A program made the translations under genes and the position numbers. From Sulfuricurvum sp. (GTDB lineage: Bacteria; Campylobacterota; Campylobacteria; Campylobacterales; Sulfurimonadaceae): DNA of 64,000 nucleotides. Position 1 is the stretch's first letter; every line of letters starts with the position of its first letter. A model generated the notes under the pieces. That model saw nothing but the letters and a program-made list of their open reading frames with translations. It ran no database searches and had not been told where the DNA came from. Location: contig NZ_JAUYFF010000005.1 in the NCBI RefSeq assembly GCF_030691015.1, forward strand, positions 1 to 64,000. Direction: 5' to 3'. Of this stretch, positions 1 to 64,000 are shown piece after piece.

Positions 1-259
<259 letters not shown>

Positions 260-261
260 TC

Positions 262-286
262 CGATTGATTAAAAATTAATCAATCG
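262..286 (+). terminator. perfect hairpin after the PII gene
   Basis: Perfect inverted repeat with 11-bp arms (CGATTGATTAA and TTAATCAATCG) around an AAA loop, starting 3 nt after the PII stop codon. Only a pyrimidine-rich TTCTTCTTC follows, not a clean T-run. It may be a weak terminator or mRNA-stabilising hairpin that reduces amt expression relative to the PII gene. Confidence 0.55.
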
Positions 287-313
287 TTCTTCTTCAATCC
301 ATTTATATGAATA

Positions 314-319
314 TATAAT
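314..319 (+). promoter_or_regulatory. candidate -10 box for amt
   Basis: TATAAT in an AT-rich stretch. The region 17 nt upstream (TCTTCA) is a poor -35. The predicted start of transcription would be near 326, inside the left arm of the hairpin at 323-347. Confidence 0.45.
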
Positions 320-322
320 GCA

Positions 323-347
323 CACCTTTATTCTTGAACTAAAGGTG
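323..347 (+). promoter_or_regulatory. hairpin burying the amt ribosome binding site
   Basis: Inverted repeat CACCTTTA (323-330) and TAAAGGTG (340-347) with a 9-nt loop. The right arm contains AAAGGTG, the only Shine-Dalgarno-like sequence before the amt ATG at 352. In a transcript that contains both arms the ribosome binding site would be paired. Confidence 0.5.
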
Positions 348-351
348 CTGC

Positions 352-1530
352 ATGGATACTGCATACGTAATTGACACCCTCTTTGCCCTCTTCTCGATCA
401 CACTTATTATCTTAATGGTTCCCGGTTTTGCGATGCTTGAAGCAGGTTTGGTGAGAACCAAGAATGTCTCCAGCGTGTTGACCGTCAACGTTATGATTTA
501 TGCGGTGGCCTCTATGGCATTTATTTTGGTCGGATTTCATTTGGCATTCGGAGACTTTCACTCGAGTACGATGAGCCAATGGGCATTTTTTATGTTCCAG
601 ATGGCTTTTGTCGGAAAAGCGATCAACATTATGAGCGGCGGGGTGGGTGAACGTGCCCGCCTTTTACCGTTAACCCTTTTTACCGTGATTATGGGTGCGT
701 TGATCTATCCGACGGCAGTCAATATCAGCTGGGGAAGCGATTGGATCAAGGATACTATTTTTGATTTGAACTTTGTCGATTTGGCGGGTTCAACCGTTAT
801 CCATTCAACGGGCGGATGGGCATTGCTTGCCGCTATTTTAGTGATTGGATCGCGTAAAGGACGTTATGTCGGCAATCAAATCCGCGTTATCCCCGCATCG
901 AATATCCCTTTGGTCGTTTTAGGAGCGATGTTACTGTGGATCGGATGGTTTGGATTTAACGGCGGTTCCGTTGGTGGTATTTCGACGAAAGAGTTGGCGG
1001 ACAGCGTAGCATTAACGGTATTTAATACAAATACGGCGGGGCTTGCGGGAGCAATTTCAGTTGGGGTATTGATTTATATCCGTTATAAACTTTTTGATAT
1101 TACCATGATTCTCAATGGTGCACTGGGAGGGCTCGTTGCGATTACGGCAGGCCCTCATTTATATACGACTTTGGATGCGATTACCATCGGTGCTATCGGT
1201 GGGGCTTTGGTCGTGTTGGCTGTACCGTTGTTTGACCGTTTCCGCATCGATGATCCGGTCGGGGCATTGTCGGTTCATTTGGTCAACGGCATTTGGGGGA
1301 CACTCGCAGTGGGGATTTTTGCCGCGGATTATGCAAACGGTATAACATTCCTAAACCAGCTTAAAGGGGTTGGGGTGATGGCGGTGTTTGTCTTTAGCGT
1401 ATCATTTAGTATTATTTACCTTCTGAATAAAGTTATACCGTTCCGTGCTTCGGATGAAGATCAGGTTCAAGGGCTGGATGTCAGCGAATGCGGACTTGAA
1501 GCATATCCGGAATTTAAACGCGCCATTTAA
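352..1530 (+). CDS. amt: ammonium transporter (Amt family)
   Basis: Inner-membrane ammonium channel of 392 residues, normal for the family, with about 11 hydrophobic segments. It starts directly with a membrane segment and has no cleavable signal. The family landmark GSTVIHSTGGW carries the first pore histidine. WFGFNGGS and the later SVHLVNGIWG segment, with the second pore histidine, are also present. It follows the PII gene after 92 nt, so its activity is probably controlled by that PII protein. The ribosome binding site lies in a hairpin stem. Confidence 0.95.
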   Translation: MDTAYVIDTLFALFSITLIILMVPGFAMLEAGLVRTKNVSSVLTVNVMIYAVASMAFILVGFHLAFGDFHSSTMSQWAFFMFQMAFVGKAINIMSGGVGERARLLPLTLFTVIMGALIYPTAVNISWGSDWIKDTIFDLNFVDLAGSTVIHSTGGWALLAAILVIGSRKGRYVGNQIRVIPASNIPLVVLGAMLLWIGWFGFNGGSVGGISTKELADSVALTVFNTNTAGLAGAISVGVLIYIRYKLFDITMILNGALGGLVAITAGPHLYTTLDAITIGAIGGALVVLAVPLFDRFRIDDPVGALSVHLVNGIWGTLAVGIFAADYANGITFLNQLKGVGVMAVFVFSVSFSIIYLLNKVIPFRASDEDQVQGLDVSECGLEAYPEFKRAI

Positions 1531-1575
1531 TACCCTCTTAACACTGTTGTAACACTTCTTCACTATTCTTCCTTT

Positions 1576-1590
1576 GGGGCTTTTTGCCCC
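1576..1590 (+). terminator. terminator-like hairpin after amt
   Basis: GGGGC, loop TTTTT, GCCCC, followed by GCAAAAGACTCTTTT. A short GC-rich stem in the 122-bp gap between amt and the next gene. The T-run is not adjacent, so termination strength is uncertain. Confidence 0.45.
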
Positions 1591-1652
1591 GCAAAAGACT
1601 CTTTTAACCACCACGTTGTATAATTTGTTAATGTTGCTTGAAAAGGGAAAAT

Positions 1653-3023
1653 ATGTCTATTTATCGTGAGTATGATATCCGTGGAATTTTTGAAAAAGAG
1701 CTCAATGACGCGAATGTTACCCGTTTAGGGTATGCGTTGGCGGAAGAGATGCGTGAATTTGGCGACTATGTTGCGGTCGGTTATGATGCCCGTTCCCACT
1801 CTCCTGTTTTGTTTGAATATCTTACTGCTGGTTTGAATGCCGGAGGGATGAAAGTTCTGGGGATGGGTATGGTACCTACTCCCGTCAACTATTTTTGCAA
1901 TTATCAAGAATTCGATGGGGTAACACCTTGTGCTTCGGTAATGATTACCGGTTCACACAATCCGAGCGAATACAATGGATTTAAAATTACTATCAACAAA
2001 GCACCATTTTTTGGAGAGCAGATTTATACGTTAGGACGTAAAATCGATGTAATGGAGATGCCAATTAAAGTCGAACGTCACGTGGTAGAAATTGATGCAC
2101 TAAGCCGCTATAAACGCTTTATGGTTGAGTCATTTGGTCACTTGCGCGGAATGAAAGAACGGATTGTGTATGACTGCGGCAACGGAGTCGCTGGATTGGC
2201 GGTTGAGGAAATTTTCAAAGAGCTAGAACTCACTACCAAAGGGATATATGTCGAGCCGGACGGTACTTTTCCGAACCACCATCCCGATCCGAGCGAAGAG
2301 CACAACCTCGAAGATATTAAAAAACTTCTAGCCTCAGAGGGGGATATTGCGTTTGCGTATGACGGTGATGCTGACCGTATTGCCGTATTGACCCCGCGTA
2401 ACAACATCAAAGGGGACATGATGGCGTTGCTGTTTTCCCTCAAGATGAAAAATCCGATCGTTATCGGTGAGGTGAAATGCTCACAAGTGATGTACGACAC
2501 GCTCACTGAACGGGGTGCGACGGCGGTGATGTATAAAACGGGTCACTCCAATCTCAAAGTGAAAATGAAAGAACTTCATGCCGATTTGGCGTGCGAAGTG
2601 AGCGGACATGTCTTTTTTGCCGACCGCTATTTCGGGTATGACGATGCGATTTATGCAACGTTGCGTATGCTTGAACTCATTCACGAAGGGGTTGATTTGG
2701 ATGCCGAAATCGCCAAACTTCCGCATGTCTTTTCGACTGAAGAGATTAAAGTGAAAACGACGGAGCAGGAAAAATTTCCGTTGATGGCAAAACTGAAAGA
2801 GTTACTCCAAACTCCTCCGGCATCGTTTCCGCCTATCAAAGCGATAATCGATGTAGACGGAGTAAGGGTTATTTTTGATAAAGGGTGGGGACTGGTGCGA
2901 GCGAGTAATACGACTCCGGTATTGGTAACCCGTTTTGAATCAACGGAGCAAGCCGAAGCGATTCGGTATGAAGAAGCGCTGAACGGCCTCATCCAAGAAG
3001 CACAGAAGCAGTTGAAGGCCTAA
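1653..3023 (+). CDS. manB: phosphomannomutase/phosphoglucomutase
   Basis: Alpha-D-phosphohexomutase of 456 residues that interconverts hexose 1- and 6-phosphates for surface polysaccharide and central carbon metabolism. All four family motifs are visible: the phosphoserine loop TGSHNPSEYNGFK, the metal loop DGDADRIA, the sugar-specificity loop CEVSGH and the phosphate-binding RASNTTP near the C-terminus. The ATG at 1653 with AAAAGGG upstream is preferred; an in-frame TTG at 1638 would add five residues without homology. The stop overlaps the start of pyrC by one base, so the two are probably co-transcribed. Confidence 0.92.
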   Translation: MSIYREYDIRGIFEKELNDANVTRLGYALAEEMREFGDYVAVGYDARSHSPVLFEYLTAGLNAGGMKVLGMGMVPTPVNYFCNYQEFDGVTPCASVMITGSHNPSEYNGFKITINKAPFFGEQIYTLGRKIDVMEMPIKVERHVVEIDALSRYKRFMVESFGHLRGMKERIVYDCGNGVAGLAVEEIFKELELTTKGIYVEPDGTFPNHHPDPSEEHNLEDIKKLLASEGDIAFAYDGDADRIAVLTPRNNIKGDMMALLFSLKMKNPIVIGEVKCSQVMYDTLTERGATAVMYKTGHSNLKVKMKELHADLACEVSGHVFFADRYFGYDDAIYATLRMLELIHEGVDLDAEIAKLPHVFSTEEIKVKTTEQEKFPLMAKLKELLQTPPASFPPIKAIIDVDGVRVIFDKGWGLVRASNTTPVLVTRFESTEQAEAIRYEEALNGLIQEAQKQLKA

Positions 3024-4033
3024 TGATGAAATCGATTACCTTAACCATGCCGCTCGATATGCATCTTCATCTTCGTGACGGTGAGATGTTGGAGACGGTA
3101 GCGCCCCTCACCTCATACAGCTTCAGCGGTGCGCTTGTGATGCCCAACCTTGTCCCGCCTGTAACGACGTTAGAAGCGGTGAAAGAGTATAAAAAACGGA
3201 TCAAGCACGCGATCGGTCGGGATGATTTCGAGCCCTATATGACCCTCTTTTACCAAAACTACAGCAGGGTCTTTTTGGAGAGTGTTCAGGATGAGATCAC
3301 CGCGATCAAACTCTACCCGAGCGGTGTGACGACGAACTCAGAGGGGGGAGTGGCGAGTTTTGATATCGACTCTATGCGCGAAACCCTCGAAGCGATGTCT
3401 GATTTGGGAATCGTCCTCTCGGTTCACGGTGAGACCAACGGATTCGTAATGGATCGTGAGGCGGAGTTTATGTCGGTTTATGAGATGCTTGCATCCCATT
3501 TTCCGAAGCTCAAAATCATTATGGAGCATATCACGACCGCCGATGCAGTCGCTATGCTGGATCGTTATGAGAATTTATATGCGACGATTACCGTTCACCA
3601 TCTCATCATTACTCTCGATGACGTAGCGGGTGGGATGTTGCGTCCCCATCTGTTTTGCAAACCGATTGCCAAACGCCCCGAAGATCGTGCCGCTCTTTTG
3701 AAAGTGGCCCTCGAAGCCCATCCGAAAGTGATGTTCGGTTCCGACTCCGCACCGCACCCGAAACATGCCAAAGAATCATGCGGATGCGGAGCAGGGGTCT
3801 TTACCGCTCCTATCGCATTGCAGCTGCTGTGCGAGGTGTTTGACGCGCATGATAAACTCGATAACCTCCAAGCCTTTGTGAGTGATAACGCGCAACGTAT
3901 CTACGGTATCTGTGCCGAGTTTAAAGAGGTGGTCTTAGTAAAACATGACTTCGTTGTTCCTGATATCTACGGCAGTGTCGTGCCGATGCGTGCAGGTGAA
4001 ATTTTAAAGTGGACCTTAGAGCGTGTCGACTAA
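3023..4033 (+). CDS. pyrC: dihydroorotase
   Basis: Zinc amidohydrolase that cyclises carbamoyl aspartate to dihydroorotate in pyrimidine synthesis. At 336 residues it matches the short PyrC type of gamma- and epsilonproteobacteria. Visible metal ligands are the HLH pair in DMHLHLRDG near the N-terminus, the lysine of AIKLYPSG (the carboxylated Lys), His in SVHGETNG, His in MEHITT and Asp in FGSDSAPH. The start is ATGATG at 3023, overlapping the previous stop. The 3' end overlaps the following regulator gene by 11 nt. Confidence 0.94.
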   Translation: MMKSITLTMPLDMHLHLRDGEMLETVAPLTSYSFSGALVMPNLVPPVTTLEAVKEYKKRIKHAIGRDDFEPYMTLFYQNYSRVFLESVQDEITAIKLYPSGVTTNSEGGVASFDIDSMRETLEAMSDLGIVLSVHGETNGFVMDREAEFMSVYEMLASHFPKLKIIMEHITTADAVAMLDRYENLYATITVHHLIITLDDVAGGMLRPHLFCKPIAKRPEDRAALLKVALEAHPKVMFGSDSAPHPKHAKESCGCGAGVFTAPIALQLLCEVFDAHDKLDNLQAFVSDNAQRIYGICAEFKEVVLVKHDFVVPDIYGSVVPMRAGEILKWTLERVD

Positions 4034-4679
4034 GATTTTGCTTTTAGAGGACGATTTGCTCTTTGGTGAATCGATCGTGGATGTACTGGAAGAGGAGGGT
4101 TTTGAAGTGGTGCTGTGCCGCAACGGCCAAATCGCCCTCGATGAAACTTATAAAAATCATTTTGATCTCTATCTTCTTGACATTAACGTCCCTCTAATTG
4201 ATGGGTTGTCACTCCTCAAAGAGTTACGCCGTGCCAATGACCGTACCCCGACAATCTATCTTTCTTCTCATCAAGAGATTGAAACCCTCTCTCATGCATT
4301 CGAGATAGGGGCGGATGATTATCTCAAAAAACCGTTTAACACCGACGAACTTCTTGTTCGGCTTCATGCATTGCTGCGTCGTAGCAAAGGGAAAGGGCGC
4401 CACTGTGTCGGTGAACTCTGTCTTGATGAACTGCACAAATGCGTTCTTATGGAGGGTAAAGAACTCTCTCTTTCGTTGAAGGAGTATCAGCTGATGGCAC
4501 TCTTTATCCGAAATGCCGGAGAGATTGTCACCAAAGAGATGATCATGGACACCCTTTGGAACCCCTCTGAAATGATTAGCGATGGGGCGATACGGGTCTA
4601 TATTAACCGCCTCAAGCAAGAGATAGGAGCTGATCTGATCGTCAATATCCGTGGAGTGGGGTATCGTCTTGTTTCGTAA
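4023..4679 (+). CDS. OmpR-family response regulator
   Basis: Two-domain regulator of 218 residues. The N-terminal receiver has the acidic pair LLEDD, the phospho-acceptor Asp in LYLLDINVP and the conserved Lys in LKKPF. The C-terminal winged helix has the family ending VNIRGVGYRL. The start is a GTG at 4023 inside the end of pyrC, which puts the acidic receiver strand at the N-terminus as expected. It overlaps the kinase gene that follows, so the two form a two-component system. The stimulus is unknown. Confidence 0.88.
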   Translation: MSTKILLLEDDLLFGESIVDVLEEEGFEVVLCRNGQIALDETYKNHFDLYLLDINVPLIDGLSLLKELRRANDRTPTIYLSSHQEIETLSHAFEIGADDYLKKPFNTDELLVRLHALLRRSKGKGRHCVGELCLDELHKCVLMEGKELSLSLKEYQLMALFIRNAGEIVTKEMIMDTLWNPSEMISDGAIRVYINRLKQEIGADLIVNIRGVGYRLVS

Positions 4680-5514
4680 TGTCGAAATTGCTTTGGCCTC
4701 GCTGTATGTGACTACGACAGGTGTGTTAATAGCCGGAATTTATTACGTTCATCAGGTATTGGGCGTAGAGCAGTGGGGGATCATTGCCTTTCTATCGTTG
4801 ATAATGACTCTTGTAGTTGGGGGGATTTTGGCGAAAATCGCCATTACCCCTCTAAGGGAGCATTTTTACCATTTAGAGCGGTTCTCCAAAGAGACGCTTC
4901 ATGAACTGAATCTACCGATTAACACGATTACTGCCAATGTCCAAATGTTGCGCAAATCTCACAGTGATGAAAAAAGTCTAAAGCGGCTGGAGCGGATCGA
5001 GATTGCGGCAGAGATGTTAAAAGAGCGTTACAATGAACTCGATTATATGATCAAAAAACAGAGTGAGCGGGAGAGAATCGAACATTTTGATTTAGCTCAA
5101 GTGATCGAAGAGCGATTGGTATTTCTGCGCTCTCTTTATCCTTCTGTGACGTGGAATGTATCAGTTGCGTCTTATGCCGTCAACTGCGATCGGATCGGAT
5201 TGGGAAAAGTTATTGATAATTTAATCGAAAACGGGGTGAAATATTCACCGAAAAACCCTATAATCACGATCACACTTCACGAAAATACGGTCAATATTTG
5301 CGATAATGGAATCGGGATGGATGAGATCACCTTGATGCACATTTACGATCGCTATTACCAGAATGATTCGACGATGGCCGGTTATGGGATCGGTTTGAAT
5401 TTGGTGAAGCGCTATTGTGACCGTTACGGTATTGCACTGCATATCTCTTCTCACATTAACGAGGGGACTTGTGTCAAACTTGAATTTAAAAAAAGGGGAA
5501 TAGTAAATGGATAA
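4651..5514 (+). CDS. sensor histidine kinase
   Basis: Membrane histidine kinase of about 287 residues with two N-terminal hydrophobic segments (roughly residues 13-32 and 42-62) and almost no periplasmic loop, so it probably senses within the membrane or cytoplasm. The dimerisation box is LHELNLPINTI with the phospho-His. The ATPase domain has the N box DNLIENGVKYSP, the G1 box DNGIGM and the G2 box GYGIGLNLV. The GTG at 4651 overlaps the regulator; a TTG at 4669 is also possible. It is the cognate kinase of the upstream regulator by position. Confidence 0.85.
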   Translation: MEWGIVLFRNVEIALASLYVTTTGVLIAGIYYVHQVLGVEQWGIIAFLSLIMTLVVGGILAKIAITPLREHFYHLERFSKETLHELNLPINTITANVQMLRKSHSDEKSLKRLERIEIAAEMLKERYNELDYMIKKQSERERIEHFDLAQVIEERLVFLRSLYPSVTWNVSVASYAVNCDRIGLGKVIDNLIENGVKYSPKNPIITITLHENTVNICDNGIGMDEITLMHIYDRYYQNDSTMAGYGIGLNLVKRYCDRYGIALHISSHINEGTCVKLEFKKRGIVNG

Positions 5515-5956
5515 CAGTTGGTTGGAATTTGCACATTCGGCGGTAGATTACGGGATTATCGGGATTTTAGTGATTATGAGTGTGGTCTCTTTATGGCTTT
5601 TTATTGAGCGTCTTATGGCGTACGGTTCAGTTCGTATCAGTGATTATGATACGAAAGAAGAGTTAGAACTTGATCTAGGAAATAACGTTAGTACGATTGC
5701 AACCATCGGGTCAAATGCTCCGTATGTGGGACTTTTGGGAACCGTATTAGGGATTATGATTACCTTTTATTCGCTCGGTGATGTTGGAGCCGTTGATCCT
5801 AAAAAGATTATGACAGGTCTGGCCTTGGCACTTAAAGCGACTGCAATGGGGCTTGTAGTGGCAATCCCTGCAATCGTGTTTTATAATATTTTGCTTCGTA
5901 AAATGGAACGACTTATTACGTTATGGGAAATTGACGCCCGTAAAAAACAAGGATAA
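5507..5956 (+). CDS. exbB: ExbB/TolQ/MotA-family proton channel
   Basis: Inner-membrane proton channel of 149 residues with three membrane segments. The signature region APYVGLLGTVLGIM followed by ATAMGLVVAIPAIVFYN matches ExbB. It works with ExbD and TonB to energise outer-membrane transport. The ATG overlaps the kinase stop and has AAAAGGGGAAT as ribosome binding site. The length fits the short epsilonproteobacterial ExbB. Confidence 0.88.
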   Translation: MDNSWLEFAHSAVDYGIIGILVIMSVVSLWLFIERLMAYGSVRISDYDTKEELELDLGNNVSTIATIGSNAPYVGLLGTVLGIMITFYSLGDVGAVDPKKIMTGLALALKATAMGLVVAIPAIVFYNILLRKMERLITLWEIDARKKQG

Positions 5957-5959
5957 ATC

Positions 5960-6349
5960 ATGAAAATGAAACGGATCGATACGATCAACGTTATCCCTTT
6001 CATCGATATTATGCTCGTTCTTTTGGTGATGGTATTGACTACCGCGACGTTTATTAAGACGGGATTGATCCCCGTTGATCTCCCCGAAGCTAAAGGCTCC
6101 GCCGCAGAACATAAACCATCGGAACTAAAGCTTACCATCCAAAAAGACGGAACGCTGATGCTGGGTGATGAAAAAGCACCGATTACTCTAGCGGAGTTTG
6201 AACAGAAAGTGACAGAGGGTGGTAAAGAGATGACGGTTGTCCTCTATAGCGATAAAGAGGCGGCATTTCAAAACTTCGTGGGTGTTATGGATGTGTTGAA
6301 ACGCCTTGGGCATGAACAGCTCTATATTGTGACCGATAAACAGAAATAA
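5960..6349 (+). CDS. exbD: ExbD/TolR biopolymer transport protein
   Basis: Protein of 129 residues with one N-terminal membrane anchor and a periplasmic domain. The membrane segment begins NVIPFIDIMLVLLVM and carries the Asp essential for proton use in this family. It lies 3 nt behind exbB, so the two are co-transcribed and form the ExbBD motor. No TonB gene is adjacent in this window. Confidence 0.88.
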   Translation: MKMKRIDTINVIPFIDIMLVLLVMVLTTATFIKTGLIPVDLPEAKGSAAEHKPSELKLTIQKDGTLMLGDEKAPITLAEFEQKVTEGGKEMTVVLYSDKEAAFQNFVGVMDVLKRLGHEQLYIVTDKQK

Positions 6350-6351
6350 TT

Positions 6352-7044
6352 ATGCATCAAATTAGTAACTACGTCTATGCACGCGATGAGTTACTGGGGT
6401 GGGATATCCCTACCGCGCGCCTTCCCAACCCCTATCACGATTTTCCCTATATGGTTTTGGAGGGGGTACTCACTCCGGCCGAATGCCGCGCGATAACCGC
6501 TCATACACTATCGGATAACAAAGCAGTGCAGGCAGAGCTTCGCGGGCGTTCTCTTGATACTGCTATCCGTCGTACCGATATTCATACCCTCACTTCGGAA
6601 CATCGAGCAGTATATGATCGCCGTTTTGATGCGGTTAGAGGTAAAATTGAGGAGTTTTTTGCCCTTTCTTTGAGCAAAGCAACCGATGTTCAAGTCCTTG
6701 GCTACGAGAGTGGGTCGTTTTATCTCAAGCACTCGGACGATTCAAGTGAGCTTCGTGATCGTGAGGGAAACATTGTAGGATTCAAACCAGTTGCCCCCGA
6801 GCGTAAACTCACGACCGTCCTTTTTACCACCTCTTATACTCCCCATCCAACCGATCAGGATCATTTCAGTGGCGGAGAACTGTTGTTCAACTATCTGTGT
6901 GACGAGTCAGGCATTACGATAACCCTTCGTCCCGAAGCGGGGGATATGGTCGTATTTTTGAGCAATCCCTATTTTTCCCATGAAGTCCTTAGCGTTCAAG
7001 ATGGATATCGACTCAGTCTCGTTCAATGGCACGATTCTCTTTAA
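6352..7044 (+). CDS. 2-oxoglutarate/Fe(II)-dependent oxygenase
   Basis: Prolyl-4-hydroxylase-like dioxygenase of 230 residues. The iron triad is visible: HxD in LKHSDDSSE, the distal His in YFSHEVLSV and, ten residues on, the Arg of GYRLSLVQW that binds the 2-oxoglutarate carboxylate. SGGELLFNY and the GDMVVFLSN turn are typical of the double-stranded beta-helix core. It starts 2 nt after exbD, suggesting a link to iron or TonB-dependent uptake as in PiuC-like oxygenases, but that role is inference. Confidence 0.8.
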   Translation: MHQISNYVYARDELLGWDIPTARLPNPYHDFPYMVLEGVLTPAECRAITAHTLSDNKAVQAELRGRSLDTAIRRTDIHTLTSEHRAVYDRRFDAVRGKIEEFFALSLSKATDVQVLGYESGSFYLKHSDDSSELRDREGNIVGFKPVAPERKLTTVLFTTSYTPHPTDQDHFSGGELLFNYLCDESGITITLRPEAGDMVVFLSNPYFSHEVLSVQDGYRLSLVQWHDSL

Positions 7045-7050
7045 TTCGGC

Positions 7051-7056
7051 TATAAT
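7051..7056 (+). promoter_or_regulatory. candidate -10 box for the DUF475 gene
   Basis: TATAAT 27 nt before the ATG at 7084, with the ribosome binding site AAGGGTG in between. No convincing -35. Confidence 0.45.
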
Positions 7057-7083
7057 TTCGCATCTTTTTTTAAGGGTGAAATT

Positions 7084-8064
7084 ATGCGCTACTTTTACAG
7101 CTCGTTTGCAATTATGGCTATTGGTCTGATTGCGGCTTTTTACCTCGGCGGACTTGCCGCTATCTACATCACCTTTTTATTGATTGTCCTTGAAATCTCA
7201 TTATCGTTTGATAATGCGGTGGTCAATGCCAAAGTGTTAGAGACGATGGACCCGATTTGGCAAAAACGGTTTATTATTTTCGGTATTCCGATCGCGGTTT
7301 TCGGTATGCGTTTGGTTTTCCCACTGGCAATTGTTTCGATTGTGACCGGCATGGGGATGATTGAGACTCTCCAAGTAGCGATGAATCAGCCAGATGAATA
7401 CGAAAAAGTGCTCAAATCGACTGAATCAACCATTTTTGCTTTCGGGGGAGCATTCTTACTCATGGTCTTTTTAGACTTTTTCTTTGAAGAGCGGGATGTT
7501 AAATGGGTGACCTTTGTTGAGGGGTCCAAAATGATGGAAACTTTCTCAGGGGTTGCGAATATCGAGTTGATTACCGCCATTATGGTTGGTATCGGTTTAG
7601 GACACATTACACAGGATTTCGGTGTTGTTTTGGCATTTATGTATGGAGTTTTACTTCACTCACTACTGGGGATGTTGGATCATTTTCTCTCTTCCGATAC
7701 GGTCAAAAGCGGAATCGCTGGATTTATCTATCTTGAAGTTCTCGATGCAAGTTTTAGTTTTGACGGAGTAATCGGAGCATTTGCCCTTACCAGCAACATC
7801 TTTATCATAATGATCGGGCTTGGTGTGGGAGCGATGTTTGTGCGGAGTATGACGATCTTTTTTGTCGAGCATAAAACGCTTTCACATTTTCGTTACCTCG
7901 AACACGGTGCCCATTACGCGATAGGTATTTTAGCGATTATTATGTTGATGAAAATCACGACCCATATCAGCGAAATGGTGACAGGGACTATCGGTATCGG
8001 ATTAATTCTGATTGCCTTCCTTCATTCCGTATGGGAAAACAAAAAAGCAAACGAAATCGCTTAA
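7084..8064 (+). CDS. DUF475 (TerC-like) integral membrane protein
   Basis: Polytopic membrane protein of 326 residues with about nine hydrophobic segments. Two repeated acidic membrane motifs, EISLSFDNAVVNA and EVLDASFSFDGVIGA, are the hallmark of the TerC/DUF475 superfamily and probably bind a metal ion. TerC relatives act in tellurite resistance and manganese export, but no substrate is established for this subfamily. The ribosome binding site is AAGGGTG. The 3' end overlaps the convergent small gene by 4 nt. Confidence 0.85.
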   Translation: MRYFYSSFAIMAIGLIAAFYLGGLAAIYITFLLIVLEISLSFDNAVVNAKVLETMDPIWQKRFIIFGIPIAVFGMRLVFPLAIVSIVTGMGMIETLQVAMNQPDEYEKVLKSTESTIFAFGGAFLLMVFLDFFFEERDVKWVTFVEGSKMMETFSGVANIELITAIMVGIGLGHITQDFGVVLAFMYGVLLHSLLGMLDHFLSSDTVKSGIAGFIYLEVLDASFSFDGVIGAFALTSNIFIIMIGLGVGAMFVRSMTIFFVEHKTLSHFRYLEHGAHYAIGILAIIMLMKITTHISEMVTGTIGIGLILIAFLHSVWENKKANEIA

Positions 8065-8348
8065 TCTTCTTTGCCGTCATTTTTGGCGGCATTCTCTTCT
8101 CTCTTTTTCAGTTTATAATATTTGAGTATCCCGTACACACTAATCAACATCCAAATCGATTCCATTAAAAACGATGCAAGATTCCAATCATACAGCAGTG
8201 AGATGATGATCAGCAATGCTCCTAGGGTATTTAAGACGGAGAAGCTTAAATCTTTTGCCTCCATTTTTTCAAGTTGCAAAAGCATATAGGCAACAATGAT
8301 GACAAAGACGCCGAGTATACCAATAAGGTCGGTTAGTGATAATTGCAT
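8061..8348 (-). CDS. small membrane protein, CBU_0592-like family
   Basis: Protein of 95 residues with three hydrophobic helices and a Lys/Glu-rich C-terminal tail. The pattern DLIGILGVFVIIVAYMLLQ followed by LNTLGALLIIISL and ESIWMLISVYGI matches the small CBU_0592-like membrane family, whose function is unknown. It is convergent with the DUF475 gene, and its own promoter lies in the gap before the groEL terminator. Confidence 0.7.
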   Translation of the reverse strand: MQLSLTDLIGILGVFVIIVAYMLLQLEKMEAKDLSFSVLNTLGALLIIISLLYDWNLASFLMESIWMLISVYGILKYYKLKKREENAAKNDGKED

Positions 8349-8413
8349 GGGCTATGTTCCGTTGAGTATTTAGTGAAGAAGTGTATCGAAGAAGGGTTAA
8401 AAGAGGGGGGTTA

Positions 8414-8456
8414 GTTCAGCAAAATGACACATAGGTGTCATTTTATAACGCTGAAC
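8414..8456 (-). terminator. terminator hairpin of the groES-groEL operon
   Basis: Directly after the groEL stop, reading on the minus strand: GTTCAGC, a 5-nt bulge, AAAATGACAC, loop CTAT, GTGTCATTTT, GCTGAAC. Two nested perfect arms of 7 and 10 bp, followed further down by CCCCCCTCTTTT. A strong structure that also could protect the mRNA end. Confidence 0.8.
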
Positions 8457-10085
8457 TTACATCATACCGGGCATTCCACCCATACCGCCCATATCAGGCA
8501 TTGCAGGTTTATCTTCTTTGATCTCGTGGATTGTTGCTTCGGTAGTGAGAAGCATACTTGATACCGACGTTGCGTTGGTCAATGCGACACGCTCAACTTT
8601 GAGAGGATCGATGATTCCCGCTTCGTACATATCGACATATTCGCCGGTTGCCGCGTTGAATCCGATGTTTTCGTTAGTAGCAGAAACGATCGTGTTGACG
8701 ACAACACCCGCATCGTATCCCGCATTTTCAGCGATTTGTTTCACCGGAGCGGTGATTGCGCGGAGGATGATCTCCCATCCGATTTTTTGATCGCCGGTAA
8801 GGTCGTGTTTTACTTTTGCCGCCGCACGGATCAATGCCGCACCGCCGCCGATAACGATCCCCTCTTCAACTGCCGCTTTGGTTGCTGAGAGTGCATCGTC
8901 AACGCGATCTTTTTTCTCTTTCATTTCGGTTTCGGTTGCTGCTCCGACTTTGATAACCGCAACCCCACCTGCGAGTTTCGCAAGACGCTCTTGAAGTTTC
9001 TCTTTATCGTATTCGCTCGTTGTCGCTTCGATTTGGGTACGGATCTCTTTGATACGTGAGTTCACCGCATCTTTATCTCCAGCTCCGTCAACGATCGTTG
9101 TGTTGTCTTTGCTGATAACCACACGTGAGGCTTGACCGAGGTCTGCTACGGTTGCGCTATCGAGTGTACGTCCGATCTCCTCAGAGATGAGTTGTGCACG
9201 AGTGAGTACCGCGATATCTTGGAGCATCGCTTTACGGCGATCACCGAATCCCGGAGCTTTAACGGCAGTGATATTGAGTACACCGCGTAATTTGTTTACC
9301 ACGAGAGTTGCCAACGCTTCACCCTCTACATCTTCTGCGATGATGAGGAGTGGGCGTGAGCTTTTTTGTACTTGCTCTAATACCGGTAAAAGGTCTTTGA
9401 GGTTTGAGATTTTTTGATCGAAAAGGAGGATAAACGGATGATCCAACTCAACGGTCATTTTTTCCGAATTATTGATGAAGTACGGGCTGAGGTAACCGCG
9501 GTCAAACTGCATCCCCTCAACAACGTCGAGTTCATCATTGATCCCTTTGGCTTCTTCAACGGTGATAACACCGTCACGGCCTACTTTATCCATCGCTTCG
9601 GCGATCATCGCACCGATACGCTCATCGGAGTTTGCAGAGATGGTAGCGACTTGCGCAATCTCTTTTTTATCGTTGATGATACGTGACGCGGCTTTAAGCT
9701 CTGCCAAAATCGCTTCGGTTGCTTTATCCATTCCCCGTTTTACTTCGATAGGATTTGCTCCCGCTGTGATGTTACGTAAACCCTCTTTGAAAATTGAGTT
9801 GGCAAGGATGGTCGCCGTAGTGGTACCGTCTCCCGCCTCGTCCGCCGTGTTAGAAGCAACCTCTTTAACGAGTTGCGCTCCCATATTCTCAAGCGGGTCT
9901 TTGAGTTCTACCTCTTTGGCAACCGATACACCGTCTTTTGTGATAAGCGGTGCGCCGTAACTGCGTTGGATAAGGACGTTACGACCGCGCGGCCCCATAG
10001 TCACTTTGACCGCATCGGTCAGTTTTTGTACTCCGGCGGCTAATTTATTGCGAGCGTCATCTGAATAGTGAATTTCTTTTGCCAT
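8457..10085 (-). CDS. groEL: chaperonin GroEL (Hsp60)
   Basis: Chaperonin of 542 residues that folds proteins in the cytoplasm with GroES. The ATP-binding segment [11 protein letters not shown] and the [11 protein letters not shown] loop with its catalytic Asp are present, as are [10 protein letters not shown] and the flexible GGM-rich tail ([12 protein letters not shown]). Length and motifs are fully normal. It follows groES after 11 nt in one operon that ends in a strong hairpin. Confidence 0.98.
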
Positions 10086-10096
10086 AGTTGTTTCCT

Positions 10097-10357
10097 TTAT
10101 TTAATAATTCCAAGTAAATCGTCGGTTTCGATAACCAAATAACCTTTTCCCTCTAATGTGAGTTCGTTTCCTGCATATTTTCCGAATACAACAGTATCTC
10201 CGGTAGAAACGTTTTCTACTTCAGTGCTAACGGCAACGACGGTACCTGACGAAGGTTTTTCCTTAGCGTTGTCGGGGATGATGATACCCGATGCAGTTTT
10301 GGTTGCCTCTTCGAGACGTTGAACCAAGACTCGTTTTCCAAGCGGTTGAAAGTTCAT
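10097..10357 (-). CDS. groES: co-chaperonin GroES
   Basis: Cap protein of 86 residues for GroEL. It begins [12 protein letters not shown] and contains the mobile loop [13 protein letters not shown] and the C-terminal segment DDLLGI. An upstream in-frame Met would add 15 residues, but the Met at 10357 has an AAGGAAA ribosome binding site and matches the universal GroES start. It is transcribed from the strong promoter at 10394-10422. Confidence 0.97.
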
Positions 10358-10393
10358 AGCATTTCCTTTTATGATGAGATTTTTATGTGCGGG

Positions 10394-10422
10394 ATTGTAC
10401 ACGAGTTTGGGTTAATTGTCAA
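10394..10422 (-). promoter_or_regulatory. sigma-70 promoter of groES-groEL
   Basis: On the minus strand TTGACA (10417-10422), a 17-nt spacer and TACAAT (10394-10399): almost a perfect housekeeping consensus, about 30 nt upstream of the groES start codon. Three ACTAT-containing repeats lie just upstream. No clear CIRCE element (TTAGCACTC-N9-GAGTGCTAA) was found. Confidence 0.85.
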
Positions 10423-10537
10423 TACTCTTAGTCATAGTGACTCAATAATAGTGAGCTTAAGTATAGCTAATAGTGTGAGTTAAATTTTTTACTTTATAAT
10501 ATTTTACTTTTAAAGCTTTTAATAAGTTAACCATCAC

Positions 10538-10543
10538 TATAAT
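10538..10543 (+). promoter_or_regulatory. candidate -10 box for tRNA-Met
   Basis: TATAAT 19 nt before the mature tRNA 5' end, followed by a C-containing initiation region. The -35 region is AT-rich and weak. Confidence 0.5.
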
Positions 10544-10562
10544 TCCGGTCTTCCCAAAAGAT

Positions 10563-10639
10563 GGCTGGGTAGCTCAGCTGGTTAGAGCGCTGGTCTCATA
10601 AGCCGGAGGTCGGGGGTTCGAGTCCCCCCCCCGCCACCA
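10563..10639 (+). tRNA. tRNA-Met (anticodon CAT)
   Basis: A 77-nt cloverleaf: acceptor GGCTGGG, D-arm GCTC...GAGC, anticodon stem CTGGT/GCCGG with loop CTCATAA (anticodon CAT), T-arm GGGGG-TTCGAGT-CCCCC, 3' acceptor CCCCGCC, discriminator A and an encoded CCA. The acceptor has one U:C mismatch at pair 4:69. Not an initiator tRNA, since pair 1:72 is G-C. An Ile2 (lysidine) identity cannot be fully excluded. Confidence 0.9.
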
Positions 10640-10715
10640 TCTTTCAAAAAACAATCCCTCTACTTTACATTAGAAAAAAATCATTTCCGTAACATTTTTA
10701 TACTATTCATTGTGA

Positions 10716-10721
10716 TATAAT
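10716..10721 (+). promoter_or_regulatory. candidate -10 box of the ech/fusion hydrogenase operon
   Basis: TATAAT 30 nt before the ATG of the first operon gene at 10752, with ribosome binding site AAAGGAAG. The -35 is weak. It is the only good candidate in the 112-bp gap after the tRNA. Confidence 0.45.
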
Positions 10722-10751
10722 AATCCAACAGCCGTTCCTAAAGGAAGACAG

Positions 10752-12518
10752 ATGGATATGGTATTAACGCTTATTTTATTGCCTATTATAGCGTCGATTT
10801 TATTACTTATGCTCCCTAATCAGCGGGCTCAGTATGTCGTTATTACGGCGGTTTTATTTTTTCTTGGCATAGGTGCTTTTTCTCTTTATACCTCGATGGG
10901 GCTGTTGACGTTTCAACTTTCCCATACGATGAATTTAGCGATTGTTGCCGCCGATGTTCTCCTACTCCTCTTTTTTCTCTATCAAGGTAGAGTCTTTAAC
11001 CACCCCAAAGTGATGGCACTTGCGGCTGTACAGTTGGTATTGTACGGATACATCGAGTTAATTGCCCCAGAATCGGGGTCGGCTGAGATTATGGTGGATA
11101 GTCTCTCGAAATTTATGTTTTTGATTATCAATGGAGTGGGGGGGATTATTGTCCTCTATTCTGTGAAATATATGGAGGATGAACCGGCCTCTCCTCTCAA
11201 AAAGCGTCTTTTCGTCGGGGGATTGCTGGTATTTCTCTCGGTGATGAATCTGATCGTGATCGCCAACTCGATTCTCCTCTTTTTCTTCCTTTTTGAAATG
11301 ACGACCCTTGCATCGTATCTGTTGATCGCCTTTAGAGATGATGATGTGAGCCGTGCCAATGCCCTCAAAGCTCTCTGGATGAATCAGATCGGCGGGGTGG
11401 TCATTTTACTGGGAGCTTTGGTCGCTATCATCGGGTTTAAGACGGTGATGTTTGATACACTGTTACAAAGTTCGGGGGGGATGGTACTTTTCTCTATCGC
11501 ACTTCTCTCGATGGCGGCACTGGTTAAGGGAGCCTCAATCCCGTTCGAGGGATGGTTGCTCGGGGCGATGGTCGCACCGACTCCTGTGAGTGCAATGCTC
11601 CATTCGGCGACGATGGTTAAAATTGCCCCTTATTTGATACTCAAACTTGCCCCTGCATTAGCCGTGAGTATGGTCGGGGGGATCATCTCGATCATCGGTG
11701 CGCTGGTATTTGTTGCCGCATCGTATTTGGCACTCTCACGCTCGGTGCTCAAAGAGATTTTGGGATACTCCACTGTGGCATTGCTAGGGCTCATGATGGC
11801 GTTGGCGGCTATCGGGAGTGAGGAGAGTATGAACCTTGCCATGGCGTTGATGCTCTTTCATGCCCTCTCCAAAGCGTTGCTGTTTCTCTCGGCGGGGGTG
11901 TTGGAGCGTCTTCATCACGCCAAAGATATTGAGGATATGAAAGGGATGGTGACGCGTTCCCCTAAAACGGTGGGCTTTATCCTTTTTGGGTTTGTCTCGT
12001 TGACCCTCCCGCCGTTCGGTCTGTTTATGGGGAAACTCTTTGCGATTAGCTCCATCGCCGCATTGCTCAAAGAACACCCTTCCAATCTGATCATCCTCCT
12101 CTCCCTGATCGTCGGAAGTGCTTTGATGGTACTCCTCTATTTTAAAGTGGCATCGGCTCTTCTTTCTGCCCCGTCCGATATTAGAGCTTCAGAGGCGATT
12201 GCGATCCCCAACGGTTTTAATGTTCCGTTGGTGCTGCTGAGTTTTTTTATTGTGATCGGGGCTCTCGGATATATTATGTTGCAGCACAATATCTTCGTCG
12301 TACTGTTGGCATTACCGATGCTCTTTGTCTTTGCACTCCCCACATTGATTCGTCGTATGGATCGGTATGATCGCTCACAGCCGTATCATTGCGGTGAAAA
12401 GGAATCCTTTAATGCCGCATTGGTCTATTATGAACCCTCCCTCAAGCTACAACGGATACTCTATTGGGGATTTGGGTCTCTTTTTGTCGCCGTAGCGATA
12501 GTAGGAGCGTTGTCATGA
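10752..12518 (+). CDS. echA: Ech-type hydrogenase antiporter-like subunit (NuoL/HyfB family)
   Basis: Polytopic membrane subunit of 588 residues with about 14-16 helices, homologous to complex I NuoL/M/N and HyfB. Key features are the acidic helix LFEMTTLASYLLIAF (the conserved TM5 Glu), the Lys in ALVKGASIPFEGWL and the family block APTPVSAMLHSATMV. It should translocate protons (or Na+) coupled to electron transfer in the hydrophilic arm. It is the first of six genes in the order EchA-F, followed by a second hydrogenase in the same operon. The next ATG overlaps its stop. Confidence 0.88.
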   Translation: MDMVLTLILLPIIASILLLMLPNQRAQYVVITAVLFFLGIGAFSLYTSMGLLTFQLSHTMNLAIVAADVLLLLFFLYQGRVFNHPKVMALAAVQLVLYGYIELIAPESGSAEIMVDSLSKFMFLIINGVGGIIVLYSVKYMEDEPASPLKKRLFVGGLLVFLSVMNLIVIANSILLFFFLFEMTTLASYLLIAFRDDDVSRANALKALWMNQIGGVVILLGALVAIIGFKTVMFDTLLQSSGGMVLFSIALLSMAALVKGASIPFEGWLLGAMVAPTPVSAMLHSATMVKIAPYLILKLAPALAVSMVGGIISIIGALVFVAASYLALSRSVLKEILGYSTVALLGLMMALAAIGSEESMNLAMALMLFHALSKALLFLSAGVLERLHHAKDIEDMKGMVTRSPKTVGFILFGFVSLTLPPFGLFMGKLFAISSIAALLKEHPSNLIILLSLIVGSALMVLLYFKVASALLSAPSDIRASEAIAIPNGFNVPLVLLSFFIVIGALGYIMLQHNIFVVLLALPMLFVFALPTLIRRMDRYDRSQPYHCGEKESFNAALVYYEPSLKLQRILYWGFGSLFVAVAIVGALS

Positions 12519-13333
12519 TCTGGGTATGGATAGCACTTGCTCCGATTTTAGGGGGCTTGGTTTATGGGGGAGAGCGGGTGTTACGGGCTCGGATGCAACG
12601 TCGTCAAGGCCCTCCGATCTTGCAGCCGTTTTACGATATGTTTAAGCTCCTCGATAAGCGGACACTGATCGTCCACGCCCCTCATGCACTTCTTGCAGTT
12701 GCCCACTTCTTTGTTCTATGGTTCAGTGTCGCGGCGATCTTTTTGGGATGGAATCTTCTCTACATTATTTTTCTCCACCTCTTTGCTCAACTCCTCCTCA
12801 TTTTAGCGGGATACAGCGTTCGCTCCGTCTATTCGCATATCGGATCAAACCGTGAACTGTTGATGGTAGTGGCGTATGAGCCGATACTGATTTTGGTGGC
12901 GGTGGGGTTGTATCTGGTGAGCGGGAGTTTCGAGGTTTCGCAGATCCTCAAATCGGGGGGGTATCTGACGCAACTGCCGCTGTTGTTTGCCGCATTACTG
13001 ATGATTGTCCCGATCAAGGTGAAAAAATCCCCTTTTGATGTCGGCGAAGCCCATCAGGAGATTGTCGGCGGGGTCGAGATCGAGTACAGCGGGGTGTTTT
13101 ACGAGTTTTTGTATATGTCGCGGTTTCTCGAATATATTTTTATCTACAGTTTTATTTACCTCTTCGGTGGGGAGTCCCATTGGCTTGGGGCGTTGTTGGT
13201 CGCGGGGGTCTTTTTGCTTGTCAACCTCGTTGATAATGCGACCGCCCGTGTCCGACCTGCGCAGATGGTGAAAATCATCTACACGGTTGCGATGGCTCTG
13301 GCGGTATTCAATCTCGCGGGGGTACTCTTATGA
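12515..13333 (+). CDS. echB: Ech-type hydrogenase membrane subunit (NuoH family)
   Basis: Membrane subunit of 272 residues related to NuoH/HyfC that anchors the hydrophilic hydrogenase arm. It has about eight hydrophobic segments, the Q-chamber-like loop RRQGPPILQPFYDMFKL and the acidic segment FDVGEAHQEIVGGVEIEYSG typical of NuoH-like proteins. The ATG at 12515 overlaps the echA stop (ATGA) and has GGAG upstream. Its own stop overlaps echC in the same way, so the genes are translationally coupled. Confidence 0.88.
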   Translation: MIWVWIALAPILGGLVYGGERVLRARMQRRQGPPILQPFYDMFKLLDKRTLIVHAPHALLAVAHFFVLWFSVAAIFLGWNLLYIIFLHLFAQLLLILAGYSVRSVYSHIGSNRELLMVVAYEPILILVAVGLYLVSGSFEVSQILKSGGYLTQLPLLFAALLMIVPIKVKKSPFDVGEAHQEIVGGVEIEYSGVFYEFLYMSRFLEYIFIYSFIYLFGGESHWLGALLVAGVFLLVNLVDNATARVRPAQMVKIIYTVAMALAVFNLAGVLL

Positions 13334-13860
13334 AATTCTTTACCCCTTTTCGGAAAAAATCGCCGTGGGTATTGCACTACAATGCCGGGAGTTGTAACGG
13401 CTGTGACATTGAAATCCTCGCTTCCCTCGCTCCCAAATACGATCTGGAACGTTTCGGGGTGATCAATACGGGAAATCCGAAGCAGTCCGATATTTTCCTC
13501 GTGACGGGTCCGGTGACCTATCGTTCCCGTGAGCGTCTCGTCGAGCTCTACTCCCAAATCCCTGAGCCTAAAGTGGTCGTGGCGGTCGGATCGTGCACGG
13601 CGACAGGGGGTGTGTTTCGGGGGATGTATAACGTCGAAGACGGGATCGATCGTTATATCCCCGTCGATGTTTATGTCCCCGGATGTGCCGCATCGCCGCA
13701 GCTGATTATTGATGCGTTGGTAAAAGGGTTAGAAGTGCTCGAAGCGAAAAGCAAAGAGATTGAAAAACCGTTCAAACTCTTCGGTGCAATCGAGACGATA
13801 CATAATAAACTCAGCCGCCTGAACATGGCAACAAAGGTGGAACCTCATGCGAAAGATTGA
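13330..13860 (+). CDS. echC: Ech-type hydrogenase small subunit (NuoB family)
   Basis: Small electron-transfer subunit of 176 residues with one 4Fe-4S cluster next to the NiFe site. Cysteines appear as SCNGCDIE, VGSCTATGG and VPGCAASP, the normal NuoB/EchC ligand set, so the proximal CxxC is intact here, unlike in the three other hydrogenase small subunits of this window. It overlaps its neighbours at both ends (ATGA with echB, 14 nt with echD). Confidence 0.9.
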   Translation: MKFFTPFRKKSPWVLHYNAGSCNGCDIEILASLAPKYDLERFGVINTGNPKQSDIFLVTGPVTYRSRERLVELYSQIPEPKVVVAVGSCTATGGVFRGMYNVEDGIDRYIPVDVYVPGCAASPQLIIDALVKGLEVLEAKSKEIEKPFKLFGAIETIHNKLSRLNMATKVEPHAKD

Positions 13861-14191
13861 AACGACACTCACGACGCTGTTGAGAGACATCGGAGCGTTT
13901 TACGAAGCGAAAAAATGGCATTTTCTGAGTGTCAACGGGATCGATTTGGGGGAGGGAAAAATTGAGCTCCAATGGATTTTTTCACAATATGGGGTAAAAG
14001 ATGAAGTAGTGATCTATTATGCCCTGAGCGATTATGAAACTCCTGTCCCCTCGATTGTCACTCTGATCCCCTCTGCATTTATGGGGGAGCGGGAAATCGT
14101 CGATATGTTCGGGCTTTCCGTCGATGGGGCGGAGAGCGGACTTTATCTTGATAAAGATTCACTGGCACATCCGCTTAGGGGGGAATCATGA
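13847..14191 (+). CDS. echD: Ech-type hydrogenase subunit (NuoC family)
   Basis: Protein of 114 residues corresponding to the 30-kDa NuoC-like subunit. The conserved end FMGEREIVDMFGLSVDG, with ERE and DMFG, is the family signature. It packs against the large subunit and carries no cofactor. It overlaps echC by 14 nt and echE by 4 nt, so it belongs to the coupled ech block. Confidence 0.87.
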   Translation: MRKIETTLTTLLRDIGAFYEAKKWHFLSVNGIDLGEGKIELQWIFSQYGVKDEVVIYYALSDYETPVPSIVTLIPSAFMGEREIVDMFGLSVDGAESGLYLDKDSLAHPLRGES

Positions 14192-15273
14192 AAAAAACGA
14201 TTCAAATCCCTTTGGGGTCACAGCATATTTCTCTGCTAGAGCCAATCCGTTTTAAATTTGAGTGTGAGAACGAAAAGATTATCGGGGTCGATGCCGATGT
14301 CGGATTCGTCCATCGCGGGGTGGAACTGGCGTGTACCCGTAGTTTTGAGTTCAAGCAGGTGGGGTATGTCGTTGCTCGTGTTTGCGGTCTCTGCGCTATT
14401 ACCCACTCCCTCTCGTATACGTTAGCTGTCGAAAAACTGCTGGGATACGTCGCCAATGATCGGATCAAATATCTGCGTATGCTGATGGTGGAGTTGGATC
14501 GTATCCATTCACATATGCTCTGTCTCGCTCATACGGCGGAGAATGCTGGATTTGAAGCTCTCTTTATGCAGATTATGGGGGATCGGGAACTGATTATGGA
14601 CGTTCAAGAGGCGATCAGCGGGAACCGTGTTCAGTTTGATTATATCTCCATCGGCGGGGTGAACCGTGATCTGACCCCCGAACTGGTGGCAATGATTCAT
14701 AAAAATCTCGGAGTACTCACCAGTAAAATTGATGCGCTGATCGGATTGTTTGATAACAACTGGTCGCTCTCGCTGAAATACAAAGGGGTAGGGGTGCTGA
14801 GGTTGGAAGATGCGTATACCTACAATGCGCTAGGACCGTTGGCTCGCGCGGCAGGGTTGGCGACCGATGTTCGTGCCGAAACGAGTGATTTTCCCTACGA
14901 AGATATAGGGTACAAGATGATCCTTGAATCTAGCGGAGACATCCATGCGCGCAATTTTCTCCGTCTTCGAGAGATTGTGAACTCGATAACAATGTGTCAA
15001 AATATTGTGAATAACCTCCCAGTAGGAGAGATTCAGGAAAAGGCAAAAGGGAAACCAAACGGTGAAGCGGTAGTTCGCGTCGAAGCCCCGCGCGGAGAGC
15101 TTTTCTATCTGGTACGGGGGAGCGGTCAGAATATGCTGGATCGTGTTCGGATCAAAACTCCGACCTTTTCGGCGATTCCGGCTATGATAGAGGTGTTTAA
15201 AGGCGCTGAGTATGCCGATGCACCTGCCATCCTCGCCTCGTTCGATCCGTGCATGTCGTGTACGGCGAAGTAG
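14188..15273 (+). CDS. echE: Ech-type [NiFe]-hydrogenase large subunit (NuoD family)
   Basis: Catalytic subunit of 361 residues in group 4. The NiFe ligands are present: RVCGLC (Cys66, Cys69) and DPCMSC (Cys355, Cys358), so this is a true hydrogenase rather than complex I NuoD. The protein ends three residues after the last Cys (TAK), with no C-terminal extension to cleave, so maturation should not need a protease. It is expected to exchange electrons between H2 and ferredoxin in the cytoplasm, coupled to ion flow through EchA/EchB. Confidence 0.92.
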   Translation: MKKTIQIPLGSQHISLLEPIRFKFECENEKIIGVDADVGFVHRGVELACTRSFEFKQVGYVVARVCGLCAITHSLSYTLAVEKLLGYVANDRIKYLRMLMVELDRIHSHMLCLAHTAENAGFEALFMQIMGDRELIMDVQEAISGNRVQFDYISIGGVNRDLTPELVAMIHKNLGVLTSKIDALIGLFDNNWSLSLKYKGVGVLRLEDAYTYNALGPLARAAGLATDVRAETSDFPYEDIGYKMILESSGDIHARNFLRLREIVNSITMCQNIVNNLPVGEIQEKAKGKPNGEAVVRVEAPRGELFYLVRGSGQNMLDRVRIKTPTFSAIPAMIEVFKGAEYADAPAILASFDPCMSCTAK

Positions 15274-15282
15274 GAGACTCAG

Positions 15283-15714
15283 ATGTTTAAATCGATGCTA
15301 GAGGCATTTTTGAACCTTTTTAGACCCATTCGTACACTCAAGTATCCCGCCGAAGAGATTGTTTTGCCGAGCGGGTATCGGGGATTGATCGAATACGGGA
15401 TAGATGCGTGTATCTTTTGTGATAAATGCGAGAAGGTGTGTCCTCCGGGAGCGATCCTCTTCTATCAAAATGAAGACGGGACGAAAACGTATCGCTATAA
15501 TCCGTGGCTCTGCATCTACTGCGGCGAATGTGTCCGTGCCTGCCCCAAACCCGAAGAGGCGTTGTGGCAAAGCGAGACAAAACAACTCAGTGCCCTTAAA
15601 GAAGAGGGGGCGAATGAGGGGTGGTTCGTCTGGGAAGAGGCGTGTAAACAAAGCCGAGAAGCGTACGCGACCGCCAAAAAATCGGCTAAAATTCAAAACA
15701 AGAGTGAGGAGTAA
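15283..15714 (+). CDS. echF: Ech-type hydrogenase ferredoxin subunit, 2x[4Fe-4S]
   Basis: Protein of 143 residues with two classical 4Fe-4S motifs, CIFCDKCEKVCP and CIYCGECVRACP, related to NuoI/EchF. It should pass electrons between ferredoxin and the EchC cluster. The gene is last in the EchA-F order and is followed after 3 nt by the fused flavoprotein-hydrogenase gene, so it might also serve that enzyme. The ribosome binding site is GGAGACTC. The C-terminal tail is Lys/Glu-rich. Confidence 0.88.
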   Translation: MFKSMLEAFLNLFRPIRTLKYPAEEIVLPSGYRGLIEYGIDACIFCDKCEKVCPPGAILFYQNEDGTKTYRYNPWLCIYCGECVRACPKPEEALWQSETKQLSALKEEGANEGWFVWEEACKQSREAYATAKKSAKIQNKSEE

Positions 15715-15717
15715 CGC

Positions 15718-18147
15718 ATGCGCATTGTTATCGTAGGAGGCGGAATTGCCGCTGTCTATATTGCCAATACCCTTATGGAGAGTGCTCCTGAATCTGAGAT
15801 TGTCATTGTCTCTGATGAAAAACACCCTCCGTATGATCGTATCCATCTGTGTAAGTTGGTAGAAGACTGCACATGTGTTGATTCGATTGAGCTGGAACTG
15901 CACCCGAAAGTGAAACTGGAACTGGATCAAAAAATCATCTCGATTGATCCCGCTCAAAAACGGGTTTTCAGTGAACATGCCGCATTTCACTACGATAAGC
16001 TCATTATCGCTACCGGATCGGTTCCCAAAACACTTTTTGACATTTCAGGGATTAAAAATGCGGCGACGTTTCGAAGTCAGAAGGATTGCGAAGCGATTGC
16101 GAAGGGGATGGTCGGAAAAAATGTGATCATCGTCGGGGCAGGGCCGATTGCGCTGGAATTGCTCGATACGTTGATGCGAAGCGATGCTCCGCAAAGCATT
16201 ACCCTTCTGGTACGCAAAAACTATCTCTACTCCGAAGTAATCAGCCGTGAGGGGCTAGAACTGATTCGGGGTATTTTTGAAGCGGATAGCCGTGTAAGTA
16301 TCCGATTCGGCGACCAAATCGTGGATAAAGAGGTTGAGGGAAATGTTATAACCAAAGTATTGACCAAGCAAGGGGAGATCGACAATCCGTTTATCATTTT
16401 CGGTGTCGGAATCGATCCCAATATCCCCTACGCGCGTGACCTCCTCGAATGTGACAAAGGTATTTTGGTAAATGAGAGGATGCGTACCTCGGATGAGAAT
16501 ATTTACTGCGTCGGCGAAGCGGCACAGTTACGTGAGGGGGGATTTATTGCCGGACGGGTCAAAGAGTGCACGATCCAAGCCGATGTCGCTATCGCGAATC
16601 TCCTAGGGACGGAGAGTAAAATATTTAAAGAAGAGGTCTCCATCGACGGACTCAAAGTGGGATCATTTTTGTTCGCCGATGTCACCGCGACCGATTTTAA
16701 CCCTAAAGATAGTGAGAATGAAACGATTTTGATCACGCATGGGGATCGTATCGATCAGTATATCGTCAATAATGACAGGCTGAAACGCTTTATCGGGATC
16801 AACACTAATATCGATCTTCTCGCCCTTAAACGTTTGATTGAAACCGATGCGCCGATTGATGCGGCGTATCTCTATTCGAACCGTTTAATGTCCGAATACG
16901 GGAAACTCGTCTGTAGTTGTGAGGGGGTGCATGAACTGGAGTTAGTCGATATTATCCGTGAGAATGCAGTGACGTCGTTCGCTGAGCTCAAAGAACACTC
17001 GAAAGCGGGACGTACCTGCGGACGATGCAAACAAGATATCTGCGCGATTATCAGTGCAACCCCTGTCGATCCTGCTGAAGCGGCACGGCTTAAACAAGAG
17101 AAGCTCGATGCGGCTGCGGCGGCGGAATTGGCAAAAGTGCGTGCACGAATCGATAAATACAATACCCTTCATCCGAAAAATCAGTTGAATCCTGAGAATT
17201 TCCATGAGGCGTTGGAATCGTTTGAGATGAGTCGTGAGTTTAACCGTTGGGTTTCGATGATCACGGCATCGATGCATCTGCATCCGCAGTTCGAAGGGGT
17301 CGTGGAAGAGGGGGTGACGCAACTCAACAAAATTCCGATCATCTGGCTCGAACTCTCTGATTGTACGGGTAATTCGGAAGCGTTTATCAAAACCTCCCAC
17401 CCCAAAGTGGACGATCTAATCCTCAAATACATTTCACTTGATTATCATGAGCTACTGATGGCGGCTTCGGGGGATCAATCGGAGTCCGCGCTGGAGAGTA
17501 TACTCCATAACGACAGCGGTAAATATGTCTTGATCGTGGAGGGGGCGGTTCCTCTAGGGATGGATGGAAAATTTTTGCGGATCGGACCGAAGGGTGAGAC
17601 GGGAGTCGATTTATTGCGTCGCGTCGCCAAAAATGCCGCAGCGGTGATCGCGGTGGGATCATGTGCCTATGATGGCGGTGTTGTCGCCGCCGCGCCTAAT
17701 CCGACGGGTGCCGTTGGTGTGGCGGAAGCGTTAGATCGTAGCGATATTATCAACCTCCCCGGTTGTCCGACCAATCCGATCAATATCGTCGGAACCCTAT
17801 TGCAGTACATTATGTTTGATGAGTTTCCGAAACTTGACAGTAAAAACCGTCCCGAATGGGCGTACGGCTTCCGCGTTCATGATAATTGCGAACGTCGAGG
17901 GCATTACGATGCCGATGAGTTTGTCCGTGAATGGGGCGATGAGGGGGCGAAGAAAGGGTGGTGCCTTTTTGAAATGGGGTGCAAAGGGCCATATGCCGAT
18001 CTCAACTGCTCACTCGTGAAATTCAACGAGGGGACGAGCTGGCCGGTACAGGCGGGGCATGGATGTTTCGGCTGCGGTCAGGGAAAAATCGCGTTTGATC
18101 AATATGCGAATAATCGTAAATTACCGGAGGGTGAAAATGAGCACTAA
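15718..18147 (+). CDS. fusion: FAD/NAD(P)H reductase - BFD-type [2Fe-2S] - [NiFe]-hydrogenase small subunit
   Basis: An 809-residue chimera. Residues 1-395 are an FAD-dependent pyridine-nucleotide reductase like the NirB N-terminal part: GGGIAAVYIA, a second dinucleotide fold IIVGAGPIALELL, and the FAD end IYCVGEAA. Residues 399-440 form a BFD-like 2Fe-2S domain (Cys399, 401, 434, 437). From about 539 follows a group 1 hydrogenase small subunit with SDCTGN (Cys549, Asn552 in place of the second proximal Cys), VGSC, PGCP, HDNC and GCFGC. The linker 505-540 resembles the HydA Tat signal but lacks RR. No C-terminal membrane anchor is present. Predicted: soluble cytoplasmic NAD(P)-linked hydrogenase with the next gene. 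The direction of the reaction is inferred. Confidence 0.88.
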   Translation: MRIVIVGGGIAAVYIANTLMESAPESEIVIVSDEKHPPYDRIHLCKLVEDCTCVDSIELELHPKVKLELDQKIISIDPAQKRVFSEHAAFHYDKLIIATGSVPKTLFDISGIKNAATFRSQKDCEAIAKGMVGKNVIIVGAGPIALELLDTLMRSDAPQSITLLVRKNYLYSEVISREGLELIRGIFEADSRVSIRFGDQIVDKEVEGNVITKVLTKQGEIDNPFIIFGVGIDPNIPYARDLLECDKGILVNERMRTSDENIYCVGEAAQLREGGFIAGRVKECTIQADVAIANLLGTESKIFKEEVSIDGLKVGSFLFADVTATDFNPKDSENETILITHGDRIDQYIVNNDRLKRFIGINTNIDLLALKRLIETDAPIDAAYLYSNRLMSEYGKLVCSCEGVHELELVDIIRENAVTSFAELKEHSKAGRTCGRCKQDICAIISATPVDPAEAARLKQEKLDAAAAAELAKVRARIDKYNTLHPKNQLNPENFHEALESFEMSREFNRWVSMITASMHLHPQFEGVVEEGVTQLNKIPIIWLELSDCTGNSEAFIKTSHPKVDDLILKYISLDYHELLMAASGDQSESALESILHNDSGKYVLIVEGAVPLGMDGKFLRIGPKGETGVDLLRRVAKNAAAVIAVGSCAYDGGVVAAAPNPTGAVGVAEALDRSDIINLPGCPTNPINIVGTLLQYIMFDEFPKLDSKNRPEWAYGFRVHDNCERRGHYDADEFVREWGDEGAKKGWCLFEMGCKGPYADLNCSLVKFNEGTSWPVQAGHGCFGCGQGKIAFDQYANNRKLPEGENEH

Positions 18148-19831
18148 AAAAATTGTAATTGATCCTATTACCCGTATCGAGGGGCATTTACGGATAGAGG
18201 TAGAGATCGATGAGAATAATGTCGTTACCGAGGCATGGGCTTCGGGACAGCTGTTTCGGGGGATCGAGACGATCTTAAAAGGGCGTGATCCTCGTGATTC
18301 GGGTTTGATCGCTCAGCGCATCTGCGGTGTCTGTACCAACGTCCATTATCGCGCTTCGATCAGTGCGGTGGAAGCGGCGTATGGGATCGAAATACCCCAT
18401 AATGCCGAGATTATCCGTAACCTCGTTACCCTCTCCTTGTTCGTCCAAGATCATATTGTCCACTATTATCACCTCCATTCACTCGATTTCGTCGATATCA
18501 CGAGCGCTTTGAGTGCCGATTGTGCACAAGCCGCCGAAGATGCGCAGATATGGTGTGAACACCCCTATCGCAACTCCGATGGGCATTTAGAAGCCATCAA
18601 AGAAAAGCTCGAAGGGTTTGTCAAAGCGGGGCGGTTGGGGCTCTTTGCGAACGGCTACTGGGGGCATGAGACCTATCGTCTAAGCCCAGAGGAGAATTTG
18701 GTTCATATGAACCACTATCTCGAAGCACTTCGGATACAGCGTGAACTCTCTAAAGCGGTAGCGATTTTTGCGGGGAAAACTCCCCACCCTCAAAATCTTG
18801 TCGTCGGAGGGGTGACAAGTGTTGCGGATATGCTCAATCCTCAACGCTTGAATGACTTTTTGTTTATCATTAAAGAGACGAGAGATTTTATCGAACGGGC
18901 GTATATCCCCGATATGCTGATGATCGTAAATGCTTACCGCGACTCGATTAAAGCGGGAGAAGGGCGAGCTGTCGGTAACTTTATGTGTTGCGGCGGATAC
19001 CGAGCAGGCAAAGAGCAGCAACTCTTTGAGAACGGTGTGATTAAGGGGCATAATTTTGAGAATATAGCGCCGTTTGATTCGAGCAAAATTACCGAAGAGG
19101 CGTCACGCTCGTGGTATGAGAATGATGCACCCCTCTCCCCGTATGAGGGGGAGACAACACCGTTTTATACGGATTTGAATGAGGACGGCTCTCTCAAAAC
19201 AGAGGGGAAATACACATGGATCAAAGCTCCGAGATATGAGGGTGAGGTGATGGAGGTCGGTCCGTTGGCGCGAATGATCGTCGGATACATCAAAAACTCT
19301 CCCGTTATCCGTCCTTATATGGAACGGTTTATGAAACGTTCCCATATGGAGTTGATTGATTTTTCTACCACAATCGGGCGTAATGCGGCGCGTGCGGTGG
19401 AAGCACAAATCTGCTGCGATTATCTGTTTGACACGATGAGTGATTTAATCGAAAATATCAAATACTACGATGAGACGACGTGGACGAAATACGTATTTGA
19501 AGAACTCCCGAGCGAGGCGAGGGGTGCGGGAATATTCGAAGTACCGCGCGGGGTATTGGGGCATTTTGTCCGAATCGAGGATGCGAAAATAGCCAACTAT
19601 CAGGCGGTCGTCCCGACAACATGGAATGCTTCACCCAAGGGAGCCAAAGAGGGGCGCGGAGCGTATGAGGAGTCGTTGATCGGGATTAAACTTGCCGATC
19701 CATCCGCACCGTTAGAAGTATTACGCGCGGTTCACTCGTTCGATCCGTGTCTTGCGTGTGCGGTACATGTGATCGATGCAACGGGGAAAGAGTTAGCACA
19801 CTATAAAGTTGCAAGTGAGTGCATGCTTTAA
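18137..19831 (+). CDS. [NiFe]-hydrogenase large subunit (group 1-like), partner of the fusion protein
   Basis: Catalytic subunit of 564 residues. NiFe ligands are RICGVC (Cys63, Cys66) and DPCLAC (Cys538, Cys541), followed by His544 and a 20-residue C-terminal extension to be removed by a maturation protease. The N-terminus DPITRIEGHLRIE closely matches HydB of the same window, so the two are paralogues. The ATG at 18137 has GGAGG seven bases upstream; earlier in-frame Met codons lie inside the fusion gene and lack homology. It overlaps the fusion gene by 11 nt and ends the ech operon. Confidence 0.92.
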   Translation: MSTKKIVIDPITRIEGHLRIEVEIDENNVVTEAWASGQLFRGIETILKGRDPRDSGLIAQRICGVCTNVHYRASISAVEAAYGIEIPHNAEIIRNLVTLSLFVQDHIVHYYHLHSLDFVDITSALSADCAQAAEDAQIWCEHPYRNSDGHLEAIKEKLEGFVKAGRLGLFANGYWGHETYRLSPEENLVHMNHYLEALRIQRELSKAVAIFAGKTPHPQNLVVGGVTSVADMLNPQRLNDFLFIIKETRDFIERAYIPDMLMIVNAYRDSIKAGEGRAVGNFMCCGGYRAGKEQQLFENGVIKGHNFENIAPFDSSKITEEASRSWYENDAPLSPYEGETTPFYTDLNEDGSLKTEGKYTWIKAPRYEGEVMEVGPLARMIVGYIKNSPVIRPYMERFMKRSHMELIDFSTTIGRNAARAVEAQICCDYLFDTMSDLIENIKYYDETTWTKYVFEELPSEARGAGIFEVPRGVLGHFVRIEDAKIANYQAVVPTTWNASPKGAKEGRGAYEESLIGIKLADPSAPLEVLRAVHSFDPCLACAVHVIDATGKELAHYKVASECML

Positions 19832-19851
19832 TTTATAATAGAGTAGAAGTC

Positions 19852-20241
19852 CTATTGTAAGTTGGTCTGTGGACTCACTTCAGTAATTGCGAGGGATACT
19901 GTAATCTTTTTCATTATTTGTTTGAACTCTATTTCTAATGTTAGCAACACTTCATCCAGATGATCTCTCATAGGTTCCCTTAGTAGGAATTCTAAAGTTT
20001 CTGCATTATGAAAAAGCGTATTGGCACCGAAATTACCTGCCAATCCTTTGATGGTATGAGATTCTCTGATCGCAGTCTCTAAATCATTTAAAGCTATTGC
20101 CGTTTTGATGCGGGTAATTGCATCGGTTTGTGTTTCGACAAATCGTCCTAAAAGTTTGCGAAGCAATTTTTCATTTCCTGCCACTCTACCCAAAGCACTT
20201 TTAATATCGATCCCTTCTATATAAAGCGTATTATCCATCAT
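19852..20241 (-). CDS. Hpt (histidine phosphotransfer) domain protein
   Basis: Stand-alone Hpt protein of 129 residues, a helical bundle with the phospho-His in RESHTIKGLAGNFGA (the HxxKG signature). It should relay phosphate in a multistep phosphorelay. It lies 18 nt behind a receiver gene in the same orientation, so the two are likely partners. No kinase is adjacent. Start ATG at 20241 has AAGGAGAAT upstream; a second ATG follows directly. Confidence 0.85.
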   Translation of the reverse strand: MMDNTLYIEGIDIKSALGRVAGNEKLLRKLLGRFVETQTDAITRIKTAIALNDLETAIRESHTIKGLAGNFGANTLFHNAETLEFLLREPMRDHLDEVLLTLEIEFKQIMKKITVSLAITEVSPQTNLQ

Positions 20242-20259
20242 ATTCTCCTTGTCATAAAT

Positions 20260-20673
20260 TTATTTTGCAATTACATCCCAACGTTTGATAAAGTCAGAAA
20301 TTTTACAAAGGTTATGGACTCTATAGATTAGCTCATCGGGATCAAACGGTTTGGTTAGATAGTCATCAGCACCAGAATTCATAGCTTTTATGACGGACTC
20401 TTTGTCAGTTGATGCAGTGAGTGCCATTATGGGGATAAGTTTGGTAAAGCGCTGTGACTTGATTGTTGCTATCGCTAAAAACCCGTCATTATCGGGCATA
20501 ACAAGATCCATGAGAATGACGCTAATTTTCTCTTTGTACTCTAGTGACATATTAATCGCTGTTTTTGCATCACCTGTTTTTAGTACGGTATAACCGAAAT
20601 CTTCGAGTACGCTTCCGATCATCTCACGATTGATCTCTTCATCATCAACAATGAGAATAAGTTTTGACACCAT
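20260..20673 (-). CDS. single-domain response regulator (CheY-like receiver)
   Basis: Receiver domain of 137 residues with DDEE acidic pocket, phospho-acceptor Asp in VILMDLVMP, Thr in ALTAST and Lys in LTKPFDP. No output domain follows beyond a 15-residue tail. It is encoded upstream of the Hpt gene and divergently from the TetR gene. The shared 169-bp gap contains the TGAATGA-type palindrome at 20750-20763, so its transcription might be linked to the TetR protein. Confidence 0.88.
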   Translation of the reverse strand: MVSKLILIVDDEEINREMIGSVLEDFGYTVLKTGDAKTAINMSLEYKEKISVILMDLVMPDNDGFLAIATIKSQRFTKLIPIMALTASTDKESVIKAMNSGADDYLTKPFDPDELIYRVHNLCKISDFIKRWDVIAK

Positions 20674-20749
20674 AGATCCCTTTAAATTTGCATGCTAATT
20701 AAATATATTATAATAGAATATATTTAAACAAACATTGCGCTTAAATTTG

Positions 20750-20763
20750 TGAACATTCATTCA
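20750..20763 (-). promoter_or_regulatory. candidate operator upstream of the TetR gene
   Basis: On the minus strand TGAATGAATGTTCA followed by CAAA. It shares TGAATGA, the TTCA block and the trailing AAA with sites at hydA (24999-25012) and the nickel transporter (34872-34885). It sits in the divergent gap between the receiver and TetR genes, as expected for an autoregulated repressor. Confidence 0.5.
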
Positions 20764-20805
20764 GGATAGTTTATGAAAGAGTGAACTTTAACTAGGTGTA
20801 TTTGC

Positions 20806-20811
20806 TATAAT
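20806..20811 (+). promoter_or_regulatory. candidate -10 box for the TetR gene
   Basis: TATAAT with TTTGC before it, 31 nt upstream of the TTG start at 20843. No good -35. Confidence 0.4.
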
Positions 20812-20842
20812 TATGAAAACGAATGTATAGTAGGTAACAACA

Positions 20843-21436
20843 TTGGCACGTCCCACAAAAGAAGAACGCAAAGTTTCGATTATGACAAAAGCATTGGAGC
20901 TATTCTCCAAAGAGGGATTTTATCAAACGACGATGCCCTCTATCGCTGAAAAAATCGGAATGAGTGTCGGGAATCTTTATAACTATTTTACCTCCAAAGA
21001 GATGCTTGCCAAAGATCTCATCCTCTACATCGCCAATATTCTAGGTGATGAGATCCGTAAAATCAATGAGAGTCCGATAAGTACACAGGAAAAGATTGAA
21101 GCGATCGTCCACATGTATTTCCGTATCGCCAAAGATCGACCTGAGACGATCGAGTATTTTTTACGGGTCTACCTCTCCAATCGGGAAGTATTTCAGAACT
21201 GCTGTGAGGGGATGATCTGCGTCTCCGCTTTTGTAACGGAAATGATGATCTTCTTCGAAGAGGGTGTACGATGCGGTGAGTTGAGAGATCAGGATTTTTT
21301 CAGTGCGTTTGGTCTTTTCATGGGATATTTGGGGGGGATGGTGTTTATCAACGGTGAAAATATTCTCCCTAAACCGCTGGAGAGTTACGAGCATACCATT
21401 GCCGAAAATATCTACTATGCCCTCAAATCCCGCTAA
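20843..21436 (+). CDS. TetR/AcrR-family transcriptional regulator
   Basis: DNA-binding repressor of 197 residues. The N-terminal helix-turn-helix is typical: ALELFSKEGFYQTTMPSIAEKIGMSVGNLYNYFTSKE. The ligand domain has a Cys cluster NCCEGMIC near residues 118-124 that could sense redox or metal, but this is speculative. The TTG start at 20843 has AGGTAACAAC upstream and gives the usual MARPTKEER N-terminus. It overlaps the following hydrogenase small-subunit gene by 20 nt, so its synthesis is coupled to that enzyme. It is a candidate regulator of hydrogenase genes through the shared palindromes. Confidence 0.9.
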   Translation: MARPTKEERKVSIMTKALELFSKEGFYQTTMPSIAEKIGMSVGNLYNYFTSKEMLAKDLILYIANILGDEIRKINESPISTQEKIEAIVHMYFRIAKDRPETIEYFLRVYLSNREVFQNCCEGMICVSAFVTEMMIFFEEGVRCGELRDQDFFSAFGLFMGYLGGMVFINGENILPKPLESYEHTIAENIYYALKSR

Positions 21437-22313
21437 ACTCCGCGTCATTTGGCTACAGGGGATCACCTGCAACGGTAACACCCACTCTTTTTTAAACGAT
21501 CCTTCGTTGGGAACACTTTTGGATTCGGTTGAATTTCTCCATCACCCGCTCCTCCCCTGTACTTTTACTTTGCAACAGTTGGTCAAAAAACTTCCCAAGT
21601 CCGATATCCTTATTTTCGAGGGAGCCTACAGTGCCTCTTTCGAGCGTGCCGGAATGGCGATGGAGAGCCTTTTGATGACACTGGCATTGAAAACGAAACA
21701 TATTATCTCGATGGGGAGCTGTGCTAGTTTTGGCGGAATCTTTAAAGAGAATGATCCTGAACATATCAGCGGGATAGTGTTTGATAAAGAAAACGATAGT
21801 GGCCCTTTGCGGGATATGCGTAAAAAAGTGATTACCCTCAGCGGTTGTCCCGCCCATCCCAAATGGCTCAGTTTTACCATCGATATGATACGTTTTGATA
21901 AACCTATTGCGGTCGATGAATATCGTCGTCCGAAGGAATTATATGCCTATCTCGTCCATAACGGATGTCTGCGGAATGAGTATTTTGAATGGAAAGTGGA
22001 CAGCGAACATTTCGGCACCAAAGAGGGGTGTCTGTTTTACGCCCAAGGGTGCCAAGGTCCCTTTACCCACGGCAGCTGCAATAAGATTCTTTGGAATGAG
22101 GTGAGTTCCAAAACCCGCTCAGGAACACCGTGTGTCGGATGTACCGAACCCACATTTCCCAAAAGGGAGCTTTTCACGACAAAAACGTACATGTCGATCC
22201 CCTCGGAGATGCCGATAGGAATACCGAAGCGGAGCTATCTGGCATTAGCGGGGGCGGCAAAATCGTTCCATATCAAACGGCTGGAAGAGAGGTTGATTGA
22301 TGATCACACATGA
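21417..22313 (+). CDS. group 2 (cytoplasmic) [NiFe]-hydrogenase small subunit
   Basis: Small subunit of 298 residues without Tat signal or membrane anchor, so cytoplasmic. Cluster residues: TCNGN (Cys18, Asn21), MGSCASFGG, LSGCPAHP, HNGC, GCLFYAQGC and PCVGCTEPTFP. The pattern CxGN and SSKTRSG resembles cyanobacterial-type HupS (group 2), in which Asn at this position is known. The ATG at 21417 lies inside the end of the TetR gene; longer in-frame starts read through TetR codons and lack homology. It overlaps its large subunit by 14 nt. Confidence 0.9.
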   Translation: MPSNPAKLRVIWLQGITCNGNTHSFLNDPSLGTLLDSVEFLHHPLLPCTFTLQQLVKKLPKSDILIFEGAYSASFERAGMAMESLLMTLALKTKHIISMGSCASFGGIFKENDPEHISGIVFDKENDSGPLRDMRKKVITLSGCPAHPKWLSFTIDMIRFDKPIAVDEYRRPKELYAYLVHNGCLRNEYFEWKVDSEHFGTKEGCLFYAQGCQGPFTHGSCNKILWNEVSSKTRSGTPCVGCTEPTFPKRELFTTKTYMSIPSEMPIGIPKRSYLALAGAAKSFHIKRLEERLIDDHT

Positions 22314-23595
22314 ACTGATTGAGCGGATCGAGGGGGAAGCGGTACTCGATTTTCAAACCGATAAAAGCGGAGCGGTTCAGGATGCGGCTATCCGATTCTT
22401 GCATTTTCGGGGGATGGAGGCGATTCTGGAAGGTCGCAATGCTCTCGATGCTCTGGTGATCACCCCCCGCGTCTGCGGTATCTGCGGTCATTCGCATCTG
22501 ATCGCGACGGTCAAGATGATTGAAGATGCCTACCGTAATGCGGGAGTAGCGATCCGTATCAGTGATAAAGCAACCGCGATTCGTCAAATCACCCTCTCAT
22601 GCGAACTGATCCAAAACCATATCAAATGGCTCTATCTTGTGATGCTCCATGAGAGCGGCAAGATGATGGGGGAAGAACCCACCGTTGCCCTTAAAGCACT
22701 CTATGTTTCGTCGCAGGTTAATCAGTTGTGCGCCCTTTTCAGCGGGCAGTGGCCTCATAGTTCGTATGCACTCCCAGGAGGAGTGAGCTGTGATCCGACC
22801 CACATCGAAGTAATGCAGGCGCTGAAAATTCTCTCCGATGTGGAGCGGTTTATCGAGGATGAGGTACTGGGGTGCACTCCTGAGGTGTTTGAGCAAGCGA
22901 TGAGGGATAATGAAGTTCTGAGTCTTAGCGGGGATTTTGGAACCGTATTGCGTAATTTTGAGCGGTTGAAAGTATTGGATACGGGGAAAAGTCACGGCCG
23001 ATTTTTGGTTCTGGGGGATAAGTCGGTAGCGATGGCAAACGGCATCCGAAACAGTGCCGACTTCGCGCTGGTTTCGGAAGATGATTCGCAAACCTTTGAA
23101 CACGGCGGGAAAACGTATGCGAAAAATGCCCTCTACAACGGAGAATTTTACGAGGGGGGGCCTTTGGCACGAGCGCTGGTGCAGGAACGCACAGGAATCA
23201 CTGATCTGTACCGCACCTATGGCGATAGTGCAATAATACGCTTAAGCGCCCGAGTCGCGGAAATGGTATCGTTATGCGCTCAGGTACGACAGCTCTTGAC
23301 ATCTCTTGATCTCTCTCAGCCTTCTTTTATACCCCCTCCCGCTATCGAGAGTATCAGCGCTGAGGGGATCGGGATTATTGAAGCCCCGCGCGGATCGCTG
23401 ATTCACCGTGCAACCATCGAAAAAGGGAAAATAGTATCGTATTCGATTATCACCCCGACGCAGTGGAATCTCGGTAACGGAACAGCCTCAAATCTAGGAA
23501 TAGCGCAAAAGGCGATGATCGGAGCCGAATCGATAGCCAAAGCGTCGCTGATCTTTCGCACCTTTGATGTCTGCTCGGTGTGTACGACGCATTAA
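22300..23595 (+). CDS. group 2 [NiFe]-hydrogenase large subunit without C-terminal extension
   Basis: Catalytic subunit of 431 residues, shorter than the group 1 proteins. NiFe ligands are RVCGIC (Cys59, Cys62) and DVCSVC (Cys425, Cys428), with Val in place of the usual Pro before the third Cys. The chain ends exactly at the His after the motif (CTTH), so there is nothing for a maturation protease to remove, as in H2-sensing HupV/HoxC. The ATG at 22300 has GAGAGG upstream. Together with TetR it may form an H2-sensing module; an energy-conserving uptake role is the alternative. Confidence 0.9.
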   Translation: MITHELIERIEGEAVLDFQTDKSGAVQDAAIRFLHFRGMEAILEGRNALDALVITPRVCGICGHSHLIATVKMIEDAYRNAGVAIRISDKATAIRQITLSCELIQNHIKWLYLVMLHESGKMMGEEPTVALKALYVSSQVNQLCALFSGQWPHSSYALPGGVSCDPTHIEVMQALKILSDVERFIEDEVLGCTPEVFEQAMRDNEVLSLSGDFGTVLRNFERLKVLDTGKSHGRFLVLGDKSVAMANGIRNSADFALVSEDDSQTFEHGGKTYAKNALYNGEFYEGGPLARALVQERTGITDLYRTYGDSAIIRLSARVAEMVSLCAQVRQLLTSLDLSQPSFIPPPAIESISAEGIGIIEAPRGSLIHRATIEKGKIVSYSIITPTQWNLGNGTASNLGIAQKAMIGAESIAKASLIFRTFDVCSVCTTH

Positions 23596-23641
23596 CGAAA
23601 ATAAGTGTTATGATGAGTGAAAATTGTTAGTAAGGAATCCT

Positions 23642-23818
23642 ATGGATGGGTACAATAGTAACGATATGAGCATAGTGGATATCTCTTCCGATAAACATGA
23701 CTGTATCCATACACAGCTCAAATGTGAAGTTAAAGAGGCGATGGAGCAGATCGAGCGGGGTGAATACATGAGCATTGATGAAGCGTTTGATCGGGTGATT
23801 GTAAAATATGTTGATTAA
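23642..23818 (+). CDS. small hypothetical protein (antitoxin-like tail)
   Basis: Protein of 58 residues from an ATG with AAGGA upstream. The C-terminal half, EAMEQIERGEYMSIDEAFDRV, resembles the dimerised helical part of small RelB/ParD-type antitoxins, but no toxin gene lies beside it (the next gene is an unrelated zinc-ribbon protein). The acidic N-terminal half is unassigned. It is 46 nt behind the group 2 hydrogenase and may be read from that operon. Function unknown. Confidence 0.5.
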   Translation: MDGYNSNDMSIVDISSDKHDCIHTQLKCEVKEAMEQIERGEYMSIDEAFDRVIVKYVD

Positions 23819-23825
23819 GTCTTTC

Positions 23826-23852
23826 CCGTTCGCCCTGAGCGTGTCGAAGGGT
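23826..23852. repeat. REP-like palindrome (TTCGCCCTGAGC...GTGTCGAAGG type)
   Basis: The stretch CCGTTCGCCCTGAGC followed by GTGTCGAAGGG is one copy of the widespread intergenic palindrome family whose halves are TTCGCCCTGAGC and GTGTCGAAGG. Only this single copy was noticed in the window. It lies between the small gene ending at 23818 and an AT-rich gene. Confidence 0.7.
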
Positions 23853-23883
23853 GCTTGATGCAAAATATATATAATGGATTGAA

Positions 23884-24285
23884 ATGGAACCAGTTACAAC
23901 AATAAACGCAATTTTTTCTAGTATTAAGACGGCAACAGATATTGCTAAACTAATTAAGGATAGTAATACATCCCTAGAAGAAGCCGAAATTAAACTTAAA
24001 ATGGCAGACCTTATCAGTACGCTTGCTGATATAAAAATTGAACTTTCAGAAGTACAAGTATCACAAAGAGAAAAAGAAGAAAAAATTTTAGAATTAGAAA
24101 AATTGCTTATCAAAAAAGATAAAATGAATTTTGATGGAAAGATGTATTGGATTGAAGAAGATAAAATTCCATATTGTAAAGTCTGTTTTGAAGAACATTT
24201 AAAATACCATCATTTAGAATATAACAATGGTCATTGGGGAACAAATTATTATTGTCGTATTTGTAATAATCGATATTACATTTAA
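23884..24285 (+). CDS. hypothetical coiled-coil / zinc-ribbon protein
   Basis: Unrecognised protein of 133 residues. Residues about 30-85 are charged and helical and probably form a coiled coil (LEEAEIKLKMADLISTL, then EKILELEKLLIKKDK). The C-terminus has two CxxC pairs, YCKVC and YCRIC, about 30 residues apart, a likely zinc ribbon. The codon use is much more AT-rich than in neighbouring genes and it sits next to a REP-like element, which suggests recent acquisition. No Shine-Dalgarno stands out. Function unknown. Confidence 0.6.
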   Translation: MEPVTTINAIFSSIKTATDIAKLIKDSNTSLEEAEIKLKMADLISTLADIKIELSEVQVSQREKEEKILELEKLLIKKDKMNFDGKMYWIEEDKIPYCKVCFEEHLKYHHLEYNNGHWGTNYYCRICNNRYYI

Positions 24286-24287
24286 CC

Positions 24288-24893
24288 ATGAAATTAGAAT
24301 CCATCACCGACACCATGGACGTATTCGCCGAAAAATTCGAGAACGTAGATCTTCACGGCAAAAAGATCACCAAAGCCGAATTTGATGACTGCACCTTCGT
24401 CTCATGCGATTTCAGCGAAACCTTTTTTTCCTCTTGCAAATTTACCGAATGCCGTTTCGAAAACTGTAACCTGAGCTTGATGAAACTCACCAGCACTAAA
24501 ATGAGCGATGTCGAGTTTGTCTCGTGCAAAATGATCGGGATCGATTGGACGATGGGGGATTGGAAAAGTTTGCTCAATGCCGATCCGCTCCGTTTTCGTG
24601 AGTGTATCCTCAACGACAGCAACTTTTTCGGTCTGAACTTAGAAGGACTTCTTATGAAAGAGTGCCGAGCCAAAGAGGTCGATTTCCGCAACGGAACCTT
24701 TCAAAAAGCCGATTTTTCGGGAAGCGATTTCAAAGGGGCGCTGTTTGGTAACACCCATCTCGAAGGTGCCAATTTTACCGACACGAGCAACACGATGATC
24801 GATGTACGCTCCAATCACCTGCACGGAGCGATATTCAACCGTTATGAGGCACTTTTTCTCCTCGAATCGATGGGGATCGTGCTCGTCGATTAA
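24288..24893 (+). CDS. pentapeptide-repeat protein (Qnr-like)
   Basis: Protein of 201 residues made of repeated A(D/N)LXX-type five-residue units: FDDCTFVSCDFSETFFSSCKF at the start and KADFSGSDFKGALFGNTHL later, with a break around DWTMGDWKSLLNADP. This two-block right-handed beta-helix with a loop resembles Qnr/MfpA proteins that bind DNA gyrase. A gyrase-protecting role is inference only. It starts 2 nt after the zinc-ribbon gene but has normal base composition. Confidence 0.78.
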   Translation: MKLESITDTMDVFAEKFENVDLHGKKITKAEFDDCTFVSCDFSETFFSSCKFTECRFENCNLSLMKLTSTKMSDVEFVSCKMIGIDWTMGDWKSLLNADPLRFRECILNDSNFFGLNLEGLLMKECRAKEVDFRNGTFQKADFSGSDFKGALFGNTHLEGANFTDTSNTMIDVRSNHLHGAIFNRYEALFLLESMGIVLVD

Positions 24894-24990
24894 GATGAGC
24901 CTCTTTCCAATTTAGTCCTAAAATTAAACAACAAGATATCTTTTTTAAATAAAATTTAGGTTTTAAATATTCGTTTAAGTTATCCAACCG

Positions 24991-24996
24991 TACAAT
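24991..24996 (+). promoter_or_regulatory. candidate -10 box of hydABC
   Basis: TACAAT, 36 nt before the hydA ATG. Its predicted transcription start near 25003 lies inside the palindrome at 24999-25012. Confidence 0.5.
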
Positions 24997-24998
24997 GG

Positions 24999-25012
24999 TG
25001 AATGACCATTCA
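24999..25012 (+). promoter_or_regulatory. candidate operator at the hydA start site
   Basis: Perfect palindrome TGAATG-AC-CATTCA followed by TAAAA. It covers the predicted transcription start and shares its layout with the sites at 34872-34885 and 20750-20763. An overlapping inverted repeat AATGGT-N5-ACCATT spans 24994-25010. Confidence 0.6.
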
Positions 25013-25032
25013 TAAAATACGAGGGAGAGATC

Positions 25033-26271
25033 ATGTCTGATAAAGTAGAAGCAGTTAAAAAACTGTTTACTTCCCAAAGTTCGCGAGTCGAAACGAACAA
25101 GGGTGATACGTATTACCAGGAGTTGTTCGACAAGTGTGAGGCGAGATTGAACGAGATGCGCTCACATCAGCCGGCTAATAAGCTCGACTTTACCGATCTT
25201 TTAGAAGATAACGGGATTGATAGACGAGAGTTTATGAAATGGGCGAGTGCAACAACAGCGATGTTAATGCTTCCCCCTATGTTTACTCCGCTCGTTGCCG
25301 ATGCGGCAGTGTTGATGAACCGAGCACCGGTTATTTGGCTTGAACTCCAAGACTGTGCCGGTAACTCCGAAGCCCTTTTGCGCGCAGACGGGCCAAAAAT
25401 TGATGAGATTGTGTTGGACATTATCTCATTAGAATTTCATGAGACTCTTCAAGCCGCATCAGGACATCAAGCTGAAAAACAGCTCGAAGAAGCGATGGAA
25501 CATTTCAAAGGGAAATATCTTCTTTTCGTTGAAGGTGCGATTCCGATGGCAATGGACGGTCAATACGGGACTATCGGTGCTAAGGGTGAAACATTCCATG
25601 ATCACTTAGTACGCTGTGCCGAAAATGCTGCGGCAGTTGTCGCGGTAGGAAGTTGTGCAACGTTCGGAGGGATTCCTGCTGCTGCTCCGAATCCTACCGG
25701 TGCGGTTGGGGTTATGGATGTTGTTAAAAACAAACCTCTTATCAATATCCCGGCATGTCCGGCCAATCCGGCCAATATGGTCGGAGTCATTTTGCATTAT
25801 GTTTTGACAGGACAGGTTCCTGAACTTGATTCACTTCTTCGTCCTAAATTTGCATTCGGCTATCGTATCCACGATAACTGCGAACGCCGCGCACACTTTG
25901 ATGCGGGTGAGTATGTTGAAGAGTGGGGCGATGTCGGAGCTCAAAATAACTTCTGTCTTTACAAAATGGGATGTAAAGGTCCTATGACATTTAACAACTG
26001 TTCAATCGTCCGCTATAACGAAGGGGTTAACTGGCCTATCGGAGTAGGACGCGGTTGTATCGGATGTTCGGAACCCGATTTCTGGGATAAATATGCGTAT
26101 GAGCGTCCGATGGCGGATGCAAAAATTAAAGCACCTACGGGTGGTGTCGAGAAAACCGTTGACGAATTTGGTTTGGGCATGTTGACCGCAGCCGGTATCG
26201 GTATTGCGATCCATGCAGCAGCCAGCACCGTAGCAGGTAAACGAGAAAATTCAGGAGAGAGCCATGAGTAA
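25033..26271 (+). CDS. hydA: respiratory [NiFe]-hydrogenase small subunit HydA, Tat-exported
   Basis: Group 1 small subunit of 412 residues. A 63-residue leader precedes the Tat motif DRREFMKW (Arg64, Arg65) and a hydrophobic stretch. The core has QDCAGN (Cys108, with Asn111 where the second proximal Cys normally is), VGSC, PACP, HDNC, the NNCS Cys and GCIGCSEPDFW. A C-terminal helix (GLGMLTAAGIGIAIHAAAS) anchors it in the membrane. It passes electrons from the NiFe site to cytochrome b HydC and on to the quinone pool. Ribosome binding site GAGGGAG. HydB overlaps by 8 nt. Confidence 0.93.
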   Translation: MSDKVEAVKKLFTSQSSRVETNKGDTYYQELFDKCEARLNEMRSHQPANKLDFTDLLEDNGIDRREFMKWASATTAMLMLPPMFTPLVADAAVLMNRAPVIWLELQDCAGNSEALLRADGPKIDEIVLDIISLEFHETLQAASGHQAEKQLEEAMEHFKGKYLLFVEGAIPMAMDGQYGTIGAKGETFHDHLVRCAENAAAVVAVGSCATFGGIPAAAPNPTGAVGVMDVVKNKPLINIPACPANPANMVGVILHYVLTGQVPELDSLLRPKFAFGYRIHDNCERRAHFDAGEYVEEWGDVGAQNNFCLYKMGCKGPMTFNNCSIVRYNEGVNWPIGVGRGCIGCSEPDFWDKYAYERPMADAKIKAPTGGVEKTVDEFGLGMLTAAGIGIAIHAAASTVAGKRENSGESHE

Positions 26272-28039
26272 GCACATTGTAGTTGACCCTATTACCCGTA
26301 TCGAGGGACATTTACGTATCGAAGCGGTCATTGATGAGAATAACACGATTGTAGATGCCTACAGTGCATCGACTATGTTCCGTGGGATAGAGACAATTTT
26401 ACAGGGACGCGATCCTCGTGACTGCGGACTTTTAGCAATGCGTATTTGCGGTGTATGTACCGGAACCCATTATCAACGCTCTATTGAAGCGGTAGAGGAT
26501 GCGTTTAATATTACGATCCCTAAAAATGCCCGTATCGTTCGTAACTTGATTCAAGGTGCATTGTATATGCATGACCATGTGGTCCATTTCTATCACCTTC
26601 ATGCGCTTGATTTCGTTGATGTTGTTTCAGCACTTTCGGCTGATCCTGCTAAAACTGCGGCAGAAGCACGTAAATGGGCGAGTGTTGCCGGTGAATCTCC
26701 GTTTATTGACGGTGAGAGCGAATTTAAAGCGATTCAAGATCGTGTGGCAAAATTTGTCAAACAAGGGCGTTTAGGGATTTTCGGAAACGGCTATTGGGGC
26801 AATCCGCATTATAAATTGACTCCGGAACAAAACCTTATCGGTGTTGCCCACTATTTGCAAGCATTGGATATCCAGCGCGATATGGCAAAAATGCAGGCGA
26901 TTTTCGGCGGTAAAAATCCGCATCCACAATCGATTGTTGTCGGTGGTGTAACGTGTGTTCAAGATATTCAAAATCCTGCTCGTATTGCGTTGTTCAAATC
27001 ACTTCTTCTAGAAGGGACAAAGTTTATCAAACAAGCGTATTTACCGGATGTTTACATGGCCGGCACAATGTATGCGGGCGAAGCGACAGATTCTAAAGCG
27101 ACGTTCAGCGAGCTTGTCGGAGGCAAAGGGGTCGGCGGAACCGGTGGAGGACTCTTGAACTTCATGAGTTACGGTGATTTCCGTCTCGATGATACCGGTT
27201 TTTACAAATCAGCCCTCCTTTTCCCTAAAGGGGTTGTTATGGGCGGAGACATCTCTAAAGTCCTTCCGTTGGATGAAGAGAAAATCGCGGAAGACGTGAC
27301 CCATGCATGGTACAAAGGGGATAAACCTCTTCACCCGTATGAGGGGCAAACGATCCCAGAATATACCGGTTTGGATAAACGTGCAGACGGTATCGCGTAT
27401 CTTAAAACCAAAGAGAAATACAGCTGGATCAAATCTCCGATTTACAACGATGCTCGTGTTGAAGTCGGGCCGTTGGCTCGTATGGTGATCGGTGTGGCGG
27501 CAAAAGATGAACGCATTACTAAATACGTGACCAACTTCCTTAAACGGGGAAATCTTCCGGTTACGGTATTGTTTAGTACGGTTGGACGTACTGCCGCTCG
27601 TGCTATCGAGACGGAATTGATGGCGGATGTTATGCTAGAATGGATCGACGAACTCGCTAAAAATGTTCTCACTGGCGATAAGAGTACGTGGACGGAATTT
27701 GATTTTGATGAAGTGAGTGTGAGTGCAAAAGGACGCGGTATGGCGGAAGCTCCGCGTGGAGCACTCGGACATTGGGTGAGCATTGCAGATGGAAAAGTCG
27801 TTAACTACCAAGCGATTGTCCCATCAACATGGAATGCGGCTCCTCGTGATTATAAAAATCGTATGGGAGCATACGAAGCAAGTTTGATCGGAACCAAAGT
27901 GGCCAATCCTGAGCAACCGTTGGAAATTATCCGTACCATTCACAGTTTTGACCCTTGTATCGCATGTGCGGTTCACGTCGTCGATACCAAAGGTAAAGAG
28001 CTTGCTGTTTACAAAGTAGATAGCTCTTGCAGTATCTAA
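26264..28039 (+). CDS. hydB: respiratory [NiFe]-hydrogenase large subunit HydB
   Basis: Catalytic subunit of 591 residues. NiFe ligands are RICGVC (Cys62, Cys65) and DPCIAC (Cys565, Cys568), then His571 and a 20-residue tail removed by a protease in maturation. It is co-exported to the periplasm with HydA and oxidises H2 for respiration. The N-terminal block DPITRIEGHLRIE and many other segments match the large subunit at 18137-19831. The gene follows hydA with an 8-nt overlap and precedes hydC by 10 nt. Confidence 0.95.
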   Translation: MSKHIVVDPITRIEGHLRIEAVIDENNTIVDAYSASTMFRGIETILQGRDPRDCGLLAMRICGVCTGTHYQRSIEAVEDAFNITIPKNARIVRNLIQGALYMHDHVVHFYHLHALDFVDVVSALSADPAKTAAEARKWASVAGESPFIDGESEFKAIQDRVAKFVKQGRLGIFGNGYWGNPHYKLTPEQNLIGVAHYLQALDIQRDMAKMQAIFGGKNPHPQSIVVGGVTCVQDIQNPARIALFKSLLLEGTKFIKQAYLPDVYMAGTMYAGEATDSKATFSELVGGKGVGGTGGGLLNFMSYGDFRLDDTGFYKSALLFPKGVVMGGDISKVLPLDEEKIAEDVTHAWYKGDKPLHPYEGQTIPEYTGLDKRADGIAYLKTKEKYSWIKSPIYNDARVEVGPLARMVIGVAAKDERITKYVTNFLKRGNLPVTVLFSTVGRTAARAIETELMADVMLEWIDELAKNVLTGDKSTWTEFDFDEVSVSAKGRGMAEAPRGALGHWVSIADGKVVNYQAIVPSTWNAAPRDYKNRMGAYEASLIGTKVANPEQPLEIIRTIHSFDPCIACAVHVVDTKGKELAVYKVDSSCSI

Positions 28040-28049
28040 GGAGAGAATA

Positions 28050-28766
28050 ATGAAACAGGGGTACACACAAGTCAAACGTATGACACCTGCAATGCGCATC
28101 ATCCATTGGGTGAATGCGATTTGTATGATCGGTGCCGTCGTGACGGGTCTTTATATCGGACATCCGTATTATCAGACATTTATGGCTGATGGTGCCGTTG
28201 ATAAATACGTCATGGCGTGGAATCGTTACGGACATTTTATTATTGCGATTATTTTCGATGTAACATCGGTTATTATCGCTTATCTCTATTTTTTCAGCCG
28301 TTTTGAAAAACCGTATAAGAAATTGGTTCCGAACACTCAGAACATTACCGAATTTAAAGCGGTATTGGTTAATTTGCTAACGTTAAACCGTAAAAAAGAG
28401 TTTGATTCATCTCATGCGGACAGTTTCAACACCGTCTATTTTACAGTTTTTCATTTGCTGTTGATTTGGATGCTTTTAACCGGACTGCAAATGTACGTAC
28501 ATGGATTGGGATCAGGGCTTAGCTCTATCGGTGCATGGTGGCCATGGATGTTGCATTTGACAACCGATTGGACGATCTGGATCTGTGGCGGAACACTTAT
28601 GGATGTTCGAATTTCGCATCATTTTACGATGTGGTTGATTCTCTGCTGGGTAGTTTTTCATATCTATTATCAAGTATGGAGAACTATTTTTTGGAAAGAG
28701 GCGGATATTGCTATTGTTATCGGCGGCTCTAAATTTGTCAAAGACGATTCACTAAAAAGTGAATAG
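28050..28766 (+). CDS. hydC: hydrogenase b-type cytochrome HydC
   Basis: Membrane cytochrome b of 238 residues with four hydrophobic segments. Histidines in RIIHWVNAI, RYGHFIIAI, FHLLLIWML and HHFTMWLILCWVVFHIY are the likely ligands for two haems. It takes electrons from HydA and reduces menaquinone. It is the third gene of hydABC, with AAGGAGAG as ribosome binding site. A hairpin follows before the next gene. Confidence 0.92.
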   Translation: MKQGYTQVKRMTPAMRIIHWVNAICMIGAVVTGLYIGHPYYQTFMADGAVDKYVMAWNRYGHFIIAIIFDVTSVIIAYLYFFSRFEKPYKKLVPNTQNITEFKAVLVNLLTLNRKKEFDSSHADSFNTVYFTVFHLLLIWMLLTGLQMYVHGLGSGLSSIGAWWPWMLHLTTDWTIWICGGTLMDVRISHHFTMWLILCWVVFHIYYQVWRTIFWKEADIAIVIGGSKFVKDDSLKSE

Positions 28767-28774
28767 ATGCAAGT

Positions 28775-28803
28775 GCGGGCTTTAGCCCGCCGGCTCTGTT
28801 TTT
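28775..28803 (+). terminator. hairpin after hydC
   Basis: GCGGGC, loop TTTA, GCCCGC (28775-28790), then CGGCTCTG and five T. It resembles a partial terminator or mRNA-stabilising hairpin that would make hydABC more abundant than the downstream maturation genes. Confidence 0.6.
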
Positions 28804-28857
28804 CCTAGATTCCCGATGGGGAAGCAATGAAAGATAGCGCATACAATAAGGATTATT

Positions 28858-30780
28858 ATGGCATTCACGTTAGAGGTAATCACCTCTTTTTCACAACCGA
28901 CGATTAAAAATTATCTGATTTCAACTATTCGCTCCTTCGAGATGAAAGCGGTTGTACACCAACAAAAAAATAAAATTATCTGTGCATTTAACAGTGGCGA
29001 TGAAAAACTCCAAGAGTGTTTGGAAGAGATCGCTTCGACGCTCCCCGCATCCTCTTTTATGAGCAGTTCCCAGTATTACGATATGGAGGGAGAACCTGAA
29101 GAGATTCCCGATTTTACGGTAGAGTATCCGGTGGCTTTGGGCTTATGCCCCAGCTGTCAAAAAGAGATGTTTGATCCCTCATCTAAACGCTACTATTACC
29201 CGTTTACCCAATGCACCCATTGCGGAGGGCAATACGCATTTTTCGAACATTATCCCTATAAACGCGAAAATACCGTTTTTTCGTATCTCAAACCCTGTCC
29301 GACGTGTGAAGATGAATCGAAACAGTTAGGCCGCCGTGAAAAACAGGTTCTTAACTCATGCCACACCTGCGGTATCCCTGTAAAACTTATCCATAAAGAT
29401 AAAGAGCGCTATGCGAACGATGCGGGGAGTTTTCGTACCCTTTTTGAAGTTGCGGCCAAAGCATTGCGCGACGGTAAAACCCTTCTCGTGAAAACAACAA
29501 TGGGGTATCGACGATTTTATCGCTCGCAGAAGCTGGAAGAGGGTTCGGTTCTGATGCTGGTGAATGCCATGAAAATCACCGAATTTTGCTCTCTCATTAA
29601 CGATGAGTTCAATGCATTGCTTAGTATCGAGCGTCCGATTTTGCATGTAGCCCTCAAAGATGAGACACTGCGCAGTACCTTCGGAACTTCCATTGATGTT
29701 AAATACCCCGATGAGGGGTTTTCGATTCTACTCGCCAAAGAGCTTACCCTTTTGGGGGTTGATTTTATCGCATATGAGGCACTTGAGAGAGCAGCGGAAG
29801 CCGATTTTGTGATGGAGTTTGATCTGGAACTCAATCATCAGAGCGATATGCATCTTTTCATCAATAAAGATATAAAATTTATCACCTCGGGTGAGCGGGT
29901 CTCGTTCCCCTCTCGCCTCCCTTATGGAAGAGATACGCTCAGTATCGCTCACGGTTTGGTCGGGATCAAAGATGCAAAAGGGATGCTCTTCGATCAAATG
30001 GGACGTTTCACTTCCGCCTCTACTACCAAAGTCAATCAGCTTGAAACCGAAACACCTTCGGTTGAATCGGGCAATTTCCATACCATGGCTCCGGATGAGG
30101 CTTCGTTTATGTCGGTCATTGCCGAGCACAATAAATTCGGAACCAAAGTTGTCGGTGCCTATTTCGAGGGGGAACCCTCCTTTTTATATTATGACGGTAA
30201 AAAGGTGATTCGTGTTGTCCCGCCGAAGCATTTTAGCCCTATCGGATTAATAGACGCTCTGAAAACACTGCGTGAGGGATCGGATCGCCTGATCAGCAAT
30301 GTTGAGAAACATCATCCTGAACTCTATGCGCTTCTTTTGAGAATCGAGAAGAGCGATGTGAATCTCTTTGATGCGACGGCCATACTTTTGGGGCTGGAAG
30401 AGGAAAGTTTTAGCGGAGTGATGAAAGAGGCATTGAAATTTATCGGCAAGGGCGGTTTACAGATCGATACAAAAGTCGAAGATAACCGTTTTAATCATTT
30501 TGCCTTTTTATCGAGCATTATTAGTTACCGCCTTGCAGGTGTCGATTCAGTTTATCTGAGCTATTCTATCTTCGAATCTTTCGGAGATTATTTCAGTGAA
30601 TTGTTAAATGAAATCAAAGGTAAAACGAAAGCAAACGATATCGTGTTGTGCGGATCGTATTTTGCCGGACAATCCCTTTTTAGCCGATTGCAGAGAAATC
30701 TGAAAGCGTCTGCGGTGCTAATGAATATGAGTTATCCGATCGGGAAGGAAAATTGCGTTGTCGGTGGAGTCTTTTTATAG
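28858..30780 (+). CDS. divergent HypF-like hydrogenase accessory protein (HydE-like)
   Basis: Protein of 640 residues built like HypF but with lost catalytic features. The two HypF-type zinc fingers are clear (CPSCQKEM...CTHCGGQ; CPTC...CHTCG), followed by a YrdC-like part (ALRDGKTLLVKTTMGYRRF). The N-terminal region lacks the acylphosphatase motif VQGVGFRP, and the C-terminal Kae1-like part ends in VLCGSYFAGQSLFSRL without the metal-binding HxxxH. The position behind hydABC matches HydE of Wolinella and Helicobacter, which is needed for hydrogenase activity by an unknown mechanism; that identity is an inference from synteny. True hypF follows with overlap. Confidence 0.7.
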   Translation: MAFTLEVITSFSQPTIKNYLISTIRSFEMKAVVHQQKNKIICAFNSGDEKLQECLEEIASTLPASSFMSSSQYYDMEGEPEEIPDFTVEYPVALGLCPSCQKEMFDPSSKRYYYPFTQCTHCGGQYAFFEHYPYKRENTVFSYLKPCPTCEDESKQLGRREKQVLNSCHTCGIPVKLIHKDKERYANDAGSFRTLFEVAAKALRDGKTLLVKTTMGYRRFYRSQKLEEGSVLMLVNAMKITEFCSLINDEFNALLSIERPILHVALKDETLRSTFGTSIDVKYPDEGFSILLAKELTLLGVDFIAYEALERAAEADFVMEFDLELNHQSDMHLFINKDIKFITSGERVSFPSRLPYGRDTLSIAHGLVGIKDAKGMLFDQMGRFTSASTTKVNQLETETPSVESGNFHTMAPDEASFMSVIAEHNKFGTKVVGAYFEGEPSFLYYDGKKVIRVVPPKHFSPIGLIDALKTLREGSDRLISNVEKHHPELYALLLRIEKSDVNLFDATAILLGLEEESFSGVMKEALKFIGKGGLQIDTKVEDNRFNHFAFLSSIISYRLAGVDSVYLSYSIFESFGDYFSELLNEIKGKTKANDIVLCGSYFAGQSLFSRLQRNLKASAVLMNMSYPIGKENCVVGGVFL

Positions 30781-33022
30781 CACGAGTGTCCGTATCATTG
30801 TCAAAGGGATAGTGCAGGGGGTCGGATTTCGACCGTTTGTCTATCGTGAAGCTCTCCGTTACGGAATTACAGGGTTTGTCTGTAATACTCCTGAGGGGGT
30901 GGTGATCGAAGCGCACGGGAAACATTGTGAGCAGTTTATAAAAGCACTGAGAGAAAATCTCCCCGTCCAAGCCCGCATCGACTCGATGGAGATCGAGCCG
31001 TGCGAATTTGCCGAGTATACGGGTTTTGAAATTCGAGAAAGTACTCTGGGTTTAGGGTCTGTTGCGATTCCTCTCGACAGTGCACTTTGTTTTGCATGCC
31101 AAACCGAAATGGATGATCCCTCCAATCGCCGTTACCGTTATCCCTTTATTAACTGCACCGATTGCGGTCCCCGCTATACCATCATCCAAACCCCGCCGTA
31201 TGACCGCGTCCGAACGTCCATGAAACATTTTACGATGTGTAAACAGTGTGAATCCGAATATACGAATCCCGCCTCTCGCCGTTACCATGCCGAACCGATT
31301 AGCTGTCCGCAGTGTGGGCCACAATTGAAATTCCTAGATAATAAGGGAAATGAGATAGCGGGAGAGCCTATCGATTTGGCAGTCGAAATGCTCAAAGCGG
31401 GAAAAATCATTGCCTTAAAAGGGTTGGGGGGATTTCATCTGATGTGCGATGCCACGTCGGAGCGTGCCGTGAGTGAATTGCGACTGCGCAAGCACCGTAA
31501 AGCCAAGCCCCTCGCGGTGATGTTTGGGTCACTCGAGCAACTGGAAACGTATGTATCGATCAATGAGGTGGAAAAAAGCCACATCACGGGCTCTATCAAG
31601 CCTATCGTGATCGTTGATGCACAATCGGGGACAAATCTATCCCCTCAGATTGCTCCTCATATTGAGAGGTTGGGGGTGTTCCTCCCCTATACGCCGCTGC
31701 ATCGATTGTTGTTTGAATCGATCGATTTCCCCCTTGTCGCGACGAGTGCCAACATTAGTGATGAGCCGATTATGATCCGCTCCTCTGAGATTATCAATCG
31801 GCTGAGTCATGTCGTGGACGGAATTTTGGATCATGACCGTACCATTATCAATGCTCTAGATGATGCTGTCATTCATATCGCAGAGGGGAGGGTCGTGATG
31901 CTTCGGATGGGACGTGGATTCGCACCGCATACCTTTGCGCTATCCGAAGCCCTAACCCAAGATATTTTAGCCCTCGGTGCCCATCAGAAAAGTGCCATTG
32001 CGCTGGGGGTCAAAGAGAACATGATCCTCAGCCCCCATATCGGTGATTTGGGGAGTGTAGAGGCGGATGGGTATTTTGAGCGGACAGTGCAGACCTTTAA
32101 ACGATTTTATGATGTTGAACCCTCACTCTTGGTGCATGATCTCCATCCTCAGTACGCTTCGAGCGCATACGCGCTGACGCAAAAAAGAGAGCACTACGGA
32201 ATTCAGCACCATTACGCCCACATCTTGGCGTGTATGGCGGAGTACGGTTTGGATGAAAAAGTGCTTGGATTCGCGTATGACGGAACAGGTTACGGAGAGG
32301 ATGGAAGCCTCTGGGGTGGAGAGGTGATGATTGCCGATGTACACGCTTTTGAGCGGATCGGACATCTAAAACCGTTTGCCCTCTTAGGCGGAGATAAAGC
32401 GATCAAAGAACCCCGTCGGATTGCGTTGTCGTTGTTATTTGAGATCTATAGTCTTGATGAGGTGCTAACTCTGAAATCGCCTACGGTTGAAGCGTTTTTA
32501 CCGCATGAAATACGGACTCTGCACCACATGTGGGTGAAAAATATCAATGCCCCGCGAAGTTCTTCCATGGGACGCCTTTTTGATGCCATAGCGAGTTTGG
32601 GCGGATTTATCCAAAGCCTTGATTATGAGGGGCAGGGTGGGATGATGATGGAGTCTTTTGTCGATGATTCTACGTATGAACCCTTTGAATTTAGTGTTAT
32701 CGACGGAGAAATTGATTGTGTACCGATGGTCAAACAAATTATGAGTTTAGGGGCTGATGCTAATGCAAAAGGGCTTATTGCCAGCCGTTTTATGGCTACC
32801 GTTGAAGCCATAATGCGCTATTTTGCGGATGCTTATCCCGCATTGCCCATTGTTGTCGGCGGAGGGGTATTTCAAAACCGAGCCTTAATGTGCCGACTTT
32901 ATCGTCATTTTGGAGAGAAGCGGTTTTATGCGCAACAGCAAACGCCGATCAATGACGGATCTATTGCTTTAGGGCAGCTTTATTATGCACTACACAACAC
33001 AAAGGAAAAGAATGAACGCTAA
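30758..33022 (+). CDS. hypF: carbamoyltransferase HypF
   Basis: Maturation enzyme of 754 residues that makes the cyanide ligands of the NiFe centre from carbamoyl phosphate with HypE. Domains in order: acylphosphatase (GIVQGVGFRPFVYREA), two zinc fingers (CFACQTEM to CTDCGPRYT, and CKQCE to CPQCGP), YrdC (LKGLGGFHLMCDA) and Kae1-like (HHYAHILACMAEYG and VVGGGVFQNRAL). The start is taken as TTG at 30758 inside the preceding gene; a GTG at 30764 is possible. It overlaps the following protease gene by 11 nt. Confidence 0.94.
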   Translation: MSVESFYSTSVRIIVKGIVQGVGFRPFVYREALRYGITGFVCNTPEGVVIEAHGKHCEQFIKALRENLPVQARIDSMEIEPCEFAEYTGFEIRESTLGLGSVAIPLDSALCFACQTEMDDPSNRRYRYPFINCTDCGPRYTIIQTPPYDRVRTSMKHFTMCKQCESEYTNPASRRYHAEPISCPQCGPQLKFLDNKGNEIAGEPIDLAVEMLKAGKIIALKGLGGFHLMCDATSERAVSELRLRKHRKAKPLAVMFGSLEQLETYVSINEVEKSHITGSIKPIVIVDAQSGTNLSPQIAPHIERLGVFLPYTPLHRLLFESIDFPLVATSANISDEPIMIRSSEIINRLSHVVDGILDHDRTIINALDDAVIHIAEGRVVMLRMGRGFAPHTFALSEALTQDILALGAHQKSAIALGVKENMILSPHIGDLGSVEADGYFERTVQTFKRFYDVEPSLLVHDLHPQYASSAYALTQKREHYGIQHHYAHILACMAEYGLDEKVLGFAYDGTGYGEDGSLWGGEVMIADVHAFERIGHLKPFALLGGDKAIKEPRRIALSLLFEIYSLDEVLTLKSPTVEAFLPHEIRTLHHMWVKNINAPRSSSMGRLFDAIASLGGFIQSLDYEGQGGMMMESFVDDSTYEPFEFSVIDGEIDCVPMVKQIMSLGADANAKGLIASRFMATVEAIMRYFADAYPALPIVVGGGVFQNRALMCRLYRHFGEKRFYAQQQTPINDGSIALGQLYYALHNTKEKNER

Positions 33023-33569
33023 CGTCGCATTAATCGGGTCAGGAAACGCATTTTTTATGGACGAGGGGGTCGGGCTTTACGCAGGGAAATATCTCAAAGA
33101 AAATTTTACGTATGAACCCGCATTGGATATTATTGACGGTGGGACGCTTGGGTTTGGATTGATGCCGTTGCTCCAAGAGTATGAAGTCGTCATTATCGCC
33201 AATACCAGCTCTGATGATTCACAGGCGGTAGGGACAGTTACGGTGTTGAGCGGTGAAGAGCTGATCGCCAACCAAGGGATCAAAAAAACAGCCAACGAGG
33301 TGGAAATTACGGAGATGCTCCAAATCTGCTCGATGGCAAATCATTGTGCGTCAACCACCATGATCAGTATTGTTCCCGAAGATATTATCAGTGTCTGTGT
33401 CGATGTGACACCTGCTTTGCGCGAACACTGGGAGAGATATATCGATGTGATAGTGGAAGAACTCACGAAATGCGGTATCACGGTTACGCAAAAAAGCGAT
33501 GTGATGAGTTTGGATGAGATACTCGAGCAGTTTGCCAATCCGAGTATCGAGCATGGTAAAGGGTTTTAA
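33012..33569 (+). CDS. hydrogenase maturation protease-like protein, altered active site
   Basis: HybD/HydD-like protein of 185 residues. The fold motifs IGSGNAFFMDEGVGLYA and DGGTLGFGLMPLL are clear. Of the three nickel-binding residues known from E. coli HybD (Glu16, Asp62, His93), only the first is conserved: the Asp is Asn in VVIIANTSSDD and the His is Asn in TANEVEI. It may be inactive as a protease or act as a chaperone or partner of the next protein. The ATG at 33012 has AAAGGAAAAG upstream. The next gene begins on its last base. Confidence 0.8.
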   Translation: MNANVALIGSGNAFFMDEGVGLYAGKYLKENFTYEPALDIIDGGTLGFGLMPLLQEYEVVIIANTSSDDSQAVGTVTVLSGEELIANQGIKKTANEVEITEMLQICSMANHCASTTMISIVPEDIISVCVDVTPALREHWERYIDVIVEELTKCGITVTQKSDVMSLDEILEQFANPSIEHGKGF

Positions 33570-34099
33570 TGTCGATTGTCGTATTGGGTGTCGGAAATGT
33601 GCTCGAAGAGGATGACGGCGTCGGTATTTACGCATGCGCCTATCTCAATGCCAATTATACATTCTGCCCTGAAATCGAAATCATTAACGGCGGGGTAGAG
33701 GGGATTAATCTGCTCAACCTCTTTTTGGAGAACGACCGTATTATCATCCTCGATACGATCAATCTCGACGATGAGGCGGGGAGTATCTACAATATCCCTT
33801 CCTTTGAGCTGAGCGGTTACGGGCTTAACAGCGGCGGTGCGCATGAGGTCGGAGTGATGCAGTGTCTGGATATGATTGAATTGATGGGACATCCGCTCCC
33901 AGAATCGAACGTTATCGGAATTATCCCCAAAAGTATTACGTTTGAGATGGGGTTGAGCGATAAGCTGAGTGAACAGTTTAGTACCTATATAAATACAGTT
34001 ATTAACTATCTTAAAACCATAGAGATCGATGTGACACCGAATGAGACACATACGAGTTTAAACGAGATTATCGAAGCGTTTAAATACCCAACCCGCTAG
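33569..34099 (+). CDS. hydrogenase maturation endopeptidase
   Basis: HybD/HydD-family protease of 176 residues that removes the C-terminal tail of large subunits after nickel insertion. Motifs are intact: LGVGNVLEEDDGVGIYA (acidic ligand), IIILDTINL (Asp) and GGAHEVGVM (His). It lies directly after a homologue with a changed active site, so this copy is the better candidate to process HydB and perhaps the large subunit at 18137-19831. Its 3' end overlaps the convergent gene by 20 nt. Confidence 0.88.
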   Translation: MSIVVLGVGNVLEEDDGVGIYACAYLNANYTFCPEIEIINGGVEGINLLNLFLENDRIIILDTINLDDEAGSIYNIPSFELSGYGLNSGGAHEVGVMQCLDMIELMGHPLPESNVIGIIPKSITFEMGLSDKLSEQFSTYINTVINYLKTIEIDVTPNETHTSLNEIIEAFKYPTR

Positions 34100-34772
34100 G
34101 GCGAAAATAGAGTTTTTCGAGGATATCAGCTCGTTGCTGCTGCGGGGTATTGAACTTAAACTCCGCCTCTTTGAGATAGTAGGGGAAAAACTCATTACTT
34201 ACCCCTTTAAAAGGTGTAATAAACTGTTCAAAATAGTGCCAAAACCTTGTTATGACATTATCGTGTTCGGATATTTTAATGATTTTACTGGTTCGCATGA
34301 ATTTTGAAAACTCTTTGGTGTAAACCTCTTCGAGATTATCTTCTAAGAACTGTTGTTTGAACACTCCGAGTGAGGGCATGAGGAGAGTGTAAATAGAGTT
34401 TCCGTATCCGAATGTCAAAAAGTTATGGGAGTCGAAGATAGCCGCTTTGTTGTGCCGTTTTGATTTTTCGAGGTAGAGGTACTCTTCATATTGAGACTCT
34501 TGCGTGCGAAAGGTTTCATATTGAGCTTCACAATATTCAGCCGCTAAATGGCGGAATTTTTGATAGTACTTGAGTGTTGTTACATAACTGAGATTGAGAG
34601 TTTTAGAGGTAGCGAGGGCATTTTCATCACAGCAGAAGAGTTGAATCAAGGATTTGATTTGATCAACGCGCATCGGGCTGTATTTTTTTTTACAGACAGA
34701 GCACTTGACCATCCCGTCACTTAGCTGATAGAGGGGATGATGACAGTAAATACAAGGAATAGAATTTTTCAT
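34080..34772 (-). CDS. zinc-ribbon/HTH transposase-like protein (IS1595-like)
   Basis: Protein of 230 residues. N-terminal zinc ribbon CIYCHHP...CSVCKKKYS, then a helix-turn-helix (DENALATSKTLNLSYVTTLKYYQKF), then a region like the end of IS1595-type transposases (NVITRFWHYFEQF, then YYLKEAEFKFN). No terminal inverted repeats or target duplication are evident around it, so it is either an old relic or a recruited DNA-binding protein. The Met at 34772 begins the zinc ribbon; an upstream start at 34886 would add 38 unrelated residues. It is convergent with the protease gene. Confidence 0.6.
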   Translation of the reverse strand: MKNSIPCIYCHHPLYQLSDGMVKCSVCKKKYSPMRVDQIKSLIQLFCCDENALATSKTLNLSYVTTLKYYQKFRHLAAEYCEAQYETFRTQESQYEEYLYLEKSKRHNKAAIFDSHNFLTFGYGNSIYTLLMPSLGVFKQQFLEDNLEEVYTKEFSKFMRTSKIIKISEHDNVITRFWHYFEQFITPFKGVSNEFFPYYLKEAEFKFNTPQQQRADILEKLYFRPSGLGI

Positions 34773-34856
34773 AAAGAATAGTGTAGCGTAACATCGGTTA
34801 AGTTCTAAAAATATATAAGAAACGAGAAGATTTAGGTTCTTTTTACGGAAAGTATC

Positions 34857-34862
34857 TATAAT
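34857..34862 (+). promoter_or_regulatory. candidate -10 box of the nickel transporter/hyp operon
   Basis: TATAAT, 38 nt before the ATG at 34901. The predicted start of transcription is near 34870, just before the palindrome at 34872-34885. Confidence 0.5.
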
Positions 34863-34871
34863 TATTACTTC

Positions 34872-34885
34872 TGAATGATGATTCA
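34872..34885 (+). promoter_or_regulatory. candidate operator of the nickel transporter/hyp operon
   Basis: TGAATGATGATTCA followed by TAAAA, nearly the same as the hydA site (12 of 14 bases plus the TAAAA tail). It lies between the -10 box and the ribosome binding site, so a bound repressor could block initiation. Confidence 0.6.
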
Positions 34886-34900
34886 TAAAAGGGAATAAAC

Positions 34901-35542
34901 ATGGAAATCGGATTGATGATTATTTTTTGGTACGGAATATTACACGCTTTCGGACCTGACCATTTAACAGCCATAGCTGATTTTTCGATCGGAAAAGAGG
35001 CAAAAAAAACATTTATGATTGTGAGCGCCTTTGCGGTGGGACATGGACTGATGCTTTTTATGTTTGCCAAGCTGCTTCAATATTTTTCTATACCTGAGGG
35101 CGTGATGGCGTATGGAGATGTCATCGCTTCCAGTGTGATAGTATTTATAGGACTCTATCTTCTGTATATGGTCTACCGAAACAAAATCCATTTGCATTCA
35201 CATGTACACAATCAAAAAAAGCACGTTCATATCTGGTTCGGCAATGAACATGAACACAAATCTTCCGGCGGTAGCGGATCAGCATTTAGTGTCGGTGTCT
35301 TGATGGGGATAGGCGGGGTGCGCGGAATGTTGGTAACGCTTGGAATGATGCAGGGGCAGAGTGTTGATGTGTCGATGATTCTTGCCTTCATTTTAGGTGT
35401 TATGGTCGTATTTTTGAGTTTTGGATGGGTCATAATGTGGATCAATAAAGATATACTCACCAATATCAAAAATGTACGTCGAGCCTTTGCTACGGTGGGA
35501 GTTATTTCTGTCCTCGTAGGCGGAAATATGCTTTTGGCATAA
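34901..35542 (+). CDS. nickel/cobalt transporter (NicO/HupE-like)
   Basis: Membrane protein of 213 residues with six hydrophobic segments. The metal signature HAFGPDHLTAI in the first segment and the AVGHGLMLF block resemble NiCoT/NicO permeases. A cytoplasmic or periplasmic His-rich loop (HLHSHVHNQKKHVHIWFGNEHEH) would bind metal. It stands first in the hypBCDE operon, so it most likely supplies nickel for hydrogenase maturation. Transcription starts over a palindrome shared with hydA. Confidence 0.82.
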   Translation: MEIGLMIIFWYGILHAFGPDHLTAIADFSIGKEAKKTFMIVSAFAVGHGLMLFMFAKLLQYFSIPEGVMAYGDVIASSVIVFIGLYLLYMVYRNKIHLHSHVHNQKKHVHIWFGNEHEHKSSGGSGSAFSVGVLMGIGGVRGMLVTLGMMQGQSVDVSMILAFILGVMVVFLSFGWVIMWINKDILTNIKNVRRAFATVGVISVLVGGNMLLA

Positions 35543-35576
35543 TATATAGAAAATTTAAATAATAAGGAATTTTAAA

Positions 35577-36377
35577 ATGTGTAAAGATTGCGGATGTTCC
35601 ATTACGGATCACGATCATCACCACGACCACGACACGCATCATCATGATCACGGAGATCATGACCATCACTCCCATACGCATCATGCGGCGCATGAAACAC
35701 TGCATCATAATCCGCAGTTGAACGATTCTAAAACGATTGCGGTCATCAAAAAGATTTTGGATAAAAACGATCAGGAAGCGCACCATAACCGCGAACATTT
35801 TAATGAGCACGGGGTATTAGCGATAAACCTTATGAGCTCACCGGGAAGCGGAAAAACAACCCTTTTGGAGAAAATGGCAGATTTGGCTCCGTTTAAATAC
35901 GGGGTGATTGAGGGGGATTTGGAAACCTCACGCGATGCCGATCGCCTTATCGCCAAAGGGATCAGTGCGGTACAGATTCAGACGGGAAGCGCGTGTCATC
36001 TGGACGCGTTTATGGTTCATAAAGGATTGCATGATCTGCCGTTGGCTCCTTTGGATGTCTGTTTTATCGAAAATGTCGGAAATCTCGTCTGTCCGGCGAG
36101 CTACGATGTGGGATCACATTTGAATATCGTCCTCGTCTCTATCCCGGAGGGGGAAGATAAGATCGCTAAATATCCGGTGATGTTCCGTTGTGCTGATCTG
36201 ATTCTTATCACAAAAACCGATCTCCTCCCTTACTTTCAATACGATATCGAACGTGAAAAAGCCGAAGCGCGAAAGATCAAACCGAACGTCGATATTTTGG
36301 AAGTGAACATCAATGATGAAGCGTCGATCAAAAGAGTGATCGAGTGGATTGAATTTAAACGAAAGATGAGAGCCTAA
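35577..36377 (+). CDS. hypB: hydrogenase nickel incorporation GTPase HypB
   Basis: GTPase of 266 residues that hands nickel to the large subunit together with HypA. The first 60 residues hold the CxxCGC nickel site (MCKDCGCS) and a very His-rich stretch (DHDHHHDHDTHHHDHGDHDHH type) for nickel storage. Then come the P-loop SSPGSGKTTLLEK, ETSRDADR, and the NKxD-like TKTDLLP. It is behind the nickel transporter and 3 nt before hypC. Confidence 0.96.
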   Translation: MCKDCGCSITDHDHHHDHDTHHHDHGDHDHHSHTHHAAHETLHHNPQLNDSKTIAVIKKILDKNDQEAHHNREHFNEHGVLAINLMSSPGSGKTTLLEKMADLAPFKYGVIEGDLETSRDADRLIAKGISAVQIQTGSACHLDAFMVHKGLHDLPLAPLDVCFIENVGNLVCPASYDVGSHLNIVLVSIPEGEDKIAKYPVMFRCADLILITKTDLLPYFQYDIEREKAEARKIKPNVDILEVNINDEASIKRVIEWIEFKRKMRA

Positions 36378-36380
36378 TTT

Positions 36381-36674
36381 ATGTGTTTATCGATTCCCTC
36401 AAAAGTGGTCAGCATTGACACGGAACAAAATATTGCAACGGTTGATACGATGGGAATCCAACGTACTGCCGGCCTCGATCTAATGGAAGAGGGGACAGTT
36501 GCAATCGGCGATTATGTACTGCTACATATCGGATTTATCATGAACAAAATCGATGAGGAAGATGCACTTGAATCGCTTCGGGTCTATCAGGAAATATTGG
36601 AAAAACTCGATGAAGAAGATCGCCGTCAAATGGTACTCGATGATGACAATTGTCCCGTGCGTGAAGCGCCATGA
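36381..36674 (+). CDS. hypC: hydrogenase maturation chaperone HypC
   Basis: Protein of 97 residues starting MCLSIPSKV with the essential Cys2. With HypD it carries the Fe(CN)2CO group to the apo large subunit. The C-terminal DEEDALESLRVYQEIL helix is normal. It overlaps hypD by 4 nt. Confidence 0.96.
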   Translation: MCLSIPSKVVSIDTEQNIATVDTMGIQRTAGLDLMEEGTVAIGDYVLLHIGFIMNKIDEEDALESLRVYQEILEKLDEEDRRQMVLDDDNCPVREAP

Positions 36675-37816
36675 GTTCTTTGGAACTAAAAGATCTTTAT
36701 GACGGATTTCGCAATCCCGAGGTAATTAAAAGCTTTCAAAAACTGATCGCTGCAGAGGCTGAAAAGCTTGGCAGGACGGTGAATATCATGGAAGTGTGCG
36801 GCGGACATACCCATACGATCATGAAATACGGTTTGACTCAGCTGTTACCCGAGAATATTAACTTTATTCACGGACCGGGATGTCCGGTGTGTATCATGCC
36901 CAAAGAGCGGATCGATCACGCCTATACCCTTGCCATGCAAGAGGATGTGATTTTGCTCACCCTCGGCGATATGATTAAAGTTCCGGGAAGTCACGGATCG
37001 CTCCAAGATGCCCGTGCCAAGGGTGCGGATGTCCGTTACGTCTATTCGCCGATGGATGCGCTCAAAGTCGCCGAAGAGAACCCGACAAAAAAGATCATTT
37101 TCTTTGCAATCGGTTTTGAGACGACCACCCCGATGAGTGCCGCATTGCTCGATGTGGTTATCAAACGCGATATCAAAAACATCTTTTTTCATATCAACCA
37201 CGTCACCGTACCCGAAGTGATGAAAGAGCTGATTGACAGCCGTGATGAACACGTCAACAGTTACGATCACCGTATCGATGCGTTTATCGGACCCTCGCAT
37301 GTCAGTGTTATCAGCGGATCGAAGATTTATGCGGTTTTCCCCGAACATTACCGTATTCCTGTCGTTGTTGCGGGATTTGAGCCGGTCGATGTGATGGAAG
37401 CGATTTATATGATGATCAAGCAGTTTAACGAGGGACGCAGTGATTTAGAAATCCAGTACAAACGGCTTGTCTCCCAAGAGGGGAACCTCAAAGCCCAAGC
37501 ATTGATCGAGAAGTATTTTGAGAAAGTGGATCTGTTCAAATGGCGGGGGATGGGAAATGTCCCCAACAGCGGTTTGAAACTGCGTGATGCATTTGCGCCG
37601 TACGATGCCGAAGTACTTTACAAAGAGGTTCTTCCCTACGATGAGATCGACGATCACAAACTCTGTATCTGCGGCGATATTTTGCGCGGATTCGCAAAAC
37701 CGCAACAGTGTAGTGTGTTTGGAACGGCATGTAAGCCGAGCTCTCCGTTGGGGAGTTGTATGGTGAGTTCAGAGGGGGCGTGCGCCGCATATTATAAATA
37801 CGGGAATCTATTATGA
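36671..37816 (+). CDS. hypD: hydrogenase maturation protein HypD
   Basis: Iron-sulfur protein of 381 residues that assembles the Fe(CN)2CO unit. Signatures: MEVCGGHTHTIMKYG, GPGCPVCIMP, and the C-terminal 4Fe-4S cysteines in CICGDILRG, QCSVFGTAC and CMVSSEGAC. It overlaps hypC and hypE by 4 nt each, so the three are translated as a coupled block. Confidence 0.96.
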   Translation: MSSLELKDLYDGFRNPEVIKSFQKLIAAEAEKLGRTVNIMEVCGGHTHTIMKYGLTQLLPENINFIHGPGCPVCIMPKERIDHAYTLAMQEDVILLTLGDMIKVPGSHGSLQDARAKGADVRYVYSPMDALKVAEENPTKKIIFFAIGFETTTPMSAALLDVVIKRDIKNIFFHINHVTVPEVMKELIDSRDEHVNSYDHRIDAFIGPSHVSVISGSKIYAVFPEHYRIPVVVAGFEPVDVMEAIYMMIKQFNEGRSDLEIQYKRLVSQEGNLKAQALIEKYFEKVDLFKWRGMGNVPNSGLKLRDAFAPYDAEVLYKEVLPYDEIDDHKLCICGDILRGFAKPQQCSVFGTACKPSSPLGSCMVSSEGACAAYYKYGNLL

Positions 37817-38811
37817 CAAAAAATATTGTACTTGCCCAAGGCAACGGCGGGGAAGAAAACGCTGAACTGATCTCAAAAATATTTTACAAACATTTTAAAA
37901 ATGAAATTTTAGAAAAAAGCGAAGATGCGGCGATCATCGACGGGGGGCGTTTAGCCTTTACGACTGACAGTTTTACCGTCAGTCCTATCTTTTTTGATGG
38001 CGGGGATATTGGGAAACTCAGTATTTGCGGTACGTGTAACGATCTTGCAATGATGGGGGCAAAGCCGACCTATATGACGTGTGCGGTCATCGTCGAAGAG
38101 GGATTTTCGGTCGAAGAGTTGGAAAAGATTGTCCGCTCGATGAAAAAAGAGCTTGAGATTAACGGTGCCGTGATCGTCTGCGGTGATACCAAAGTGGTTC
38201 CGCGTGGAAGTGTTGATAAAATTTTTATCAATACGACGGGTGTTGGTGTCGTTCAAAAGAGCGGGATATCTTCGAACAGCGTGAGTGAAGAGGATGTGAT
38301 CATCGTCTCCAACGAGATCGGCAAACACGGTGCAACCATTTTTGCCAACCGAGAGGGGATGGAGTTCAGCAGTAACCTCCAAAGCGATTGTACGTCGTTG
38401 TGGCCGTTGGTCGAAAAACTTCTTTCTGAGGGGATTGCGATAACCGCGATGCGGGATGCGACGCGCGGCGGTGTTGCGGCGGTGCTAAACGAATGGGCGA
38501 AACAGTCCAAAGTGTGTATCGAAGTAAATGAAGAGACCATTCCTGTGAGCGACGAGGTACGAGGAATCTGTGAGATATTGGGATTCGAGGCGTACAATCT
38601 GGCGAATGAGGGGACGTTTGTCCTCGCGATCAAACGCTCCGATGCCCAGCGTGCGGTGGAGGTGTTAAAAACATTCGAAGAGGGTTCAAAGGCGAGCATC
38701 ATCGCCTCGGTAACCCATCAGCATGACGGACGGGTTCTCCTTCTCAGTCCGTGGGGATCGAAACGGTTTATGGATTTACCTACGGGTGAGTTATTGCCTC
38801 GAATCTGCTAA
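37813..38811 (+). CDS. hypE: hydrogenase maturation protein HypE
   Basis: ATP-dependent dehydratase of 332 residues that turns the carbamoyl group on its C-terminal Cys into thiocyanate, the cyanide donor. It has the PurM-like pattern AQGNGGEEN, ATRGGVAAVLNEW, and ends in PRIC, the essential terminal Cys. It overlaps hypD by 4 nt. Confidence 0.96.
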   Translation: MTKNIVLAQGNGGEENAELISKIFYKHFKNEILEKSEDAAIIDGGRLAFTTDSFTVSPIFFDGGDIGKLSICGTCNDLAMMGAKPTYMTCAVIVEEGFSVEELEKIVRSMKKELEINGAVIVCGDTKVVPRGSVDKIFINTTGVGVVQKSGISSNSVSEEDVIIVSNEIGKHGATIFANREGMEFSSNLQSDCTSLWPLVEKLLSEGIAITAMRDATRGGVAAVLNEWAKQSKVCIEVNEETIPVSDEVRGICEILGFEAYNLANEGTFVLAIKRSDAQRAVEVLKTFEEGSKASIIASVTHQHDGRVLLLSPWGSKRFMDLPTGELLPRIC

Positions 38812-38823
38812 ACGGGATAAACA

Positions 38824-40503
38824 TTGCGTATTTTGTTGGTGGTCAGCGCATTTAATTCTTTATCTCAACGGGTGTTTTGCCATCTCAGAGATCGGGGTGA
38901 ACAGGTCGGAATCGCTTTTGCGATCACCGAAGAACAGCTCATCACCGAAACGGAAGCGTTTTTCCCCGATATTATCATCGCCCCGTTTTTAAAGAAGAGA
39001 ATCCCTGAAAGTATCTGGAGTACGATACCGACGTTTATCGTCCATCCGGGGATTGCCGGAGATCGCGGTGCTCATGCACTCGATTGGGCTATCTTGAACC
39101 AATCCTCTGAGTGGGGAGTGTGTATACTGCGTGCCAACGGTGAGTACGATGCGGGGGATATTTACGCGCACGGGACATTCGCTATGCCGCAGAGAAGCAA
39201 AGCATCCCTTTACCGCAATGAAACGACCAGTCTCTCAATACGATTGGCGGATGAGTTGTTGAGGGTAGTCAATGATTCGACGTTTATTCCGATAGCTCAA
39301 GATACGGAGAGCTTGAGCGGTTCGGCGCACAGAGCGATGACGCAGAGCGATCGTCGGATCGATTGGGAAAACGACTCCACCGAGAGTATTCTTACTAAAA
39401 TCCGATCCGCCGATAGCCATCCGGGGGTTCTGGATACAATCTTAGGGTTGGAATGTACCCTCTACGGTGCTCATCGTGAGGGGAAACTGCGCGGTGGAAT
39501 CAAAGAAATTCTGGCGAAGCGTGAGGGGGCGATTTGTCTGGGGACGAAAGACGGAGCGATTTGGATTACCCACCTCAAAGAGCGTCATCTCCCCAGTATC
39601 AAACTCCCCGCAACCTATGTCCTCAAAGATCGGCTCAAAGGGGTGATGGAAGATCGATTGCCGCTATTTGTTCATCCGACGGTGGAGACGTTCAAAGAGA
39701 TTACCTATATTGAGCGTGATGAGATAGGGTATCTTGGATTTGATTTTCATAACGGTGCGATGGGTGCCCATCAGTGTGTCCGATTGAAATACGCGTTTGA
39801 TCATCTGAAACAATCGGGGATTAAAGTCCTTGTGTTGATGGGGGGAGAAGAATTTTTTTCCAACGGTATCCATCTGAACATCATGGAAGATTCGAAAAAA
39901 TCGGATGAAGACGGATGGTCGAATATCCATTCGATGAACGAAGTAGTCAAATCGATTTTACTGTGCGATGAGGTGCTTACTGTGAGTGCCCTGCGACGTA
40001 ATGCTGGGGCAGGTGGAGTCTTTTTGGCTCTTGCTGCCGATTTGGTTGTTGCGCGCGAGGGGGTTGTTCTAAACCCCCATTATCAAACGCTTGGGCTTCA
40101 CGGGAGCGAGTATTGGACCTATACTCTGCCACGCCGCGTCGGAGAAGAAAAAGCGTACGCGTTGACAAGCCGCTGTCTGCCGATCAGTGCTGCGTATGCG
40201 CAGGCTATCGGTTTGGTCGATACGGTTTTATCGGAAGATGATGAGACCTATAGAGAAGAGTTACATCGTTATTGTTTCTCTTTGTGTGAGGATGACGAGC
40301 GCTATGATGAGCTTTTGGATGCCAAACGTCAAAAAATCAATCACACCGCTTTTGCAGAGGAGATTCAGCGTCATCGTGAGGCAGAACTCGAACAGATGTA
40401 TCCGAGCTTTTACGATCCTCTCAGCGAATTTAACCGTCTTCGCAAAGATTTTGTCTATAAACTGTGTCCGATACAGACCCCAAATTATTTAAAAGGATTG
40501 TAA
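38824..40503 (+). CDS. hypX: HypX/HoxX, CO-ligand synthesis protein
   Basis: Two-part enzyme of 559 residues. The N-terminal half is like methionyl-tRNA formyltransferase (FIVHPGIAGDRGAHALDWAI, with the tetrahydrofolate-site HPG). The C-terminal half is like enoyl-CoA hydratase (LVLMGGEEFFSNGIHLN, RRNAGAGGVFLALAADLVVA). In Aquifex and Ralstonia homologues it converts a formyl group through formyl-CoA to the CO ligand of the NiFe site, allowing hydrogenase assembly in oxygen. The TTG at 38824 is the probable start, 12 nt after hypE. It precedes hypA. Confidence 0.9.
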   Translation: MRILLVVSAFNSLSQRVFCHLRDRGEQVGIAFAITEEQLITETEAFFPDIIIAPFLKKRIPESIWSTIPTFIVHPGIAGDRGAHALDWAILNQSSEWGVCILRANGEYDAGDIYAHGTFAMPQRSKASLYRNETTSLSIRLADELLRVVNDSTFIPIAQDTESLSGSAHRAMTQSDRRIDWENDSTESILTKIRSADSHPGVLDTILGLECTLYGAHREGKLRGGIKEILAKREGAICLGTKDGAIWITHLKERHLPSIKLPATYVLKDRLKGVMEDRLPLFVHPTVETFKEITYIERDEIGYLGFDFHNGAMGAHQCVRLKYAFDHLKQSGIKVLVLMGGEEFFSNGIHLNIMEDSKKSDEDGWSNIHSMNEVVKSILLCDEVLTVSALRRNAGAGGVFLALAADLVVAREGVVLNPHYQTLGLHGSEYWTYTLPRRVGEEKAYALTSRCLPISAAYAQAIGLVDTVLSEDDETYREELHRYCFSLCEDDERYDELLDAKRQKINHTAFAEEIQRHREAELEQMYPSFYDPLSEFNRLRKDFVYKLCPIQTPNYLKGL

Positions 40504-40505
40504 AA

Positions 40506-40847
40506 ATGCATGAATACAGTATCGTTCAAGCGCTTTTGACACAATGTGAAGATATCGCACGTGAGAATGAAGCCGAATCGGTGAGTAAAATCGTCGTCAA
40601 AATTGGGAAGATGAGCGGCGTCGAGCCTCATCTGCTCGAAATTGCGTTTAATACGTTTAAAGAGAAGACGGTGTGCGACGGTGCTGATTTCGTGATGAAC
40701 GTTCAGCCGTTGGTGATCGAGTGCCGCCAATGCGCTACGGTAACCGAATTGAGTGAGATTTTTTACAAATGCCCTGCGTGTGAAAGTTTGGATGTCAAAG
40801 TAATTGACGGTGAAGATATGTTTTTAATGACTTTGGAAATGGAGTAG
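40506..40847 (+). CDS. hypA: hydrogenase nickel chaperone HypA
   Basis: Protein of 113 residues beginning MHEYSIVQALL with the nickel-binding His2. The zinc site has two CxxC pairs, CRQC and CPAC. It delivers nickel with HypB. The ATG at 40506 follows AAAGGA; earlier in-frame codons run into hypX and lack homology. The next gene starts 3 nt after it. Confidence 0.95.
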   Translation: MHEYSIVQALLTQCEDIARENEAESVSKIVVKIGKMSGVEPHLLEIAFNTFKEKTVCDGADFVMNVQPLVIECRQCATVTELSEIFYKCPACESLDVKVIDGEDMFLMTLEME

Positions 40848-40850
40848 AAG

Positions 40851-41600
40851 ATGCAAGAATATTGGGAATTATATATTAAAACGATCGATGGCCATCTTGC
40901 CTCGGTTTTGGTCAATGCGGGTATTTCGGTAGAACTGCCGAGTGAAGATAAATATTATGTCGGATTTATCAAACTAAAAATGAAAGCGCCCAATGATAAA
41001 GGGCTAATTAGCGAAGATGAAGAGGCACAGCTCTCTTTCATCGAAGATAAAATTGAGATGGAGTCTTTGCGATATCGTATCGGAAGTTATGTCGGTAAGA
41101 TCGTATCCAACGGCGAGATGACGTTTATTTATTATCTTAAACACAATTTTGAATGGCCCGATGCGGTCAAAGCGGCGATGAAAGAATTTTCGGATTATGA
41201 CTATGAGTACGGTTCCAAAATGGACAGTGACTGGGAAATTTATCATAAGCTCCTTTTCCCTACACCCATTGAATGGCAGATCATTCAAAATCATAAAGTG
41301 TGCGACCATCTAAAAACTCAGGGTGATTCGCTTCATTTGAACAGAGCTATTGAACATAAAGCCTATTTTGAAACGGGTGAGCAACGAGATGCTTTTATCA
41401 CCCAAATCGAATCTGAAGGGTTTAGTATGAAGCATTTAATCGATCCTACGGAAAAAACACCGATGATGGGGGTCAGTTTCTACCGTCAAGACAAACCGTT
41501 TTACTACGATATCGATAGTTTAACGCTCCATTTGATCGATCTTACCGTCCGATTTGACGGTGCTTATGACGGTTGGGAAACCAGTGTTGTAAAAATGTAA
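40851..41600 (+). CDS. DUF695/RraB-domain protein
   Basis: Protein of 249 residues. The N-terminal ~130 residues (EYWELYIKTIDGHLASVLVN, then TFIYYLKHNFEW) look like DUF695, and the C-terminal ~100 residues (RAIEHKAYFETGEQRDAFI, then VSFYRQDKPFYYDIDSLTLHL) look like RraB, a protein family that binds RNase E. This two-domain form occurs in many bacteria with no clear role. It starts 3 nt behind hypA and is probably part of the hyp transcript. No cofactor motif is visible. Confidence 0.68.
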   Translation: MQEYWELYIKTIDGHLASVLVNAGISVELPSEDKYYVGFIKLKMKAPNDKGLISEDEEAQLSFIEDKIEMESLRYRIGSYVGKIVSNGEMTFIYYLKHNFEWPDAVKAAMKEFSDYDYEYGSKMDSDWEIYHKLLFPTPIEWQIIQNHKVCDHLKTQGDSLHLNRAIEHKAYFETGEQRDAFITQIESEGFSMKHLIDPTEKTPMMGVSFYRQDKPFYYDIDSLTLHLIDLTVRFDGAYDGWETSVVKM

Positions 41601-41654
41601 TAGCGATTTGCTGAAAAGTCATTCACTTTTAAGAAAGTTTAATCTATTCACGGC

Positions 41655-41660
41655 GATAAT
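41655..41660 (+). promoter_or_regulatory. candidate -10 box for the Tat-type flavoprotein
   Basis: GATAAT 42 nt before the ATG at 41703. The -35 region is weak. Confidence 0.35.
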
Positions 41661-41702
41661 GTGGGTATTAACGTCTCACAAAAATATCAAAAGGAGCAGA
41701 GT

Positions 41703-43133
41703 ATGATCCCTGAGGAAATCATGAAAAAAATAAAAGCGCAAGAGGGGCTTTCACGTCGTGATGCTCTTAAAATGATGGCGCTTTCACCGGTAGCCGCATC
41801 GGTATTAGCCGGAGCGGCAGCTCCTACAACGTTGGAAGCATCCGCATCTAACGCAGTGGGTAAAATTGTGATTGTCGGAGGGGGATCCGGTGCATTGATG
41901 GTACTTGCTCGGCTACGTCGTGCACTTGCCAAACCGGATATTACGATTATTGCTCCTAATGAGAAACATGTGTATCAGCCGGGACAGATTTTTGTTGCGG
42001 CGGGGGAATATGCACCCGAAGATATTATTTTCGATAATACCGGTTATATCGGTGATGATGTGACATGGATTAAAGATGAAGCAAGCACATTTGATCCGGA
42101 TAACAACAAAATAACAACCAAAAATGGAACCGTCGTCGAGTACGATTTTCTTGTCGTTGCTACAGGGGTACAATACCATTATGAACAAATCGAAGGATTG
42201 ACTTCGGATATGATCGGTAAAAACGGTATATCAAGTGTCTATTTAAGCGATCTTGCCGCAGGAACGGCAGAGGGGGGGACAATTACGTACGAATGGTTTA
42301 AAGCTGTCCATGAAGCGGCAAAAACCTCTAAACCTCGTGTCCTCTGTACGCAGCCTTCGACTCCTCTCAAATGCGGCGGTGCACCGCAAAAAATCCTCTA
42401 TCTCAGTGATGATTATCTCAAGCGTGATAATTTGAGCGCTGATTTTATATTTGCAACCGCCAGTGACAAACTCTTTAGTCTTCCTGAGATTGATGAGGCT
42501 ATCCAAAAAGTGCAAAAGGGGTATGGTAATATCACCAACAAATTCGGTCATGATCTTATCCGTATCGATGCAGAGAAAAAAGTAGCAACATTCCTGCATA
42601 AATACGAAGTCCAAGGGGAATACGACAAAGACCTCGAAGAATATGACACGATTGAAAAAGAAGATGAAGTTGCAATAGAGTACGATTTTATCCATATCTC
42701 TCCTCCGACAGCGGCAGTGGACGCGGTAGCTAACTCACTGCTCGGATGGCAAAAAGGGACGGCCAAAGGGTGGCTCGAAGTCGATCGTGAAACGCTTCAG
42801 CATCGTCGCTACAAAAATGTCTTTGGAATCGGAGACGTGTGCGGTATTCCGGTCGGTAAAACAGGGGGAAGTGCACGTCACCAAGGACCGATTGTCGTCG
42901 GAAATCTTATTGCGGTTATGGAGAAAAAAGAGCCTGCACTTAAATTTGACGGCTATACGGTATGTCCTCTCAAAGTTTCGTACGGCCAAATCATTATGGC
43001 AGAGTTCAATTATGACGGTTTGGCGCCATCATTCCCTCTGGATCCGGCACAGCCTCGATGGGTTTGGTGGGCATTTGATTTGTACATGCTTCAGCCTATG
43101 TATCGCTATCTGATGTTAAACGGGTTAATGTAA
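41703..43133 (+). CDS. sulfide:quinone reductase-like flavoprotein with Tat signal
   Basis: FAD protein of 476 residues. The N-terminus has a Tat motif LSRRDALKMM and an alanine-rich stretch ending in LEASA, so it should be exported folded. Then the FAD fold KIVIVGGGSGALMVLARLRR, the LVVATGVQY turn and the FAD end IGDVCGIPVGKTGGS. Cys in PLKCGGAPQK and GDVC are the likely redox pair of SQR-type enzymes. The C-terminal RWVWWAFDLYMLQPMYRYL fits membrane attachment. No cytochrome partner is nearby, so SQR is favoured over flavocytochrome c. The ATG at 41703 has AAAGGAG upstream. Confidence 0.8.
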   Translation: MIPEEIMKKIKAQEGLSRRDALKMMALSPVAASVLAGAAAPTTLEASASNAVGKIVIVGGGSGALMVLARLRRALAKPDITIIAPNEKHVYQPGQIFVAAGEYAPEDIIFDNTGYIGDDVTWIKDEASTFDPDNNKITTKNGTVVEYDFLVVATGVQYHYEQIEGLTSDMIGKNGISSVYLSDLAAGTAEGGTITYEWFKAVHEAAKTSKPRVLCTQPSTPLKCGGAPQKILYLSDDYLKRDNLSADFIFATASDKLFSLPEIDEAIQKVQKGYGNITNKFGHDLIRIDAEKKVATFLHKYEVQGEYDKDLEEYDTIEKEDEVAIEYDFIHISPPTAAVDAVANSLLGWQKGTAKGWLEVDRETLQHRRYKNVFGIGDVCGIPVGKTGGSARHQGPIVVGNLIAVMEKKEPALKFDGYTVCPLKVSYGQIIMAEFNYDGLAPSFPLDPAQPRWVWWAFDLYMLQPMYRYLMLNGLM

Positions 43134-43211
43134 ACGGATATTGTTACTAATTTACACATCATAAACTAATTGACGATGAATATATAATTATTTTCGTTAT
43201 TTTTAGCCTCT

Positions 43212-43227
43212 TGGCACATTATTTGCA
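43212..43227 (+). promoter_or_regulatory. sigma-54 promoter of cetB-cetA
   Basis: TGGCAC-ATTAT-TTGCA, an exact match to the -24/-12 consensus (GG and GC 12 nt apart). The expected transcription start is near 43239, about 33 nt before the ATG at 43272. In Campylobacterota RpoN mainly drives flagellar genes, which fits a chemotaxis operon. Confidence 0.75.
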
Positions 43228-43271
43228 TTAGTATCACAAAGATAACAAAATTTGTTGAGAAGGTGCAGGCA

Positions 43272-43658
43272 ATGGGTAGTGAATATGTACTGAAAGATAC
43301 TGATTTTTTAGTATCTCAAACGGACGAAAAGGGAAACATCCTTTTTGCTAATGACGATTTTTGCAAAATTGCCGGTTATACGATCGATGAGCTTATCGGG
43401 AAGCCTCACAGTATTGTTCGCCATGCCGATATGCCCAAAGCGGCATTTAAAGATCTCTGGGACACTGTCAAAAGCGGGAAGATTTGGACCGGATATGTAA
43501 AAAATGCAACCAAAAGCGGCGGGTTCTATTGGGTCTACGCAACGGTTTATCCTAATGTCGGATGCGAAAACGGGAAGTGCGGATATTTGTCATGCCGTCG
43601 TAAACCTTCAGAAGATGAAATTTCTGAAGCTGAGCGTCTTTACAAGACTATGGTTTAA
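43272..43658 (+). CDS. cetB: PAS-domain energy-taxis sensor (CetB-like)
   Basis: Protein of 128 residues made of one PAS domain, with [41 protein letters not shown] and the end region [13 protein letters not shown]. In Campylobacter jejuni CetB binds FAD through such a domain and signals to the membrane receptor CetA. The ATG at 43272 is preceded by GAGAAGG; a GTG at 43263 is less likely. It lies just before a CetA-like receptor and behind a sigma-54 promoter. Confidence 0.82.
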
Positions 43659-43668
43659 GGGCTTAGCG

Positions 43669-44778
43669 ATGAAGAATTCAGTCAAAATAACCATCTTGGT
43701 CGGCATAGCGCTCATCGGTGTCCTCATCGGGTTACTCACACAAAGTGTAGGGACTTTAATAGCGGTAGTGGTGATTATGATGCTTACGGCTATTGGGCTT
43801 GTCAGTACTTCGGTAGAGGGCGATGAAAAAACACGAAAACAATTGGATGATTTTTTACAGCTTATGCAGTTTAAGCGAAATCGTTTGACCCCGATGGAAG
43901 CCCAGAGCGGAAGCATCGAAGAAAAGCTTAATGCGGTTGCTAAAGCACATGAAGAGATGCTTCTTCGTGATACGCTTGTGGCAGGTGAGATGGTGCTTTT
44001 AGCGGATAAAGTAAGAGACGGTCATTATATGTGCCGAGTTATGAGTGATACAAAAACCCCTCATGTTCATTTGCTTCGTAAAACGATGAATAGCATGCTG
44101 GATGCGACCGAAAAAAATATTGACGGTGCAATCAAAGTTCTTGAAGCATTGAGCGAAGGAAAATTCGCGACTCGTGCCGAGGTAAATGTTGAGGGGAAAA
44201 TGGGTCAGATGTTGACAAAAATCAACGATCTTGGAATCGCATTGCAGTCGCTGGAACACCAAAATAATGAAGCCAAAGAGATTCTTGATAACAATACCAA
44301 GCATCTTAAAGGGACGATTGAAGATCTTCGCTCTACCAAGTTTGTGGAACTCAACGGTATGATTAATTCTACGGTAGAGCGTATACAAAGCGTAGCCGGG
44401 AGAGAGCATGAACTTTCCGGAAATCTTCAAGCACTTGTTGGAAATGCTCAGGAGACGAAGGCTATTTTAGTAACGATCGGCGATATCGCCGATCAAACCA
44501 ATCTTCTTGCACTCAATGCCGCGATAGAAGCGGCACGTGCGGGTGAACATGGACGCGGATTTGCCGTTGTTGCGGACGAAGTACGTAAACTTGCAGAACG
44601 AACCCAAAAAAGCCTATCTGAAATCTCTGCAACGATCAATGTCCTGATTCAAGCCATCAACGATAACAGTGAATCATTGCAACAAAACATGGATGAGATG
44701 ATGGATCTAACCCAGTATGTCGGAACCGTCGATCAAAAAATGGATGAACTTCTGCTCTCTATGGATGCTATGAGCTAA
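43669..44778 (+). CDS. cetA: methyl-accepting chemotaxis protein (CetA-like)
   Basis: Chemoreceptor of 369 residues. Two close hydrophobic helices ([17 protein letters not shown] and [17 protein letters not shown]) form a membrane hairpin with no periplasmic sensor domain. A long coiled-coil follows, with the conserved tip [41 protein letters not shown]. It lacks its own sensor, so it should receive the signal from the PAS protein encoded just upstream, as CetA/CetB do. The ATG at 43669 follows AAGGG; it lies 10 nt after cetB. Confidence 0.85.
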
Positions 44779-45958
44779 GCTGAGCGGGGGTAACCCCATA
44801 CGGCTTCAGCACTATTGTCGCTCCGTTCACATCGCCGCTTTCGAGTTTGAGAGATGCGGCATAAATTCTCCCCAATACCCCCGTATGTTCTAAGAGCGCA
44901 TCTTCTATCTCTGAGGATGGATGAAGTGTTTGCAGTAATGATTCCATCGGAATATTCATAAATCCTTCCAAGAGTGAAAGCATTGCTATCAAATGGATTT
45001 GTTCTACTTGGCTTTCAGTAAAATCGGGGGTAATTTTTTGGAGTAATGCAATCATACGATCGATTCTGTTTTGGGCAAAAACAGCATACGAGTTTTTCTC
45101 ATCAATAGCTTTGGTCCCCGATTTGGAATAAATGAGCAACAGCAACCACTGCATAAGAGCATTTTTCCCAAATCGCTCAATCATCTCCCGTATGGATGTT
45201 ACCCCCTCTATATGTTCAGGATGGACGGAACGGAGAAATTGAAAGAGTTGAAGCGAGAGAATGCTTTGATGTTTAAAAGCGTCACATATCTCTTCCATTG
45301 TCGCATCGTTTTGAAGAAGTGAAAAAATTTTCATTAATTGGACGTACTGCGGATCGATCCGACGCTGTGTGATTAGATGGGCGCGGGCAAAATAAAATCC
45401 TTGAAAGTACTCAAATCCGAGAGCTTCATACGCTTCTGCCATTTCGTAGAATTCCACTTTTTGGGCAATGAGTTTCATTTGTCCATAGGGGTTAGGGAGA
45501 TAGGTGAATTGTTCTACATCGGTTTGGGTGACATCGAATTTGGCAAATTCAATGTAGGGAAAAATCGTAGAAAAAGTTTCGAAATACGAAGGATGAAAGG
45601 AAGCATTATCCAAGGCAAACCGATATCCCAGCGCATGGAAATATCGAATCGCTTCATGAATACGGGAATTCATTTTTATCGATGCCGAGAGTTCGAAGAC
45701 AAATTTTTCTTTGGGAAGGGTACGGAGTATATCGGTTAGGAGCAACGGTCCATCGGTGTTGATAAATGCCGGAAGTTCGCCAAACGCCGAGGATGAACCG
45801 ATTTGATTGAGTAAATTGACTAATACCGATGCGGTAGCATGTCGGGGGTCATCGATAACGCATTCTCCATAGGTGTTACGATAAAAAAATTCGTACCCTA
45901 TGATATTTTCCGCACGGTCTAAAATCGGTTGTCGTGCAAGATAAAGATTATTATTCAT
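44768..45958 (-). CDS. EAL-HDOD (YuxH-type) signalling protein
   Basis: Protein of 396 residues with a degenerate EAL domain (first ~200 residues) and an HDOD domain ([17 protein letters not shown] and [15 protein letters not shown]). The EAL motif reads EFFYR and the catalytic Asp pair is DNAS, so c-di-GMP hydrolysis is unlikely. It probably acts by protein or nucleotide binding. It is convergent with cetA (11-nt overlap). Function unknown; such proteins often sit near motility genes. Confidence 0.8.
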
Positions 45959-46035
45959 AAATGTTGCTTTATATTTTAATGTCTTAAGTGTAGCGTAAAT
46001 TGAGTATCATTTCAAAAACAACAGATGGAACTCTT

Positions 46036-48639
46036 ATGCAAGAACACAAAACGATTTTTTTTAAAGACTACACTCCCAGCCCTTATACGATAGAGACCTG
46101 CTCATTGGAGTTTATTATCGAAGAATCTTCCACCCGTGTTGAAAATATTATGGAAATTCGACGCCAAAACAGTGAAGCACGTGAACTGAAACTTGATGGT
46201 GAAATGGTTGATTTGGAGCTGTTATGGGTCAATGATATCCTCTACAGCGACGATATGTATACGAAGGAGGAGGGTGCAATTCGTATCCCCCTCGATTCCG
46301 ACACCGCACGTATTCGTATCATCAACCGGATTTATCCTGATCAAAATACGGAGTTGGAGGGGCTCTATCGCTCCGGCGGCATCTGGTGTACCCAAAATGA
46401 GCCTGAAGGGTTCCGTCGCATCACCTATTGTATTGACCGACCTGACGTAATGACGAAATTTACAACGAAAATTATCGCCTCTAAAGAGAGATGCCCTATC
46501 CTTCTTAGCAATGGAAATCTTCGCGGTACGGCGACACTGGATAACGGCAAACATCTGGCGGTGTGGGAAGATCCGATCCCAAAACCGTGTTATCTCTTTG
46601 CCCTCGTTGCAGGGGATTTAGGCTCCATTCACGATAGCTACACGACGGCTAGCGGTAAAAAGGTCGATTTGGCAATCTATTGCGACCGTGGGAACGAGGA
46701 TAAATGCCACCACGCGATGCGCAGTTTGAAAAAGTCGATGGAGTGGGATGAGGTCACGTATGGTCGAGAATACGATTTAGAGGTGTACAACATCGTAGCG
46801 GTAGACAGTTTCAATATGGGAGCGATGGAGAATAAAGGGCTTAATATTTTTAACTCCCATTATGTTCTAGCCGATGAAGACAGTGCTACCGACAGTGATT
46901 TTATGGGAATTGAGAGCGTTATCGCCCATGAATATTTTCATAACTGGACGGGGAATCGGATCACGTGCCGTAATTGGTTTGAACTGACTCTCAAAGAGGG
47001 GTTGACGGTTTTTCGGGATCAATCTTTCAGTGCCGATATGAACTCCCCCCTGACACAGCGTCTGGATGATATCAGAGCGTTGCGTGAGCGGCAGTTCGTA
47101 GAGGATGCAGGCCCCACCGCTCATCCGATCAAACCCGATCACTATATGGAGATCAACAACTTTTATACGGCAACCGTCTATGAGAAGGGTGCCGAGGTGA
47201 TTCGGATGATGCATACCGTATTGGGGGGTGAGAAGTTTCGAGCCGCGATGGATTATTATTTTGATAAGTTTGACGGAAAAGCGGTGGGAACCGAAGAATT
47301 CCTCGAATCGATGCAGTCTCAAAGCCCCGTTGATTTGATGCAATTCAAGCGGTGGTATTCGCAAGAGCGGACTCCGACATTGCGTATATCCAGTGAGTAT
47401 TTCCCCGAGTCGGCTGAACTGGTTTTGAAAATCATCCAAATCATCCCTAAAAACACCAAGAACCAAGAACAGTTGCCGTATGCGATGCCGTTACGAATGG
47501 CACTGTTAGCCTCAGACGGTAGCGAATATGCACTTAAAACCGATGATGTGACGCTGTTGCATAAGGATGTGCTATGGCTGGAGAAAGAGGTGAGTGAGAT
47601 TCTCTTTAAAGAGATCCCTACCCTCCCGCGTCTCTCCTTGAATCGAGGATTCAGTGCCCCTGTGATAATCGAGTGCGAGACAATCGATTATCCATTTTTG
47701 ATGGCACACGAGAGTGAAGGATTTGTCCGCTATGAAGCGGCTTACCGTTTTGGAATCGAGACACTTGAAGCTATGATGAGCGGTGCAGAGGTAAATGAGC
47801 ACTATATTGAAAGTTATGGTGCATTATTACGTGATGAGTCGGTTGAGTCGATGTTTAAATCTCAGATTTTGGAATTGCCGAGTATTACAACACTGATGCA
47901 GCGTCAGGAGCATATCGATGTAGCTGCAATCGTTACGGCGCAAGAGAAACTCAAACGGATACTGGCGAAACGCTATTCCAGTGAGTTACACACTCGTATC
48001 GAAAGATTGTATGATCCTTCAAACACTCATATTGACGGGATCAGTATGGGAAAACGTGCCCTTAAAAATCGTCTGTTGGGGTTGCTGATGAGTTTGAAAG
48101 AGGAGCCGATAAGTGCCGTTTGTTTAGAACATTACTATCAATCTCGCTCTATGAGTGAGCGTTTGGCGGCACTTGATCTGCTTGAAAATTATGCTCCCGA
48201 ATTAGCAAAAAGTGCATTGGAAGATTTTTACAATCGCTATTACGATCAGACGTTGGTAATGAACAAATATTTTAGCGTCTTAGCCTCTTCAAGACGGGAA
48301 GGGACACTGGAACGCGTCGTCGCGTTGCAAGAGAACCGTGCATACGATGTAAAAGTACCGAATCTTGTCCGCGCTTTAATCGGAAGTTTTGCCCGTAATC
48401 CGGTCGCATTTTACGATCATAGCGGAGATGGATTTAAATTTGTTGCCGACAAAGTGATTGAAATTGATGCCATAAACCCTCAAATCGCTTCGGGGCTGGC
48501 AGGGGCATTTAAAAATTACGGACGTTTAAATAGTGATCAAAAAACATTGATGGGGAGTGAGTTGGAACGGATAAAAAATCATCCGAACCTCTCCAACAAT
48601 GTTTATGAGATAGTGACGAAGATTTTAGAGGCGGTTTAG
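46036..48639 (+). CDS. pepN: aminopeptidase N
   Basis: M1-family zinc metallopeptidase of 867 residues, the usual PepN length, which removes N-terminal amino acids in the cytoplasm. The exopeptidase motif GAMENKG and the zinc site HEYFHNWTGN, with the downstream Glu in LKEGLTVF, are intact. The ATG at 46036 gives the normal PepN start (KDYTPSPY soon follows); a TTG at 46000 would add 12 residues. It converges with the next gene with no gap. Confidence 0.94.
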   Translation: MQEHKTIFFKDYTPSPYTIETCSLEFIIEESSTRVENIMEIRRQNSEARELKLDGEMVDLELLWVNDILYSDDMYTKEEGAIRIPLDSDTARIRIINRIYPDQNTELEGLYRSGGIWCTQNEPEGFRRITYCIDRPDVMTKFTTKIIASKERCPILLSNGNLRGTATLDNGKHLAVWEDPIPKPCYLFALVAGDLGSIHDSYTTASGKKVDLAIYCDRGNEDKCHHAMRSLKKSMEWDEVTYGREYDLEVYNIVAVDSFNMGAMENKGLNIFNSHYVLADEDSATDSDFMGIESVIAHEYFHNWTGNRITCRNWFELTLKEGLTVFRDQSFSADMNSPLTQRLDDIRALRERQFVEDAGPTAHPIKPDHYMEINNFYTATVYEKGAEVIRMMHTVLGGEKFRAAMDYYFDKFDGKAVGTEEFLESMQSQSPVDLMQFKRWYSQERTPTLRISSEYFPESAELVLKIIQIIPKNTKNQEQLPYAMPLRMALLASDGSEYALKTDDVTLLHKDVLWLEKEVSEILFKEIPTLPRLSLNRGFSAPVIIECETIDYPFLMAHESEGFVRYEAAYRFGIETLEAMMSGAEVNEHYIESYGALLRDESVESMFKSQILELPSITTLMQRQEHIDVAAIVTAQEKLKRILAKRYSSELHTRIERLYDPSNTHIDGISMGKRALKNRLLGLLMSLKEEPISAVCLEHYYQSRSMSERLAALDLLENYAPELAKSALEDFYNRYYDQTLVMNKYFSVLASSRREGTLERVVALQENRAYDVKVPNLVRALIGSFARNPVAFYDHSGDGFKFVADKVIEIDAINPQIASGLAGAFKNYGRLNSDQKTLMGSELERIKNHPNLSNNVYEIVTKILEAV

Positions 48640-49809
48640 TTACATCCCCGGAATGCGAGGGATATACCCCATTTTTGAAAGTTTATAATACCAGCCCCAT
48701 ACGAGTTTCATCCAATGCCCGATAATCGGGAGGGAGATGAAAAATACTTTTTTATCGTTACGATAAACAAACCCCGCTCCGTTTCCTGTATCCATAAGAC
48801 ACACTATATTCAGATGCTCTTGATAGGTTTTTTTCGGGTTTGATTTTAGGCCATACGCTACGGCACTATTATGGGCAGCGTTGCGTGCCATTATTTCGGC
48901 GAGATGACCTTGTTTGGCTCTCCATTCCGGTCCCTCGAGCGCGCTAGCATCACCGATGGCGTACCATCCCTCAACCCCTTCGATTTCACAGTAATTATTA
49001 ATACGGATAAATCCGGCACTGTTTTGGGGAAGATCAGACTCTTTTATCAATGTCATTCCATCTCCCGCAGGGATAAACATGGTGAGATCACTTTCGAGTA
49101 CGCTATTGTCCTCAAAAATGATACTGTTGGTTTCGAACCGTTTGATTTTTTTTCCAAAACGGGTTCCAAAGTGATTATTTTTAAACATCGTCTCAATAGA
49201 GGACAATGCTTTTTTCCCCATCCGTACACCGGGTTGGGGCATAGGAGCAAAAAACGTCATTTCATAATTGTCACGGATACCGAGTTGTGAGAGATGATGA
49301 TGGAGATTGAAAAAAAGTTCGAATCCGGGTCCTCCGCGCACACTGCTGGAATCATTAGGATTGCCGCCGAATCCAAAGGCAATTTTTCCGCTCCCGCGTT
49401 CTATCAATGCCTCTATTTTCTCTTTAAGCAAGAGTGATTGTTCGGGTGCACCGCATATGGAGAGGGTATGTTCGAGCCCTTCATGTCTCATTTTTGCGGC
49501 TCCCGTCGCAATGACGAGATGATCGGCTATTCGGAGCCCTCCCAATTCAAGAGAAATGCTCTTTTCAGCACCGTTGATAGAAATGAGACGATCTATCGTG
49601 AGTCTAAAATTATGTCGTGCGGCAAGTTTGTCCAGTGAAAGGGTAGCCTTTTTAAAAGGGATAGTTTTGATGGGAATCCAAATAGCAATAGGATAGATAA
49701 ACACATAATTGCGATCGCTGATAAGCTCAACCTCAAACCCTTCTTTACGGTAATAAATGGCAGCTTCGACTCCGGCTATTCCACCCCCGATGATAAGGAC
49801 ACTTTTCAT
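48640..49809 (-). CDS. SQR-like NAD(P)/FAD-dependent oxidoreductase
   Basis: Flavoprotein of 389 residues with an N-terminal FAD fold VLIIGGGIAGVEAAIYY, ATG turn LVIATGAAKM and FAD end GWYAIGDASALEG. The C-terminal CLMDTGNGAGFVYR and amphipathic HWMKLVWGWYYKL fit a sulfide:quinone reductase or related membrane-bound flavoprotein. Cys is found in SICGAPEQS, in YCEIEG and in IVCLMD, so one or two redox Cys remain possible. It has no Tat signal. It is divergent from the SQR gene at 50137, sharing a 327-bp gap. Confidence 0.75.
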   Translation of the reverse strand: MKSVLIIGGGIAGVEAAIYYRKEGFEVELISDRNYVFIYPIAIWIPIKTIPFKKATLSLDKLAARHNFRLTIDRLISINGAEKSISLELGGLRIADHLVIATGAAKMRHEGLEHTLSICGAPEQSLLLKEKIEALIERGSGKIAFGFGGNPNDSSSVRGGPGFELFFNLHHHLSQLGIRDNYEMTFFAPMPQPGVRMGKKALSSIETMFKNNHFGTRFGKKIKRFETNSIIFEDNSVLESDLTMFIPAGDGMTLIKESDLPQNSAGFIRINNYCEIEGVEGWYAIGDASALEGPEWRAKQGHLAEIMARNAAHNSAVAYGLKSNPKKTYQEHLNIVCLMDTGNGAGFVYRNDKKVFFISLPIIGHWMKLVWGWYYKLSKMGYIPRIPGM

Positions 49810-49915
49810 AGTAACAACCCTTTTTAATTATAAATACATCTTATTATTATATTCATTTATGCACAGATAGAAATTATAATATTTACGACGTAAAAAGTCA
49901 AATAGAAAAGATATT

Positions 49916-49944
49916 TTGACGTCAGTATGCATTTCTGCTAAAAA
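49916..49944 (+). promoter_or_regulatory. sigma-70-like promoter upstream of the SQR leader
   Basis: TTGACG, 17-nt spacer, TAAAAA. The transcription start would be near 49951, giving a leader or small RNA containing the stem-loop at 49970-50032. Confidence 0.4.
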
Positions 49945-49969
49945 TAATGAAATAAACATTTTTAAAACC

Positions 49970-50032
49970 GAAAAGGACAAATTGGCTAGCTACCTCATAG
50001 ATTGTGAAGAAAAGTAACACAGGGTCCTTTTC
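49970..50032 (+). promoter_or_regulatory. long stem-loop in the SQR upstream region
   Basis: Arms GAAAAGGAC and GTCCTTTTC, 9 bp and perfect, enclosing 45 nt. Inside, AAAAGGAC is followed by an 11-codon frame from TTG at 49982 to a stop at 50017 (MASYLIDCEEK). It could be a leader structure with a short peptide or a separate small RNA. No known riboswitch class was recognised. Confidence 0.4.
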
Positions 50033-50098
50033 TAAAAACTTTAGTTTCGATTGCAATGTTTATTTTAAGTATGTGATATAATTGTGATGATAAGGTAT

Positions 50099-50104
50099 TA
50101 TAAT
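50099..50104 (+). promoter_or_regulatory. candidate -10 box of sqr
   Basis: TATAAT (within TATTATAAT) 32 nt before the ATG at 50137. The -35 is unclear. Confidence 0.45.
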
Positions 50105-50136
50105 CTGGTTTTATGGAATTCATTCAAGGAGAAGAT

Positions 50137-51606
50137 ATGGCAAGAGTAGTTGTCCTCGGTGGCGGTGTTGCTGGACATACCGCTGCAACGTTTGCGGCAG
50201 ATTGGCTCGGAAAAGAACATGAGGTAGTTGTTGTTACCCCTAACTCGAAATGGAACTGGATCCCCTCAAATATTTGGGTCGGTGTCGGTCAAATGTCTAA
50301 AGAAGAGGTTACTTTTGACCTTGCTCCCGTGTACCAAAAAGCAGGGATTACGTACAAACAGGCAAAAGCACTAAGCCTCAATCCTGAGGGAAATGCTAGC
50401 AGCGACAAACCGTATGTTACTATCGAGTATACCGGTCAAGGCAAAGCGGGACAAAGCGAAGACGTAACGTATGATTATCTTATCAATGCAACGGGGCCAA
50501 AACTTAATTTTGCTGCTACTCCGGGTCTTGGTGATGCTAACGGCTTAGGTGAATTTACCGTCTCCGTTTGTACGGCAGATCACGCCGACCATGCAGCGCA
50601 TGAGTTTGCAAAATCTATCGAAAAGATGAAAAAAGGGGAGCGTCAAAAATTCCTCATCGGAACAGGTCACGGTATGTGTACGTGTCAAGGTGCGGCGTTC
50701 GAGTATATCTTCAACATTGAACATGAACTTCGCAAAGCGGGTGTTCGTGATTTGGCAGATATCCAATGGATCTCTAACGAATCATTCCTCGGTGACTTCG
50801 GTATCGGCGGATTACACATGAAACGCGGCGGATACGCGGCATCTTCACGTCTTTTCGCAGAGTCTTTGTATTCTGAGCGCGGTGTCAAATGGTTGATCGG
50901 TGCTCACGTTAACAAAGTTGAAAAAGGGAAAGTGTCGTATGAGCTTCTCGATGGTACAATGGGTGAAGAGACATTCGATTTCGCGATGTTGATTCCACCT
51001 TTCGCCGGAGTAGGACTGAAAGCCTATGACAAAGCGGGTGAAGATATCACCGCAACCGTATTCGCACCGAATGGCTTTATGAAAGTTGATGCAAAATACG
51101 ATGCGGGTGCGTATGAAAACTGGAAAGCGTCTGACTGGCCTCGTACGTATCAAAATCCAACATACAAAAATCTCTTCGCTGCAGGTATCGCGTTTGCTCC
51201 TCCGCATCCGATCTCTAAACCGATGAGTTCACCAAACGGTACTCAAATTTTCCCAACACCTCCGCGTACAGGTATGCCAAGCGGTATTATCGGTAAAGCG
51301 GTTGCTCACAGTGTTTGTGATTTGATCAAAAAAGGACCGAGTGCGCATTTGCATGAGGCATCAATGGCAGAAATGGGTGCAGCGTGTGTCGCATCAGCAG
51401 GTAAAGGTCTATTTGACGGTACCGCTGCGGCATTGACCGTTTATCCTGTTGTTCCTGACTTTGAAAAATATCCTGGATTAGGACGTGATTTGGATTATAC
51501 TTTCGGTGAAATCGGACTTGCGGGTCACTGGATCAAACACATCCTTCACCACATGTTTATCTATAAAGCCAAGCTCAATCCGGGCTGGACTTTAATCCCT
51601 GAATAA
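50137..51606 (+). CDS. sqr: sulfide:quinone oxidoreductase
   Basis: Membrane-bound flavoprotein of 489 residues that oxidises sulfide to sulfur or polysulfide and reduces quinone. FAD fold RVVVLGGGVAGHTAATFAAD, aromatic loop WNWIPSNIW, ATG turn LINATGPKL, Cys in GHGMCTCQGAAFEY and in GAACVASAG, and an amphipathic C-terminus GHWIKHILHHMFIYKAK that binds the membrane. The ATG at 50137 has AAGGAGAAG directly upstream; an ATG at 50113 lacks one. A 53-codon gene follows after 20 nt. Confidence 0.85.
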   Translation: MARVVVLGGGVAGHTAATFAADWLGKEHEVVVVTPNSKWNWIPSNIWVGVGQMSKEEVTFDLAPVYQKAGITYKQAKALSLNPEGNASSDKPYVTIEYTGQGKAGQSEDVTYDYLINATGPKLNFAATPGLGDANGLGEFTVSVCTADHADHAAHEFAKSIEKMKKGERQKFLIGTGHGMCTCQGAAFEYIFNIEHELRKAGVRDLADIQWISNESFLGDFGIGGLHMKRGGYAASSRLFAESLYSERGVKWLIGAHVNKVEKGKVSYELLDGTMGEETFDFAMLIPPFAGVGLKAYDKAGEDITATVFAPNGFMKVDAKYDAGAYENWKASDWPRTYQNPTYKNLFAAGIAFAPPHPISKPMSSPNGTQIFPTPPRTGMPSGIIGKAVAHSVCDLIKKGPSAHLHEASMAEMGAACVASAGKGLFDGTAAALTVYPVVPDFEKYPGLGRDLDYTFGEIGLAGHWIKHILHHMFIYKAKLNPGWTLIPE

Positions 51607-51626
51607 GTAAAAAGGAGAAAAAAACT

Positions 51627-51788
51627 ATGAATGAAATTGAAAAATACGTTAAACCGTACGATGCTAACTTTACAACTATGGTACCGACAAATTTTGTTAT
51701 CAAAATGCGTACGTGCAAAATTTGGCAGTTTATCCGCTTTATTATGATCAATATCAAAATGTTGATCGTCGTTCGCAAAAGCCACTAA
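51627..51788 (+). CDS. 53-residue protein co-transcribed with SQR
   Basis: Short gene with a strong ribosome binding site (AAAAAGGAG, 9 nt before ATG), 20 nt after the SQR stop and followed by a hairpin. It encodes MNEIEKYVKPYD, then a stretch with one Cys (MRTCKIWQF), a short hydrophobic part (FIRFIMINIKMLIVV) and a basic end RKSH. It was too short for a standard length cutoff of 60 codons. No family was recognised. It may be a membrane-peripheral partner or assembly factor of SQR. Confidence 0.7.
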   Translation: MNEIEKYVKPYDANFTTMVPTNFVIKMRTCKIWQFIRFIMINIKMLIVVRKSH

Positions 51789-51793
51789 TTTAA

Positions 51794-51810
51794 AGCCCCT
51801 TCAGGGGGCT
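51794..51810 (+). terminator. hairpin after the SQR-linked small gene
   Basis: AGCCCC, short loop, GGGGCT, 5 nt behind the small gene. No T-run follows, so it is a weak terminator or 3' end protection. Confidence 0.5.
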
Positions 51811-51835
51811 CTACCTCCTACGAAAGATTTTCACA

Positions 51836-52657
51836 ATGATTAAAGAATTGATCACCTACCCTGATGAGCGGATTAAGCACGTATCTGCCGATGTTCGTAA
51901 ATTTGATGATGAGTTGTTTAGGCTTTTAGAAAATATGCACGATACGATGGAGCATTATCAACTGAATGCTATTGCGGCAATCCAAATCGCAGTGCCGGCG
52001 TGTGCCATCATCGTCAAAACCGAGAATGGCCCTCTGGAACTTATTAATCCTCGTATTCTTGTTACCGACGGAGAAGTTATTGCAGAAGAGATAAGTGCGT
52101 ATTATCCGGATTTTACCGCCACACTCAAACGACATGACCGAATCAAAGTAGTCTATGAAAACAGATTCGGAGAGTTACAGCATTTGGATACCGAGGGGGA
52201 CTTTTCTCGGGTATTGCAGCGAAAAATGGATATGTTGTTCGGGGGTACACTTCTTGATAAACTGAATAAAGAGGGACGACAAGAAGCCGAAAAGATACTG
52301 GTAAGAAAAGCGCAAGAAGCCGGATATGAGCTAGGCGAGTCATGCCCAACGGTTTTTGTACGCGATTATTTCAAACGGGGTGCCAAATATCTTTTGGCTC
52401 TTGTCGGATTTACCTTTCTTCTCCCCTTTTTCATTTCACCTGAGTTACGCACATTGCTCTACACCCTTGATAAATATGCCCTCATCGGTGTGATACTCTT
52501 AATGGTTGTTTATTTCATTTACGCCCAGTATGAAGGGAAAATGTATAAACAGTGTACGAGTTGTCAGATCGGCAATATTATCGGAACGGTACTGATTCTG
52601 GCCGTTCAACTACTGATTGTCTCTTTGGGTGTTTTTTTCTGGATCGCGCCAAATTAA
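51836..52657 (+). CDS. peptide-deformylase-like membrane protein lacking catalytic residues
   Basis: Protein of 273 residues. The first ~155 residues align with peptide deformylase throughout: YPDERIKHVSADV, NAIAAIQIAVP at the place of GxGLAAxQ, ELINPRIL, and RVLQRKMDMLFGGTLLDKL at the place of QHExDHL. The metal ligands are gone: the EGCLS Cys position reads EEISAYY and HExxH reads RKMDM. The C-terminal ~90 residues add two or three membrane helices and a CxxC (QCTSC). So it is a membrane pseudo-enzyme. A role in binding N-termini is only a guess. Confidence 0.8.
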   Translation: MIKELITYPDERIKHVSADVRKFDDELFRLLENMHDTMEHYQLNAIAAIQIAVPACAIIVKTENGPLELINPRILVTDGEVIAEEISAYYPDFTATLKRHDRIKVVYENRFGELQHLDTEGDFSRVLQRKMDMLFGGTLLDKLNKEGRQEAEKILVRKAQEAGYELGESCPTVFVRDYFKRGAKYLLALVGFTFLLPFFISPELRTLLYTLDKYALIGVILLMVVYFIYAQYEGKMYKQCTSCQIGNIIGTVLILAVQLLIVSLGVFFWIAPN

Positions 52658-52678
52658 TTGTGCCGTTGCGGAGAAAAT

Positions 52679-54955
52679 ATGCAAAATACCCTTTTTAAAA
52701 CACTGTTTGATGCAAGAGCCATTTTATTTGCAGAAAAAGAGCCTATTTTAATAGAGTGGGTGAATGAAACGCAGTGTTCTACTATTTTAGTACGCCACGA
52801 GATCGATAGAGATATTTTTTTAGAATTGTATGCGGGAAATGTTTTTGATTATTTCATGGGGGTCGTCTCAGGGCACATGGCACTCGGAGATTGCCCTGTC
52901 ATCGGTGAATTGATTGAGTATCTTAAAAACAAAGAGCTTCGAGCAGATGAACTCTTTCTCCTTTGCACCCATTTTAAGCGCTCCGTCCTTAATGCAACAT
53001 ACCGTTTGGGAATCAACGATCAAGAAGTTTTTGTTGCCATCAGCTATTTGTTTGACCAAAATTTTGCGGGTGTTTTAAAACTCTATACGGATACGATATA
53101 TCAAAAAGAGCAAGAAGCCCTTAATGCTTCCAAAGCCAAAGAATACTTTCTCTCCAATATGTCTCATGAGATACGGACACCGCTTAACGCTATTTTGGGT
53201 TTTGTCTCCCTTTTACGAGATGAGACGACCAATCCCCGTTATCAGCAATACCTCAATATTATTAGCAACAGCGGTGAAAATCTTCTCCATATTATCAATG
53301 ATATTCTCGATTTCTCTAAACTTCGCAGCGGGGAGTTTACGGTTGATCCTCAGCCGTTTAATATTCACGATGAGATATCCCATACCATGGAACTTTTTGT
53401 TCCGGGTGCTAATTCGAAAAGTATTACGTTGACCAGTTTTATCGATCCTACCATCGCCTATGAGATTGTTGCCGATGCATTGAGGATCAAACAGATTGTC
53501 GGGAACTTTTTGAGTAATGCCATTAAATTCAGCCATCATGCCGGAGCAATCCATGTTGAAGCGCGATACGATGAGGGGATTTTATCCCTCTCGGTACGGG
53601 ATCAGGGGATAGGGATCTCAACGGTCGATCAAGAACGGATATTTGATGCGTTTTCTCAAGCTCACGAAGGGGCATTGAAGGTCAACGAGGGGACAGGACT
53701 AGGGCTTTCCATTTGTAAGCAGTTGGCACTCCATATGGGGGGCGATATTGAGTTGAAATCGACGGTAGGGGAAGGAAGTCTGTTTACCCTTAAAATACCC
53801 GTGATCGCCAACCATCAGTGCGAAGTCTCTAAATTTGATGTTTCAATGTTTGAGGGGATCAAATTCGGGCTTTTGGCCTATGATCCGAGTGAGAGTTACA
53901 AACTTGAATCCCTGCAACGGTATTGGGACCATTTCGGATTGGATATTCAAATCATTAATAATGTTCAGGAGTCGTGCAATCTTCTCATTTTTTTAGAGAG
54001 TTCGATGGACGATGCGGCACGTGAAACGATTATTAAGAATCAGATACCCTCGGTAGCTATCCTAGATTTTCTTGACGAGCGCTATGATACTATTGAGACG
54101 ATTGTACCGCTGACTTTTCCGATCTATTGTACCAAACTTCAGAGTGCTTTGAGAGACGTTTTAGGTATTAATACGCCGCATCTTCCTCATAGAACAGGAC
54201 TACGGGGACGAGGGGGATTTGAGGGACGGGTATTGGTCGCAGAAGACAACCTCGCCAATCAGGAGCTTATTAAGATTATATTGGAACGGTATGCGTTGAG
54301 CTACACAATCGCCTCTAACGGAGCGGAAGCTCTTCATTATTATCAATCGGAATATTTTGATATGGTACTGATGGATGAGCAGATGCCGCAGATGAACGGC
54401 AATGAAGCGACGGCCAATATTTTGGCATTTGAAAAAGCGACTAAACGTCCCCATACCCCCATTGTGGCATTAACCGCAAATGTCATCAACGGAGCACGTG
54501 AGCGCTCTCTTCAAAACGGTTATGACGCATTTTTAGGAAAGCCGATCGTCATTAAAGAGATTGAACAAATATTTGAACGTTATTTGAAACCGATTGCTTT
54601 ACCCGAAATGGAGCCGTGCGCTCTGGTCGTCTCAAAATGGCCGCATATTGATATGGAGCATCTTAAAACGGCACTGATGCTGGAAGAAGATCAAATTGAT
54701 TATCTTTTAGGTATCTATTGTCAAAAAATGGAGCATTTGCTCCAAGACCTCTCACTTGGTATTGAAAAAAGAAGTTACGAAGATATTGCTTTTATTGCCC
54801 ATGCGATTAAAGGTTCCAGTGCCAATTTTCGTTTTGATGAACTCTCAAGAGTCTCTTCCGTCATTGAAAGTGCAGCTATGGAAAAAGAGGAAGAGTTTGA
54901 GTTTAGTGAAGCATACGAAGTGCTTCGAGGGGAATTTGAAAAGCGTTTTGCTTGA
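52679..54955 (+). CDS. hybrid sensor histidine kinase with receiver and Hpt domains
   Basis: Protein of 758 residues. An all-helical N-terminal sensor-like region (about 1-150; VFDYFMGVVSGHM, then KRSVLNATYRLGI) without membrane segments, then HisKA (SNMSHEIRTPLNAI), ATPase (NFLSNAIKFS, DQGIGIS, GTGLGLSI), a weakly conserved second region, a receiver (VAEDNLANQEL, MVLMDEQMP, LGKPI) and an Hpt (AHAIKGSSANF). It should be a soluble multistep phosphorelay kinase. The ATG at 52679 has CGGAG upstream. The convergent regulator at 54959 is a likely partner. Confidence 0.87.
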   Translation: MQNTLFKTLFDARAILFAEKEPILIEWVNETQCSTILVRHEIDRDIFLELYAGNVFDYFMGVVSGHMALGDCPVIGELIEYLKNKELRADELFLLCTHFKRSVLNATYRLGINDQEVFVAISYLFDQNFAGVLKLYTDTIYQKEQEALNASKAKEYFLSNMSHEIRTPLNAILGFVSLLRDETTNPRYQQYLNIISNSGENLLHIINDILDFSKLRSGEFTVDPQPFNIHDEISHTMELFVPGANSKSITLTSFIDPTIAYEIVADALRIKQIVGNFLSNAIKFSHHAGAIHVEARYDEGILSLSVRDQGIGISTVDQERIFDAFSQAHEGALKVNEGTGLGLSICKQLALHMGGDIELKSTVGEGSLFTLKIPVIANHQCEVSKFDVSMFEGIKFGLLAYDPSESYKLESLQRYWDHFGLDIQIINNVQESCNLLIFLESSMDDAARETIIKNQIPSVAILDFLDERYDTIETIVPLTFPIYCTKLQSALRDVLGINTPHLPHRTGLRGRGGFEGRVLVAEDNLANQELIKIILERYALSYTIASNGAEALHYYQSEYFDMVLMDEQMPQMNGNEATANILAFEKATKRPHTPIVALTANVINGARERSLQNGYDAFLGKPIVIKEIEQIFERYLKPIALPEMEPCALVVSKWPHIDMEHLKTALMLEEDQIDYLLGIYCQKMEHLLQDLSLGIEKRSYEDIAFIAHAIKGSSANFRFDELSRVSSVIESAAMEKEEEFEFSEAYEVLRGEFEKRFA

Positions 54956-54958
54956 ATC

Positions 54959-55702
54959 CTACTCTTCTAAATAGTACCCAACACCCGAAGCATTTTTGAT
55001 AACATCGGTAGGGAGTTTGGATCGTAGTCTCCACACGAGGGTTCGAACACTGTTGTCGGTCGCACCTTTGGTTTCCCACACGTAATTGATGGCTTGTTCA
55101 AAATCAACGACACTCCCCAACTGAGCTACAAGAAGGCGGATAAAGGCATTCTCTTTTTTGGTGAGTTTGATTTTCTGATTTTTGTAAAAGGTTTCACCCA
55201 GTCCGGTATCGTGACGATACCCTTCGCCAAACTCGACAATCGGTTTATCAGAGAGTTTTTTGGCATAAACCAGTTTTTCGAGCTCTTCACGATCGGATTT
55301 GAGTTCATCAATATTGGAATTACGCTTCTTCTCCTCTTTGAATCGATAGAGTGCCATTTGGATCGTCGTGTGGAGATTGATCGGATCGAAGGGTTTTACG
55401 ATGTATCCGTAAGGCTCCGTTCTTTTGGCTTTGGCGAGCATATCGTTATCGGAATGTGCCGTTAGATAGATAAAGGGGAGCTGATTTTTATCGCGAATGT
55501 ATTGAGCCAGTTCGATACCGTCCATTGTTTTTTGCAATCCAATGTCAATGAGGGCAATATCGGGGTTATATATTTTAATTTTATTTCTAGCGGTAACGGC
55601 ATTATCAGCCAAAGAAATTACGTCATAGCCTTGCTTTTCTAATGACATTTTTAAATTTATGGCGGTTACTTCGTCGTCTTCAACGACTAGAACTTTTATC
55701 AT
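54959..55702 (-). CDS. response regulator with winged-helix output
   Basis: Protein of 247 residues. The receiver has VVEDDEVT, Asp in IALIDIGLQ and Lys in IVKPFDP. A 40-residue linker precedes an OmpR-like winged helix (LTKKENAFIRLLVAQ, then NSVRTLVWRLRSKLP) ending GVGYYLEE. It converges with the hybrid kinase (3-nt gap) and is divergent from hemN across a 188-bp gap with two palindromes. Its target genes are unknown; hemN is a positional candidate. Confidence 0.82.
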   Translation of the reverse strand: MIKVLVVEDDEVTAINLKMSLEKQGYDVISLADNAVTARNKIKIYNPDIALIDIGLQKTMDGIELAQYIRDKNQLPFIYLTAHSDNDMLAKAKRTEPYGYIVKPFDPINLHTTIQMALYRFKEEKKRNSNIDELKSDREELEKLVYAKKLSDKPIVEFGEGYRHDTGLGETFYKNQKIKLTKKENAFIRLLVAQLGSVVDFEQAINYVWETKGATDNSVRTLVWRLRSKLPTDVIKNASGVGYYLEE

Positions 55703-55752
55703 CGGGGGGCATCCTCATTATAGATAGTGATTGTTGAAAGATTTTATCACAA

Positions 55753-55770
55753 TGTCGAGAAAACTCGACA
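55753..55770. promoter_or_regulatory. palindrome in the regulator/hemN divergent gap
   Basis: TGTCGAG-AAAA-CTCGACA, perfect 7-bp arms. A second weaker one, TTGTG...CACAA, follows near 55783-55800. Either could be an operator for hemN or for the regulator gene. No FNR-like site (TTGAT-N4-ATCAA) was seen. Confidence 0.45.
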
Positions 55771-55890
55771 ATAAAGCGTTCATGTTTTGTGATATTTTCC
55801 CACAATTATAGAATAATGTTTCTTTTTTATCCGTTATTCAACCCAAAAGGGGCATAATCGCGACATTCACAGGGACGATAGGGAATACGT

Positions 55891-57258
55891 ATGCTTGATT
55901 TTGACAAATTTACCAAATATTCTAAGCCGGGGCCACGCTATACGAGCTATCCGACAGCGTTAGAGTTTAGTGAGAGTTTTGATTACGACAGTTATCTCTC
56001 AAAGCTCCATTCGCAAGACGTGACGCGTCCATTATCCCTTTATTTTCACTTGCCGTTTTGTAAAAATGCCTGTTATTTTTGCGGCTGTAACGTCGTTTTT
56101 ACCTCCAAAGAGGATAAAAAAGAGCGCTATATTGATTACCTGATTCGCGAAATGCAAATACTCAGCACTCACATTGACGTTAACCGCTCCGTTATTCAGC
56201 TCCATTTTGGCGGGGGGACACCGACATTTTTTGATGCGGATCAGCTGAATCGTATTATTGCAGCGATCAAAGGTCATTTTAAAAACTTTACCCCAGATGC
56301 TGAAATCAGCTGTGAAATCGATCCGCGTCACATCAACGAAGCACAGATGAAAGTGATGGCGGATGCGGGATTCAACCGTGTCAGTTTCGGGATTCAGGAT
56401 TTTGATGACAAAGTTCAGGTGGCGGTACATCGCGTGCAGCCGTATGACATCACCAAAGCGGCGATGGATTTAGCACGTAAATACAATATGGTGAGTGTTA
56501 ACGTCGATTTGATCTACGGATTGCCGCATCAGAGTTTGGAGACATTTAAAAAGACCCTCGATCTCTCCCTCTCTTTGAATCCGGATCGTTTTGCCGTCTT
56601 TAATTATGCGCATGTCCCTTGGCTTAAAAAGACGATGCGAAAAATTGATGAGACGACATTGCCGCATCCGGCGGAAAAGCTCGCCATTATGCGCTATACG
56701 ATCGATCATATGGAATCCAACGGGTATAAAATGATCGGGATGGATCACTTTGCCAAGAGCGAAGACGAACTTTTTAAAGCGATTGAAAAAGGGGAGCTTC
56801 ACCGTAACTTCCAAGGCTATACCACCAAGGGGGGAGCCGATTTGATCGGTATCGGGCTCACTTCTATCGGAGAGGGAGCTGATTATTACGCCCAAAATTT
56901 CAAAGAGATGGAAAGCTATGAAGCGGCCATTGATGCGGGGAGATTGCCTCATGAACGGGGTGTCGCATTGAACGAGGATGACCGTATCCGTCAATACGTC
57001 ATTATGGAATTGATGTCAAATTTTAAACTCGATATTGACCGTTTTGAGCGATTGTTCGGCGTGAAATTCGCAGAGTATTTCGCAGATGCTATAGAAGCGC
57101 TTAAACCGTTCGAAGCGGATGGGTTGCTCACTATGACCTCTCAGTCGATTGAGTGCTCGACAACGGGAACCTTGTTGATCCGTAACATTGCGATGCCTTT
57201 TGATGCGTACATGAAACGCCACGCAAGCTCTGACAAAGCGTTCAGTAAAACGGTGTAA
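55891..57258 (+). CDS. hemN: oxygen-independent coproporphyrinogen III oxidase
   Basis: Radical SAM enzyme of 455 residues that decarboxylates coproporphyrinogen III in haem synthesis without oxygen. The 4Fe-4S motif is CKNACYFCGC, with HFGGGTPTF and ISCEIDPRH behind it. The length and N-terminal KYSKPGPRYTSYPTA are typical of true HemN rather than HemW. It is followed after 4 nt by an Fe-S protein gene, the same order as hemN-glpC in Helicobacter. Confidence 0.94.
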   Translation: MLDFDKFTKYSKPGPRYTSYPTALEFSESFDYDSYLSKLHSQDVTRPLSLYFHLPFCKNACYFCGCNVVFTSKEDKKERYIDYLIREMQILSTHIDVNRSVIQLHFGGGTPTFFDADQLNRIIAAIKGHFKNFTPDAEISCEIDPRHINEAQMKVMADAGFNRVSFGIQDFDDKVQVAVHRVQPYDITKAAMDLARKYNMVSVNVDLIYGLPHQSLETFKKTLDLSLSLNPDRFAVFNYAHVPWLKKTMRKIDETTLPHPAEKLAIMRYTIDHMESNGYKMIGMDHFAKSEDELFKAIEKGELHRNFQGYTTKGGADLIGIGLTSIGEGADYYAQNFKEMESYEAAIDAGRLPHERGVALNEDDRIRQYVIMELMSNFKLDIDRFERLFGVKFAEYFADAIEALKPFEADGLLTMTSQSIECSTTGTLLIRNIAMPFDAYMKRHASSDKAFSKTV

Positions 57259-57262
57259 GTGA

Positions 57263-58540
57263 ATGGAAAAACGCGAATTATTCCATTTTACCGAAACCTC
57301 CGATGCGTGTATCAAATGCGGGAAGTGTATCCCCGTTTGTACAATCCACAATGTCAATGCCGATGAGGTAACTTCACCGCGCGGATTTATCGATCTCCTC
57401 GGTGCGTATGAGCGGGGGCAGTTGGAGCTAGACAAAAATGCGAAAGCGATTTTTGAGAGCTGTTTTCTTTGTACCAACTGCACCGATGTCTGTCCTAAAG
57501 CGTTGCCTACCGATATGGTAATTGAGCAGGTACGTGCCGATCTCGCCGATAAATTCGGCATCGCGTGGTTTAAACGGGTATTCTTCTATCTTCTCCGTCA
57601 TCGAATGACGATGGATATCCTTTTTAAACTCGGATACGTGTTTCAAACATGCGGATTTAAGATTAAAGACTCAATCAACTCGATGCAACCTCGATTTAAT
57701 CTCCCGATTATTAAAAAAGACCGACTTCTCCCCTCAATGGGGAAAACATCGTTTCTTAACAGCTATCCTGAAAATATTCCTAACGGGGGGAAACGTCGTG
57801 TCGCGATTTTCATCGGATGTCTAGCGAACTACAACTACACCGAAATCGGCAAGGGACTTTTAGAGATTTTGGAAGCACTGGGTGTCGATGCCTTTATCCC
57901 GAAAAAACAGCTTTGCTGTGGAGCACCTGCCTATTTTACGGGTGATTTCGCGACGGTTGATCACAACGCCAAAAAGAACATTGTCTATTTTGAGAGTTTT
58001 ATCGACGAGGTCGAAGCGATTATCATCCCCGAAGCGACCTGCAGTGCGATGATTAAAATCGATTATGAGCACTTTTTCCACGATCAGCCCGAATGGCTGG
58101 AGCGTGCCAGAGCGCTAAAAGGTAAAATCTTTATGGCGACCGAGTGGCTGGAACAAAAAACGGAGCTTAAAGCACTGCTGGCGAGCAAGGGGAGAAGTGA
58201 TTTGAACGTTACCTATCATGATCCCTGCCACGCCCGTAAAATGCAGGGCGTTTATAAAGAGCCGCGTGCCTTGGTCGGACAAAATTATACGATCACCGAA
58301 ATGAGCGATCCGAACGCCTGTTGCGGTTTTGGCGGGGTGACCATGCAGACGGAGAATTTCCATTTTGCCCAAGCGGCGGGAAAACCTAAAGCGGCCATGA
58401 TCGCCAAAACGGGTGCACAAATCGTTACCGCCGAGTGCAGTGCCTGCCGTATGCAGATCAATAACTCAATGAATGAGGCAAATGTGGACGTCATCTTTAA
58501 AAATCCGATCGAACTGATCGCTGAGGCACTACTAAAATGA
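57263..58540 (+). CDS. GlpC/GlcF-like (Fe-S)-binding protein with CCG domains
   Basis: Protein of 425 residues. Two 4Fe-4S motifs, CIKCGKCIPVC and CFLCTNCTDVC, are followed by two CCG domains (CCGAPAYFTGD and CCGFGG, each with upstream Cys: FIGCLAN, HDPCH). The family includes electron-transfer subunits of glycerol-3-phosphate, glycolate and lactate dehydrogenases and HdrB/D. No dehydrogenase gene is adjacent, so its electron partner is unknown. It overlaps the HugZ-like gene by 4 nt. Confidence 0.87.
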   Translation: MEKRELFHFTETSDACIKCGKCIPVCTIHNVNADEVTSPRGFIDLLGAYERGQLELDKNAKAIFESCFLCTNCTDVCPKALPTDMVIEQVRADLADKFGIAWFKRVFFYLLRHRMTMDILFKLGYVFQTCGFKIKDSINSMQPRFNLPIIKKDRLLPSMGKTSFLNSYPENIPNGGKRRVAIFIGCLANYNYTEIGKGLLEILEALGVDAFIPKKQLCCGAPAYFTGDFATVDHNAKKNIVYFESFIDEVEAIIIPEATCSAMIKIDYEHFFHDQPEWLERARALKGKIFMATEWLEQKTELKALLASKGRSDLNVTYHDPCHARKMQGVYKEPRALVGQNYTITEMSDPNACCGFGGVTMQTENFHFAQAAGKPKAAMIAKTGAQIVTAECSACRMQINNSMNEANVDVIFKNPIELIAEALLK

Positions 58541-59034
58541 CCACGATAGAGGTGGAGTCATTTTTAGAAACGTTTCAAACCCTTGTCATGGCATCTCTCA
58601 CCCCTGAGGGTGAACCGCATGCCAGCACTGCCCCCTATGTCCGTATCGACAATGATTTTTATATCCTTATCAGTACCGTTGCCCAACACGGGCGTAATCT
58701 TCTCGTGAATCCAAATGTCTCTTTGCTTTTTGTCGAAGATGAGTCGCAGTGCGTTCAACCTTTTGCTCGAAAACGGGTTACCATTGAAGCTATTGTTTCT
58801 GAAATCATGCGTGAGGATGAACTATTTACACGTGCAATCGAGCGTTTCAAAGCCCATTTTGATTCGGAACTCGTCACCTCATTAACCCAAATGGGCGATT
58901 TTCACCTCTTTAAACTCTCCCCTAAAAGTGGGAGCGTCGTAATGGGTTTTGGAAAAGCGTATCGTCTGGATCACAACTTAGAAGTAATAACACAGATTAT
59001 GGGTCAGCATCAAAAGGGTCATGGCAATGGATAA
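58537..59034 (+). CDS. HugZ-like haem utilisation / pyridoxamine oxidase-fold protein
   Basis: Protein of 165 residues with the split-barrel flavin-reductase fold: LVMASLTPEGEPHASTAPYV, then FYILISTVAQHGRNLL, and a C-terminal KSGSVVMGFGKAYRL with the conserved GFGKAY motif of HugZ. HugZ of Helicobacter and Campylobacter is a haem-degrading enzyme. It is next to hemN and a 4Fe-4S protein, consistent with a role in haem turnover. The ATG overlaps the upstream stop. Confidence 0.82.
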   Translation: MTTIEVESFLETFQTLVMASLTPEGEPHASTAPYVRIDNDFYILISTVAQHGRNLLVNPNVSLLFVEDESQCVQPFARKRVTIEAIVSEIMREDELFTRAIERFKAHFDSELVTSLTQMGDFHLFKLSPKSGSVVMGFGKAYRLDHNLEVITQIMGQHQKGHGNG

Positions 59035-59362
59035 ACTCCTGATTGTATGGAGTAGCGGCGAACTCGAAGTGGCAAAAAAGCTTGTATTGCTTTATGGAAG
59101 CGTCATTTTGCCTCGCAGTTATTGGGATGAAGCCCATCTGATGGTATGGGGGCCTTCGGCGAAGCTTTTGGCTGAAAACACGGAGTTACAAGCAATGGTT
59201 GCGCAGGTGATCGACTCGGGTGTAAAAGCCTCGGTGTGTGTTGTATGCAGTGACGATTATGGAGTAACCGAAGAGCTTCGAGCACTAGGGATAGAACCAA
59301 CCCATACGGGAGAGTTTTTAACGCAGGCGCTTAAAAGTGACTGGAAAGTGGTGACATTTTGA
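59027..59362 (+). CDS. DsrE-family protein
   Basis: Protein of 111 residues with the DsrE/F/TusD-like fold: LLIVWSSGELEVAKKLVLLY, then AHLMVWGPSAKLL and GVKASVCVVCSDDYG. The Cys in CVVCSDD is where family members carry the persulfide-accepting Cys, so sulfur trafficking is possible. The Met at 59027 with AAGGG eight nt upstream is favoured; an ATG at 59021 is also in frame. It overlaps both neighbours slightly. Confidence 0.75.
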   Translation: MDKLLIVWSSGELEVAKKLVLLYGSVILPRSYWDEAHLMVWGPSAKLLAENTELQAMVAQVIDSGVKASVCVVCSDDYGVTEELRALGIEPTHTGEFLTQALKSDWKVVTF

Positions 59363-60186
59363 TGGAATTCTGGCAGCATATTTACGAACATTTTAACCCT
59401 GTAGCTTTCAACATCTTCTCTATTCCTGTGCACTGGTATGGGTTGATGTATGTCCTTGCCCTCCTAAGCGCTCTCGTCATCGCAAAATGGATCGTTCAAA
59501 AAGATAACATTTCGATCACCAAAGATCAGTTGGATGACTATTTTGTTTATGCCGAGATCGGGGTTATTTTGGGGGCGCGTTTAGGGTATATCCTTTTTTA
59601 CGATATTCATACGATGTACTATCTAACGAATCCGTGGCAGATTTTTAATCCGTTTATCGACGGGCAGTTTGTCGGGATTCGGGGGATGAGCTTTCACGGG
59701 GCGATACTCGGCTTTTTGATCGGCTCGTATCTCTATCATCGCCGTCACGGAATACCGTTTGGTCGATTGATGGATTTGGTGGCGGTATCGGTTCCATTGG
59801 CGTATGTATTCGGTCGGATCGGGAATTTCCTCAACCAAGAGCTCGTAGGACGTGCTACCGATGTGCCGTGGGGAATCTATGTCTATGATACCCTTCGTCA
59901 CCCCTCACAGCTTTATGAAGCGTTTGTCGAGGGGATTGTGGTCTTTGTCATCATCTATGCGTATCGTCACCGTAAAGCGTTCGAGGGGGAGTTGATTTTA
60001 CTGTACGGATTTTTATACGGAATCGGACGGGGTCTTGTAGAATTTTACCGCGCTCCCGATGCGCAGATCGGCTATCTCGCAGGGCAATGGCTCACACTTG
60101 GGATGGCTCTGAGTTTTGCAATGGCGGCCGTTTCGGTAATGATGTGGATCTATTTCCGTTCACGCAACCGTATACAAAAAATATGA
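59362..60186 (+). CDS. lgt: prolipoprotein diacylglyceryl transferase
   Basis: Integral membrane enzyme of 274 residues that adds diacylglycerol to the lipobox Cys of prolipoproteins. Seven hydrophobic segments and the Lgt motifs: GARLGYILFYD, GMSFHGAILG with the essential His, and GRIGNFLNQELVGR. The ATG overlaps the preceding stop by one base. The 3' end overlaps the convergent kinase gene by 37 nt. Confidence 0.94.
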   Translation: MEFWQHIYEHFNPVAFNIFSIPVHWYGLMYVLALLSALVIAKWIVQKDNISITKDQLDDYFVYAEIGVILGARLGYILFYDIHTMYYLTNPWQIFNPFIDGQFVGIRGMSFHGAILGFLIGSYLYHRRHGIPFGRLMDLVAVSVPLAYVFGRIGNFLNQELVGRATDVPWGIYVYDTLRHPSQLYEAFVEGIVVFVIIYAYRHRKAFEGELILLYGFLYGIGRGLVEFYRAPDAQIGYLAGQWLTLGMALSFAMAAVSVMMWIYFRSRNRIQKI

Positions 60187-61367
60187 ATCCCCTCTTCGTA
60201 ACGGTAATCTAATCTAAATTGATGTAAATCTATAACCGATTGGGCGATGTAAAGCCCCAATCCTAAGCCCCCATCCCCCCGCTCGGTAACAAATGCCTGC
60301 AACGCTTCCTCAACCGGACGCTTGAGCGGTTCACCGCTGTTTCGAATACAGATTCCTTCATGGTCACACGCTATCTCTATCGGGAGTGAAGAGGCATGGC
60401 GTACCGCATTATCGATGAGGTTTTGCAAGGCACTGGTAAAGAGTGCCTCATCGACGGTAATGTTCTGATCGCATCCGCGTAAATGAACATTTTCTCTCTC
60501 TATCATGAGATTATCGAGGGCATTTTGGATCATCGAATCGAGATTATGCGACTTTTTGACAAGGGAGTATGCATGCATTTTTTCAATGTCGGCCATTTGA
60601 TGAATTAGATGTTCGAGTCGTGAAAAAAGTTTGGCTAATAAGGTGCGGTTTGGACTTGGTTCTTCAAGTTCGACGATCAATTTCCCTTTCGTAATAGGTG
60701 TTTTGAGCTCATGCATAATATTACGCAAAAAAAGTTCGCGTGATTTCTTGAGTTTGTTTTGTTTTGCCAATGCATCGTACAGTGCGTTAGAGATAAGAGC
60801 TATCTCATCTTTGCCGTTGTTGGAAGCATACAGGATATCTTCCCCTTCTCCATAGCGACGTATCTGCTCATATAGATGTTTGAGGGGCTTGAGATTACTC
60901 CACAATAGAAGATACATATTGACAAGACCACCCAAGAGGGCAAAAAATAAAAACCAGACGAAATAGTAGGTTTTACCCTCCGTCATATCACGATAAAGCA
61001 TCGTACAGTGACCTTCAGAGAGTTCATAGATGAATCCGCTGTCATCTTTATAAATGGTCACTTTGACATTTCGGGAACGGAGTTTAGACTGCATCGGAGG
61101 GGGGAGGATGATTGCTTCACACTGAGGGGTTTTTGTTTCTATGACTTTGAATCCCGCTTCTGAGAGTTCGCTGTTTTTTTCCATACAGGTTTGGGCTTTG
61201 GTCTCATCGATAATCCGTGAGAGTTCCATGGAACGATGGGTAAGAAGGTGAAACTTTTGTCTTTCCTGCTCAGCCAATGCTGAGATAAAAAGTAATATCA
61301 GAACGATGAGTGCCAGAAAAAAGAAAGCATGGAGTTTAAAAAAAACGGAATGTCGGCGCGAGATCAT
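60150..61367 (-). CDS. sensor histidine kinase (ArsS-like)
   Basis: Membrane kinase of 405 residues with helices at about 11-32 and 134-155 around a periplasmic domain of about 100 residues containing three Cys. Then HAMP-like, HisKA (RNIMHELKTPITKGK), and ATPase boxes NLIDNAVRHA, RNSGEPL and GGLGLGLYIA. It overlaps its response regulator by 4 nt. Order and family resemble the acid-responsive ArsRS pair of Helicobacter, but the Met-rich protein gene upstream suggests metal or envelope stress here. Confidence 0.85.
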   Translation of the reverse strand: MISRRHSVFFKLHAFFFLALIVLILLFISALAEQERQKFHLLTHRSMELSRIIDETKAQTCMEKNSELSEAGFKVIETKTPQCEAIILPPPMQSKLRSRNVKVTIYKDDSGFIYELSEGHCTMLYRDMTEGKTYYFVWFLFFALLGGLVNMYLLLWSNLKPLKHLYEQIRRYGEGEDILYASNNGKDEIALISNALYDALAKQNKLKKSRELFLRNIMHELKTPITKGKLIVELEEPSPNRTLLAKLFSRLEHLIHQMADIEKMHAYSLVKKSHNLDSMIQNALDNLMIERENVHLRGCDQNITVDEALFTSALQNLIDNAVRHASSLPIEIACDHEGICIRNSGEPLKRPVEEALQAFVTERGDGGLGLGLYIAQSVIDLHQFRLDYRYEEGIHIFCIRLRERK

Positions 61368-62026
61368 AGGGTGAACTGGTATCCCATTCCGCGAATAGAG
61401 CGGATAAGGGTAGGGTGTTTGGGATTAGGTTCGATTTTTTGGCGTATGCGGCTGATAAGGACATCAATGCTTCGCTCTGAGCTTTCCCAGCCGATTGATT
61501 CGACATTGTTGGCTATAAAATCGCGTGAGATGATCTGTTTATGGTGTTTGATGAGAAGCGAGAGGAGTTCAAATTCGGCACGTGTGAGGGGAAGGAGTTC
61601 CCCCTCTTTATAAATACCGGTTTCGTCCACACGGAATATATCACTGCTGGCTTGGATAGTTTTGCCATTAATACGGCGCAGTAGACTCTGTATCCTCGCA
61701 ACAAGTTCACGCGGCTCATAGGGCTTGGGGAGGTAGTCGTCGGCACCTAACTCTAAGGCGATAACTTTATCTCCCAAATCACTCCGAGCCGAGGAGATAA
61801 TAATAGGGATGTCACTGCGTTCTCTGAGTGCTTTACAGACATCCAAACCATCCATATCGGGAAGGGTTAGATCGAGTAACACAAGATCGTAGGACTCTAT
61901 TCCCAAAGAGGCGAGTGCCGCTTTGGGATGAGCGTAAGCGATCACCTCCATCTGATAACGACCCAAATATTGGGTGAGAAGATCTGATATTTCGAGATCA
62001 TCTTCAATCAGGAGGATTTTAATCAT
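61364..62026 (-). CDS. OmpR-family response regulator (ArsR-like)
   Basis: Regulator of 220 residues: receiver with LIEDDLEI, Asp in LVLLDLTLP and Lys in LPKPYEP, followed by a winged helix ending in RSIRGMGYQFTL. It is between the kinase gene and the Met-rich protein gene, 6 nt behind the latter, so all three form one operon. It probably regulates that operon through the palindrome at 62509-62525. Confidence 0.88.
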   Translation of the reverse strand: MIKILLIEDDLEISDLLTQYLGRYQMEVIAYAHPKAALASLGIESYDLVLLDLTLPDMDGLDVCKALRERSDIPIIISSARSDLGDKVIALELGADDYLPKPYEPRELVARIQSLLRRINGKTIQASSDIFRVDETGIYKEGELLPLTRAEFELLSLLIKHHKQIISRDFIANNVESIGWESSERSIDVLISRIRQKIEPNPKHPTLIRSIRGMGYQFTL

Positions 62027-62032
62027 ACATAT

Positions 62033-62485
62033 TTACTTTTGATCGCAGTTTTTGCAGCCCATGGTACCTTGAGGCATTTGCATTTGTTTCATATCATGAG
62101 GCGTTTTGGTATCCTTCATATCCCCTTTCATCGGGCACTCTTTTGAACCGTTCCCTTGTCCCATCATCATTTGCATCCCTTCTAATTTAGCACGTTGCTC
62201 AGAAGTGAGTACTGACATCATTTTCTCGCGCTGCTTGTTATGGAATGCTTTTCCCTCTTCACGGATTTTAGTAATTTGATCTTTTTGTTTATCGTTAAGA
62301 TCGAGCTTTTCCATCATAGGAGGGAGCTTTTTGGTATCACATTCACATTTTTGCATCATGCCGCCCATGCCGCCTTTATTGCCACACATTCCACCTTGCA
62401 TTCCACCTTGCATTCCACCTTGCATTGGGCATGCCATTAACGCTGTTGCACCGAGGATCAGTGCGATACTTAGAATCTTTTTCAT
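62033..62485 (-). CDS. periplasmic Met/Cys-rich protein, Spy/CpxP-like
   Basis: Protein of 150 residues with an N-terminal signal (KKILSIALILGATALMA). The mature part is rich in Met, Gly and Cys (GGMQGGMQGGM type repeats, CECD, CPMKGD, CKNC). The middle carries helical LDLNDKQKDQITKIREEG and LTSEQRAKLE, matching the LTxxQ motif of Spy/CpxP envelope-stress proteins. The Met/Cys content suggests binding of copper or another soft metal. It heads the operon with the two-component genes, an arrangement like cpxP-cpxRA. Confidence 0.78.
   Translation of the reverse strand: MKKILSIALILGATALMACPMQGGMQGGMQGGMCGNKGGMGGMMQKCECDTKKLPPMMEKLDLNDKQKDQITKIREEGKAFHNKQREKMMSVLTSEQRAKLEGMQMMMGQGNGSKECPMKGDMKDTKTPHDMKQMQMPQGTMGCKNCDQK
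62387..62426. repeat. 12-bp tandem repeat in the Met-rich gene
   Basis: Three copies of CATTCCACCTTG and a partial fourth in a row, encoding the repeated GGMQ units. In-frame copy-number change by slippage would alter the number of Met-rich units without frameshift. Confidence 0.85.
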
Positions 62486-62508
62486 TATTGTCTCCGTTTT
62501 GTAATATT

Positions 62509-62525
62509 TATACTCTGACAGTATA
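62509..62525. promoter_or_regulatory. palindrome at the Met-rich protein/TCS operon promoter
   Basis: TATACT-CTGAC-AGTATA, perfect 6-bp arms, overlapping a -10-like sequence on the minus strand. It lies 24 nt before the start codon at 62485. Candidate operator for the adjacent response regulator or another repressor. Confidence 0.5.
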
Positions 62526-62567
62526 AAGGAAGCATGTCAATCCTGCAATAACCTAGTGTTAACAAGA

Positions 62568-63605
62568 TTAATAGGTTGACTCTTCGCTTTGGGCTTCGGT
62601 AATTTTCATCAGTGTCAAAAAGAGCACGGTGATAGCCGGCCCTATAATCATACCCCAAAACCCGAAAGTTGCTAACCCTGCGATAATCGCAAAAAAGATA
62701 ATGAGCTCGTTGATCTTCTCTTGGGGTTTGATCAGACGCTGGTTGATGATTTTGATAATAACCGGTTTGATGAAGGTATCGGCAATAATCGAAATGACGA
62801 TGATCGTATAAAGGGTAATGAAAAGGGCATTTTCGGTATGTCCCAGAGAGAGCTCAAATAGGGCAAAGGGGAGCCACATGATGACCCCGCCCACGACAGG
62901 GATAAGAGAAGCAAATCCGTACATAATCCCAAACAGCAGACCGTTGTACCCCATATACCCTACCGCTATTCCAAACAGCGCCCCTTCGAATACGGCTGTT
63001 GCCAGAATCGAATAAAAGACGACACTCATGGAGGAGCGCATCTCAAACATGATGAGGGTGCTCTCTTGCTGCGGAAAGTGGGCGGAACGCTTAAAAAACT
63101 CAAAAATTTCTCGTCCATAGAAGTGGGCAATAAAATAGAAGATCAGAATAAACAGAGTTCCGGAGAGAAACGACATCGTAAACGTTCCGATCAACGAGGC
63201 GTACGCAAGGATGTGCTGACTTAACGCAGTGGGATCAAATCCGATTAAAGAGGCTTCGAGTTTCGCTTCGAGTCGCGAGAGGGAAGGGGGCAGATATTCC
63301 AACCAGAGCCTAAACTTGCTCTCCATCGTACTCATGATAGCGGGATCAAGGTTTTGCATCATTACGGAGATATGAAATAAAAAGTACCCTAAAGGGGCGA
63401 AAAAGAGGATTCCCAGTAAAAGAGTCGATAATGTCGAAGCCCAAAAGCGGCTTCCTGTGAGGTGGAGAAAACCCATTTGAATATGGTGGGTTGAAATCGC
63501 CAAGAGTGACGCGACAATAATACTCATCCAAAACGGTGCATACAAAACATAGATGCCGTACGAGACCATGATGAGTAAGAGAGGGGTGAAATACTCTTTT
63601 TTCAC
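62568..63605 (-). CDS. AI-2E family transporter (PerM-like permease)
   Basis: Membrane protein of 345 residues with about seven to eight hydrophobic segments: two early helices, a helical soluble loop (LEYLPPSLSRLEAKLEASL) and a C-terminal bundle with the family motif FGIMYGFASLIPVVGGVIMWLP. Substrates of this family are uncertain and include AI-2, ions or lipids. It lies 9 nt behind ruvB in the same direction. Confidence 0.85.
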   Translation of the reverse strand: MKKEYFTPLLLIMVSYGIYVLYAPFWMSIIVASLLAISTHHIQMGFLHLTGSRFWASTLSTLLLGILFFAPLGYFLFHISVMMQNLDPAIMSTMESKFRLWLEYLPPSLSRLEAKLEASLIGFDPTALSQHILAYASLIGTFTMSFLSGTLFILIFYFIAHFYGREIFEFFKRSAHFPQQESTLIMFEMRSSMSVVFYSILATAVFEGALFGIAVGYMGYNGLLFGIMYGFASLIPVVGGVIMWLPFALFELSLGHTENALFITLYTIIVISIIADTFIKPVIIKIINQRLIKPQEKINELIIFFAIIAGLATFGFWGMIIGPAITVLFLTLMKITEAQSEESTY

Positions 63606-63614
63606 TGTTTTTCC

Positions 63615-64000
63615 TTAGTCCAACAAACCGTTTTGAGGGATGCCGAATTTGAGTAATTCGTAGGTTTTTGCCGTGGCAACTCGTCCGCGAGCTGTCCGTT
63701 CCAAATATCCGTTGGCGAGAAGGTAAGGTTCTAAGACATCTTCGATCGTCCCCTCATCTTCACTGAGGGCGGCGGCAATCGTGCTAAGCCCCATAGCTCT
63801 CCCTTTGGCCTCCATCAGGAATTTTAGGAGGCGGATATCCATCTCGTCAAACCCGTTGGCGTTGATCCCCAGCTGATCGAGTGCGTAGCGGGAGCGTTCA
63901 TGCAAGATGGTAGTTTCATTGGCAACGTCGGCAAAATCACGAACCCGCTTCAGCAGACGCAGTGCGATTCGGGGCGTTCCGCGAGAGCGTTTGGCGATCT
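63615..64000 (-). CDS. ruvB: Holliday junction helicase RuvB, C-terminal part
   Basis: C-terminal third of the RuvB motor. Reading into the window from its right edge: [27 protein letters not shown], the sensor 2 region with the arginine of GTPR, then a winged-helix DNA-binding domain ([33 protein letters not shown]). The N-terminus with Walker motifs is outside the window. It is followed by the AI-2E transporter gene after 9 nt. Confidence 0.95.

Follow-up and report, generated by a model that had tools for sequence, protein, structure and literature searches.

Several parallels for a hydrogenase coupled to a transcriptional regulator are offered by previously described group 2 NiFe hydrogenases. 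The best described are the HupUV/HoxBC enzymes (group 2b; e.g., Cupriavidus necator), soluble two-subunit NiFe hydrogenases that lack both a Tat signal and a C-terminal extension, adjoin their own transcriptional regulator, and act through a histidine kinase (HoxJ/HupT) and an NtrC-type activator (HoxA). In the HydDB classification, the 2b enzymes are kinase-linked sensors and the 2c enzymes are putatively linked to diguanylate cyclases, while the role of the 2d enzymes is unresolved between the supply of reductant and regulation (PMC5037454). The last group includes the “HupSL” enzymes of Sulfurospirillum, Sulfurimonas, and Nautilia, which are Aquificae-type according to the literature, the relation to hydrogenase III of Aquifex being taken here from PMC2628731. 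In the Campylobacterota of hydrothermal vents, group 2 enzymes have been called H2 sensing or ferredoxin reducing without a test of either (PMC2628731, PMC7952632), studies of Sulfurimonas call the role of group 2d open (PMC7952632), and almost nothing was known about the control of hydrogenase genes in the phylum (PMC5357620). For Sulfurospirillum multivorans, which has the arrangement TetR-hupSL-hydABC, a single published sentence mentions that a TetR gene lies ahead of hupSL (PMC5357620). In the open-access journal literature searched, we found neither the operator nor the regulon described, nor the phylum-wide co-occurrence or the cysteine pair, all of which are detailed below.

The window analyzed here is the whole of a 64,000-nucleotide stretch of DNA from Sulfuricurvum sp. 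(NZ_JAUYFF010000005.1, positions 1 to 64,000), in which a gene for a TetR-family repressor (hereinafter TetR) runs into those for the small (S) and large (L) subunits of a group 2-type NiFe hydrogenase, the same genes as the HupSL pair named above (Table 1). An earlier note on this DNA had claimed a 20-nt overlap between TetR and S, and the open reading frames bear this out to the nucleotide (21417-21436); S and L overlap by a further 14 nt, and the start residue of TetR is the same in its homologs. The region upstream is also rich in hydrogenase genes. A cluster encoding a group 4 (Ech/Hyc-like) membrane hydrogenase (10752-15714) directly precedes a gene for an 809-aa fusion protein (15718-18147) that combines a NirB-like FAD/NAD reductase, a BFD [2Fe-2S] domain, and a NiFe hydrogenase small subunit, with the corresponding large subunit encoded by the next gene (18131-19831). 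In all probability, this fusion enzyme (15718-19831) is soluble and linked to NAD(P); there are thus four NiFe hydrogenases within one 18-kb stretch. The stand-alone receiver and Hpt genes, whose participation had also been suggested, neighbor TetR at just 3 of the roughly 120 loci and are both found at the same place in only two other examined genomes (L138 and L140); hence, we reject them as part of the module.

Table 1. Positions, in window coordinates, of the TetR-hydrogenase genes, their candidate operators, and their putative targets
Feature	Coordinates	Strand	Basis or remark
Stand-alone receiver and Hpt genes	19852-20673	-	Flanked by the fusion hydrogenase genes and TetR
Candidate operator TGAACATTCATTCA	20750..20763	.	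Upstream of the TetR-S-L operon; pattern search and relatives
TetR-family repressor, 197 aa, TTG start	20843..21436	+	PF00440, E 7e-14; orthologs in 114 of 397 genomes; predicted TetR fold
Codons of the invariant Cys121-x4-Cys126 of TetR	21203..21220	+	100% of 120 TetR orthologs
Group 2-type NiFe hydrogenase small subunit (S), cytoplasmic	21417..22313	+	ATG start; PF01058 and PF14720
NiFe hydrogenase large subunit (L), group 2 type, no C-terminal extension	22300..23595	+	PF00374
Candidate operator TGAATGACCATTCA	24999..25012	.	Upstream of hydA; pattern search and relatives
hydA, small subunit of group 1b uptake hydrogenase, putative target	25033..26271	+	TIGR00391, 435 bits
hydB, uptake hydrogenase large subunit, putative target operon	26264..28039	+	PF00374, 706 bits
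hydC, cytochrome b subunit, putative target operon	28050..28766	+	ORF listing
Candidate operator TGAATGATGATTCA	34872..34885	.	15 bp before the nickel transporter gene; exact in 17 of 17 relatives
NicO/UreH-like nickel transporter (nicO), putative target	34901..35542	+	ORF listing; position relative to hypB; family from sequence
hypB, downstream in the nickel/hyp operon	35577..36377	+	ORF listing; sequence

To trace this arrangement, we considered 397 Campylobacterota genomes that are at least 90% complete, with orthologs of TetR accepted at E values up to 1e-40. TetR is present in 114 and L in 113 of these; 112 genomes have both, 2 have TetR alone, 1 has L alone at a point where the contig ends, and 282 have neither (Fisher test, 4e-96, the genomes not being statistically independent). 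Gene neighborhoods, which the earlier note had proposed to compare among relatives, were read as 20-kb regions from 120 genomes: the order TetR-S-L, with the genes overlapping or abutting, recurs in about 115 loci, and hydA follows S-L within 3 kb in 101 of 114. The suggestion that TetR is the coupled partner of the group 2 hydrogenase therefore holds in the genetic sense, the partnership being near-obligate across the phylum. In contrast, hydABC is present in 366 of the 397 genomes, mostly without TetR. As S-L almost never occurs without TetR, S-L appears to depend on TetR more than the reverse.

The exceptions to this linkage are few. Apparent instances of S-L without TetR are contig edges or have TetR elsewhere in the genome, the sole exception being the MAG L273, which counts against a module of this kind. 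One Campylobacterales MAG (L231, 1-1709) has a HipA-like gene in place of TetR and S upstream of an intact L, with TetR located elsewhere in the same genome. TetR is kept without S-L in four genomes, which counts against S-L as its input: two of these (G189 and G388) have retained both TetR and the operator at hydA described below, and in the other two (G019 and G034) neither S-L nor hydA was found. Of the three proteins, TetR has diverged least (mean pairwise identity of 62%, against 52% for S and 45% for L), and the best 80 of 509 S-L matches are all from Campylobacterota. The carriers include Sulfurovum mangrovi ST1-3 and Sulfurimonas paralvinellae GO25. In the latter (L211; NZ_CP041407.1), the whole TetR-S-L-hydABC set is found on a 49.8-kb plasmid beside an integrase gene, which suggests that the set can move as a unit.

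The probable targets of TetR are pointed to by a 14-bp palindrome with the consensus TGAAYNNNNRTTCA, found upstream of the TetR operon, hydABC, and the nickel transporter/hypB operon. A similar palindrome had been reported upstream of TetR; it is indeed present there (20750-20763), as well as before hydA and the nickel/hyp operon. The consensus occurs 13 times in the 2.33-Mb genome of this organism, as opposed to 3 times for the backward control; 3 of the 13 sites belong to this cluster (20750, 24999, and 34872), and several of the 10 outside it lie inside coding regions. A TGAA-N6-TTCA palindrome was also recognized by eye beside the −10 hexamers in the TetR upstream regions of relatives. The site TGAATGACCATTCA begins 2 nt past a −10-like hexamer (TACAAT, 24991-24996) and lies 20 bp before the start of hydA. 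Across hydA promoters, the most frequent spacing puts the first nucleotide of the operator about 2 nt past a TATAAT-like hexamer. The operator overlaps the presumed transcription start, a geometry typical of repressors.

The position of the palindrome follows the presence of TetR. In loci that carry TetR, the 150 bp preceding hydA contain an exact operator at 85 of 110 promoters and one with at most a single mismatch at 107 of 110 (0.3 and 4.3 expected), whereas the 25 readable hydA promoters from genomes lacking TetR yield no exact operator and one with a single mismatch at most, at a noncanonical position; this evidence, like that for the regulon as a whole, is comparative and drawn from genomes that are not statistically independent. 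However, the 25 promoters include genera shared with TetR carriers (g1, g4, g9, g23, and g26), and so the contrast does not merely reflect deep phylogeny. Two Sulfuricurvum genomes lacking TetR, one of which (G021) is also among the 25, have no operator near hydA. Upstream of nicO, the operator is exact in all 17 TetR loci, and a comparison by TetR status recovers it at 4 of 4 nicO promoters with TetR versus 0 of 5 without. The upstream region of TetR itself has an exact site in 12 of 120 cases and a one-mismatch site in 24 of 120 (0.2 and 3.5 expected), while the control promoters of hypF, hydC, and hypD in TetR-carrying loci showed no exact match. Where hydA is unlinked to TetR, G110 and G370 display an exact operator at the canonical distance; overall, such unlinked copies in TetR-carrying genomes have an exact operator in 4 of 12 cases, most of the rest being additional paralogs. 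The operator pattern is rare genome-wide (0 to 9 per genome), and in one genome (G039) the only two sites are those at nicO and hydA. The number of TGAATNNNNATTCA sites in a genome does not distinguish genomes with TetR from those without it, indicating that the signal lies in position rather than number. Since the operator at hydA and nicO tracks the presence of TetR, we propose, on these comparative sequence grounds, that TetR very probably binds the palindrome and represses an H2 uptake and nickel regulon. Elsewhere in the genome of this organism, an exact operator precedes the gene for a cysteine synthase by 35 bp (L168; G000:C17:266858), and the orphan TetR of G019 (L152) adjoins cysH/cysDN/sulfite reductase-like genes, raising the possibility of a link to sulfur assimilation.

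The AlphaFold model of TetR (pLDDT 85.8) matches 3pas_A with a Z score of 20.0 over 191 residues (rmsd 2.3), although most of its sequence matches in the PDB cover only the N-terminal half. It shares with FadR and HapR/SmcR the TetR fold and the HTH, and its putative palindromic operator overlaps the promoter as theirs do, but it differs from repressors of this type in having an invariant C-x4-C motif and a near-obligate hydrogenase partner. The motif is formed by Cys121 and Cys126, and a C-x4-C is also present in all 71 TetRs from named contigs; the neighboring Cys120 and Cys144 are not conserved among the 120 orthologs. Residues 114 to 120 (pLDDT below 50) and the loop bearing the pair are poorly predicted, yet this stretch is among the better-conserved parts of the protein, which suggests a cofactor or a partner. 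The Cys121-x4-Cys126 pair could plausibly constitute a redox or Fe-S switch. It would be attractive to suppose that electrons move from the distal cluster to a dithiol or to a bridging Fe-S cluster. Paralogous TetRs (L319, L320, L321, and L322) possess a slightly shifted C-x4-C without S-L; they adjoin group 4 hydrogenase/hypA, molybdate transport, selD, or formate dehydrogenase-like genes, and several have TGAATATTCATTCA or a similar site near their own start. These might belong to a wider family of redox-responsive TetRs. Their existence weakens the case for the cysteine pair as a unique signature of coupling to S-L: it is no proof of such coupling and could be a general redox or metal switch.

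The hydrogenase itself combines intact catalytic features with several that are reminiscent of the known sensors. S begins with MPSNPAKLRVIW, a start conserved in relatives, with no Tat signal. Its nine cluster cysteines are each conserved in at least 99% of orthologs, with C-x-x-N at the proximal site, and the NiFe cysteines of L (C59, C62, C425, and C428) are invariant. The earlier note had observed that L ends at the His after the NiFe motif; this is the case (...FDVCSVCTTH), and the stop falls 3 residues after the last Cys in all 115 of 115 orthologs. HoxC ends at the same place (...FDPCMVCTVH), whereas the HydB of this organism and a Huc-type enzyme have C-terminal extensions. Together with the overlap and gene order kept in about 115 loci, the missing extension indicates that these features are not due to chance. 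Ile62 and Phe110 of HoxC are bulky residues of the gas channel. The Ile, part of a CGIC motif that HoxC shares with L, is conserved in L orthologs but is also found in Huc; the position of Phe110 is occupied by V, T, S, or F, and its lack of conservation may count against the sensor reading.

S-L further resembles HoxBC/HupUV in being clustered with a nickel transporter (L210). Nevertheless, its neighbor is a TetR in place of the kinase and activator, its large subunit is only about 26% identical to HoxC, and its proximal motif is mostly C-x-x-N rather than C-x-x-C. Accordingly, we do not place S-L in group 2b and retain HupUV/HoxBC as an analogy. The best PDB match of both subunits is Huc of mycobacteria (group 2a; 7utd/7uur), which is about 29% identical to L and has the same C-x-x-N proximal and CGIC motifs, but has a maturation protease gene alongside and no TetR. 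No electron acceptor gene was seen linked to S-L, and no gene for a ferredoxin or NAD partner was seen to travel with it. Sulfurimonas denitrificans cultures growing on H2 contained S-L transcripts, yet H2 uptake activity was detected in the membrane fraction and not in the soluble one (PMC4149538); all four qPCR primers published in that study match L073, establishing that it dealt with the same locus. The absence of an extension and of soluble uptake activity fits a sensor. Against this, H2 makes little difference to the level of hydB transcription in S. multivorans, in which hardly any hupL transcript is made; the authors of that study remarked that the organism might lack an H2 sensor (PMC5357620). 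Weighing these points, we infer that the odds that S-L is the H2-sensing input of TetR are about even or slightly better.

As to the module in its general form, our judgment leans narrowly toward TetR-S-L being a phylum-wide regulatory module of Campylobacterota, with TetR repressing from the palindromes and S-L as the likely H2 input. Mechanistically, a TetR dimer would bind TGAATNNNNATTCA palindromes and thus repress hydABC, the nickel transporter/hyp operon, and often its own promoter; the palindromes directly follow the −10 element at hydABC, precede the nickel/hyp operon, and often lie near the TetR promoter. The soluble, unprocessed S-L would be its most likely input: H2 might react at the NiFe site and its electrons pass down the intact Fe-S chain of S, and contact or electron transfer, for which the Cys121/Cys126 loop is a plausible site, could then convey the state of S-L to TetR, upon which the operators would be released. 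The net output would be a one-component repressor in place of a histidine kinase. In its most specific version, S-L is the H2 receptor for TetR and passes electrons to the invariant dithiol or to an inter-subunit Fe-S cluster, so that TetR leaves its operators and hydABC and nickel uptake are switched on without a kinase across Campylobacterota; we advance this only tentatively, as an account that could well be wrong. Of the earlier idea of an H2-sensing module, then, the TetR partnership and the shared palindrome are supported and the missing extension fits a sensor, while the H2-independent transcription of hydB in S. multivorans tells against the sensing step. The phrase “one-component output” suits the way in which the genes are arranged, but as a mechanism it is only a proposal.

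The principal competing explanation is that S-L is a metabolic cytoplasmic hydrogenase furnishing low-potential reductant (ferredoxin/NADH) for the reductive TCA cycle, with TetR as a small-molecule-responsive repressor of hydrogen genes that counts S-L among its targets. Such a role has been proposed in the literature (PMC2628731, PMC4149538), as it has for Aquifex hydrogenase III, and HydDB allows that group 2d “may generate reductant for carbon fixation or have a regulatory role” (PMC5037454). It would account for the intact active-site ligands and full Fe-S chain as well as for the four genomes in which TetR persists without S-L, and it agrees with the reading of TetR as a possible hupSL repressor by the authors of the S. 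multivorans study (PMC5357620). However, an enzyme of this kind sits poorly with the lack of soluble H2 uptake activity in S. denitrificans (PMC4149538), of a cotraveling ferredoxin or NAD partner gene, and of a C-terminal extension in the 115 orthologs; moreover, S-L is almost never seen without TetR, unlike the enzyme encoded by hydABC. We consider this explanation rather unlikely, though it deserves to be taken seriously.

Less probable still is the alternative that Cys121/Cys126 make TetR a direct sensor of redox state, oxidants, or metal (nickel or an Fe-S cluster) with no need for an H2 signal, S-L being either regulated by TetR or a buffer for it. The invariance of C-x4-C in 120 TetRs within a conserved but poorly predicted loop would be in keeping with such a sensor, as would the nickel transporter in the predicted regulon and the paralogs that have a similar pair, and in some cases the same palindrome, beside group 4 hydrogenase, molybdate transport, or selD genes with no S-L. 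Yet it does not account for a linkage of TetR to S-L that is almost absolute or for the overlap of their genes, and cysteine pairs alone are no evidence of a cofactor. Finally, the palindrome could be the site of another regulator, with TetR merely co-inherited, an idea prompted by the minority of TetR operons that have a clear site. This we regard as very improbable because the palindrome has the geometry of a TetR operator and comes and goes with TetR within several genera, and because two genomes without S-L (G189 and G388) still have both TetR and the site.

If the proposal of H2 sensing by S-L is correct, it would explain how H2 oxidation is controlled in a dominant group of bacteria of vents and sulfidic sediments, and it would provide a compact, kinase-free genetic switch responsive to H2. 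Even without the H2 step, the regulon that connects TetR, its operator, hydABC, and nickel uptake constitutes a concrete, testable prediction.
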